42,635 bases of DNA from Candidatus Altarchaeales archaeon. Lineage in GTDB: Archaea > Altiarchaeota > Altiarchaeia > IMC4 > QMZM01. The stretch spans positions 1-42,635 of the forward strand of contig JAHEXG010000007.1 of the NCBI GenBank assembly GCA_023252215.1, in the 5' to 3' direction. The position numbers were made by a program, and so were the translations under genes. Under the pieces are notes generated by a model. The model worked only from the letters and a program-made list of their open reading frames with translations, was not told the origin of the DNA and made no database searches. Shown in pieces: positions 1-42,635 of the stretch (position 1 is the first letter of the stretch; every line of letters begins with the position of its first letter).

Positions 1-348
1 CTCAAATTGATAAAACAAATCTATGTTACAGGCCCGGAAACAATCGAACAGGCGGAAGTATACTCTGATCTGGTGGATGCGATACTCCTGGACACGAAAA
101 CAAAAGACGGCATGGGCGGGACCGGGCAGGTACACGACTGGAGCATCAGCAGGGAGATTACGCAGCGGGTGAAAAAACCGGTCATACTAGCTGGCGGGTT
201 GGATCCCGGAAACGTGCTGGATGCCATCGAAAAAGTTGGGCCCTACGCAGTAGACGTGGCAAGCGGCGTAGAGACCGCGCCGGGAATAAAGGATCAGAAC
301 AAAATAAAACAATTCCTACTAAATGTAAAAAAGTACGACAATATTTAA
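1..348 (+). CDS. trpF: Phosphoribosylanthranilate isomerase, C-terminal part (5' truncated by window edge)
   Basis: Frame is open to the window edge; contains LVDAILLDTK, GGTGQVHDW, PVILAGGLDPGNV and VDVASGVE motifs typical of TrpF; trpB and trpA lie nearby. Confidence 0.88.
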   Translation, partial: LKLIKQIYVTGPETIEQAEVYSDLVDAILLDTKTKDGMGGTGQVHDWSISREITQRVKKPVILAGGLDPGNVLDAIEKVGPYAVDVASGVETAPGIKDQNKIKQFLLNVKKYDNI

Positions 349-372
349 AAAAGTATTACTTAATATATTATT

Positions 373-621
373 GTGGTAATTATGGAATACATGTCGGAGA
401 CCAAATTAAAAGAAAAAGGCCAGATAACCATTCCCTCCAAGATACGGGAATCAATGAACCTGGAGATTGGCAGAGAATTCCTCGTATACGCCTCAAAAGG
501 CGAGATCATATTGAAGCCAAAAATCACCGACCCCATCAGCAAAGCAGGGATGCTCGGAGAGGAGAAGGGAGTGGAAAGAGTAAAGGACCTCACAACAAGA
601 TACAAACAAGGTGCGAAATAA
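373..621 (+). CDS. AbrB/SpoVT-type antitoxin (VapB-like)
   Basis: KLKEKGQITIPSKIRESMNLEIGREFLVYASKGEIILKP is a swapped-hairpin AbrB signature; overlaps a PIN-domain gene. Confidence 0.85.
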   Translation: MVIMEYMSETKLKEKGQITIPSKIRESMNLEIGREFLVYASKGEIILKPKITDPISKAGMLGEEKGVERVKDLTTRYKQGAK

Positions 622-1100
622 TGGAAAAGGTATATCTTGACACCAACGCCTTTTATTTCTTTTTCTTCTCGCACGAGGAGTACACGGAAGGCATTAAAAA
701 GGTATTTGAAGGAATACAGAACGGTGAATACTCCGGAGTAACAAGCGTTGCGGCGCTCGAAGAACTTGCCTACGTATCGCTCATGAGGCTGATAGAAAAG
801 AAATACAAAAAACACCCAACTGAAGTACTGCGGGAGAACAGGAAGGCGATAGCAGAATTATCCGAAAGGCTTAAGGAGGTCTTTGACGTGATATTCTCCC
901 TAAAAAATATAGAGATAGCAGACTTGGACCTGGAAACCGCAAGTACGATCCCCCTGATCATGGCGGACTATCTGCTGCTCCCGCAGGACAGCATACATTT
1001 GCAGACGATGAGACAAAAAAACTGCGAACACATACTTTCAACAGATAAGGACTTCGACGGCATATACGGGATAACAAGGATCAGACCGGAAGAGGTCTAA
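621..1100 (+). CDS. PIN-domain ribonuclease toxin (VapC-like)
   Basis: N-terminal VYLDTNAF, central LEEL, and C-terminal LLPQDSIHLQTM...ILSTDKDFDGI acidic motifs of the PIN fold; paired with AbrB gene. Confidence 0.8.
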   Translation: MEKVYLDTNAFYFFFFSHEEYTEGIKKVFEGIQNGEYSGVTSVAALEELAYVSLMRLIEKKYKKHPTEVLRENRKAIAELSERLKEVFDVIFSLKNIEIADLDLETASTIPLIMADYLLLPQDSIHLQTMRQKNCEHILSTDKDFDGIYGITRIRPEEV

Positions 1101-1115
1101 AAGAGGAAAAACAGA

Positions 1116-2315
1116 ATGAAAAAAAAAGAGCTACCAGATAACAGAGGCAAATACGGCGCATACGGAGGACGCTTTTCTCCCGAGGTATTGATGCCTGCGC
1201 TCGTGGATCTGGAGGCTGCGTTCAAAAAATACTCAAAGGAGGACGTATTTCAAAAAGAGCTGGCATATTATCTGCGCGAATTCGCCGGTCGTCCGACGCC
1301 GCTCTATTACGCAAAGAACCTTTCAGAGAAACTGGGAGGCGCTAAGATTTATCTCAAGCGCGAAGATCTGGTACACGGCGGAGCGCACAAACTCAACAGC
1401 ACCTTAGGGCAGGCGCTGCTCGCAAAAAAGATGGGAAAGAAGCGAGTCATAGCCGAGACAGGCGCAGGACAACACGGGGTTGCCACGGCCATTGCAGCAG
1501 CAACGATGGGGCTAAAATGCGAGGTCTACATGGGGACGGAAGATACGGTCCGCCAGAAGCTGAACGTCTTTCGCATGAACCTCATGGACGCACGCGTAAT
1601 ACCTGTAGACTCAGGCTCAAAAACTCTGAAAGACGCGACCAACGAAGCCTTCAGGGACTGGATAGCGAATATCGAGGACACTTACTACCTCATAGGAAGC
1701 GTCATGGGACCGCATCCCTATCCCATGATAGTCCGCGAATTCCAGAAAATAATCGGCGAAGAAGCAAAAAAACAGATACTCGAAAAAGAAGGCAGACTGC
1801 CGGACGCAGTCATGGCATGCGTGGGCGGAGGAAGCAACGCCATGGGAATATTCAACGCATTCAAAGAGGATGCGAACGTAGAGCTTTTCGGAGTGGAAGC
1901 GGGCGGCAAGGGAATAGATACGGGAGAACATGGAGCGGCACTCTGCGCCGGAACGAACGGAGTACTGCACGGCATGTATTCAAAGATACTCCAGGACAAA
2001 TACGGCCAGATAAAAGTCTCATATTCCATATCCGCAGGCCTCGACTATCCGGGAGTGGGACCGGAACTCTCATATCTTGCAGGAGAGGGGCGAGTTAAGC
2101 CGACCTCAATAACGGACGAAGAAGCACTCGATGCATTCAAGACGCTAAGCAGGACGGAGGGAATAATGCCGGCGCTGGAGTCCGCGCATGCAGTTGCGCA
2201 AGCCATAAAGACCGCGCCAAGGATGAAGAAAAACCAGGTCATAATCGTGAACCTATCAGGCCGCGGAGACAAAGACGTATTCACTGTCGCAGAAGCGCTC
2301 GGGGTGAAACTATGA
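1116..2315 (+). CDS. trpB: Tryptophan synthase beta chain
   Basis: [34 protein letters not shown] (PLP lysine region HKLN) and GGGSNAMG; followed by trpA with a 4-bp overlap. Confidence 0.97.
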
Positions 2316-3154
2316 GGCTAAAAGAAAAATTCAGCGAACTCAAAAAGAAAAAGGAAGGCGCATTGATAGGATTCGTAACCGCAGGAGACCCCACGGCAGC
2401 CGACACAATTGAAATAGCGCAGGCCATGATACGTGGAGGAATAGACATACTAGAACTAGGCCTCCCGTTCTCAGACCCGGTAGCCGACGGACCAGTGATA
2501 CAAAAAGCCGGAGAAAGAGCCCTGAGAGCAGGGATGAATCCCGACATATTCTTCGAAACAGCAGGAAAGATCAAAGGAATACCAAAGGCAGTACTCACAT
2601 ATTATAATATAGTATTACAGAGAGGACTCGACAAATTCTGCGCAGACTGCGCAAAAACGCAAATAGACGGCCTGGTCATACCAGACCTCCCGATCGAAGA
2701 ATGCGAACCCCTGAGGAGCGCATGCAAAAAACATAACGTCTCACTGATCCTCCTAGCAGCCCCCACGACCCCGGACGATCGCCTGGAAAAAATCCTGGAA
2801 GAGGCTGACGGATTCTTATACGTCGTCTCTGTCGCGGGAGTCACGGGCGCAAGAAAAGACCTGTCCGCGCAGGTAAAACCCCTGATCAAAAGAATAAAAA
2901 AGCGTTCAGGAGACCTGCCTCTCGCTGTGGGCTTCGGAATATCCAGGCCAGAGCACGTAAAAGAAGTGCTCGCCGCGGGAGCCGAGGGAGCGATCGTTGG
3001 AAGCGCTTTCGAGAAAATAATCGAGGAGTGCCTCGGAGACAAAAAAGAGATGCTACACGGGCTTGAAAATTTCGCAAGAGAGCTTAAAACGGCCACGACA
3101 CGCAGGGAAATTGGCGGGGATACACATCAGCAGGAAGGGAAAACATTGAAATAA
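2312..3154 (+). CDS. trpA: Tryptophan synthase alpha chain
   Basis: [59 protein letters not shown]. Confidence 0.97.
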
Positions 3155-3160
3155 AAGGAT

Positions 3161-3589
3161 ATGGCATTATTCGGTTTCCTGCAAAAAGGCGTAAAGGCGC
3201 ACACTGCCGACCCGGACATGCTCTATCTATTGGATAGACTGCACATCGCCCTCGGAGAAGAGTTCAGAGAGGGGCTCATTGGAAAAAGACAGCAGGGGTA
3301 TCTGTCGGAGTCCAAAAAAATAGGAGTGCTTCCAAGGGGGGTGTTCCCGCCTTACAGATCCAAGCTAAAAAAAATAAAAAAAGAAGAGCTCATAAGAGTG
3401 GAAAAATACACTGGGGTCCTCGGAGGAACGCTCGTGGAATACGGATTATTCCATAAGACCGTCAAAGCCCTGGAAAAGGATAAACGGGAATACGGCATCC
3501 TGATCAACAAAGATATGGAGATGCCCTTAATTATTTGCACGAAATACGCAAATATTATCATTGCGCCCGTAATGAGGTCGTACGACTAA
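3161..3589 (+). CDS. Hypothetical protein (142 aa), cotranscribed with trpA
   Basis: ORF immediately downstream of trpA with 6-bp gap; no family recognised. Confidence 0.6.
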   Translation: MALFGFLQKGVKAHTADPDMLYLLDRLHIALGEEFREGLIGKRQQGYLSESKKIGVLPRGVFPPYRSKLKKIKKEELIRVEKYTGVLGGTLVEYGLFHKTVKALEKDKREYGILINKDMEMPLIICTKYANIIIAPVMRSYD

Positions 3590-3596
3590 GAGAAAA

Positions 3597-4847
3597 ATGC
3601 CAACCATATCCGAAAAAATACTTGCGGCCAAATCAGGAAAGAAAAACGCCGCAGCAGGGGAGATAGTTGAAGCGGAAGTAGACTATGTCATGGTCAACGA
3701 CGTAACGGGCCTGCCCGCATTCGAGGTATTCGAACAATTCAAGACACAGCCCCTGCGGGAAAAGATAGTGCTAATACCGGACCACTACGTGCCAAACAAA
3801 GACGTAGCGTCGGCCGCCCAGGCGAAGGCGATGAGGGACTTTTCCAAAAAATACAAGATAAAGAACTACTACGAGGTAGGCTGCGGAGGAGTATGCCACC
3901 AGCTCATGGTAGAAGAAGGATACGCCGCACCCGGCCGCTTAATCGTCGGAGCGGACTCGCACACGTGCACCTACGGCGCCCTCGGAGCATTCGCGACAGG
4001 CATAGGCTCAACGGAAGCCGCCGCAGTATTCGCCACAGGAAAACTGTGGTTCAAGATACCGGAGACGCAGAAGTACACGATAAAAGGAAAACTCGGAAAA
4101 TACGTCACAGGAAAAGACATCATACTACACATAATAGGAGACATAGGAGTAGACGGAGCATTATACAAGTCGATGGAATTCTACGGAGACACGATCGACG
4201 GCCTGGAAATCGCAGACCGCCTAAGCATATCCAACATGGCGATAGAAGCGGGAGGAAAGGCCGGGATCATACCCGCGGACAAGAAGACTGACGATTTTCT
4301 CAAAGGAATAGTCCGCGGAACATACAAAGCAGTATACTCTGACAAAGACGCAGATTACTCAAACGAATATTTCTACGCGGCAGAAGACATTCCGTCAACG
4401 GTAGCGCAGCCGCACCTGCCATCCAACACAAAGCCAGCAAGCGAACTATCGAACGTACAAATAGACCAGGCCTACCTCGGCTCATGCACGAACGGACGCA
4501 TAGAAGACCTGAGAATAGCAGCAAGCCTGATGAAAGGCAAAAAAGTAAAGGACGGAGTAAGGATGATCGTCGTACCCGCGACAAAAAGGGTGTTCGAACA
4601 GGCCATGCAGGAAGGATTGATAAAGGTATTCATGGACGCCAACGCCTACGTATCCGGGCCGACATGCGGAGCATGCCTCGGAGGATACATGGGGATACTG
4701 GCAAAGGGCGAAGTTGCGATCTCATCGACCAACAGGAATTTTATCGGGAGGATGGGGCACAAGGACAGCAAAGTGTATCTGGGAAGCCCCGCCGTGGTTG
4801 CTGCATCGGCGCTGACTGGGAGGATAACGGATCCGAAAAATCTGTAA
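3597..4847 (+). CDS. leuC: Aconitase-family large subunit (3-isopropylmalate dehydratase/homoaconitase type)
   Basis: VGADSHTCTYGALGAFATGIGSTE, YLGSCTNGRIEDLR and GPTCGACLGG, so all three Fe-S cysteines are present. The LeuC versus HacA/AksD assignment is not resolved. Confidence 0.87.
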   Translation: MPTISEKILAAKSGKKNAAAGEIVEAEVDYVMVNDVTGLPAFEVFEQFKTQPLREKIVLIPDHYVPNKDVASAAQAKAMRDFSKKYKIKNYYEVGCGGVCHQLMVEEGYAAPGRLIVGADSHTCTYGALGAFATGIGSTEAAAVFATGKLWFKIPETQKYTIKGKLGKYVTGKDIILHIIGDIGVDGALYKSMEFYGDTIDGLEIADRLSISNMAIEAGGKAGIIPADKKTDDFLKGIVRGTYKAVYSDKDADYSNEYFYAAEDIPSTVAQPHLPSNTKPASELSNVQIDQAYLGSCTNGRIEDLRIAASLMKGKKVKDGVRMIVVPATKRVFEQAMQEGLIKVFMDANAYVSGPTCGACLGGYMGILAKGEVAISSTNRNFIGRMGHKDSKVYLGSPAVVAASALTGRITDPKNL

Positions 4848-4922
4848 AAAACATTCCGCATTTTAGTAGGAACTCGGCTTTATCTAAAAACGAATCAGTA
4901 TTATAATTAATAGGTTTCCAAA

Positions 4923-5225
4923 ATGCCCGCCCTAAAGAATATTTCATCGGTTTTGAGGAACGAACTTCCCTACCTGAGAAAGGTCTACGGAGTCAAGAGG
5001 ATCGCCTTATTCGGCTCCTATGCCAGAGGCACTCAGAAGAAGGGAAGCGACGTGGATCTTTTTGTGGAACTGGAGAAGCCGTTAGGCCTTTCTTTCATGG
5101 ATTTTTCTGATCACTTGGAGAAACGCACCGGCCGGAAAGTAGATATCATCACCTCCGAGGGTTTGAGGAGCATCCGGGTCAAAAAGGTCGCAGAGGACAT
5201 AAAAAGAGGTTTGGTATATGTCTAA
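4923..5225 (+). CDS. MNT-type minimal nucleotidyltransferase (MntA-like antitoxin)
   Basis: LFGSYARGTQKKGSDVDLFVEL matches GSX10DXD; overlaps HEPN gene. Confidence 0.85.
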   Translation: MPALKNISSVLRNELPYLRKVYGVKRIALFGSYARGTQKKGSDVDLFVELEKPLGLSFMDFSDHLEKRTGRKVDIITSEGLRSIRVKKVAEDIKRGLVYV

Positions 5226-5565
5226 GAGAGGAGAGATCGAAAGCCTCGGGGACATAGTTGAGGCTATTCGAAGGATCAAAGCCTACATGAAGGGTTTAAA
5301 GTATGAATCATTCTTGAAGGACACCAAAACCCAGGATGCAGTAATCTGCAACCTGCAGATAATAGGCGAGGCAACCAAGAACATATCAGGGGAATTCAGG
5401 AAAACATATCCAGAAATCCCGTGGCATAATATGGCGGGTGTTAGAGATAAGCTTGTGCATCACTATTTCGGAGTCAACTACGAGATCGTCTGGGCTATTT
5501 GCAAAGAAGATCTGAAGGGAATAGAGCCCAGGATAAAAGAGATCACAGCTAAGAGCAAGATTTAG
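5218..5565 (+). CDS. HEPN-domain protein, HepT-like (DUF86)
   Basis: VICNLQIIGEATKNIS and RDKLVHHYFGVNYEIVW, matching the RX4-6HXY HEPN RNase motif; paired with MNT gene. Confidence 0.87.
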   Translation: MSKRGEIESLGDIVEAIRRIKAYMKGLKYESFLKDTKTQDAVICNLQIIGEATKNISGEFRKTYPEIPWHNMAGVRDKLVHHYFGVNYEIVWAICKEDLKGIEPRIKEITAKSKI

Positions 5566-5588
5566 AATCTAGTAAATCCTCAAGATAA

Positions 5589-7025
5589 ATGAAAAAAACA
5601 CCGCTCATATTTATCGCTCTCATGCTAGCCCTGTGCTGCTGCACCAGTCCTCCGGGGGATGGCAAAAACAAGTCTACATCGATCACACAGATCTCGGAGA
5701 ACACATCGGCGTTGAGCCTAAGAGACGATCCCCTCGCCCGCTGCAACATAAGCCTCCAAAAAGACCTGTGTTATTGGAACGCCGGGAAGAAGGCAAATGA
5801 TATCTCTTTCTGTGACAGGATAATCGGGCAGGCGGACAAAGACAGCTGCTTTCTTGGCATCGCTGAGGGAATGAAACAGCTTGCCCTGTGCGAGAAGATA
5901 GCGGATAAGAGCGTTCGTGAGATGTGCTACGCCAATTACGCGCTTGATACTAAAGATTATTCGGCATGCAAGAACATCTCGGATATCGCGAACCAAGAGA
6001 GCTGCTATTATGAAGTGAGCCTAGACCTGCATGACATGACGATCTGCGACCACATAGAGAGGATAGACACAAGAGAAGCATGTTACATAGGCCATGTGGA
6101 AGAAAAAAGGGATCCGGGCATCTGCGAAAAAGCCTTGAACCGGAACACGTCGGACATGTGCTTTTACATCCTCGCAAAGGCGGTCCAAAACGCAGATTAT
6201 TGTTCCAGGATCAATGAAAGCAATCTGATGAATATATGCAAGTACACGGTTGCAGTAGCCGAAAAAGACCAGAGGATATGCACGGGCATCGAATACCTGG
6301 ACTTGCGCCTGCACTGCGACGCATTAACCGGATCAGAGCCCTCGGCATGCGACGAGATAGAAAACACAGATGAAAGGGACAATTGCTACGGCGATGTTGC
6401 AAACCTGACATACGACCCCTACGTGTGCGAGAAAATAGTGGATAATGCTACGAGAGAATACTGTTTCAAAAATCTTGCCAAGACTCTGAAAGACGAGTCG
6501 ATCTGTTGGGCGCTGAATGATTATCGGAACAACTGCTTTTACGACGTAGCTACAAACGTAAAAAACGCGGACATATGCAAAGAGATATCCTCGGAGGACT
6601 ACAAAACAGAATGCTATAGAAAAGTGGCGGAATCGGCCGACGTGCCGGGCAGCCTCTGCGCAGAGCTGCAAAAACAGGCAAACCGGGACGCCTGCTACAC
6701 AGAACTTGCATCGGCAAAAAGAAATGCATCGATCTGCGAAAACCTCCTTGAAGCGGACCAGAGAACGTATTGCCTTGCCAGGGCAAAAAACGACTCCGAG
6801 CTCTGCCAAAACATAAAAAACCCGGACCTCCAGGACCACTGCGCTGGAACCATCACCAGAGATCCGGCCAAATGCGACAGAATAGGCTCGGCGTCATACA
6901 AAGCGATCGGGCTAAAAGACAATTGCTACGCGCGCATCATAGAGGCGGTGAACGATAGCGCGATCTGCGGGACAAAAGAGTTCTCGGAATACAAATACAG
7001 GTGTGAAACGCTGCTGGGTGGATGA
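5589..7025 (+). CDS. Secreted/lipoprotein-like protein of about 17 tandem two-cysteine repeats
   Basis: Signal/lipobox-like N-terminus MKKTPLIFIALMLALCCCTS, followed by repeats of about 26 aa of the form C-x(2)-I-...-R-x(2)-CY-x(3)-A-...-D-x(3). Confidence 0.75.
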   Translation: MKKTPLIFIALMLALCCCTSPPGDGKNKSTSITQISENTSALSLRDDPLARCNISLQKDLCYWNAGKKANDISFCDRIIGQADKDSCFLGIAEGMKQLALCEKIADKSVREMCYANYALDTKDYSACKNISDIANQESCYYEVSLDLHDMTICDHIERIDTREACYIGHVEEKRDPGICEKALNRNTSDMCFYILAKAVQNADYCSRINESNLMNICKYTVAVAEKDQRICTGIEYLDLRLHCDALTGSEPSACDEIENTDERDNCYGDVANLTYDPYVCEKIVDNATREYCFKNLAKTLKDESICWALNDYRNNCFYDVATNVKNADICKEISSEDYKTECYRKVAESADVPGSLCAELQKQANRDACYTELASAKRNASICENLLEADQRTYCLARAKNDSELCQNIKNPDLQDHCAGTITRDPAKCDRIGSASYKAIGLKDNCYARIIEAVNDSAICGTKEFSEYKYRCETLLGG

Positions 7026-7068
7026 AAGATTAGATACTATTATACTATCATACACATTAGTATAACAA

Positions 7069-10000
7069 ATGTCTGCTAAGTCTTTTGCCGGGTTGTTTAT
7101 TTTGTTTGTCTTTGTTTTTTCAAGCCTTGTAACCGATGTATTCTCCTCGGGGGGGATATCTTCCGTATCGCAGGGAATAGATGCTACGCGCATATCGATT
7201 AATCCCGTTACCGGACTTGTGTCTTTCATCAGCGGGAACTATTCTGCGCCCCTGCGGATCGCTTCAAAACAGGATCTTTCCGCCGAGGACGCTTCCAGGG
7301 GGTTCTTGTCGGAATACGGCCCTCTTTTCGGCATAAGCAACCAGTCAAAAGAGCTTTTGACCGTGAAAACCGGCAGTGTCGACGGCCTACGTTCCTTTAC
7401 CCGCTTCCAGCAGTTATACTCCGGCATCCCGGTACTCGGAGGAGAGCTTGTAGTCCAGACCGATTCGAAAAACAACGTGATCACCGTGAACGGCGAAACC
7501 GTTTCAGACATATCGGCCGGCACCGAGCCAGGGATAAAAGTAGACGACGCATTGACCGCGGCGCTTGCATCCGTTTCAAAAGAGTACCAAGTAGACGCAG
7601 ATGTTCTCTACGCAGAAAAAGAGGGCTTATGGTTCTATAATCCCCTGCTGCTCGGGGGAGAGGGGAACATAACTCGCCTGGTATGGAGATTCGACGTTCG
7701 TTCAAGGGAAAAACTGCCCCTGAACGCATTCGTGCTGGTGGATGCCCAAACCGGAAAACTCGCCCTGCAATACAACCAGGTAGATAATGCGTTGTATCGA
7801 AGGGTATATGACGCGAACAACACCTATGTCATAGACCTGCCTGGGACGATAACACAGCTTAAAAGGTCTGAGGGAGACGGCCCAAGCAACATAACGGACG
7901 TAGACAACGCCTACGACTACGCGGGGGATACGTATGATTTCTACTACGATCATTTTGGACGGGACAGTCTTGACGGCATGGGGATGAACCTGACCTTTAC
8001 AACGAGATACTGTACGCAAACAAGCTGCCCCTACGTTAACGCCTTCTGGGATTCCTCATTAGAACAGGTGGTCCTTGGGGACGGCTTCGCTTCAGCGGAC
8101 GACGTAATCGCCCATGAGATGACCCACGGAGTAACAGCCCACGAATCAAACCTCTTCTATTACATGCAGTCCGGAGCGATCAACGAAGCCTTTTCAGACA
8201 TATTCGGCGAATACGTCGACCAGGCCAACGGCAGAGGAAACGACAGCGCTGAAGCACGCTGGCTGATTGGGGAGGACATAGCTATCGGGCCGTTCAGGAG
8301 CATGAAGAATCCTCCCGCGTTCTCAGACCCCGATAAGATGAGCAGCGAATATTACGTATGCGCAGACAGCGACAACGGCGGAGTGCACTCGAATTCTGGA
8401 ATAGCCAACAAAGCGGCATTTTTGTTGACAGACGGTGGATCGTTCAATGGCTACGACATATCCGGCATATGGATGAATAAGACTGCTGCGCTGTTCTATG
8501 AAGCGCAGACGAACATACTGACCTCTGGAAGCGATTACTTCGACTTGTATAATGCATTAAAGCAGGCGGCTGTGAACCTGGGTTACTCGTCCGAAGACCG
8601 GCTCGAATTGGAAAAAGCCCTGAACGCAACTGAAATGTCCGGTCAGCCTAAGGCCTGCATGGCAAAAACCGCGCCGGTATGCCCGCAGGGACAGAGCCCG
8701 AGGATAATCTTCTACGACGACATGGAGAACATACGCAGCGGGAACTGGGAGCAAGGCACAGTATACGGCAGCGATTCCTGGTATTATCCCCAGAACCCGA
8801 ACATCTACGATTATGATATGACCTACGCTACAAGCGGCCTTTACAACATCTGGGGAGACGACCCGGATGCTGCATCAGACAGTTACATAAAGACTAGCCA
8901 CAGCATAGCCTTGCCGGAAGACAACGCAATTTACCTGCGATTCAACCATTCCTACGAATTCGAACACGGAACATTAGACTACGACGGAGGAGTCATAGAA
9001 TACAGCACCGACGGAGGAAAAAACTGGAGCGACGCCTACAAACTGATAACCGACAACGGCTACAACGGAGTGCTATCGGACTGCTGCAGTAATCCGCTGC
9101 AGGGCAGGAAAGCATTCACCGGAGCAAGCAACGGATACATCTCGTCGAGGCTGAACCTCAGCAGTCTTGCAGGACAGAACGTAAGCTTCAGATTCCGCCT
9201 GGGAAGCGATATGGCATCCGGCGACTACGGCTGGTTCATAGACGACGTGATGTTATACGCCTGCGCAGGAAACGCCACATCACATCAGGCATACGCGCCC
9301 GCGATCCGCTGCGACAATTCTCCGTGCATAGCGTCCTCGGAACTCATCAGGTCGAGAGGAAACATATCCAGCGTCTCCGAACCCAACCACCCGAACACAA
9401 TAGACGGATGCGTGGACGGGAACCTTGGAACCTACCTGGTGGACGAATCATTGGAGAACATGACATTAACGGACGGCCTGGATGATAAATTCATGGCCGG
9501 CGACAGAATAGAGATATCCGCATGGGCCTACTGCTACAAGAAGGACCAGGACAGCCTAAACATAGTATACGCGAATAATTCCAAGTCCCCGGACTGGAGA
9601 GTAATATCACACATGCACTGCGCAGGCAACGGAACCCAGAGATTCTCGCTAAACTATACGCTGGACAACGCCGCCGGAAACCAGACCATACGGGGGCTGT
9701 TCCAGAACAACGGCAATGAGCTTTCGACATGCGGAGACGGAATAGACAGCTACGACGACGCAGACGACGTTACTATCAAGGTCATCGAGAACACGCGGCC
9801 GGTAATCGACGAAATAGGATGCAGGAATTCTTCCGGATGGTTCAACTGCTCGCAGATGGGATACTGCCAGAACATAACATCTGTCCGCGCCAGATGCACG
9901 CCTTCCCACGGCTGGATAACCGAGGCCAGATTCACGCTGACAAACGTGCCAGACGCAACTACATACTTCGACGGCTACGGCTCCCGCAGCTCGGGCCTAT

Positions 10001-11592
10001 GGACCTACAATACCGGAGGAATAGTCCTGAGAGATTCAGGCAACTGGACCCTTGAGGTCAACTGCAAGGACAACGACGGCATCTACGGCCAACTAGATTC
10101 TACATGGCTCGTGCCATGGGGCAGGCTGGAAGCATATCTGCTGGACGAGGCCGCTGCAAGGAACGCTACAAAAGACGAATTCTTTTCCTTTGCCTCGGGC
10201 GTAAGATGCGCAGGCGGAGAATGCGGGAACATCACCGCAACTCTCGACCCGCAAAAAACAAATAACCAGGAAGCAACATGCAATGCGGATACCGGATCAG
10301 AGCACGCCATAATGCAGCCAGACACTGAAACCCTGAAAAAATGGATCAGTTCCAGGACCATGATGAGCAAGGCATACATCGATCCCTTGATAGAAGAAGA
10401 ATTAAACGAATCGTCCGGCGGATACTTCAGCCTACTGCCGCTCTTAACCTATCTTCCAGGAGAGAGAAACCAGGGCCACTGCGGCGACTGCTGGGCATGG
10501 GCCGGCACAGGACTGATGGACGTGGCGCTCAGAGTGAACGAGGGAGTGCCGGACCGCCTTTCCGTCCAGTACCTCAACTCGAACTACAACGGCGGGAATG
10601 GAAGCAACTGGGCCTGCTGCGGAGGAGAGTTATCCGATTACGCAGGATTCTACAACGAAAAAAAGACCGCGATCCCTTGGTCTAATTCGAATGCGAGCTA
10701 CGGGGACGTGAAAATCGGATGCAGCAATTATCGCTCGAACGTTTCCGCGGCTAGGATCGCAATGAAACCCGCATACTCTGTCCCGTCCATCAGGGACGAG
10801 TACATCGAGACATTGAATGTAAGCCAGGATGCGGCGATATCGAATATCAAAAACGTCCTCAGGCAGAACAAGGCGGTATGGTTCGGTTTCTATCTGCCGA
10901 CGACTCCAGCGTGGTATACCTTCTACGACTACTGGGACAACCAGACGGAAGAAGAAGTATACAACATGGACCGGTTCTGCGGCCAGAACTACACGGACGG
11001 AGGAGGACACGCAGTGCTGCTACTGGGATACAATGACACAGACCATGAAAACCGCTACTGGATAATATTAAACAGTTGGGGCAACTCGAGCATGCGCCCC
11101 AACGGCCTGTTCAGGATAAACATGAGCATGGACTACGACTGCCAGACATACCTTGACGGTAAATGGACGAATGCCTTCGAATACGGCTCCATAAACATAA
11201 CATACAGCTTAAAAGGAACGATACCCATGAACAACGGCACACCCTTCTACACAACAGACCAAAACCCGGCCTATCCCGCGAACCAGACCTGTCTTAGGAA
11301 CATGCGCGGAGGAGACAGCTGCAACCAGACCTGGCAGGTGAACGCCACAGGAGACACAAACAGCAGCTGGAAGTTTTTCACCTACTATGAATCCAATAAT
11401 TCAGTAATAGAAAAAACCAAAACAGCAGACGTCAACATAACCATCCAAAACCCATGCAACCTAAAGGGGGACTACCCCGCCTGCGATGAGATCACAGTCC
11501 AGGAGATCACAGACTATATCGTCCTCTGGGCGGACGGAAAAGCAGAACTCGCAGACATAATATCGCTGATAAACAGATGGGCAACGGGCTAA
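7069..11592 (+). CDS. Secreted multidomain double protease: FTP/PepSY propeptide, M4 thermolysin-like domain, MAM/immune-inhibitor-A-like beta domain(s), C1 papain-like domain, dockerin-like C-terminus
   Basis: Signal peptide; HEMTHGVTAHES...GAINEAFSDIFGEYVD and HSNSGIANKAAFLL (M4 active site); RNQGHCGDCWAWAGT, GGGHAVLLLGYND and ILNSWG (papain Gln/Cys/His/Asn); C-terminal CNLKGDYPACDEITVQEITDYIVLWADGKAELADIISLINRWATG. Confidence 0.9.
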   Translation: MSAKSFAGLFILFVFVFSSLVTDVFSSGGISSVSQGIDATRISINPVTGLVSFISGNYSAPLRIASKQDLSAEDASRGFLSEYGPLFGISNQSKELLTVKTGSVDGLRSFTRFQQLYSGIPVLGGELVVQTDSKNNVITVNGETVSDISAGTEPGIKVDDALTAALASVSKEYQVDADVLYAEKEGLWFYNPLLLGGEGNITRLVWRFDVRSREKLPLNAFVLVDAQTGKLALQYNQVDNALYRRVYDANNTYVIDLPGTITQLKRSEGDGPSNITDVDNAYDYAGDTYDFYYDHFGRDSLDGMGMNLTFTTRYCTQTSCPYVNAFWDSSLEQVVLGDGFASADDVIAHEMTHGVTAHESNLFYYMQSGAINEAFSDIFGEYVDQANGRGNDSAEARWLIGEDIAIGPFRSMKNPPAFSDPDKMSSEYYVCADSDNGGVHSNSGIANKAAFLLTDGGSFNGYDISGIWMNKTAALFYEAQTNILTSGSDYFDLYNALKQAAVNLGYSSEDRLELEKALNATEMSGQPKACMAKTAPVCPQGQSPRIIFYDDMENIRSGNWEQGTVYGSDSWYYPQNPNIYDYDMTYATSGLYNIWGDDPDAASDSYIKTSHSIALPEDNAIYLRFNHSYEFEHGTLDYDGGVIEYSTDGGKNWSDAYKLITDNGYNGVLSDCCSNPLQGRKAFTGASNGYISSRLNLSSLAGQNVSFRFRLGSDMASGDYGWFIDDVMLYACAGNATSHQAYAPAIRCDNSPCIASSELIRSRGNISSVSEPNHPNTIDGCVDGNLGTYLVDESLENMTLTDGLDDKFMAGDRIEISAWAYCYKKDQDSLNIVYANNSKSPDWRVISHMHCAGNGTQRFSLNYTLDNAAGNQTIRGLFQNNGNELSTCGDGIDSYDDADDVTIKVIENTRPVIDEIGCRNSSGWFNCSQMGYCQNITSVRARCTPSHGWITEARFTLTNVPDATTYFDGYGSRSSGLWTYNTGGIVLRDSGNWTLEVNCKDNDGIYGQLDSTWLVPWGRLEAYLLDEAAARNATKDEFFSFASGVRCAGGECGNITATLDPQKTNNQEATCNADTGSEHAIMQPDTETLKKWISSRTMMSKAYIDPLIEEELNESSGGYFSLLPLLTYLPGERNQGHCGDCWAWAGTGLMDVALRVNEGVPDRLSVQYLNSNYNGGNGSNWACCGGELSDYAGFYNEKKTAIPWSNSNASYGDVKIGCSNYRSNVSAARIAMKPAYSVPSIRDEYIETLNVSQDAAISNIKNVLRQNKAVWFGFYLPTTPAWYTFYDYWDNQTEEEVYNMDRFCGQNYTDGGGHAVLLLGYNDTDHENRYWIILNSWGNSSMRPNGLFRINMSMDYDCQTYLDGKWTNAFEYGSINITYSLKGTIPMNNGTPFYTTDQNPAYPANQTCLRNMRGGDSCNQTWQVNATGDTNSSWKFFTYYESNNSVIEKTKTADVNITIQNPCNLKGDYPACDEITVQEITDYIVLWADGKAELADIISLINRWATG

Positions 11593-11640
11593 AGTATGGA
11601 AAAACGACGGAGGAAACGCCTGAACGAACCGGGGCATGTA

Positions 11641-11964
11641 TCATAGCATTATCCCGTCCTCTGCCGCTTCCCTCACCATTGTCCTCTCTTTTTTCTTTTG
11701 CTTGTATTCTTCCGGCGTATATGGGAGTACGTCTATGTCTTTGTCGAGGGGCCAGTTTTTTACGACCTCTTCTATTCGCTTATGCCACTTAACGTCTTTG
11801 AATTTGTCCGATACTATTATCAGGTCGTAGTCGCTGTATAACTTATTGTCCCCTCTAGCCCGGCTTCCGAATAAGATGATCTTTTTCGGAGAAAATTCTT
11901 TTTTTGTCTGAGATATGAAACCCGCGAATTCTTTTTCTATTGAGGGATCTTGTTTCTTATCCAT
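11641..11964 (-). CDS. MNT-type nucleotidyltransferase
   Basis: ILFGSRARGDNKLYSDYDLIIVSDK (GSX10DXD); overlaps HEPN gene. Confidence 0.85.
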   Translation of the reverse strand: MDKKQDPSIEKEFAGFISQTKKEFSPKKIILFGSRARGDNKLYSDYDLIIVSDKFKDVKWHKRIEEVVKNWPLDKDIDVLPYTPEEYKQKKKERTMVREAAEDGIML

Positions 11965-12275
11965 TCTATCACCTCTGATGCTTTTTCCATGAGTTCTTCG
12001 ACTTCTTCTTTCCCATATAGCTCGTAAGGCACCCCTATCGACGCATCCGGGTAGCGGGTGTCTATGAATTTAGGAGTTAGAACTCTAAGAAAGGATCGGT
12101 ATTCTGGAGGAAGAGACGTGTTGGTGGATAGGTATATTAGTGAATGCGATTGTGGAATCGTTCCTTTCTTTTCGAATAGAAACAGCGCCTTCAGGCATTT
12201 TTCTACTGCCTGCCGTATCAGAAAAGCGGCGGTACTGTACCGCTCATTATCGAAATTGATCCTGGCAGTTTCCAA
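11937..12275 (-). CDS. HEPN-domain protein
   Basis: YSTAAFLIRQAVEKCLKALFLFEKKGTIPQSHSL is HEPN-like; TTG start; overlaps MNT gene. Confidence 0.8.
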   Translation of the reverse strand: METARINFDNERYSTAAFLIRQAVEKCLKALFLFEKKGTIPQSHSLIYLSTNTSLPPEYRSFLRVLTPKFIDTRYPDASIGVPYELYGKEEVEELMEKASEVIEWIRNKIPQ

Positions 12276-12323
12276 TTCATAATTAGGGTTTTAACGCTTT
12301 TATAGGCCTATTTAACGGATTTC

Positions 12324-12653
12324 TTATTCCTCCATTTCGTCTACATACGCCGCTATCCCTTTTCCCGCTATCACCATCATCCTCCCAAAGTTTACTATTT
12401 CATGGTACAGGTTCAGGCCAAGTATCGCGTTTGCGCCGAGTTCTTCCGCTTTCTTGGTCATCTGGTCCATGACCGCCTGTTTGGCGTCCTCCAGTTGTTT
12501 TTCGTATGCCGGCGTTCTTATTTCGTCGTATTCCTTCATCTCGGCGAGGATCGCCTTGTATATTTTTTCGTCTAACGTGTATTCCCCGGTTACGGAGCCT
12601 AGCCTCTTTGTATCCCTTTTTCCTTCTATGCGTGTCTGGGATGTTAGCAGCAT
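12324..12653 (-). CDS. YbjQ/UPF0145-like protein
   Basis: MTKKAEELGANAILGLNLYHEIVNFGRMMVIAGKGIAAYV resembles the heavy-metal-binding (YbjQ) family core. Confidence 0.65.
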   Translation of the reverse strand: MLLTSQTRIEGKRDTKRLGSVTGEYTLDEKIYKAILAEMKEYDEIRTPAYEKQLEDAKQAVMDQMTKKAEELGANAILGLNLYHEIVNFGRMMVIAGKGIAAYVDEMEE

Positions 12654-12734
12654 TCTTGTTTCCTCGACCTGTTAGTAGATTGGGCTGCGTTGGTTAAGAG
12701 TTATTCGGAAGAATGTGTAAAGAAAAAAAAAGGT

Positions 12735-13331
12735 TTACATAAAGCTTGCCAGAGGAAGGTATGCTGCGCTTTTTTCGGTCGTCAGGCCCGCGGATTCCAT
12801 GTGTTTTTCAGGCATGTTTTTCTGGAAGAGTTTCAGGTTTTGGCGGTCTTGGCAGTTTTGGCTTAGGTAGTAGGTCATCCAGAGTTTCTTTGTGTCCGTT
12901 TTTGGTTCTACAGCGATCAGTCCCTGCTCTTTTTTGCGTTCTTCTATTGCTTCCATTATGCCCGGGCCTTCCGTGTGCGTTGTTCCGTCTTGGGTGTATT
13001 GCGCGCTCCAGGTGTGTTCCGTATTTCCGAGGATTATTTCCGTGTTCGGGAACCTGTGCGCAAGGCTGGTCGCCACCCATTTTCCTATGTCGTGGTCCGG
13101 TTCCATGAAGCCGTAGGATATGTTGTCTGCCAGGGGTACGAGTCTTATGAATCCCCGCATCCGGTGTATTTCCAGCCTGACTGAGGAGATCATCTTTCTG
13201 ATCTTCACTGTCTTTGGTTCTGTTCCTGTTTCTATGTCTTCGCTTGTCAGCATTCTTGCATAATCAAGAATCTCTTCGTTGCAGTCTCTGTGGGCTGCCA
13301 GGTATTCCATAAAGTTTTCCGGGGTTTTCAT
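12735..13331 (-). CDS. DUF4130 / TIGR03915-like probable DNA metabolism protein
   Basis: RGFIRLVPLADNISYGFMEPDHDIGKWVATSLAHRFPNTEIILGNTEHTWSAQY matches the DUF4130 core. Start placed at ATG 13331, overlapping the stop of the radical SAM gene (ATGA), not at the ORF-track start 13688. Confidence 0.78.
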   Translation of the reverse strand: MKTPENFMEYLAAHRDCNEEILDYARMLTSEDIETGTEPKTVKIRKMISSVRLEIHRMRGFIRLVPLADNISYGFMEPDHDIGKWVATSLAHRFPNTEIILGNTEHTWSAQYTQDGTTHTEGPGIMEAIEERKKEQGLIAVEPKTDTKKLWMTYYLSQNCQDRQNLKLFQKNMPEKHMESAGLTTEKSAAYLPLASFM

Positions 13332-14533
13332 GTAAGCCACCTCATCAGGGTCGCGTCGCGCCATCCGTTTATTTCCAGGAATGCTTTTGCGCGGTTTATT
13401 CTGACGCCGAGGGCTGCCAGTTCCCGGCTTTTTGTGATCTTCTTGTTTCCGCGGGCCAGGATTATCCGTTCCGCGCTTACGGGTCCAATCCCTGGCACGC
13501 GCAGCAGTTCGTCGTATTCCGCGGTGTTGGGGTCTACCGGCGAGTCCAGTGTCTGCCTGGCGATCGCCATTTTTGGGTCCATGTCCGGCAGGAATCCTGC
13601 GTCGTCGAATGCTATCTCTATTTCTTTCCTGGGCAGGTTGTATACGCGGTATAGCCAGTCCGTCTGGTACAGGCGGTGTTCTCTCCACAGGGGCTGTTTT
13701 TCAAGGTTTTGGAAGGCCGTGCCTTCTATTGGCGTGAATACCGAGTAGTAGACCCGCTTTAATTGCATTTCGTTATATTCGTAGACGCATCTTTGGAATA
13801 TTTCTTTGTCTGTTTCTCCTACTGCGCCTACGACCATCTGGGTTGTCTGGCCTGCGGGCAGGCGGGTTTTTCTGGACAGATCTCTTATGGTTCTCTGTTT
13901 TTGTAGTATGTCGTTTCTGTAGTCTTTTGTCGGGGATAGTTCCTTCATGTAGGATTCTGATACTGTTTCGAGGTTTATGCTTACGCGGTCTGCGAGGCTC
14001 ATTGCGTGTTTTATGTGGTCGTCCGATGCTCCTGGCAGTATCTTCAAGTGGATGTAGCCGTTGAATAAATACTTTTTACGCAGCAGTTCCACGGCTTCCA
14101 GCATCTTCTCCTGGGTTACGTCTTCGTTTCCTCCTATCCCCGAGGAAAGAAATAGGCCTTCTATGTAGTTTCCTTTGTATAATGCGAGCGTTATCTGGGC
14201 CAGTTCTTCCGGTTCGTACGCGTATTTTGTTGTCTTCTTTTGGCATCCTGCGCCGTTGGGGCAGTAGTTGCACTGGTGGCTGCAGCTATTGGTGTAGAGT
14301 GTCTTGAATAGGCTTACGCAGCGTCCGTCCGGGGTGAAAGAGTGGCATAGCCCGCCTCTGAGGACGTCGCCTATCCCCCCGGCCCCGGAAACGTCCCGGG
14401 ATGAGGCAGTAGACGCGCATATGTCGTATTTGGTGCCCTGCCCCAGGGCATCGACCTTGGAGTAATCCATGCGGTCCGATGCGTCGAACCGTCCTCCGTC
14501 TGCGAGATTGCTAATTTTTTCTATCGCTGTCAC
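13328..14533 (-). CDS. Radical SAM protein, TIGR03916-like (putative DNA modification/repair), with C-terminal HhH
   Basis: LYTNSCSHQCNYCPNGAGC cluster motif and C-terminal ELLRVPGIGPVSAERII HhH; coupled to the DUF4130 gene; GTG start. Confidence 0.88.
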   Translation of the reverse strand: MTAIEKISNLADGGRFDASDRMDYSKVDALGQGTKYDICASTASSRDVSGAGGIGDVLRGGLCHSFTPDGRCVSLFKTLYTNSCSHQCNYCPNGAGCQKKTTKYAYEPEELAQITLALYKGNYIEGLFLSSGIGGNEDVTQEKMLEAVELLRKKYLFNGYIHLKILPGASDDHIKHAMSLADRVSINLETVSESYMKELSPTKDYRNDILQKQRTIRDLSRKTRLPAGQTTQMVVGAVGETDKEIFQRCVYEYNEMQLKRVYYSVFTPIEGTAFQNLEKQPLWREHRLYQTDWLYRVYNLPRKEIEIAFDDAGFLPDMDPKMAIARQTLDSPVDPNTAEYDELLRVPGIGPVSAERIILARGNKKITKSRELAALGVRINRAKAFLEINGWRDATLMRWLT

Positions 14534-14553
14534 ATATAGGAATTTAGCGGTTG

Positions 14554-14561
14554 CTTATAAA
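14554..14561 (-). promoter_or_regulatory. Candidate TATA box for the radical SAM/DUF4130 operon
   Basis: TTTATAAG on the minus strand centred about 24-25 nt upstream of the GTG start at 14533; spacing fits archaeal leaderless transcription. Confidence 0.4.
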
Positions 14562-14608
14562 CCCCTTGCGGTAGAGTGCGGGAAAAGTGAATCAGATGTT
14601 ATAATTCA

Positions 14609-15307
14609 ATGGACTACCTATTATCTAATACAATGACTGTAAGCCCAAAAGACCTTAAAGAAATAAAGGAAGAAGTATTCCAAGGCGAAGAAGAAAAAAA
14701 GCTGCAGAATTGCGTCCAGAACGCATCCGAAGACGAGAGGACCCGCCTGCTCCAGATGTCAGAGATAAGCCTCTGGCTGGACACATACGACGACATATTC
14801 TCAGACTTCGACCCGCGTCCCTATTCTCAGCGGGCGTTGTCTGACGACTTTTTGTCTGAGGCAAAGAAGGCCAGCAAGGAGAAGACCTCAGGCAGGATAG
14901 AACTGATCTTTCTGCTACCTACGGAAAAGAGGAACACCGAATTGGAGGCCATCATCCGCAGGAGGCTGCACGAGCATTTCAGGAAGCATTATAACATGCT
15001 GGAGGAGGAAGTAAGAAAGGTCAGGAACAATGGAATTCTGACTGCGTTGGGCGGGTTTTTCCTTATGCTGATAGCGTCCTACGTTTCATGGAAAAGAGCG
15101 GACAGCTTATTTTTTAACATGCTGCTGATCCTGATAGAACCTGCCGGCTGGTTCATCACGTGGTTCGGCCTGGATCAGGTCTTTTATACGTCAAAGCAGA
15201 AGAAACCGGATGTGGATTTCTACGGGAAAATGGCTAAATGCGATATAGAATTCATATCCCTGACCTGCCCGGTTAACCCGAAGGACGCAGAGAAAACACT
15301 TAAGTAG
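14609..15307 (+). CDS. Hypothetical membrane protein (232 aa), soluble N-terminus plus about 2 TM helices
   Basis: Intact ORF; hydrophobic stretches ILTALGGFFLMLIASYVSW and LFFNMLLILIEPAGWFITWFGL. Confidence 0.6.
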   Translation: MDYLLSNTMTVSPKDLKEIKEEVFQGEEEKKLQNCVQNASEDERTRLLQMSEISLWLDTYDDIFSDFDPRPYSQRALSDDFLSEAKKASKEKTSGRIELIFLLPTEKRNTELEAIIRRRLHEHFRKHYNMLEEEVRKVRNNGILTALGGFFLMLIASYVSWKRADSLFFNMLLILIEPAGWFITWFGLDQVFYTSKQKKPDVDFYGKMAKCDIEFISLTCPVNPKDAEKTLK

Positions 15308-15319
15308 TTTTATTCCCCG

Positions 15320-16867
15320 CTATTGAAAGGCGCTTTTTACTTCCTTTTTTCCGGGGGGCTTTTTTCCGCGCAAAAACAAGAGGCCTAATGCTACGAGGAT
15401 TATAAGCCCGAGGCCGACTAAAAGAAACATCCCCAGAAAATTCCCACCCGCGGCGGGTTGCTGACCTGCCTGGGTCGATGACGTCGTTTTCGGTTCTTCC
15501 GGCTGCGTATCTGACGTGGTCGTGGCCGGAGGCTGCGTAGTCGCCTGGAGGGTCGTCGTCTGCCTGAGTGTCCCTCCCAGCGTGGATGTCGACGAAGCAT
15601 TCACCAAATTTACCGTGAATACTTCTACCAAGCCCGAGTAATAATTCAGACCCACCCGGCCTTCAGTCCAGCCAAAGCCTGCAACAACCTCTTTTGCTCC
15701 GTCGCCGTCCACGTCCCCGGAAGAAATGCTATGCGCTTCAAAGTTCTTTCCGGCCAGGCTGCTTGCGTCCTGGGCATCCTTGTAGGACCATGAGATTATG
15801 GGAGTGCCGTCATCCTTGAGCACGTGTATGTATTGGATAGCCCCCGCAAGGACCTCGATTCTGCCGTCTGAGTCGATGTCCGCAGCATAAAGGGAGAGAA
15901 CTGTCGTATTCACAGGAAACTTCCATAAAAGAGCGCCAACACCGCTTAAGGCATAGACGTAAGGCGTCGCACCCACATAGATAACAGCCTTGCCGGTATC
16001 CAGGGGAAAGGATGCGTATACGACGTTAACCGGCTTCTCAGACGGGAACTGCCACAGAACCTGCCCTGCCGGATCCAGTGCTGTGACGCCGTTATATCCG
16101 CCTGCGATCGTTTCTTTTTTTCCGTCGCCGTTTATGTCAACCACGGCCACAGGACCGTTCGACGTGAGAGGTGCTCCGCCTTCGAGGCTATAATTCCACT
16201 TGGGTTTACCATGTTCGTCGAGTGCGTATATCTCTGCAAGATTGTCTTCGTTTTCTGCCCAGGAAGACAATGCAATGACTTCGGTTCTAGAGTCCGAGTC
16301 TATGTCTTCTGCTTTTACGTATTGTACTGCGCCCTTGGCTGCGTATTCCCAAAGAGGGGGCATCTCCTTTGACCTCAGGACATAGACCCTATGATCCGCT
16401 GAGCCGATGATTATATCATTTACCCCGTCGCCGTCCACGTCGCCCGCATCTATCGAGTAGACCCTCTGCGCATAGTCTATAGTGCTGCCGTCGTTCAATC
16501 CCTGCCAGTTTAAAAGACGCACAGAGACGCCGGTCTTGTCAGAGCCGGACAAAACCTCATATTTCCCGTCTTTATTATAATCAATTATCTTGTAATCCCG
16601 GACATCCCCTCCCACGACAGTCTGCCAGTTAACGTGCCCGCTGACCCGCTTTCCCAGGTCGTATATTATCCCGTCGCGGGAGGACGCGATCACCTCGTTT
16701 ACTCCGTCGCCGTTGAGATCCGCTACTGAGACCTTGTTTATGTAATTGTTGGCCTGGTATTGCCAGTCGGTTGCCAGGTAGTTTCCTGAGGCTGCGAATA
16801 CCGTCGATGCGGCCAGGAAAAAGGCATACGCGGCAAGTAAACATCCCGAGAAATTCATTCTTTTCAT
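15320..16867 (-). CDS. Secreted/surface FG-GAP (VCBS) beta-propeller protein with C-terminal membrane anchor
   Basis: Signal peptide; seven Dx[DN]xDxxxE/D repeats (DLNGDGVNEVI, DVDGDGVNDII, DIDSDGRIEVL, and others); Thr/Ser-rich linker; TM GMFLLVGLGLIILVALGLLFL plus basic tail. Confidence 0.82.
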   Translation of the reverse strand: MKRMNFSGCLLAAYAFFLAASTVFAASGNYLATDWQYQANNYINKVSVADLNGDGVNEVIASSRDGIIYDLGKRVSGHVNWQTVVGGDVRDYKIIDYNKDGKYEVLSGSDKTGVSVRLLNWQGLNDGSTIDYAQRVYSIDAGDVDGDGVNDIIIGSADHRVYVLRSKEMPPLWEYAAKGAVQYVKAEDIDSDSRTEVIALSSWAENEDNLAEIYALDEHGKPKWNYSLEGGAPLTSNGPVAVVDINGDGKKETIAGGYNGVTALDPAGQVLWQFPSEKPVNVVYASFPLDTGKAVIYVGATPYVYALSGVGALLWKFPVNTTVLSLYAADIDSDGRIEVLAGAIQYIHVLKDDGTPIISWSYKDAQDASSLAGKNFEAHSISSGDVDGDGAKEVVAGFGWTEGRVGLNYYSGLVEVFTVNLVNASSTSTLGGTLRQTTTLQATTQPPATTTSDTQPEEPKTTSSTQAGQQPAAGGNFLGMFLLVGLGLIILVALGLLFLRGKKPPGKKEVKSAFQ

Positions 16868-16915
16868 TTACATCCCTAATATATTATTGAAAACACTTTA
16901 CTTAAGCTACTTAAG

Positions 16916-18112
16916 ATGGAGATGGAAAAAAATTCGGGCGAAATAGAGAAAACGCCTTATCACTCATATAAGCTGAAAACCTTGCCCAGAGGATGCAAGT
17001 ACTGCGTCAAAGGACAAAAGCTCGTCCTATTCATAACCGGGATATGCAACAGGAAATGCTTCTACTGCCCCATATCTGACGAGAAGAAAGGAAAGGACGT
17101 TATCTACGCCAACGAATGGAACACGGAACACGCAGGCGGAGACATCACAGACAAAGAATTGGACATAATAGTACAGGAAGCAAAACTCTGCAACGCAAAA
17201 GGCGCAGGCATAACGGGAGGAGACCCGCTGCTGGTCAACTCAAGAACGGTCGCCGCCATAAACAGGCTGAAAAGCGTCTACGGCAGAAAATTCCACATAC
17301 ACCTGTACACTTCGCTTGAAAACGTAACAGAACAGAGATTGCAGGACCTCTACAACGCGGGACTGGACGAGATAAGATTCCACCCGGACCTGGAAGACGA
17401 CTCGGTATGGGACAGGATAAAACTGGCAAAGCTGTTCAGATGGGACATAGGAGTAGAGATACCCGCCATACCAAAATACGAGGAAAAGACAAAGAAACTG
17501 ATAGACTATTTTGCGGACAAAATAAACTTCCTGAACCTAAACGAACTGGAACTCTCAGACAGTTCGGGAAACACCCTGGAAGCGCACGGATACTCGGCGA
17601 AAGACGAAGAATCATACGCCGTTTCCGGGAGCGAGGAAACGGGCCTTGCGCTGATGAGATACTGCGAGGAAAAAGGCTACAGATTCAAGATCCATTTCTG
17701 CACTGTGAAACTAAAAGACGCAGTACAGATAGCAGAAAGGATAAAGAAGCGCTCAAAGAACGCAGCATCGCCCCTAGACCTGGTGACGGACGAAGGGCTG
17801 CTGATAAGGGGCGTAATATACCTCAAAGAGACCGCGCCTTCGTTTTCCTACAGGAAGATGCTAAAAGAGTTGGACCCTGCAAAACGCAAAGAATTAACAG
17901 AGAAACTAAACGCCCTCCAAGCCGACCTGGCCAAAAAACACAGCCTCAAAAAAGACGCAATAGCCGTAGACTACGACAAACTACGCCTGCTCATGTCATA
18001 CAAAAAAGTAAAAAAACTGGCAGAAAGACTGAAAACCGCAGGGCTTGTGCCTGCGATTGTAGAGGAATACCCGACAAAAGACGCGCTCGAAGTGGACATC
18101 GATTTCTTATAA
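16916..18112 (+). CDS. Radical SAM protein (archaeal, function unknown)
   Basis: GCKYCVKGQKLVLFITGICNRKCFYCPIS has a CxxxCxxC motif plus an upstream CxxC; AGITGGDPLL. Confidence 0.85.
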   Translation: MEMEKNSGEIEKTPYHSYKLKTLPRGCKYCVKGQKLVLFITGICNRKCFYCPISDEKKGKDVIYANEWNTEHAGGDITDKELDIIVQEAKLCNAKGAGITGGDPLLVNSRTVAAINRLKSVYGRKFHIHLYTSLENVTEQRLQDLYNAGLDEIRFHPDLEDDSVWDRIKLAKLFRWDIGVEIPAIPKYEEKTKKLIDYFADKINFLNLNELELSDSSGNTLEAHGYSAKDEESYAVSGSEETGLALMRYCEEKGYRFKIHFCTVKLKDAVQIAERIKKRSKNAASPLDLVTDEGLLIRGVIYLKETAPSFSYRKMLKELDPAKRKELTEKLNALQADLAKKHSLKKDAIAVDYDKLRLLMSYKKVKKLAERLKTAGLVPAIVEEYPTKDALEVDIDFL

Positions 18113-19342
18113 GAACGACAAGAAGAACCAGTATACTAAAGTATTCGCTATCGTCAGAGGTATCCCGATCCGCGCATAATCCCAAAAGGTCAACGTCTCT
18201 CCCTGCTTCTCCGCGTTCTGGATTATTATGATATTACTCGCCGCGCCAAGTATCAGGAGGTTGCCTGCGATCGTGCTGCCGGCCGCAAGAGCTATCATTT
18301 CCTTCGTGCCTGCGCCCGCGTTCTGGAGCATCGGCATGTACAACGCTACAAGGGGCACGTTGGAGATAAGCTGGCTGAGGAGGACGCCGATTATGAGTAT
18401 TGCAGGAATAGAATCAATTGATATATGAGAGCTGCTTATCAGGCCCTGGAAGAAATCTGCATCCCAGACGCTTTGCATGAGAACGAACATGGAAGCAAAG
18501 AATATGAGCGTGCTCCAATCCGTCTTGCGCAGTAGCTCCATTCTCCTGCCGCTGAACAATAGTATCGGCAAGGCCCCGGCCAGCGCTATGTAGGTCAGGC
18601 GGAAACCGGAGGCGTCGCCCAAGTAGACTGCCCCCATTTTGAGTAGTATCATAACCCCTATCAGTATCAGCGAAGCCCTTGAAAGACGGGCCAAACGAGC
18701 ATCGGACAGAGAGTCCTTTGCATGCACGAGAGGTATTTTGTGAAAATGTTCCCAGTAAAAAAACCTGAGCAGGAAATACGCAAGCAGGAGATTTATGACC
18801 GTGGGAACGAGCAGGTACGAAAAAAAGGAGGTGAATGGATCGGCCATGTTTCCGTTGACTGCGATAAGCAGGTTCTGCGGATTGCCGATGGGGCTAACAA
18901 CGCTTCCGAGGGTTACTGCAAATGCGAGCGCAAGGAGCATCATCTTCGCCGGAAGCTTGTGCGACCTGGCGAGCGCCAGCATCACGGGCGTCCCGATTAT
19001 CGCAAGGGAGTCGTTCATGAGAAAAGCCGATGCAGCGCCTATGCCAAATAGGACGCAGATTATGAGCGAGTCTACGCTGCCAGCTCTCCTGTAGGCCTTA
19101 TATGACAAATGCGACAAGTAGCCGGACATATCCATTGCCGCTCCGACCTCGAACATCCCGAACAAAAAGAAGATAACGTCGAGGTTGACCGCCTGTAGCG
19201 CTCTCAGAGGGGTTATTTCACCCGCCGCCAATACTGACAGCGCGCCTAGCAGCATTATCTGCCATATCTGAAAAGTTACCTTGCCGACCCTGCGCACTGC
19301 TATAAGCAGGAAAACTATCAACAGGACGTATATTGAAAACAT
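18107..19342 (-). CDS. ArsB/NhaD/SLC13-type ion permease
   Basis: Polytopic; FLLFGMFEVGAAMDMSG, FLMNDSLAIIGTPVML, GSVVSPIGNPQNLLIA, LISNVPLVALYMPML, AAGSTIAGNLLILGAASNIIIIQ. Confidence 0.85.
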   Translation of the reverse strand: MFSIYVLLIVFLLIAVRRVGKVTFQIWQIMLLGALSVLAAGEITPLRALQAVNLDVIFFLFGMFEVGAAMDMSGYLSHLSYKAYRRAGSVDSLIICVLFGIGAASAFLMNDSLAIIGTPVMLALARSHKLPAKMMLLALAFAVTLGSVVSPIGNPQNLLIAVNGNMADPFTSFFSYLLVPTVINLLLAYFLLRFFYWEHFHKIPLVHAKDSLSDARLARLSRASLILIGVMILLKMGAVYLGDASGFRLTYIALAGALPILLFSGRRMELLRKTDWSTLIFFASMFVLMQSVWDADFFQGLISSSHISIDSIPAILIIGVLLSQLISNVPLVALYMPMLQNAGAGTKEMIALAAGSTIAGNLLILGAASNIIIIQNAEKQGETLTFWDYARIGIPLTIANTLVYWFFLSFL

Positions 19343-19537
19343 TTTCTTATGCTATTTTTATTTCCTTGCGGGGTATATTACTACTCGGAGGACTACTAAA
19401 ATAAACAATATACTGGTATGGAAAAAAACATTCTATGTTTCCAGACCGCCCGACTCAAAGGAGCCGCCGTGTTAACCGAACCGGGAGCTTTCCGCGCTTT
19501 TCTCGTCCGGCACAGTGAGAATTTGTAAGACGCAAAA

Positions 19538-21478
19538 ATGTTTTCTTCTCTTTTTCTGACAGGCTTATTTTTTCTGTTTTTCGGCGCGCTTCTGCCGCTG
19601 TTATCCGTGAGAAGCGGAAGGTACGTAAGAACGGCTACCCTGGGTTTTACGGCTGTCGCAGCGGTTCTACTGCTTGTGAGTTCCGCAGGAGTATTCACAG
19701 GGGACGTGCAAGAAGAGATCGCATCATACAATGTGTCAAACGCTTTGTCGTTCTCTTTTGCTTTGGACAGGTTGTCTTCCTTCTTTATTATAGTAATATC
19801 GGTCGTTTCATTCTGCGTCGCCATATACTCCGCCGGATACATCGAGCACGGCGGAGGGAACGCTAAACGTAATATCCTCGCAGGCCTGATGAATGTGTTC
19901 ATCGCATCGATGGTCCTCGTTGTCGCGTCTACCAATACGTTCTCGTTCCTGTTCTTCTGGGAGATAATGTCCCTGGCGTCCTTTTTCCTAGTAATGTACG
20001 ACTACGAGAAAAAAGAGACAAGAAAAGCGGGCATCTTCTATTTTATCATGACCCAGCTTTCCACGGTATTCCTGATGGTCGGATTCCTCGCGCTCTACCA
20101 GGTGAACGGCTCATTCAATATAGAGGCCATGGGTTCCGCAAGCCAGCTAATGACAACGGCGATATTTTTGTCTCTTTTAACGGGATTTTGCATCAAGGCA
20201 GGCGTGATCCCGTTCCACAAATGGCTTCCCTACGCGCACGCTGCAAGCCCTTCGAATATCTCGGCCCTGATGTCCGGGGTGATGATCAAAGTAGCGGTAT
20301 ACGGGCTGATGCGTTTCGTACTCTACGTCCTGGGGCCGGTGGACTGGTGGGGTATACTCATTTTAGTCCTTGGAACCATATCGGCCATATTCGGGATAAT
20401 CTACGCGCTCAAAGAGCACGACATAAAGCGCCTCCTTGCCTACAGCAGCATAGAGAACATCGGGACCATACTGATAGGATTCGGCTTATACATAATATTC
20501 CAGGCACACAATCTACCTGCCATCGCATACCTCGGCCTGGCAGGATCCTTGTTCCATGTATTGAACCACGGAGTATTCAAGAGCCTGCTATTCATGGCCA
20601 CCGGTTCCATAGTCAACGCAACCGATACAAGAGACCTTGAAGGCATGGGAGGCCTCATAAAGAAGATGCCGTACACTGCCGCATTGTTCCTGATAGGCTC
20701 CCTGTCCATCTCCGCTCTTCCCCCGCTCAACGGATTCGTCAGCGAATACATGCTCTTTGCGGCGTTCTTTTCCTCAAACACGCTGGGAGACCCCATGCTG
20801 ACCATCCTCCTGGTACTATGCCTCTCGGTGTTCGCGCTGACAAGCGCCTTTGTCGCAACGTGCTTTGTCAAAGCCTACGGGATAATGTTCCTCGGCCTCC
20901 CGAGAACGGATGCCTGCGCGAACGCAAAAGAAGCCAAAAAACCCATGATACTCGGCCCCGCGATACTCGCGGCGCTATGCATACTGCTGGGCGTGTTCTC
21001 CCCTGCGCTCCTCTCCGCATCAGGCTACGGGACGCTTCCCGTCCCGGACCTGATGCTCGTAGGATCCTTCCTGCTCGCGACATACGCTATCATCTGGGCG
21101 GCGCTGTATCATTCATATCCCAACAAGACGCGCGTTGGAGCGACGTGGGACTGCGGAACCCCCTTGAGCAGCAGGACACAATACACTGCATCCGGTTTCT
21201 CGCAGCCTATTATGAGGATGTTCAAAGCGACTTACAAGACAAAGGAAATCCCTGAAAGAACTTTCTACGACAAGCAGAACAGCCTTTTCAGGAGCGGGGA
21301 AGCAAAGGTCACATTGCTAAAATTCTTCGAAGAATATCTCTATATGCCTGTCGGAAAAAAGGTCATGTCCTTATCGATACGCGTTTCGAGGATGCAGAAC
21401 TGGAACCTTGACACATACATAGCGTACGCGTTCGTAGCAGTCCTCCTGGTCCTGGTCTACGTGGGGTGGCTCATATGA
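19538..21478 (+). CDS. HyfB/NuoL-like membrane subunit of energy-converting hydrogenase-related complex, copy 1
   Basis: KAGVIPFHKWLPYAHAASPSNISALMSGVMIKVAVYGLMR and KEHDIKRLLAYSSIENIG antiporter-like core; operon with hyfCEFGI-like genes. Confidence 0.9.
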   Translation: MFSSLFLTGLFFLFFGALLPLLSVRSGRYVRTATLGFTAVAAVLLLVSSAGVFTGDVQEEIASYNVSNALSFSFALDRLSSFFIIVISVVSFCVAIYSAGYIEHGGGNAKRNILAGLMNVFIASMVLVVASTNTFSFLFFWEIMSLASFFLVMYDYEKKETRKAGIFYFIMTQLSTVFLMVGFLALYQVNGSFNIEAMGSASQLMTTAIFLSLLTGFCIKAGVIPFHKWLPYAHAASPSNISALMSGVMIKVAVYGLMRFVLYVLGPVDWWGILILVLGTISAIFGIIYALKEHDIKRLLAYSSIENIGTILIGFGLYIIFQAHNLPAIAYLGLAGSLFHVLNHGVFKSLLFMATGSIVNATDTRDLEGMGGLIKKMPYTAALFLIGSLSISALPPLNGFVSEYMLFAAFFSSNTLGDPMLTILLVLCLSVFALTSAFVATCFVKAYGIMFLGLPRTDACANAKEAKKPMILGPAILAALCILLGVFSPALLSASGYGTLPVPDLMLVGSFLLATYAIIWAALYHSYPNKTRVGATWDCGTPLSSRTQYTASGFSQPIMRMFKATYKTKEIPERTFYDKQNSLFRSGEAKVTLLKFFEEYLYMPVGKKVMSLSIRVSRMQNWNLDTYIAYAFVAVLLVLVYVGWLI

Positions 21479-22422
21479 ACATAGACGCAAATTACGTCGC
21501 CTACGCCTTCCTGAATACGGCTTTCATCATACTGATATCCCCGCTATTCATGGGAGTTGCAAAGATAGTCAAAGCGCAGGCCCAGGGACGCATAGGACCG
21601 CCGCTCCTGCAACCGTACTATAACCTGCTGAAACTCGCGCAGAAGGAGAGGGTCTATTCAAACAAGTCTTCCGCAATAACAAAGATCACGCCATACATCA
21701 ATATAACGATCATGATAGTAGCCTCACTGGGCATACCCCTCGCGTTTGCTCCTGAAAACTCCGGAGGCTTGGGGAACATAATACTCCTATTGTATCTCCT
21801 TGCTATGGGCAGATTCTTCATGGCAGCCGCCGGCCTGGATGCCGGAAGCACTTTCGGAGGCATGGGAAGCTCAAGAGAGATGAGCATCTCGTCGATAATA
21901 GAGCCGATAACGATAATAGTGTTCGCAGCGCTTGCATTCACCCTGAATACAATGGACATGCACCAGATGTTCCAGACGGCTGCGCAGGAGATGTCTTTCC
22001 TGAACCCGGCCCTGATACTGGTATCCATTCCGCTGTTCATCGTCCTCATAGTGGAAACAGCCCGCGTCCCGGTAGACAACCCGGAGACGCACCTGGAATT
22101 GACGATGATACACGAAACAATGCTGCTGGAATACGCCGGAAGAGACCTGGCATTGATGGAATTATCGCACGCAATAAAACAGACCATGCTCATGGCCATC
22201 CTAATAAACATACTCGTACCCTGGGGCTATGCAAGGGAATTTACGGCACCGGCGGTCATCATCGGAATGCTCCTGTTCCTGGCAAAAGGCATAATACTCG
22301 CAACATTCATCGGACTAACGGAATCATCGATGGCTAAGATGCGCCTATTCGCCCTGCCGAATCTATTCATAATAGCATTCTTCCTCTCAATGCTGACAAT
22401 ACTCCTGGAGGTATTCAGATGA
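21466..22422 (+). CDS. HyfC/NuoH-like membrane subunit, copy 1
   Basis: QGRIGPPLLQPYYNLLKLAQKE and VETARVPVDNPETHLELTMIHETMLLEY. Confidence 0.93.
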   Translation: MAHMNIDANYVAYAFLNTAFIILISPLFMGVAKIVKAQAQGRIGPPLLQPYYNLLKLAQKERVYSNKSSAITKITPYINITIMIVASLGIPLAFAPENSGGLGNIILLLYLLAMGRFFMAAAGLDAGSTFGGMGSSREMSISSIIEPITIIVFAALAFTLNTMDMHQMFQTAAQEMSFLNPALILVSIPLFIVLIVETARVPVDNPETHLELTMIHETMLLEYAGRDLALMELSHAIKQTMLMAILINILVPWGYAREFTAPAVIIGMLLFLAKGIILATFIGLTESSMAKMRLFALPNLFIIAFFLSMLTILLEVFR

Positions 22423-23135
22423 TAACAGCAGCCCTTGCCGAAAGCCTAACGCAGGCGCTCGTCGTCCTGGTACTGATAAGCGGGGCATTCATAGTCACAA
22501 GGAAAGACCTGCTCTCCCTCGTCTCGACATATCAGATGCAGTCCCTGCTACTGGCGGGGGTCGCCCTAAGCCTGTATTCCGTAGACCAAAGCCCCACGCT
22601 CCTGTACCTGGCAGGCCTTACTTTGGTAAGCAAGGTCCTATTGATACCGTACATCATAAAGAGGATACAGCGGAAAATAAACATTTCAAGAGACATGGAA
22701 TTCCACTACGTATCGCCCATAGCCTCAATATTCATCACAATAATCCTCATACTCCTGGTATACGGCGCTTTTTCAAACATACTAAAAGAACTAGCCCTAA
22801 GCAACCTATTCTACCTGGGCGCAGTATTCGGCATATCGCTGACACTAATGGGAATGCTCATAACATTCAGCAGAAAAAAAGTCATCACCAAAATAATAGG
22901 ATACCTCACAATGGAAAACGGAGTCCTGCTATTCAGCCTGTTCATAACAGAACTGCCATTCATAATAGAAGTACTCATACTGGTAGACCTCTTCATGATA
23001 GTGCTGCTGGCAACGATCCTATCCATCGGCATGGATTCTTCCGTAGAAGCCTACCAGGAGAGATTCCACCAATTACACATCGAAGACTTGCAGGAAAAAC
23101 TGCACCTGCACAGAAAGCATAGAGGTGAGAGCTAA
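22419..23135 (+). CDS. HyfE-like (NuoK-related) membrane subunit, copy 1
   Basis: Position between HyfC and HyfF; multi-TM; MGMLITFSRKKVITKIIGYLTMENGVLLFSLFI. Confidence 0.87.
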   Translation: MITAALAESLTQALVVLVLISGAFIVTRKDLLSLVSTYQMQSLLLAGVALSLYSVDQSPTLLYLAGLTLVSKVLLIPYIIKRIQRKINISRDMEFHYVSPIASIFITIILILLVYGAFSNILKELALSNLFYLGAVFGISLTLMGMLITFSRKKVITKIIGYLTMENGVLLFSLFITELPFIIEVLILVDLFMIVLLATILSIGMDSSVEAYQERFHQLHIEDLQEKLHLHRKHRGES

Positions 23136-24582
23136 GATGCAAGCCTTGGAGGCATATCTTGCCTACAGTATGCTGGTACTCGCGGCAACCCTGTTATCCA
23201 GGACGAACCGGGCCATGAATTTGATAGCGCTAACCCACGCCGTATCATGCATCGCGCTCGCCGCATACAGCCTGGGCAACGCGCCAATGCATTACTTTGA
23301 CAATAATTTCCTCATAGATTCCCTGAGCATCTACGAATTTTTCATCACGGGAATAATATTCTTTTTCGCACTCGTATACGCAGGAGCACATTTAGAAAGA
23401 CTCGTAGAACTCGGATTACTTGAAAAGAGGAACACAAAACTGTACTATCTGTCATTGAACTGCCTGCTCATCTTCACCATCCTCTCTTTTGCGTCAAACA
23501 ACCTCGCAGTCTTCTGGATATTCGTAGAACTGACAACGTTCTTCACCGCGTTCCTGATAGCAATACTAAACAGCAAGAAGAACATCGACGCCTCGCTTAA
23601 ATACATATTCGTAACCTCCACCGCAATGCTTTTCGCATTCATCGGGATAATACTGATATTCGCGCTAAGCGAAAGCGCCCTGGGCAAGGGCACGTTGAAC
23701 TGGGACGAACTACTGGCAAACGCCAGATCCTTCTCGCCCGGCTTCCTCGCAGCTTCGTTCGCATTCATCTTCATCGGATTCTCGGCAAAATCAGGAGTCG
23801 CCCCATTCCACACGCCTCTGCCACACGCATACTCAAAAGCCCCCTCGGCGGTAAGCACAATAATATCGGCAGTCATGCTAAACCTGGGAATATACGGAAT
23901 ACTGCGAACCTACGCAGTCGTAAGGCAGACCAGCGCCGCTCCTGCGGCATCCAACCTGCTCCTGGCCTTCGGCCTCCTGTCCATATTCGTAGCGACATTC
24001 AGCATGCTACACCAGAGGAACGTAAAAAAACTAGTCGCATTCTCCAGCACAGAACACTCAGGCCTCATGCTGATAGGACTCGCAATAGGAACGCCCCTTG
24101 CAGTCTTCTGGGTCCTCTACCACATGCTCGCCCATGCCCTGACAAAGGCCGTACTATTCCTCTCGACAGGCATACTCCAAAGACAATACAACAGCAACAA
24201 CGCAGGAAAAATAATAAACGCATTCAAGCTCCAGCCTCTCGCATCGATAGGCCTCATACTCGGCGGCGCAGCTATCCTCGGAATACCCCCGTTCGTCATA
24301 TTCATATCCAAATACTCCATACTAGTACAACTTGCAGGATACTCCCTGCCGCTCTTATTGCTCGTCCTGCTGCTCCTACTGTTAGCTTCGGCCGCATTCT
24401 TAAGCCTCGGAACAGAGATATTCACACACACGCAAGACACCCGGATAGAAAGATACAATGCGCCAAAAAGGATGACCGCCCCCATCGTTGCCCTCATAAT
24501 CCTTGTCTTTGTCCTGGGAATATACTTCCCAAGCGAGATATATGCCCTCCTGACCAAGATAGTTTCAGACCTAAAGTTTTAA
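23125..24582 (+). CDS. HyfF/NuoN-like membrane subunit, copy 1
   Basis: AKSGVAPFHTPLPHAYSKAPSAVSTIISAVMLN, HQRNVKKLVAFSSTEHSGLMLIG. Confidence 0.9.
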   Translation: MRAKMQALEAYLAYSMLVLAATLLSRTNRAMNLIALTHAVSCIALAAYSLGNAPMHYFDNNFLIDSLSIYEFFITGIIFFFALVYAGAHLERLVELGLLEKRNTKLYYLSLNCLLIFTILSFASNNLAVFWIFVELTTFFTAFLIAILNSKKNIDASLKYIFVTSTAMLFAFIGIILIFALSESALGKGTLNWDELLANARSFSPGFLAASFAFIFIGFSAKSGVAPFHTPLPHAYSKAPSAVSTIISAVMLNLGIYGILRTYAVVRQTSAAPAASNLLLAFGLLSIFVATFSMLHQRNVKKLVAFSSTEHSGLMLIGLAIGTPLAVFWVLYHMLAHALTKAVLFLSTGILQRQYNSNNAGKIINAFKLQPLASIGLILGGAAILGIPPFVIFISKYSILVQLAGYSLPLLLLVLLLLLLASAAFLSLGTEIFTHTQDTRIERYNAPKRMTAPIVALIILVFVLGIYFPSEIYALLTKIVSDLKF

Positions 24583-24589
24583 TTAAGAA

Positions 24590-26167
24590 ATGGAAAACGC
24601 CATAAACGAAATACTGCACGCAACCCGCGGACGGATCCTGGAAAGCGACATCGTTACAGGTAAAAACAGGGAACTATACGTCCACCTGGAAGAAAAAGAC
24701 TTCGAGACCGTGATAAACTTCCTATCGGAACACAATTTTGAACTCGCAGGACTATTCTGCGCCGAAGACTTTGACGGCCATGAGGGCCACATGCTCTTCT
24801 ACGCATTCGAGAAAAAAGGAAACGAATGGATAACCATATTCACACTGCCCCTGAGAATGAAACGGGCAATGTCCATAGCCCTGACATACCCCTCGGCATC
24901 GTGGTACCAAAGAGAGATAACGGACGGCTTCGGGGTAACGTTCGCAGAATCATTCGACGAAAGAAGACTCTTCCTCCACGAAACATACCCCGAAGACTTC
25001 CACCCACTGCAAAAAACATTCAAAAACAAGGAAATAAAACTAGACGCAGAGACGAACCCATCGCTTGCCTATGAATTCAAAAAAGTTTCCGGCGAAGGAG
25101 TCTACGAAATACCAGTAGGACCAGTCCACGCAGGAATAATCGAACCAGGACACTTCAGATTCAGCGTAATAGGAGAAACAATATACAACCTGGAAATCAG
25201 GATGTTCTACAAACACAGGGGAATAGAAAAACTCGCAGAAGGAAAAACCCCGGCAGAATGCGTAAAAATAGCAGAATCCATAAGCGGAGACGAGACAGTG
25301 GCAAACGCCGTCGCATACTGCACAGCGGTCGAAAAGATCTCCGGCATAGAAGTGCCGCTCAGGGCGGAACATCTGCGCACCGCCTATTTGGAGATGGAAC
25401 GCATATACTCGCTCCTGGGAGACCTCGCAGGAATGTGCATAGACGTTGCATTCCCTGTAGGAGCAAGCCCTTTCTTTGTGCTCCGGGAAGAAGTACTAAG
25501 GCAAAATAAGGCGCTCACAGGCTCACGTTTCATGAAGGACACAATAGCCATAGGAGGATTAAAGAAAGACGCACCCAAGGGCACACTGGACGCCTTACAG
25601 GCATTCCTCGACGACCTGAGAGACGGACTAAAAGACGCAGTCTCAGACGTATTAGCCAGCACGTCCACGATAGACCGATTCCAGACAACAGGCGTAGTGC
25701 GCAAGGAACTGATAGCCCCCCTGCACATCACAGGACCAATAGCACGCGCATCAGGGACACTTACGGATACCAGGATAGACCACCCATACGGGCTCTACGA
25801 TAAAATAAGACCCGCCCCAAGGATATTCGAAGCAGGAGACGTACTGGCAAGATTCGAAACAAAGGCATCAGAAGTACTGGACTGCGCAAGGATGATAGAC
25901 GAAGCAGTCACAGGACTACGCCACGGAGAGATCCTAACCAAAGGAGACATAAAAGACGGCTACGCCATCGCTCCGATAGAATCCGCAAGAGGCCAAAGCA
26001 TGCACTGGGCCTATATCAAGAACGGATTGATCGACAGATACAAGATACGCACGGCATCATTCTGCAACTGGCAGGCAATAGAACACGCAGTCATAGGAAA
26101 CATCGTACCCGACTTCCCGCTCATAAACAAGAGCATGAACCTGTCATACGCAGGAACGGACCTGTGA
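24590..26167 (+). CDS. HyfG-like (NuoC/NuoD fusion) subunit lacking NiFe ligands (Ehr-type)
   Basis: NuoC-like N-terminus (SWYQREITDGFGVTFAESFDERRLFLHETYPEDFHPLQK) fused to NuoD-like part; AESISGDETVANAVAYCTAVEKISGIEVP replaces RxCGxC; ends FPLINKSMNLSYAGTDL instead of DPCxxC. Confidence 0.9.
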   Translation: MENAINEILHATRGRILESDIVTGKNRELYVHLEEKDFETVINFLSEHNFELAGLFCAEDFDGHEGHMLFYAFEKKGNEWITIFTLPLRMKRAMSIALTYPSASWYQREITDGFGVTFAESFDERRLFLHETYPEDFHPLQKTFKNKEIKLDAETNPSLAYEFKKVSGEGVYEIPVGPVHAGIIEPGHFRFSVIGETIYNLEIRMFYKHRGIEKLAEGKTPAECVKIAESISGDETVANAVAYCTAVEKISGIEVPLRAEHLRTAYLEMERIYSLLGDLAGMCIDVAFPVGASPFFVLREEVLRQNKALTGSRFMKDTIAIGGLKKDAPKGTLDALQAFLDDLRDGLKDAVSDVLASTSTIDRFQTTGVVRKELIAPLHITGPIARASGTLTDTRIDHPYGLYDKIRPAPRIFEAGDVLARFETKASEVLDCARMIDEAVTGLRHGEILTKGDIKDGYAIAPIESARGQSMHWAYIKNGLIDRYKIRTASFCNWQAIEHAVIGNIVPDFPLINKSMNLSYAGTDL

Positions 26168-26182
26168 CAAAAAAAAGAAAAA

Positions 26183-26704
26183 ATGCAAGACGTATTAACG
26201 AACATATTTTCCAAAAAGGTAACCGAGGACTTCCGGTACAAAGACGAGGAACTCGAAGAGCTCGGGATCCATCTGAAAAAAGAGATAAACACCATCTTCG
26301 GCAGAAGCCTCGCGATACGGGAACTCGACAGCGGAAGCGACAACGCAACAGAGATCGAATTGAACAACCTCGGAACACCCCACTACGACGTCGAAAGGTT
26401 CGGGATAACATTCGTCGCATCCCCAAGACACGCGGACGTGATAGCGATCACCGGGGCAGTGACGCATAACATGGCAAACGCCGTCAGGAAGACATACGAT
26501 GCAGCCCCTAATCCAAAGTTCGTGATCGCCATAGGAGACGACGCATGCGACGGAGGGATATACAAAGGAACGTATGCGGTGCTTGGGGGAGCGGACAAGA
26601 TATTGCCGGTGGATATCAAGATCCCGGGGAATCCGCCGGAGCCCAAAGACATCATTAAAGGGCTGCTGGCGCTGATGAAAGGGATAAGGGAACAGAAAAA
26701 GTAG
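26183..26704 (+). CDS. HyfI/NuoB-like subunit with canonical [4Fe-4S] cysteines replaced
   Basis: LAIRELDSGSDNATEIELNNLGTPHYDVERFGITFVASPRHADVIAITGAVT...VIAIGDDACDGGIYKGTY...VDIKIPGNPPEP aligns to the NuoB/HyfI core. Confidence 0.9.
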   Translation: MQDVLTNIFSKKVTEDFRYKDEELEELGIHLKKEINTIFGRSLAIRELDSGSDNATEIELNNLGTPHYDVERFGITFVASPRHADVIAITGAVTHNMANAVRKTYDAAPNPKFVIAIGDDACDGGIYKGTYAVLGGADKILPVDIKIPGNPPEPKDIIKGLLALMKGIREQKK

Positions 26705-26757
26705 AGGGAACGTTCTAAAAAAAGGCACAACAATAGGGGGATATTTCTCTGAAGAAG

Positions 26758-26792
26758 TGCGTAAAACATCCCAAATAAGGGTTTTTTACGCA
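26758..26792. terminator. Stem-loop downstream of the hyfI-like gene (possible terminator or processing structure)
   Basis: TGCGTAAAA-N17-TTTTACGCA: 9-bp perfect stem with inner CCC/GGG pairing, 54 nt after the stop. Confidence 0.4.
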
Positions 26793-26824
26793 GTTTAGTG
26801 AGGAAAAAAGATAGTTATATTCAA

Positions 26825-26860
26825 TTGTGTTTAAGTTCTGAAACGGGGGGAGTTTAGTTC
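26825..26860. repeat. Left arm of inverted repeat flanking the 144-aa ORF
   Basis: TTGTGTTTAAGTTC (26825-26838) and GGGGGAGTTTAGTTC (26846-26860) are exact reverse complements of 27402-27415 and 27350-27364. Confidence 0.85.
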
Positions 26861-26916
26861 TCCATGTGACTTTGCATGATTGGACAACATTTATTTTATG
26901 ATAATGATATCTATAT

Positions 26917-27351
26917 ATGGATGAGAGCATATCAGCAATAATTGCCATAATTGGTGTGGTTGTTGGAGCACTTATTACTTGGTTTGTTAGTTATCAGAAT
27001 ATTAAGAAAGACCTACGACTTGAAGCTTTAAAATTTGAATACTCCATTTTTGAAAAGATAAATTCAGAGTACAGTAATATCAGAAAACCCAAAAATGAAA
27101 CAGAACTCATTGATTGTTTATTTGAATCATTTGATCTATTTGATAAAATAAAACCATTCATCAAGGATACTGATAGAGCAAATATCCTTAATATGAAAAA
27201 CAAGATTGATGAACTGATGAATTCAAAAAAATATGATGAAGCAATAAAACTACATCTTCAATTTAAAGAAGAGCTGAAAAAATTGCTTGATGAATTAAGA
27301 TGCAAAAATATAGATATGATTAGGCATGAGTACAAATTATCTCTTCAATGA
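26917..27351 (+). CDS. Hypothetical protein: one N-terminal TM helix plus coiled-coil-like helical region; low-GC accessory gene
   Basis: SAIIAIIGVVVGALITWFVSY TM helix followed by charged helical sequence; locally AT-rich compared with neighbours. Confidence 0.6.
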   Translation: MDESISAIIAIIGVVVGALITWFVSYQNIKKDLRLEALKFEYSIFEKINSEYSNIRKPKNETELIDCLFESFDLFDKIKPFIKDTDRANILNMKNKIDELMNSKKYDEAIKLHLQFKEELKKLLDELRCKNIDMIRHEYKLSLQ

Positions 27352-27415
27352 ACTAAACTCCCCCGTCCTTCGGACATATAGTTTGCTATGAGAATTTATC
27401 GGAACTTAAACACAA
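27350..27415. repeat. Right arm of inverted repeat flanking the 144-aa ORF
   Basis: GAACTAAACTCCCCC (27350-27364) and GAACTTAAACACAA (27402-27415), separated by 37 nt. Confidence 0.85.
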
Positions 27416-27459
27416 CTCTTCGTCGCCTTCGGCTCCTCGTCCTCCTTTATAGTCGGAGA

Positions 27460-27544
27460 ATATAACACAACTTTTAGCGGCTCGGGCTTCGCCCTCGGCC
27501 CAAATTCAGCTTCGCTGAACTTCGCAAAAGTTGGGACGTTATAC
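27460..27544 (+). repeat. attC-like recombination site 1 (85 nt imperfect palindrome)
   Basis: R'' ATATAAC (27460-27466), L'' CAACTTTTAGCG (27468-27479), L' CGCAAAAGTTG (27523-27533), R' GTTATAC (27538-27544). L''/L' pair perfectly except for one extra A in L''. Confidence 0.65.
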
Positions 27545-27576
27545 GCAATTCAAAAAAAACCCTCGACGGACGACGT

Positions 27577-27601
27577 TAACGAAACGTTAACGTTTCCGTT
27601 A
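27577..27601. repeat. Near-perfect palindrome just past the restriction gene stop
   Basis: TAACGAAACGTTAACGTTTCCGTTA: self-complementary except for one unpaired base; contains a 16-bp perfect palindrome GAAACGTTAACGTTTC. Confidence 0.75.
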
Positions 27602-27608
27602 CGCTTCA

Positions 27609-28652
27609 TCAACACTTGAGCAGTTTTTTGAAGACATGCTTCAGGAAGTCCTCTCTTTCTTTTTCTCGAGTAAGAATAGAGGTGAGATTGTAATAGTGCT
27701 TTATTGTTTTGTCCTTCTTTACGCGATCCTCTACTTCTGAAGTTATACAGCTTGCCAAGAATATAGTTATAACACCCGGATTATGTCTTATTGCTTCTTC
27801 AAAGGATTTCTTTGCAGCGCCATACCGTTCCAACGCTCCGGCGGGATCGGTCCCACCTTTCACTTCAATGACTGCTATGGTTGACCCGTCTTTGTCAAGT
27901 AGGGAAATGTCGGGCTCGCTTGAAAAGAGAACTGAACGCTGGTTTTTTAGGTTGAATCCTTTGAACTCTCTGATGCGGTCTAATTGGTCTTCAGCAATCT
28001 CCTTGTCAAACGGTTCAACACTTGAATGATTGTCTCGGAGATGGAAGGCGGTTAATTTACACAGGTCTATCGCCTCATTAATTAAGAGTTTTTGAACGAC
28101 TTTCTCAGCCTCGTCTCCTATTGCATTTCTCCATGATCCGTCTATTTGAGCGCCGGTAGATGCAAACAAGAGACCTTTAATATGCTCATTATTCGGTTTT
28201 TCAAGTGCGCTTTCAATTATCAAGGAGATATGTTCGTTGAACAGTTTTGATAATTCTACAGCTTGTGTCTCGGATAGGTCTTTCTTTTCGCCGTTCTCAA
28301 AAATCATAGTGTGAACCCCGCTTAGATAGCTTACTGATTTTTGGGATAAAGCGGCGACGTTCCGATAATAAGCGGTTAAAACAGGATGTTCCCTTAACAA
28401 TCTTGGATGAGCGAAAACCTGTATAAGGCTTAGATCGGACTTCCGTATCTGTTCCAGGGCTTCTTTGGTTACTCCCCACTCATTGTACTTCGACCAATCA
28501 TACTCCTTTGAGAGAGGTATTAACTTTTGGATCGTCTCCGGAAATCCATAGGTGTTGTACTCATTCAACTTTCGATAAAAGAAAGTCGATCTTAATCGGT
28601 AATTAATCTTGTGTGCTTCGACAAGCAACTGTTTTCGTTCATCCGATTGCAT
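27609..28652 (-). CDS. Type II restriction endonuclease, PD-(D/E)xK (tentatively XcyI-like family)
   Basis: EPDISLLDKDGSTIAVIEVKGGTDPAGALERYGAAKKSFEEA has PD...ExK catalytic spacing; next to DNA methyltransferase. Family assignment tentative. Confidence 0.75.
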   Translation of the reverse strand: MQSDERKQLLVEAHKINYRLRSTFFYRKLNEYNTYGFPETIQKLIPLSKEYDWSKYNEWGVTKEALEQIRKSDLSLIQVFAHPRLLREHPVLTAYYRNVAALSQKSVSYLSGVHTMIFENGEKKDLSETQAVELSKLFNEHISLIIESALEKPNNEHIKGLLFASTGAQIDGSWRNAIGDEAEKVVQKLLINEAIDLCKLTAFHLRDNHSSVEPFDKEIAEDQLDRIREFKGFNLKNQRSVLFSSEPDISLLDKDGSTIAVIEVKGGTDPAGALERYGAAKKSFEEAIRHNPGVITIFLASCITSEVEDRVKKDKTIKHYYNLTSILTREKEREDFLKHVFKKLLKC

Positions 28653-28653
28653 T

Positions 28654-30084
28654 TTATTTTTCCCAGTAGTATACGCACTTGCGTACTTCCTGCCGCCCGT
28701 GTTTACCCATCTGTTGGCTGCTATTACCTTTACCCATTGGAAGTTTATAAATATTTTTAACCGTCAGCCCGCAGTTTGATGCGAATTCTGATAGTATCAG
28801 ATCAACAGGTACAACCTCCCCGGCATATCTTACATTATCGTTGACGTAATATATCCTGCCTCCTTTCTTTAGAACCCTTGCCATTTCCATAATGATAAAG
28901 GCATGCTCATAGAAGTAGTTCTTCACCATCCTATGTATACCGGGGTTGTTCAGATCGTTGCTTTCCTTATAGCTTTTAAGGATTCCTAAAACCTCCTGTA
29001 AAGCACTGTTTGAGTTGAAAATTTCCTCGGCTTTATTGAAGTCATTTAATCGGCCTTTTTCCTTGTATATCTTTTTCAGAAGATCAATTTTATCCTTGTT
29101 TTCGACCGTCGCCGATAACAAACTTTGCCTTAAATCTCTTATTCGGTCTTCATTTATCCCAAGATAAACCAGTTCAAGAGCATAGGTTCTGGTATAATCA
29201 TATCGATTACAATAAGGCGGTGACGATATCACTATATCAAAGGATTCATTTGGGATTTCAGGGAGTATTTCCAAGGATGATTCGGTCTTTAACTCAAGCT
29301 TTACATCCTTTCTCGGCTTAGTGCCAAAGAAACTCATGTTTCGCAGATCATTTACTATCTGATTCAGTTGAGAAAACAGAGCATCATCAAAAGAGTATAC
29401 CTCCCCTTTATCAAACTCTGCCTTGCTCTTTTCAGCTCGGGAATCCCACCTCAGACACTGACCATCCTTGCGAGTATAGCTTATTTTTTCAAGTATGCTG
29501 AAACATGCAAAACTAAATATCTGCCTTAGTTTCTCATCCTTTAGGTTCGCAATATAATTTAAAAATCCGTTAAGTTTTCGCTCATTAACGGTCGAAAATG
29601 CCTTTTCGGTTATCCTGATGTGTTTAAATGAATACTCCGAGTTAGTAGGAAATGTCTCAAAATTTACCTTTCTTAATTCTTTTATTCCATCAAGCAGATA
29701 TTCCAGATCGATTTTTTCCAGAGTTAATTTTGAGGTTAGAACAAAATTTCCAATAGGCATTATTTCAATACCTACAGAATCGTAGCCCAACTCTTTCGCA
29801 CTAAGCAATGTAGTACAAGAACCTGCAAAAGGGTCGAAAACCACTACCCCTTTCTTCTTTGGACACTCCTTTATAAAAAGCTTTACCATGTCAGAGGAAA
29901 AACCTTCTTTATAGCTAAACCAATTATAAATAGGTATCTTCTTGTTAGCTTGGAAACTTACCAACTGTCTATTTAGAGCTTGATTTACCGCAATTATCGG
30001 TTTATATTTCTTTTCCAGTTTATCCCGCTCAAGCTGTGTTTCCTGACCTACACTTCTGTTTGTCCCCATTAGCGCCGGTTCCAT
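28654..30084 (-). CDS. DNA methyltransferase (amino-MTase, TSPPY-type)
   Basis: Motif I VFDPFAGSCTTLLSAKELGYDSVGIEI, then ISSPPYCNRYDYTRTYALELVYLG (motif IV), and ARVLKKGGRIYYVNDNVRY. Confidence 0.9.
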   Translation of the reverse strand: MEPALMGTNRSVGQETQLERDKLEKKYKPIIAVNQALNRQLVSFQANKKIPIYNWFSYKEGFSSDMVKLFIKECPKKKGVVVFDPFAGSCTTLLSAKELGYDSVGIEIMPIGNFVLTSKLTLEKIDLEYLLDGIKELRKVNFETFPTNSEYSFKHIRITEKAFSTVNERKLNGFLNYIANLKDEKLRQIFSFACFSILEKISYTRKDGQCLRWDSRAEKSKAEFDKGEVYSFDDALFSQLNQIVNDLRNMSFFGTKPRKDVKLELKTESSLEILPEIPNESFDIVISSPPYCNRYDYTRTYALELVYLGINEDRIRDLRQSLLSATVENKDKIDLLKKIYKEKGRLNDFNKAEEIFNSNSALQEVLGILKSYKESNDLNNPGIHRMVKNYFYEHAFIIMEMARVLKKGGRIYYVNDNVRYAGEVVPVDLILSEFASNCGLTVKNIYKLPMGKGNSSQQMGKHGRQEVRKCVYYWEK

Positions 30085-30254
30085 GAAATTTTCTAACTAA
30101 TATAATAATATCAACTTATGACTTAAAGCAAAACCATAAGCCCATTTAGATTCGAGCAGATATTAATTAGGCAAGAGCGCAGGAAAACTAAAGAACCACA
30201 CTACGAGGGGGTTCGAACTTCTCGTCGCCTGCGGGCTCCTCGACCTTGCGGCCT

Positions 30255-30339
30255 GCTTAACCGGCTTTTTAACGGTTCGCTCCCTTCAGTAGCTCAGCCC
30301 ATGCCCCGACAGGGCATCGTAAAAAGCCATACGTTATAC
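30255..30339 (+). repeat. attC-like recombination site 2 (85 nt imperfect palindrome)
   Basis: R'' GCTTAAC (30255-30261, fits RYYYAAC), L'' GGCTTTTTAACG (30263-30274), L' CGTAAAAAGCC (30318-30328), R' GTTATAC (30333-30339). One extra A in L''; same spacers (1 and 4 nt) as site 1. Confidence 0.65.
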
Positions 30340-30471
30340 GCAATTCGAAAAACCCCCCGCCCCCTAGGGATATCTAGCCTGCGGAGAGGCTTAATTTGAG
30401 TTTAACCGTATTTTTATTCCTCCACATTATATACTACCTTGTAGGGAGGTTTATAGACGGTTTGTCATAGG

Positions 30472-32412
30472 ATGATAATGTTCACATCGTTATTCTATCT
30501 CGGAATATTTCTTTCGCTGCTCGGCTTCGTTCTGCCTCTGCTGCGGCTGGAAAACAATAGAAAAGCCCATAGGACGTTTTCGTATTCCCTTTCTATATTA
30601 TCCTCGGTTTCTTTTCTTGCATTCTCGGCCCTGGTTTTCCTGAAAAAAGGAGAATATTTGATCCCGGTGTACAGCAACGCGGGCCTGATCGATTTCACGT
30701 TCTACGTAGACCAACTATCCGCTTTCTTCATTGCCGTCATTTCCGTCGTTTCCCTGAGTTCTGCCGTTTATTCCTTCGGGTATGGGGAGCATCTTTCGCA
30801 TGAGAGGAGGAAGGATTATATGGCAAGCCTGTTGAACCTCTTTGCCTTGTCGATGGTCCTGGTTGTGGCGTCGTATAACACTCTTGAGTTCATCTTTTTC
30901 TGGGAACTGCTTTCCATGTCTTCGTTCCTATTCGTCCTCTTTGAGTATGGAAAGCCCGGAACCCGCAAGGCCGGCCTTTATTATTTTATCATGACCCAGT
31001 TGTCGACCATGTTCCTCCTCTTGGGCTTCTTTGGCATCTACGCAAATACCGGTTCCTTCAACATACAGCCTGTTACGTCGCTCCAGAATCTGACCCTTAT
31101 ATTCCTCTCGCTGTTCATCGGCTTCTCCATTAAAGCAGGCGTTGTCCCGTTCCACAAGTGGCTGCCTTACGCCCATCCTGCGGCGCCTTCGAACATTTCC
31201 GCCATGATGTCCGGGGTCATGTTAAAGGTCGCGATATACGGCCTCATGCGTTTTACGTTAACGGTGCTCCCGCAGGAGCGTTGGTGGGGCGTATTGATCC
31301 TTGTGGCCGGAACGGTTTCCGCGATCCTCGGAGTCATATACGCGCTGAAGGAGCACGACATAAAGAGATTGCTGGCGTACCACAGCATCGAGAACATTGG
31401 GATCATCCTCATCGGTTTCGGGTTGTATCTGATATATTCGGCGAACGATCTGAACGAGCTTGCGATCCTTGCGCTTGCCGCCGCATTGTTCCATACGCTG
31501 AATCATGCCTTGTTCAAGAGCCTGTTATTCCTTACCGCGGGTTCGGTTGTCAGCGCAACTGGGAAGCACAACATAGAGGAATACGGCGGGTTGATAAAGA
31601 CGATGCCTTATACTGCGGCCCTGTTCCTCATCGGCGCAGTCTCTATCTCCGGGCTTCCTCCCTTCAACGGTTTCGTCAGCGAACTGATGTTATTCCAGGC
31701 ATTTCTCGGTTCGTATCTCATCCAGGACCCGCTCCTAAAGTCCCTGGTGGTGTTGTGCCTCTCGGGGTTCGCATTGACAAGCGCGCTTGCCGCTGCCTGC
31801 TTCGTAAAAGCGTTCGGGATAACGTTCCTTGCAGTGCCAAGATCAGAGTCCGCACGCGATGCAAAGGAGGTCGGAAAGTGCATGATAGCGGGTGCAGTCA
31901 TACCCGCAGTACTGTGCATTGTTCTGGGTGTCTTTTCCCTGCAGATATTTTCCCTGATGGGGTACCGGACGGATCTGCCGGATATGCTCGTCATCGGCAT
32001 CATTATGTCGTTGTTCTATGCGATAACATACCTGGTCCTGAAGAATACGGCCGCAAACAAAGTACGAGCAGGCGAGACCTGGGGATGCGGCACTCCCCTC
32101 AGCAGCAGGACGGAATATACTGCTTCGGGTTTTTCCCAGCCGATAGTAAGGTTCTTTAAAGACATCTACCAGACCAGAGAAGTAAACGAGCGCAGATTCT
32201 ACGACAAACAAAACACGTTATTCAAGGAGGGCGCAGGAGAGATACATTTAATGAAGTTCTTCGAGGAAAAATTGTATGATCCGGTCGCAAGATCCATAAA
32301 TTATTTATCGATAAAGGTATCGGCGCTCGAAAACTGGAGCCTCGATACCTATGTACTATACGCATTCCTCGCAGTGCTCGCAACCGTCGCCTACGTGGGG
32401 TGGATAGCATGA
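30472..32412 (+). CDS. HyfB/NuoL-like membrane subunit, copy 2
   Basis: Same length (646 aa) and motifs as copy 1 (KAGVVPFHKWLPYAHPAAPSNISAMMSGVMLKVAIYGLMR). Confidence 0.9.
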   Translation: MIMFTSLFYLGIFLSLLGFVLPLLRLENNRKAHRTFSYSLSILSSVSFLAFSALVFLKKGEYLIPVYSNAGLIDFTFYVDQLSAFFIAVISVVSLSSAVYSFGYGEHLSHERRKDYMASLLNLFALSMVLVVASYNTLEFIFFWELLSMSSFLFVLFEYGKPGTRKAGLYYFIMTQLSTMFLLLGFFGIYANTGSFNIQPVTSLQNLTLIFLSLFIGFSIKAGVVPFHKWLPYAHPAAPSNISAMMSGVMLKVAIYGLMRFTLTVLPQERWWGVLILVAGTVSAILGVIYALKEHDIKRLLAYHSIENIGIILIGFGLYLIYSANDLNELAILALAAALFHTLNHALFKSLLFLTAGSVVSATGKHNIEEYGGLIKTMPYTAALFLIGAVSISGLPPFNGFVSELMLFQAFLGSYLIQDPLLKSLVVLCLSGFALTSALAAACFVKAFGITFLAVPRSESARDAKEVGKCMIAGAVIPAVLCIVLGVFSLQIFSLMGYRTDLPDMLVIGIIMSLFYAITYLVLKNTAANKVRAGETWGCGTPLSSRTEYTASGFSQPIVRFFKDIYQTREVNERRFYDKQNTLFKEGAGEIHLMKFFEEKLYDPVARSINYLSIKVSALENWSLDTYVLYAFLAVLATVAYVGWIA

Positions 32413-33350
32413 ACCCGGCCCAAGTCTTATGCATAGCGATTAATGCAGGGCTTATATTGGGTATCTCGCCTTTTTTCATGGGGCTCGTCAAAAAAACAAA
32501 AGCCCTCTGCCAGGGAAGACGTGGTCCGCCGCTCATGCAGCCATATTATAACCTGGCAAAATTATTGAAAAAAGAGAGGGTCTATTCCGGGAATTCGTCC
32601 GTTATCATGAAGGCAACGCCTTACATAAACATGGCGGCGATAACTGCGGCTGCCTTATTCATCCCTGTCGCCTGCATAACAACGCCCGCATACGGCCTTG
32701 GGAACATAATATTATTCCTATATCTGTTGGCGCTTGCAAAATTCTTCATGGCCCTCGCGGGACTGGATGCCGGCAGCACATTCGGAGGCATGTCTAGTTC
32801 CAGGGAGATGAGCATCTCGTCGATAATAGAGCCGATAACGATAGTTGTTTTCGCAGCTCTTGTGTACACGCTCCATACAGTGAACTTTTATGATATGTTC
32901 TCTCAAACAACGATCATGCAGCCATTCTTCCAGCCGGAGCTGCTGTTTATCTCGATCCCTTTATTCATCGTCCTGATAGTAGAGACTGCACGGGTGCCTG
33001 TCGACAATCCCGAAACGCACCTTGAGCTCACGATGGTCCACGAGGGTATGTTACTCGAATACTCTGGAAGGGATCTTGCGTTCATGGAATTTTCGAACTC
33101 GATAAAACAAACGCTTTTCATGGCGGTTTTGATAAATACCATCCTACCCTGGGGCCTCTCTGCGGAATTAACGGCTCCTGCCATCCTGTTCTCTGCTGCG
33201 GCCTTCCTTGTTAAAGGAGCGTTCCTCGCCGTATTGATGGGTTTGTTCGAATCCGCCCAGGCAAAAGTGAGGTTGTTCGCCCTGCCCAGTCTTTTTGCTC
33301 TGGCATTCTTCTTTTCCATACTGACGGTCTGCCTGGAGGTGTTCTCATGA
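32400..33350 (+). CDS. HyfC/NuoH-like membrane subunit, copy 2
   Basis: QGRRGPPLMQPYYNLAKLLKKERVYS and VETARVPVDNPETHLELTMVHEGMLLEY. Confidence 0.93.
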   Translation: MDSMNPAQVLCIAINAGLILGISPFFMGLVKKTKALCQGRRGPPLMQPYYNLAKLLKKERVYSGNSSVIMKATPYINMAAITAAALFIPVACITTPAYGLGNIILFLYLLALAKFFMALAGLDAGSTFGGMSSSREMSISSIIEPITIVVFAALVYTLHTVNFYDMFSQTTIMQPFFQPELLFISIPLFIVLIVETARVPVDNPETHLELTMVHEGMLLEYSGRDLAFMEFSNSIKQTLFMAVLINTILPWGLSAELTAPAILFSAAAFLVKGAFLAVLMGLFESAQAKVRLFALPSLFALAFFFSILTVCLEVFS

Positions 33351-34036
33351 TAGACGCAATTCCCATCCCCGGAATAATCCAGGCCATCCTGGTCCTTATC
33401 ATGATAACCGGCGCGTTGATAGTTACAAGAAAAGACCTGTTATCTCTTCTCTCCATGTACAGGCTGCAGTCTCTGCTCCTCATGTTCCTGGCCCTGGTAT
33501 TATACGCGGAAAGCGGAAACTACGTCCTCCTGCAGATGGCGGTTCTTACGCTTGCAAGCAAGGTCCTTTTGATACCTTACATCATAAGGAGGATGCAGAA
33601 GGAGATAAACATCTCGAAGGACATAAGCTTCCATTATATCTCCCCGGCTTACTCGTTATTCATCACCGTAGCGCTCATATTCTTTTCGTATTATTCCCTC
33701 TCAAAGACGCTCAACGAGCTTACGGACAACAAATTATTCTATCTCGGAGCCGTGTTCGGCATATCCCTGGCCCTGATGGGGATGATGGTGACGTTCAGCA
33801 GGAAGAAGATAGTCACGAAGACCATCGGCTACCTGATGATGGAGAACGGCGCATTGATATTTTCCATCTTCATAACCGAGCTTCCGTTCCTCATCGAGGT
33901 ACTCATAATAATAGACCTCGTGATACTCGTCCTGCTCGCGGCGATACTCGCAGTAGGGATGGACTCCTCCATCGAGGAATTCCAGGCAAAGCTCGAAAGG
34001 ATAAAGCACCCTGCAAGGAACGGGGGGACTCACTAA
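33347..34036 (+). CDS. HyfE-like membrane subunit, copy 2
   Basis: Parallels copy 1: ITGALIVTRKDLLSLLSMYRLQSLLL and MGMMVTFSRKKIVTKTIGYLMMENGALIFSIFI. Confidence 0.87.
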   Translation: MIDAIPIPGIIQAILVLIMITGALIVTRKDLLSLLSMYRLQSLLLMFLALVLYAESGNYVLLQMAVLTLASKVLLIPYIIRRMQKEINISKDISFHYISPAYSLFITVALIFFSYYSLSKTLNELTDNKLFYLGAVFGISLALMGMMVTFSRKKIVTKTIGYLMMENGALIFSIFITELPFLIEVLIIIDLVILVLLAAILAVGMDSSIEEFQAKLERIKHPARNGGTH

Positions 34037-34037
34037 G

Positions 34038-35498
34038 ATGGCGCTCATAGAATACGCATTGTTCGCGTTGGCGGTGATCTGCCTCACGGCATTGACAAAG
34101 TCCCACAGGCTGATGAGCGTATTATCGCTTATCCATGTCCTGTCCTGTTTCCTTCTGATATATTCGGTCCTATCAACGCCTGTTTTCCCGAAATACTATA
34201 TCGACGAAAACTTTATGATAGACTACCTGAGCGTCTACGAGATACTGATAGCATCAACGGTTTTCCTGCTTGTCGTCATTTACCGAAAAGACTACCTGGA
34301 AAACCTGCTGGCACGGGGGTTCTTAAACAAAAATAATCTGGCACTCGTCTATGCCGCGATGAATTCGCTGCTATTAGTCATCATATTGTCGTTTTCATCC
34401 AACAACCTTGCACTGCTCTGGATATTCGCAGAGCTGACTACGTTATTTTCAGCCCTCATGATAGCGGTCATGAATTCGCAGAAGAACATAGACGCGGCAT
34501 TAAAATACGTGTTCATTAGTTCGACTGTGATGGTGTTCACATTCATAGGCCTGGTGCTGCTGTTCACGGAAACTGAAAAAACCCTCGGCGCAGGCACCCT
34601 TAACTGGAGTGCATTGATGGAGAATGCAAAAAACCTGGACCCGCACGTCCTCATCACAGCATACGCATTCATCTTCCTGGGATTCGCGGCCAAAGCGGGG
34701 ATAGCGCCGTTCCACACGGCCCTGCCGCATGCATACTCCAAGGCGCCTTCGTCTGTGAGCACGGTACTGTCGGCAGTAGTGCTCAACATAGGATTATTCG
34801 CAATACTGAGGATATACTCGATAATGCGGGAGACTGGTTCGGCGGCGGCAGCCTCGAACATACTCTTATTCTACGGGATGCTGAGCATCGTCATAGGCTC
34901 GCTTAGCATGCTGCATCAGAAGAATACAAGAAAATTAATAGCATTCTCAAGCGTGGAAAACAGCGGCCTCATGCTCATAGGGATAGGCATAAGCACCCCG
35001 GCGGCGCTGTTCTGGGTGCTGCTACATACGCTCGCATATTCTCTGACGAAAGCCTCCCTCTTCCTGTCAACGGGGATACTGCACAATCAATACCTCAGCA
35101 ACAAAGTAGAGAACATAAAAGCCGCCTTACAGGTCCAGCCCTTCGCATCTGCGGCGCTGATCATCGGGACCGCGGCGATAATCGGGATACCTCCCTTCCT
35201 GCCGTTCACGACAAAATTCTCTATCCTCGCAGAGATCGCAAAATATTCTGTCTTCCTGCTCATACCGGTGCTCGGATTCATACTCATCACGTACGCGGGT
35301 TTCGCCGTGGTACTGACCGAGGCATTCACCAGAGATTCAGAAGAGGAAAAACCCGGGGACCTGAAGAAATACCGCGCGCCCCTTGGATTGAAGGCGCCTA
35401 TAGTGCTCCTATTGCTCGTTATACTGTTCCTGGGGCTCTATACGCCAAAGGAATTGATCGACCTGATCTGGAATATAACGAGAACGCTGTATAGGTAG
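34038..35498 (+). CDS. HyfF/NuoN-like membrane subunit, copy 2
   Basis: AKAGIAPFHTALPHAYSKAPSSVSTVLSAVVLN, HQKNTRKLIAFSSVENSGLMLIG. Confidence 0.9.
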   Translation: MALIEYALFALAVICLTALTKSHRLMSVLSLIHVLSCFLLIYSVLSTPVFPKYYIDENFMIDYLSVYEILIASTVFLLVVIYRKDYLENLLARGFLNKNNLALVYAAMNSLLLVIILSFSSNNLALLWIFAELTTLFSALMIAVMNSQKNIDAALKYVFISSTVMVFTFIGLVLLFTETEKTLGAGTLNWSALMENAKNLDPHVLITAYAFIFLGFAAKAGIAPFHTALPHAYSKAPSSVSTVLSAVVLNIGLFAILRIYSIMRETGSAAAASNILLFYGMLSIVIGSLSMLHQKNTRKLIAFSSVENSGLMLIGIGISTPAALFWVLLHTLAYSLTKASLFLSTGILHNQYLSNKVENIKAALQVQPFASAALIIGTAAIIGIPPFLPFTTKFSILAEIAKYSVFLLIPVLGFILITYAGFAVVLTEAFTRDSEEEKPGDLKKYRAPLGLKAPIVLLLLVILFLGLYTPKELIDLIWNITRTLYR

Positions 35499-35528
35499 AA
35501 GCGATCAGGGCATGTGCTAAAGAGGGGG

Positions 35529-36137
35529 TTATAAGAGCGCCTCCAGTCTCTTATTCACTTCGTCCCAGTTAACGATGTTCCAGAAGTTCTCTACATACTT
35601 TGCGCGGTCGTTCTTGTAGTCAACGTAGTATGCGTGTTCCCAGACGTCGAGGACCATCAGGACCGGCCTGCGGGGATTGACGTTGACGTGGTGTTTTTCG
35701 ACCTGCATTATAATAGGCCTGCCGGTATCAAGGCAATAGGTAAGCACGGCCCACCCCGATCCTTCGGTCTTTACCGCGGCCTGTGTGAATTCTTTCCTGA
35801 AGCGGTCAAAGCTTCCGAATTCTCCGTCGATAGCCTCGGCGATCTTTGCAGTGGGCTTGTTTGCGGTTTTTGGAGGTGAGAGGTTATTCCAGAACATCGA
35901 ATGAAGCCTGTTTCCGGCCGTGTTATAGGTCAGTTGCTTTGCAAGAGTGCCCCAGTCCAGGTCCGTATTATCTTTCCTCGCCTTGTCCAGAGACTCTAGC
36001 AGGGCGTTTGCGCCGTTAACATATGCTGCATGGTGTTTGTCGTGGTGGAGGCGCAGCTGCTCCTCGGAAAACACTGGCTTCAGGGCGTCATATGCATAGG
36101 GTAAGTCGGGCAGGGAATATAATCTGTTTTTGTCCAT
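35529..36137 (-). CDS. Superoxide dismutase (Fe/Mn family)
   Basis: LHHDKHHAAYVNGAN, NRLHSMFWNNL, VLDVWEHAYYVDYKNDRAKYVENFWNIVNW. Confidence 0.95.
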   Translation of the reverse strand: MDKNRLYSLPDLPYAYDALKPVFSEEQLRLHHDKHHAAYVNGANALLESLDKARKDNTDLDWGTLAKQLTYNTAGNRLHSMFWNNLSPPKTANKPTAKIAEAIDGEFGSFDRFRKEFTQAAVKTEGSGWAVLTYCLDTGRPIIMQVEKHHVNVNPRRPVLMVLDVWEHAYYVDYKNDRAKYVENFWNIVNWDEVNKRLEALL

Positions 36138-36203
36138 GTTTTATCGCCTCGCAATATATTTACGCAGGAGAAACTATAAGACCCATATTTGCCTTTGGCG
36201 CTA

Positions 36204-36914
36204 CTACTTTTCCATTGCCTTCTTTTTTAGTTCCTGCGGCATCTTCTCTATCGCGTAGCGTAGTGCGGTCCGGGGCATCTCTTTTTTGTTTGCGATGATA
36301 TAGGAATATACTTCTTTCTGGTGCGCCTTGCTCGCTTCCTTTAGCATCCAGCCGTAGCCTTTCTGCACCAAGTCGTCCGGATCTTTCAGCAATATGTCCG
36401 ATATCTCAAAGACGTCTTTCAGGAAAAGACCCCTGCGCGCAGGCAGGATCAACGAAACTGCGGACGCCCGCCTCATCCATCTGTTCTTTGTCTTCGACCA
36501 ACGCTTTAGGTTTTTTACGTAGTAGGGGAATTTTTCCACAAAGGTTCCTATCGTGTGGTTGCATAGTGTGTCGCAGGCGGCCCAGTTGCTGACGTATTTT
36601 TCCACCCAGGACTCGAAGACCGGGTAGTCGGATGGCGCGTATTTATCGTGTAGGTAATAAGACCAGTTGCAGGCGATGAACGATTCCTCCATGTAGCCGG
36701 AGGACAGCAGTTCCTCGCAGAGCGCGAATATCTCTTTCTTTTCTTTGTCCTTTATTTGGGCGAAGTATTTTTTCCCTATCTTTGAGACGGCCGCGGTCTT
36801 TACGCCGTAGAGCTTGACCTCTTCTTTGAAGAAGCGCTTGCCGCTTTCCCTCGTCAGATCATCGGCGTTATCTTTTAGCTCGTCCCTTATTTCGGAGATT
36901 ATCTTCGTCGCCAT
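36204..36914 (-). CDS. DNA alkylation repair (AlkD-like) HEAT-repeat protein
   Basis: AQIKDKEKKEIFALCEELLSSGYMEESFIACNWSYYL, SNWAACDTLCNHTIG, KNRWMRRASAVSLI, QKGYGWMLKEASKAHQKEV. Confidence 0.87.
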   Translation of the reverse strand: MATKIISEIRDELKDNADDLTRESGKRFFKEEVKLYGVKTAAVSKIGKKYFAQIKDKEKKEIFALCEELLSSGYMEESFIACNWSYYLHDKYAPSDYPVFESWVEKYVSNWAACDTLCNHTIGTFVEKFPYYVKNLKRWSKTKNRWMRRASAVSLILPARRGLFLKDVFEISDILLKDPDDLVQKGYGWMLKEASKAHQKEVYSYIIANKKEMPRTALRYAIEKMPQELKKKAMEK

Positions 36915-36929
36915 GTTATGCCATTGGCA

Positions 36930-37964
36930 TCAAAGGATCTCTTTTATCCTCGCGTTCTTTTTCACAAGCTCCTTTAGCAGGTCTGTTTTCTCTTTATCGT
37001 CTTTCGTGAGGAGGGGCTCCAGATGCTCTATCTGCGTGACTGTCCGGTACGTGTCCGTGGGCACGAGGAACATTGGTATCTGCGCGTGGACCGCTTTCGT
37101 TATCAGGTTCGCGTGAGGCATGCGGCCGTTCGTTAGCAGTATGCAGGACGATGCAGTCTCTATTGCCGCAAGTATCATGTCGCTTCGGTCGCCGCTTGTT
37201 ATCACCATCTTTCCTTCGCTCTTGAACGCGGTGTTCGAGAGGGCCGCGTTCTCGGCCATGTCTCCGACGAATACGCTTTTTATGGTCTTCTCCAGGCCCG
37301 CGTTTCCTGTGAGGTTCTTTACTATGATGTGGTCTAAGAGGTGCTTTGCCTTATAGTATGAGAGTTCTTTTGCCCTTGGAATTATTCCAAGGACGTTGAT
37401 TTTTTCTTTCTTTAGCTGCGCAAGATACGTCTTTTTGAACGATTCGACGTCGGCCGCTTTGTTTATAATGACGCCTGCGAACTTTACCCCGCTTGCGTCC
37501 AGGTATTTTTTCATGAAGAATATGTCGTCTAGCACGTCGTATTCTTCGCCGTCTACCACAAGCGCCAAAGATCCGCCCACGTGCTTTGTAACTGATACTG
37601 CGTCCAGCAGGACTGATGCTCCGTGCCACATCTCGCTTCCGCCCTCGATTATGAGCGCATCCTTTCCTTTGCCTGCTTTGGCGCACATGTCCGATAGTTT
37701 CTTTCCGATTGTTTTTTCATCGTATGCGTATTTTATTTTGGAGTGGTCGAATCCGAGGGTCATGTCTTCCGCTTTCTCGGAGAGGTTGAACGATGCGGCC
37801 ATGAATCCTGCGTCAAGGTCCCATATCTTTTTTCCGCCGTAAACAAGGCGGTCGCCGAACGGCTTTAGGTAACCGCATTTTTTCCCGGATGCTTTTATGA
37901 GGCCTGTTATTATGCAGGTCTTTCCCGCGCTTTTGTTCGTCGATGCTACTACGATCTTTTTCAT
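36930..37964 (-). CDS. Phosphotransacetylase N-terminal-like protein (BioD-like P-loop plus DRTGG domain)
   Basis: VVASTNKSAGKTCIITGL P-loop, LIIEGGSEMWHG, C-terminal MVITSGDRSDMILAAIETASSCILLTNG DRTGG-like region; no Pta catalytic domain attached. Confidence 0.82.
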   Translation of the reverse strand: MKKIVVASTNKSAGKTCIITGLIKASGKKCGYLKPFGDRLVYGGKKIWDLDAGFMAASFNLSEKAEDMTLGFDHSKIKYAYDEKTIGKKLSDMCAKAGKGKDALIIEGGSEMWHGASVLLDAVSVTKHVGGSLALVVDGEEYDVLDDIFFMKKYLDASGVKFAGVIINKAADVESFKKTYLAQLKKEKINVLGIIPRAKELSYYKAKHLLDHIIVKNLTGNAGLEKTIKSVFVGDMAENAALSNTAFKSEGKMVITSGDRSDMILAAIETASSCILLTNGRMPHANLITKAVHAQIPMFLVPTDTYRTVTQIEHLEPLLTKDDKEKTDLLKELVKKNARIKEIL

Positions 37965-40102
37965 TTTTTAACCTCCTTGCTTTTAGCGAGCAGTATCCTT
38001 ACGTCGAGTGCCAGCGCCCCTTTGTTTTCGTCATAGACGACGAGGGGATTCACTTCTATATCCGTTATGTCGTCGTGCCTTACAAGGATCGTGCCGAGTT
38101 TGGCTAACGTATCTATTACTGCGCTTACGTCTTTGCGGCTTGAGCCCCTGACGCCTGCCAGGAGTTTGGAGGATCGGGTCTCGTTTATCATATCCAGTAT
38201 CTCCTGTTTTGCCATTGGGTATGAGCGGAAGGATACGTCGTTCATGACTTCCACGTATATGCCTCCCAAGCCGTACATGACCACCGGGCCGAAGGATTTG
38301 TCTCTTATCGCGCCGGCTATTACTTCCGCGTCTTTTGTTAGCTTTGCTAACATCTCCGATACCTGCACGCCTTCGATATGCGCGTCTGGCTTGTATTTTT
38401 TTGCGTTGAACATGATGGCCTGGTAAGCGTCCATTAGTTCGTTCTCGTTCTCCAGATTTACTATGACGCCTCCGGCATCGCTTTTATGTATTATGTCCCT
38501 GGAGACTATTTTGAGCACGACGGGATAGCCGATCTTTTCTGCGCATTTTACCGCGTCTTCTATGGTCGCAGCTATGTAGTTTCTGGGAACGCGTATTCCC
38601 GCCGCCGCCATGACCGCCTCGCCTTCGTATGGCATGAGGAACTGTCTTCCGTCATCCAGGGCCTTTTTTATCACCGATTCTATCGCTTTATCGTCTATCT
38701 TTATCTTCTGTGGGTCGGTTGATTCCACTGCGTATTTCGTGTTCCTGTAGCTGGCGTAGAGCGCGCCCATGCATGAAACGGATTCGTAGACGTCAGAGAA
38801 TGCGGGGATGTTTGCATCCTTTAGTTCTTTTATGCATTCTTCGATGCGGGCTCCTCCGAAGAACGAGAATACTACGGGCTTATCCGGCCTAGCTTCCAGG
38901 TACGTCTTCTTTATCATTTCGGAGATCTTTCCTGCGTCGAAGAACGCGGTCTCGCAGCCAAGGCAGATTATGGAGTGTATGTCCTTGTTCTGGAGCGCGG
39001 CCTCTATCGCCGTCTTATAGTTTTCGAGCGTTGCCTGTCCCGTCAAATCTACCGGGTTTTTCATCGACCCGAATGCCGGCACTACCGGAGCGAATATTTT
39101 TTTCAGAGTTTCCTGGTCGTCGAACAGGTTCACGGAGTATTTTTCGCATGCGTCTGCTGCCATCACGCCCATGCCTCCTCCGTTGGTTAATATGACCGTG
39201 TTCTCGCCGTTCGGCTGCCGGGTCTCTGAGATGTATTTGCACCAGTCGAGAGCTTCCTGTATGCTCTCCGCGCGTATGACTCCGCACTGCTTCATTATGT
39301 CCGAGAACACGTTGTCTGCGCCTGCTAGTGCGCCTGTGTGCGATGCTGCTGCAATTGCGCCCCGCCTGGAGCGCCCGGCTTTTATGACTATGACGGGTTT
39401 CTTTTTCGCGGCTTTGCGCAGGAGGGAAACAAGCCTTTCGCCCTGTTTTATGCCTTCGATGTACATCATGATTATCTTTGTCTCCGGATCGTCTATGAGG
39501 TATTCGAGCAGGTCGGATTCGTCTATGTCGGATTTGTTGCCCAGGGAGAACATGCTTGACAGGCCTAGTTTGTCCACTGCGGTCCTGCCCATCAGGGATA
39601 TTCCAAGCGCCCCGCTCTGGGTTATGATTGCTACGTCTCCGGGTAGAACGTCTCTTGTTCCGAATGTTGCGTTGAATGATGCTTTTGCGCCGTACATTCC
39701 GAAGATGTTTGGGCCGATTATGCGCATCCCGTGTTCCCTGGCATAGGAGACTATCTTTTTTTCTGATTCGACGTCTCCGATTTCAGAGAAGCCGGAGGAT
39801 ATTACTAGCGAGAATTTAACGCCTTTGTCTGCGCAGGATCTGACTGCTTCATAGACGGATTTTGCAGGGATGGTTATGACTGCGACGTCTATGTCTTCTT
39901 TTACGTCTGCGACGCTCTTGTATGCGCTGATCCCCAGTATTTCCCCGCCTTCCGGATTGATCGGGTATACGTTCCCTCCGTAACCGCATGCGAGTATGTT
40001 CTCGACTATCTTGTAGCCGATCTTTTCGGGATTATGCGAGGCTCCGATAACGGCCACTGTGCGTGGTTCGAAGAGGTATTTTATGTCTGGTTTTCCGGTC
40101 AT
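37961..40102 (-). CDS. Acetate--CoA ligase (ADP-forming), fused alpha+beta subunits
   Basis: VAVIGASHNPEKIGYKI CoA-binding domain, ASHTGALAGADNVF phospho-His motif, C-terminal ATP-grasp (GYPVVLKIVSRDIIHKSDAGGVIVNL). Confidence 0.93.
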   Translation of the reverse strand: MTGKPDIKYLFEPRTVAVIGASHNPEKIGYKIVENILACGYGGNVYPINPEGGEILGISAYKSVADVKEDIDVAVITIPAKSVYEAVRSCADKGVKFSLVISSGFSEIGDVESEKKIVSYAREHGMRIIGPNIFGMYGAKASFNATFGTRDVLPGDVAIITQSGALGISLMGRTAVDKLGLSSMFSLGNKSDIDESDLLEYLIDDPETKIIMMYIEGIKQGERLVSLLRKAAKKKPVIVIKAGRSRRGAIAAASHTGALAGADNVFSDIMKQCGVIRAESIQEALDWCKYISETRQPNGENTVILTNGGGMGVMAADACEKYSVNLFDDQETLKKIFAPVVPAFGSMKNPVDLTGQATLENYKTAIEAALQNKDIHSIICLGCETAFFDAGKISEMIKKTYLEARPDKPVVFSFFGGARIEECIKELKDANIPAFSDVYESVSCMGALYASYRNTKYAVESTDPQKIKIDDKAIESVIKKALDDGRQFLMPYEGEAVMAAAGIRVPRNYIAATIEDAVKCAEKIGYPVVLKIVSRDIIHKSDAGGVIVNLENENELMDAYQAIMFNAKKYKPDAHIEGVQVSEMLAKLTKDAEVIAGAIRDKSFGPVVMYGLGGIYVEVMNDVSFRSYPMAKQEILDMINETRSSKLLAGVRGSSRKDVSAVIDTLAKLGTILVRHDDITDIEVNPLVVYDENKGALALDVRILLAKSKEVKK

Positions 40103-42000
40103 TGTGTCCTCCTGAATAACAGAGCGTATTCGTGCATGTCTTCTCCGGATATTTTTTTCTGTTCGTAGCCCGATTCTTTGAATAGGTCTATCATCGGCCT
40201 GTTGTCCGAGAGGACTTCTGCCGTGAAACCCATGAGTCCTTTTCTTTTGCCTGCGTATGTCAGGTGTTTTAGCAGTTCGGTTCCCACTCCTTTGTGCTGG
40301 TATGCGTCTTTCACTACGAAGCCTATGTCTCCCATGTGCGTTTTCTGGTTAATATTATATTGGCCTATGCCTATAAGTTCTTCTTTTTCTTCATCCTCGG
40401 TTAAAGCAAGCAGGATCATCTGTTGGTCGTAGTCTATTACTGTGTAGGCCTGTAAACGGTCGTGCGGCATGTCTTTTCTTGCCGATGCGAATCTGCGGTA
40501 TATCGTGTCGTCTGTCAGTGAATAAAAGAATTCTTTGAGAAGGGATTCGTCGCTTATGCGTACCGGGCGTATCCTTATGCGCAGGCCGGACCGGGTTGTG
40601 CGGAATGTTTCAAGGTCTTCGGGGTAGGCGCCTTTTTTGCCTGGCATGTATGCCTGGTCGCAGTATATCAGGTTGAGCCTTTTTGCTTCGTCTATGAGCC
40701 ATCCGCGGAATCTGGGGTGAGCTATCCCTATCAGTTCCATCGCTCTTTCGCGGACGTTCTTTGCGTGCAGATAGGCTATGCCGTATTCTGTGACCACGTA
40801 GTGTACGTCTCCCCGGTTTAGCGTTACTCCTGCGCCTTCTGCAAGGAAGGGCGTGATCCTTGACGTTTTGCCGTTGTCTGCTGTTGATTCCATGACCAGT
40901 ATGGTTTTTCCGTTCTTTGCATGTACTGCGCCGCGCATAAAATTCGCCTGTCCGCCGATGCCTCCGTAAAAGGTCTTGCCCACTGATTCCTCCGTGGCCT
41001 GGCCTGTGAGGTCTATTCCGAGGGCGCTGTTTATGGCCGTCATGTTATCGTGCCGGGCTATTACAAGGGGGTTGTTTGTGTAGTCTATGGCTTTGAGTTC
41101 TATTTTTTTGTTGTCGTCTATGTATTTGTAGGTTTCTTTGCTTCCCATGCAGAATGATGCTATCGTCTTTTTGGGGTTCAGCGTCTTTTTGCTATTGTCG
41201 GCTGCGCCTTTTTTGATGAGGGATACCAGTCCGTCTGACAGTAGTTCAGTGTGTATGCCCAGGTTCTTCTTGCCCGCAAGGCCCATAATCGCGGAATTGA
41301 TCAGTCCTCCGTATCCGGCTTGGATGGTTTCGCCGTCGCGGACGAGCCTTGACAGATAGCCCCGTATCTTTTTTACGGCTTCTTTGTCCGCGGGCGCTTT
41401 GTATTCTAGAAGGGGCTCGTCATATGGTATCAGGTAGTCTACGTCTTTTATGTGTATGAATCCGTCGCCGTGCGTCCTGGGCATGTATCTGTTTATCTGG
41501 GCTATGATCAGAGGCGAGGTTTGCACTGCGGCCTTCACTATGTCTACGCTTACGCCGAGGCTCATGTATCCGTTCTTGTCCGGGGGCGCAAGCTGTATGA
41601 GTGAGACGTCAAGCGGGATAAGGCCTTTGTGGAACATGCCGGGAACGTCTGAAAGAGATACTGGGGTATAGTCTGCGAGGCCTTTGTTCACGGCGTCTCT
41701 GACGTTTTTTCCTATGAAAAAGGAGTTGTGCCTGAAATTGTCCCGTAATCTCTCGTCTGCGTATGGTACGTCTCCAAGCGCCCAGGTCTGGAATACTTCG
41801 GCGTCCCTGATGGCCGCAGGATCGGCCTTGACGTATTTGATGAGGGTTTTTAGCAGGTGCTGCGGCTGGCCGCATCCTGAGCCTATGAATATGCTGTCTC
41901 CCCGGTGGATGTGCCGGAACGCTGTTTCTTCTGGCGCGTATTTTTCCGGGTATTTTTTCCTGGCCTGTGCCGGGGCGGTTTCTTTGTCTGCGGCTGGCAT
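40099..42000 (-). CDS. Acetyl-CoA hydrolase/CoA-transferase family protein fused to C-terminal GNAT acetyltransferase
   Basis: CoA-transferase motifs (SIFIGSGCGQPQHLL, GIGGQANFMRGAVHAKNGKTILVMEST, HYVVTEYGIAYLHAKNVRERA); GNAT motif GDIGFVVKDAYQHKGVGTELLKHL. Confidence 0.92.
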   Translation of the reverse strand: MPAADKETAPAQARKKYPEKYAPEETAFRHIHRGDSIFIGSGCGQPQHLLKTLIKYVKADPAAIRDAEVFQTWALGDVPYADERLRDNFRHNSFFIGKNVRDAVNKGLADYTPVSLSDVPGMFHKGLIPLDVSLIQLAPPDKNGYMSLGVSVDIVKAAVQTSPLIIAQINRYMPRTHGDGFIHIKDVDYLIPYDEPLLEYKAPADKEAVKKIRGYLSRLVRDGETIQAGYGGLINSAIMGLAGKKNLGIHTELLSDGLVSLIKKGAADNSKKTLNPKKTIASFCMGSKETYKYIDDNKKIELKAIDYTNNPLVIARHDNMTAINSALGIDLTGQATEESVGKTFYGGIGGQANFMRGAVHAKNGKTILVMESTADNGKTSRITPFLAEGAGVTLNRGDVHYVVTEYGIAYLHAKNVRERAMELIGIAHPRFRGWLIDEAKRLNLIYCDQAYMPGKKGAYPEDLETFRTTRSGLRIRIRPVRISDESLLKEFFYSLTDDTIYRRFASARKDMPHDRLQAYTVIDYDQQMILLALTEDEEKEELIGIGQYNINQKTHMGDIGFVVKDAYQHKGVGTELLKHLTYAGKRKGLMGFTAEVLSDNRPMIDLFKESGYEQKKISGEDMHEYALLFRRTQ

Positions 42001-42002
42001 CG

Positions 42003-42317
42003 TTATTTTTTCACCTCTCCTTTAAGCCATTCGAAGAAATCCTTGTTGGACGATGCCTGGATCTTGGCTATGCATGGGATCTTGTAGGGGTGTATCTTTT
42101 TTACTTCGTCCTCCAGTGATTTGGTTTTCTCGTCCAGGGTCTTTGCCAGCAGGACGTATTCGGACCCTTCCGTGATCTTTCCCTCCCAGCGGTACATGCT
42201 CTCTATTGGGAATATGTTTGCGGAGGCTATCAGCCGTTTTTCAAGCAGGTGCTTTGCTATCCTCCTTGCTTCTTTCTTTGACGGGTTGGTGATGTAGACG
42301 AAGAAAACGTCGCCCAT
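42003..42317 (-). CDS. cutA: CutA-like divalent cation tolerance protein
   Basis: VYITNPSKKEARRIAKHLLEKRLIASANIFPIESMYRWEGKITEGSEYVLLAKT...VKKIHPYKIPCI. Confidence 0.93.
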   Translation of the reverse strand: MGDVFFVYITNPSKKEARRIAKHLLEKRLIASANIFPIESMYRWEGKITEGSEYVLLAKTLDEKTKSLEDEVKKIHPYKIPCIAKIQASSNKDFFEWLKGEVKK

Positions 42318-42357
42318 GATAGTTAGTACGAATAAAAGGTTAAAATCAAAAAAATAG

Positions 42358-42585
42358 TCAGAGGTATATCAGCAGCGCTATTGCCCCGTGCAGAAGGGCC
42401 AGGGTTATCGAAAGATATGCCATCCGGGTATGCCAGTTTAGAGGGAAGCGCCGGATTCCTCTCATAGTCAGAAATGCTATTGTGGCAGTTACAAAAAAAC
42501 AAAAAAAGGTAAAAACCCCTCCGTAGACTATCAGGGGTATCCCGAGTATTCTCTGGGTGACAAATGCGGCTATCTCGTTTACCAT
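42358..42585 (-). CDS. Small membrane protein (75 aa, 2 predicted TM helices)
   Basis: Two hydrophobic helices; second has His pair WHTRMAYLSITLALLHG. Confidence 0.5.
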   Translation of the reverse strand: MVNEIAAFVTQRILGIPLIVYGGVFTFFCFFVTATIAFLTMRGIRRFPLNWHTRMAYLSITLALLHGAIALLIYL

Positions 42586-42635
42586 CTTGCGGGTTACTGG
42601 ACTCTCACCGTTCCTTTCATGGACGGGTGTATGCC

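Follow-up and report, generated by a model that had tools for sequence, protein, structure and literature searches.

A hydrogenase-shaped complex, HyfBCEFGI, is encoded with no canonical redox centre left in a 42,635-nucleotide stretch of DNA from a Candidatus Altarchaeales archaeon (contig JAHEXG010000007.1; hereafter, the window), and the same replacement of metal ligands is conserved in orthologous operons of other archaea and of bacteria. This agrees with the original prediction of a soluble arm without a recognisable redox cofactor. We put at about even the chance that HyfBCEFGI is a redox-free ion translocator built on a hydrogenase chassis and useful to the gradient of ATP synthase. Slightly more tentative is the broader suggestion of a widespread branch of the superfamily, in which a complete hydrogenase-shaped complex without a redox centre would exchange ions, or act as their gate, for the ATP synthase gradient.

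A small subunit without its cluster ligands

The operon hyfB-C-E-F-G-I occupies positions 19538-26704, and its last gene, hyfI (EhrS/NuoB-like small subunit, 173 aa), lies at 26183-26704 on the forward strand. The region first singled out (26323-26640) takes in the ligand-bearing part but falls short of the whole gene. Both a profile match (PF01058, 3.6e-26) and the predicted fold place HyfI in the NuoB/HyfI family. Its in-frame motifs read GSDNATEIE, GDDACDGG and PGNPP and, together with alignments, bear out the predicted exchange of four cysteines (C to D, C to T, C to D and C to N). The former [4Fe-4S] ligand positions are D53 (26339-26341) and T56 (26348-26350), which fall on the CxxC pair of Cys-bearing relatives, D120 (26540-26542, after D119 in the segment 26537-26548) and N150 (26630-26632, in PGNPP), the latter two standing at cysteine positions in alignments to human/bovine NDUFS7/NuoB (PDB). 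The proximal ligands of a group 4 [NiFe] hydrogenase are replaced here by D/T/D/N. Turning TGY into any of the four codons (GAC, ACA, GAC and AAT) takes a minimum of two base changes, and the substitutions therefore do not reflect miscalling.

The cysteine that remains, C122 (26546-26548), had been read as a ligand shifted by two residues. That reading is wrong: Cys-bearing sisters have both cysteines (GACACDGG in L177 and others), C122 sits beside the ligand cysteine in them, and only the ligand cysteine has been lost. By these alignments, C122 is the ancestral neighbour of a lost ligand rather than a displaced one.

The AlphaFold model of HyfI (pLDDT 87.5, pTM 0.80) has a predicted NuoB-type fold that is retained despite the substitutions. 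Foldseek superposes it on MbhJ (6cfw_J; TMt 0.88, rmsd 2.3) and pairs it with B subunits of complex I as well, the E values being about 1e-13 to 5e-15. The loop that carries D53 is of low confidence, with residues 54-56 at pLDDT under 50, so the model does not establish the pocket geometry. The HyfI part likewise has a pLDDT under 50 in a read-through HyfG-HyfI fusion (TGA read as Gly).

The large subunit and the membrane arm

The fused NuoC-NuoD or HycE-like large subunit, HyfG (EhrL, 525 aa; PF00329 and PF00346), is encoded just upstream (24590-26167, forward strand), and its best PDB match is the formate hydrogenlyase subunit HycE (7z0s_E, 3e-67). In alignment with NiFe-bearing relatives, SGDE replaces CGxC and LSYAG replaces LCYxC. 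All four NiFe cysteines are exchanged, as had been claimed: S232 (25283-25285) and E235 (25292-25294) occupy the first former CxxC, S519 (26144-26146) and G522 (26153-26155) the second, and neither CxxC motif expected of a group 4 [NiFe] large subunit is left. These four residues are invariant or nearly so across the family, and D234 and N239 likewise. Still invariant is R210 of the HRGxE motif (25217-25219). In complex I this arginine lies 3.7 angstrom from cluster N2, and complex I without functional N2 assembles normally with no quinone reduction (PMC8042128).

The membrane arm is encoded on the same strand by hyfB (EhrA/NuoL-like antiporter-type, 646 aa; 19538-21478; PF00361, 1e-63; above the cut-off for NCBIfam NF006418, ‘hydrogenase membrane subunit’), hyfC (EhrB/NuoH-like, 318 aa; 21466-22422; PF00146, 6e-37), hyfE (EhrC, 238 aa; 22419-23135; NF008556, hydrogenase 4 membrane subunit, 1.5e-17 and below cut-off) and hyfF (EhrD/NuoM-N-like, 485 aa; 23125-24582; NF006427 above cut-off). 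As proposed, it keeps its key charged motifs. Conserved across the family are E142, K220, K228, K251 and K348 of HyfB, E197, E211, E217, E222 and others of HyfC, E135, K222 and K341 of HyfF, and acidic residues of HyfE. The claim that the cluster has no ferredoxin gene also stands, given that no ferredoxin-type ORF occurs in the operon of the window or of its relatives. No MrpE/F/G-like ORF was seen in the window operon.

A second membrane-arm set without hyfG or hyfI follows at 30472-35498 on the forward strand, and consists of hyfB2 (30472-32412), hyfC2 (32400-33350), hyfE2 (33347-34036) and hyfF2 (34038-35498). It is 50-61% identical to the first copy, and the conserved charged residues are the same, except for K301R and H337Y in HyfF2. 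In a genome of the same genus, a superoxide dismutase gene lies closely 3' of hyfI; in the window these two genes are separated by additional DNA (26917-35498), which encodes a restriction endonuclease (27609-28652) and a methyltransferase (28654-30084) as well as the second hyfBCEF set.

Conservation and repeated loss of the ligands

From 85,462 scanned species genomes we obtained 68 orthologous loci at 57-80% identity, which belong to Methanosarcina, Methanoregula, Methanospirillum, Dehalococcoidia, Bathyarchaeota, and records of Woesearchaeota, Aenigmatarchaeota, Thermoplasmatota and Altiarchaeota (Altiarchaeales). D53 is present in 67 of 67 (one locus is truncated), position 120 is D in 66 and E in two, and N150 and C122 are kept in all 68; T, A or P stands at position 56. 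The predicted D/T/D/N pattern is therefore conserved as D, x, D or E, and N. Patterns over DDAC and KIPGN were used in part to pick this set, and because they served as bait we relied on whole-protein searches as an unbiased check. Every orthologue that they returned from roughly 62% identity upward, some 24 in all, has D/x/D/N. Four orthologues at 69-80% identity were found among 61 archaeal genomes, followed by a gap, with Cys-bearing proteins at 46% or below. Orthologues also occur in 11 of 148 Dehalococcoidia genomes and in 8 of 242 genomes of one Woesearchaeota order, and every sequence read from them shows the pattern.

For hyfI, the median dN/dS is about 0.09 and the highest value 0.34 (144 pairs). 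Sequencing error, chimera or pseudogenisation, to which we assign a negligible probability, can be rejected, since at least two base changes separate each site from cysteine, dN/dS is low, and D/x/D/N recurs in dozens of independent assemblies, isolates among them. On this sequence evidence, the cluster-less HyfI is neither an error nor a product of gene decay.

Operon structure is conserved as well. All five partner genes lie 5' of hyfI on the same strand in 41 of the 42 loci with enough flanking sequence, and hyfI is linked to hyfG in 60 of 61. The exception is the Altiarchaeales genome IMC4, where hyfBCEFG and hyfI are at separate loci (L162 and L039, respectively). The detached hyfI is near a transposase-like gene, yet is intact and 70% identical.

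In a tree of 79 NuoB-type domains built from 130 columns with the ligand columns removed, the deeper forks of which are poorly resolved, the D/x/D/N proteins form one clade (support 99/94). Its sister is an Ehr-type protein (L153) with four cysteines. In Chloroflexota, the cysteines were lost on two other, separate lineages. The loci L154, L155 and L163-L168 (genomes G161, G079, G246, G327, G299, G231, G400 and G320) have D/x/E/D or similar at the proximal ligand positions, and L172 (G220) has D/V/A/T, a separate loss next to Cys-bearing sisters. The L155 small subunit has an N-terminal ferredoxin domain, as does the L154 sequence. Where the large subunit of the L154-type clusters is readable, both NiFe CxxC motifs are kept, giving a NiFe site without a proximal cluster. 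As read from these sequences, the tree shows that the small-subunit cluster was lost at least three times independently, once beside an intact NiFe site; retention of the latter in Chloroflexota indicates that the two metal sites were lost independently of each other. The first cysteine became D or E in every loss.

Relationship to known complexes

By gene content, HyfBCEFGI is an Ehr complex of the ehrABCDLS type. The A-B-C-D-L-S group 4 hydrogenase-like subunits are encoded in one operon, and the large subunit lacks the NiFe cysteines, as S232, E235, S519 and G522 attest. The Ehr of Methanospirillum hungatei has the same six-subunit set without NiFe ligands, and a locus from an M. hungatei genome (L106) encodes a D/x/D/N small subunit. 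We found no paper in the literature on the lost small-subunit cluster; a 2013 survey in BBA, which reportedly defined Ehr broadly, may mention it. The M. hungatei genes Mhun_1817-1822 were named ehrABCDLS, with ferredoxin reduction inferred as the function (PMC4704411), and the lack of NiFe cysteines in this complex was stated in 2009 (PMC2686161). The missing NiFe cysteines are thus already known, and the clade-wide conservation, the repeated losses and the ATP synthase linkage described below go beyond the original prediction. With the small-subunit [4Fe-4S] ligands also lost, no path for electrons is visible that would allow the inferred ferredoxin reduction. The Ehr relative at L153, unlike HyfI, has a small subunit with four cysteines, which makes HyfI a variant of Ehr and does not exclude it from the group.

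Formate hydrogenlyase/Hyf, a group 4 [NiFe] enzyme (HycE/HycG, 7z0s), has the closest solved relative of HyfG, membrane subunits of the same kinds and the same fold. HyfBCEFGI differs from it in having no NiFe site, proximal cluster or HycB/HycF-type ferredoxin subunits, and its operon has no formate dehydrogenase gene; the ferredoxin-type electron-transfer subunits of group 4 [NiFe] hydrogenases in general have no counterpart there. Mbh of Pyrococcus furiosus, onto whose MbhJ the HyfI model superposes, is set apart by its redox centres and its Mrp-type E/F/G subunits, both of which the hyf operon lacks. Homologous subunits (NuoB/NuoCD/NuoH/NuoK/NuoLMN) and the HRGxE arginine by the N2 site are shared with respiratory complex I, but the N2 ligands are replaced in HyfI and there are no NADH or FeS modules. 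Mrp Na+/H+ antiporters are redox-free members of the complex I superfamily, and what HyfBCEFGI is proposed to share with them is the way of working, through antiporter subunits of the complex I type and with no redox centre. HyfBCEFGI is not an Mrp member: Mrp has no counterparts of HyfC, HyfG and HyfI, which the operon encodes in place of a full MrpA-G set.

The cluster-less HyfI family is carried by the Dehalococcoidia genomes G121 and G085, among others, and DET1570-1575 of Dehalococcoides are, going by locus order, presumably of the same family as HyfBCEFGI. DET1570 is annotated as HycG of the group 4 ‘Hyc’ hydrogenase (PMC5102406).

Genomic neighborhood and ATP synthase

In one woesearchaeal genome (G071), the operon is inside an A-type ATP synthase operon, in the order I, C, F, A, B, hyfBCEFGI, atpD; hyfBCEFGI starts 26 bp after atpB, and atpD follows hyfI by 15 bp. 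In a second genome of the same order (G527), hyfBCEFGI is directly behind atpI-E-C-F-A-B-D on the same strand. The linkage is confined to these two genomes of a single order. Two cases are not many, but their arrangements differ, which makes a single inherited accident an improbable source of the linkage.

Other neighbors are more local. When the genes flanking the 68 loci were clustered, only lineage-limited ones came out, including carbonic anhydrase, FocA-type transporter, P-type ATPase and GNAT-like genes, and we reject the idea of one universal redox partner nearby. Ten Methanomicrobiales loci (L080, L092, L107 and others) have a beta-carbonic anhydrase gene upstream of hyfB (PF00484 in L092), a neighbor limited to this one order. 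In Methanospirillum, FocA-type transporter and Fdh genes are downstream of the operon, the nearby Fdh genes being on the opposite strand. A divergent permease gene of the CitMHS/DASS superfamily (18107-19342, reverse strand; PF03600, 1.6e-45; weak TIGR00785) is upstream of hyfB in the window, and a CitMHS-type permease is also beside hyfB in L045, from the same genus, and in L206, from a genome of the Woesearchaeota order. A radical SAM protein encoded near the operon (16916-18112) is 49% identical to one in woesearchaeal L104 (749-1867). Farther upstream, 7069-11592 encodes a predicted secreted protein of 1507 aa, which appears by eye to join a thermolysin-type protease to a papain-type protease domain.

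Possible function of the complex

So, what might a hydrogenase without metal centres do? The loss of redox ligands, the strong conservation and the placement in ATP synthase operons together suggest that ions are probably moved without redox chemistry. Of the roles suggested in the original prediction, we favour ion movement that does without redox. On this reading HyfBCEFGI, a six-subunit member of the Ehr (formate hydrogenlyase-like) branch of the complex I/group 4 hydrogenase superfamily, has been stripped of its metal centres and has kept its membrane arm. The antiporter-type HyfB and HyfF, with HyfC and HyfE, may form a secondary H+/Na+ exchanger or a gated H+ conductor, and HyfG-HyfI may be a cap that holds and gates this arm. 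If the native protein has no cofactor, the pocket of D53, D120 and N150, opposite R210 of HyfG, probably makes up for the negative charge that went with the cluster; alternatively, it may bind a redox-inert ligand or a cation. The task of the complex may be ion homeostasis, or support of the gradient on which the A-type ATP synthase runs. Some observations weigh against ion translocation. The operon lacks the MrpE/F/G-like subunits that form the Na+ path of Mbh and Mrp; and at both former active sites the substitutions are invariant, which points to an unnamed ligand or chemistry.

The main rival is redox work via a non-canonical centre, which we consider unlikely. The centre could be a mononuclear metal or an unusual cluster at D53/D119/D120/C122/N150, or an organic carrier (F420, flavin, methanophenazine or a thiol) in the HyfG-HyfI cleft. 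D53, D120, N150 and C122 vary little or not at all, which goes beyond the needs of charge replacement alone, and E235, D234, S232, S519 and N239 of HyfG are also invariant. Formate dehydrogenase and formate transporter genes near the operon in some Methanomicrobiales, and the link of Ehr to formate in other bacteria (PMC6349859, PMC7894505), would fit redox work, but an electron-transfer subunit is never in the operon, the second ligand position can be T, A, V or P, no neighbor gene is common to most phyla and the Fdh genes close by run in the opposite direction. Electrons could instead come from an unlinked intact NuoB/ferredoxin module that is swapped for HyfG-HyfI or works with it, leaving the complex redox-active. 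Cys-bearing NuoB homologues do occur in the window genome and in many others. The unlinked intact NuoB sought in the window genome was found on another contig (C90), where it belongs to a separate Ech-type operon that supplies its partners, among them a CGxC large subunit; a further PF01058 protein (contig C28) is of the soluble-hydrogenase type. In five genomes of 0.7-1.2 Mb (G071, G489, G491, G492 and G496), the cluster-less HyfI is the sole PF01058 protein; these are metagenome assemblies of unstated completeness, in which single absences are weak and five together carry weight. Given the separate Ech-type operon and these five genomes, and with hyfI strongly conserved and so consistently linked to hyfG, assembly with an unlinked NuoB appears unlikely, and we hold a redox-active complex of this kind to be improbable.

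Embedding in ATP synthase operons would also fit a regulatory or structural partner of ATP synthase or of the membrane that does little transport, and a complex driven by something other than redox, for example CO2/bicarbonate chemistry, would fit the beta-carbonic anhydrase genes upstream of hyfB in Methanomicrobiales. CO2-hydrating relatives of complex I are known (NDH-1MS and DAB). A structural role would not need the conserved proton-path residues of the membrane arm, however, and the carbonic anhydrase neighbor does not extend beyond its order; we rate these possibilities as less probable than a non-canonical centre, and more so than an unlinked module.

Should HyfBCEFGI indeed be a redox-free ion translocator, a quinone/hydrogenase module can persist with no role other than gating a membrane arm, by conformation or electrostatics. 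It has long been asked by what means the soluble arm of complex I powers ion pumping at a distance in the membrane. Here nature provides the same membrane arm together with a soluble arm that is conserved but apparently cofactor-free, and so a test of what the former is capable of in the absence of electron transfer. The finding also corrects the annotation of operons in methanogens and dehalogenating bacteria that are called hydrogenases or ferredoxin-reducing Ehr, labels that distort metabolic models of these organisms.
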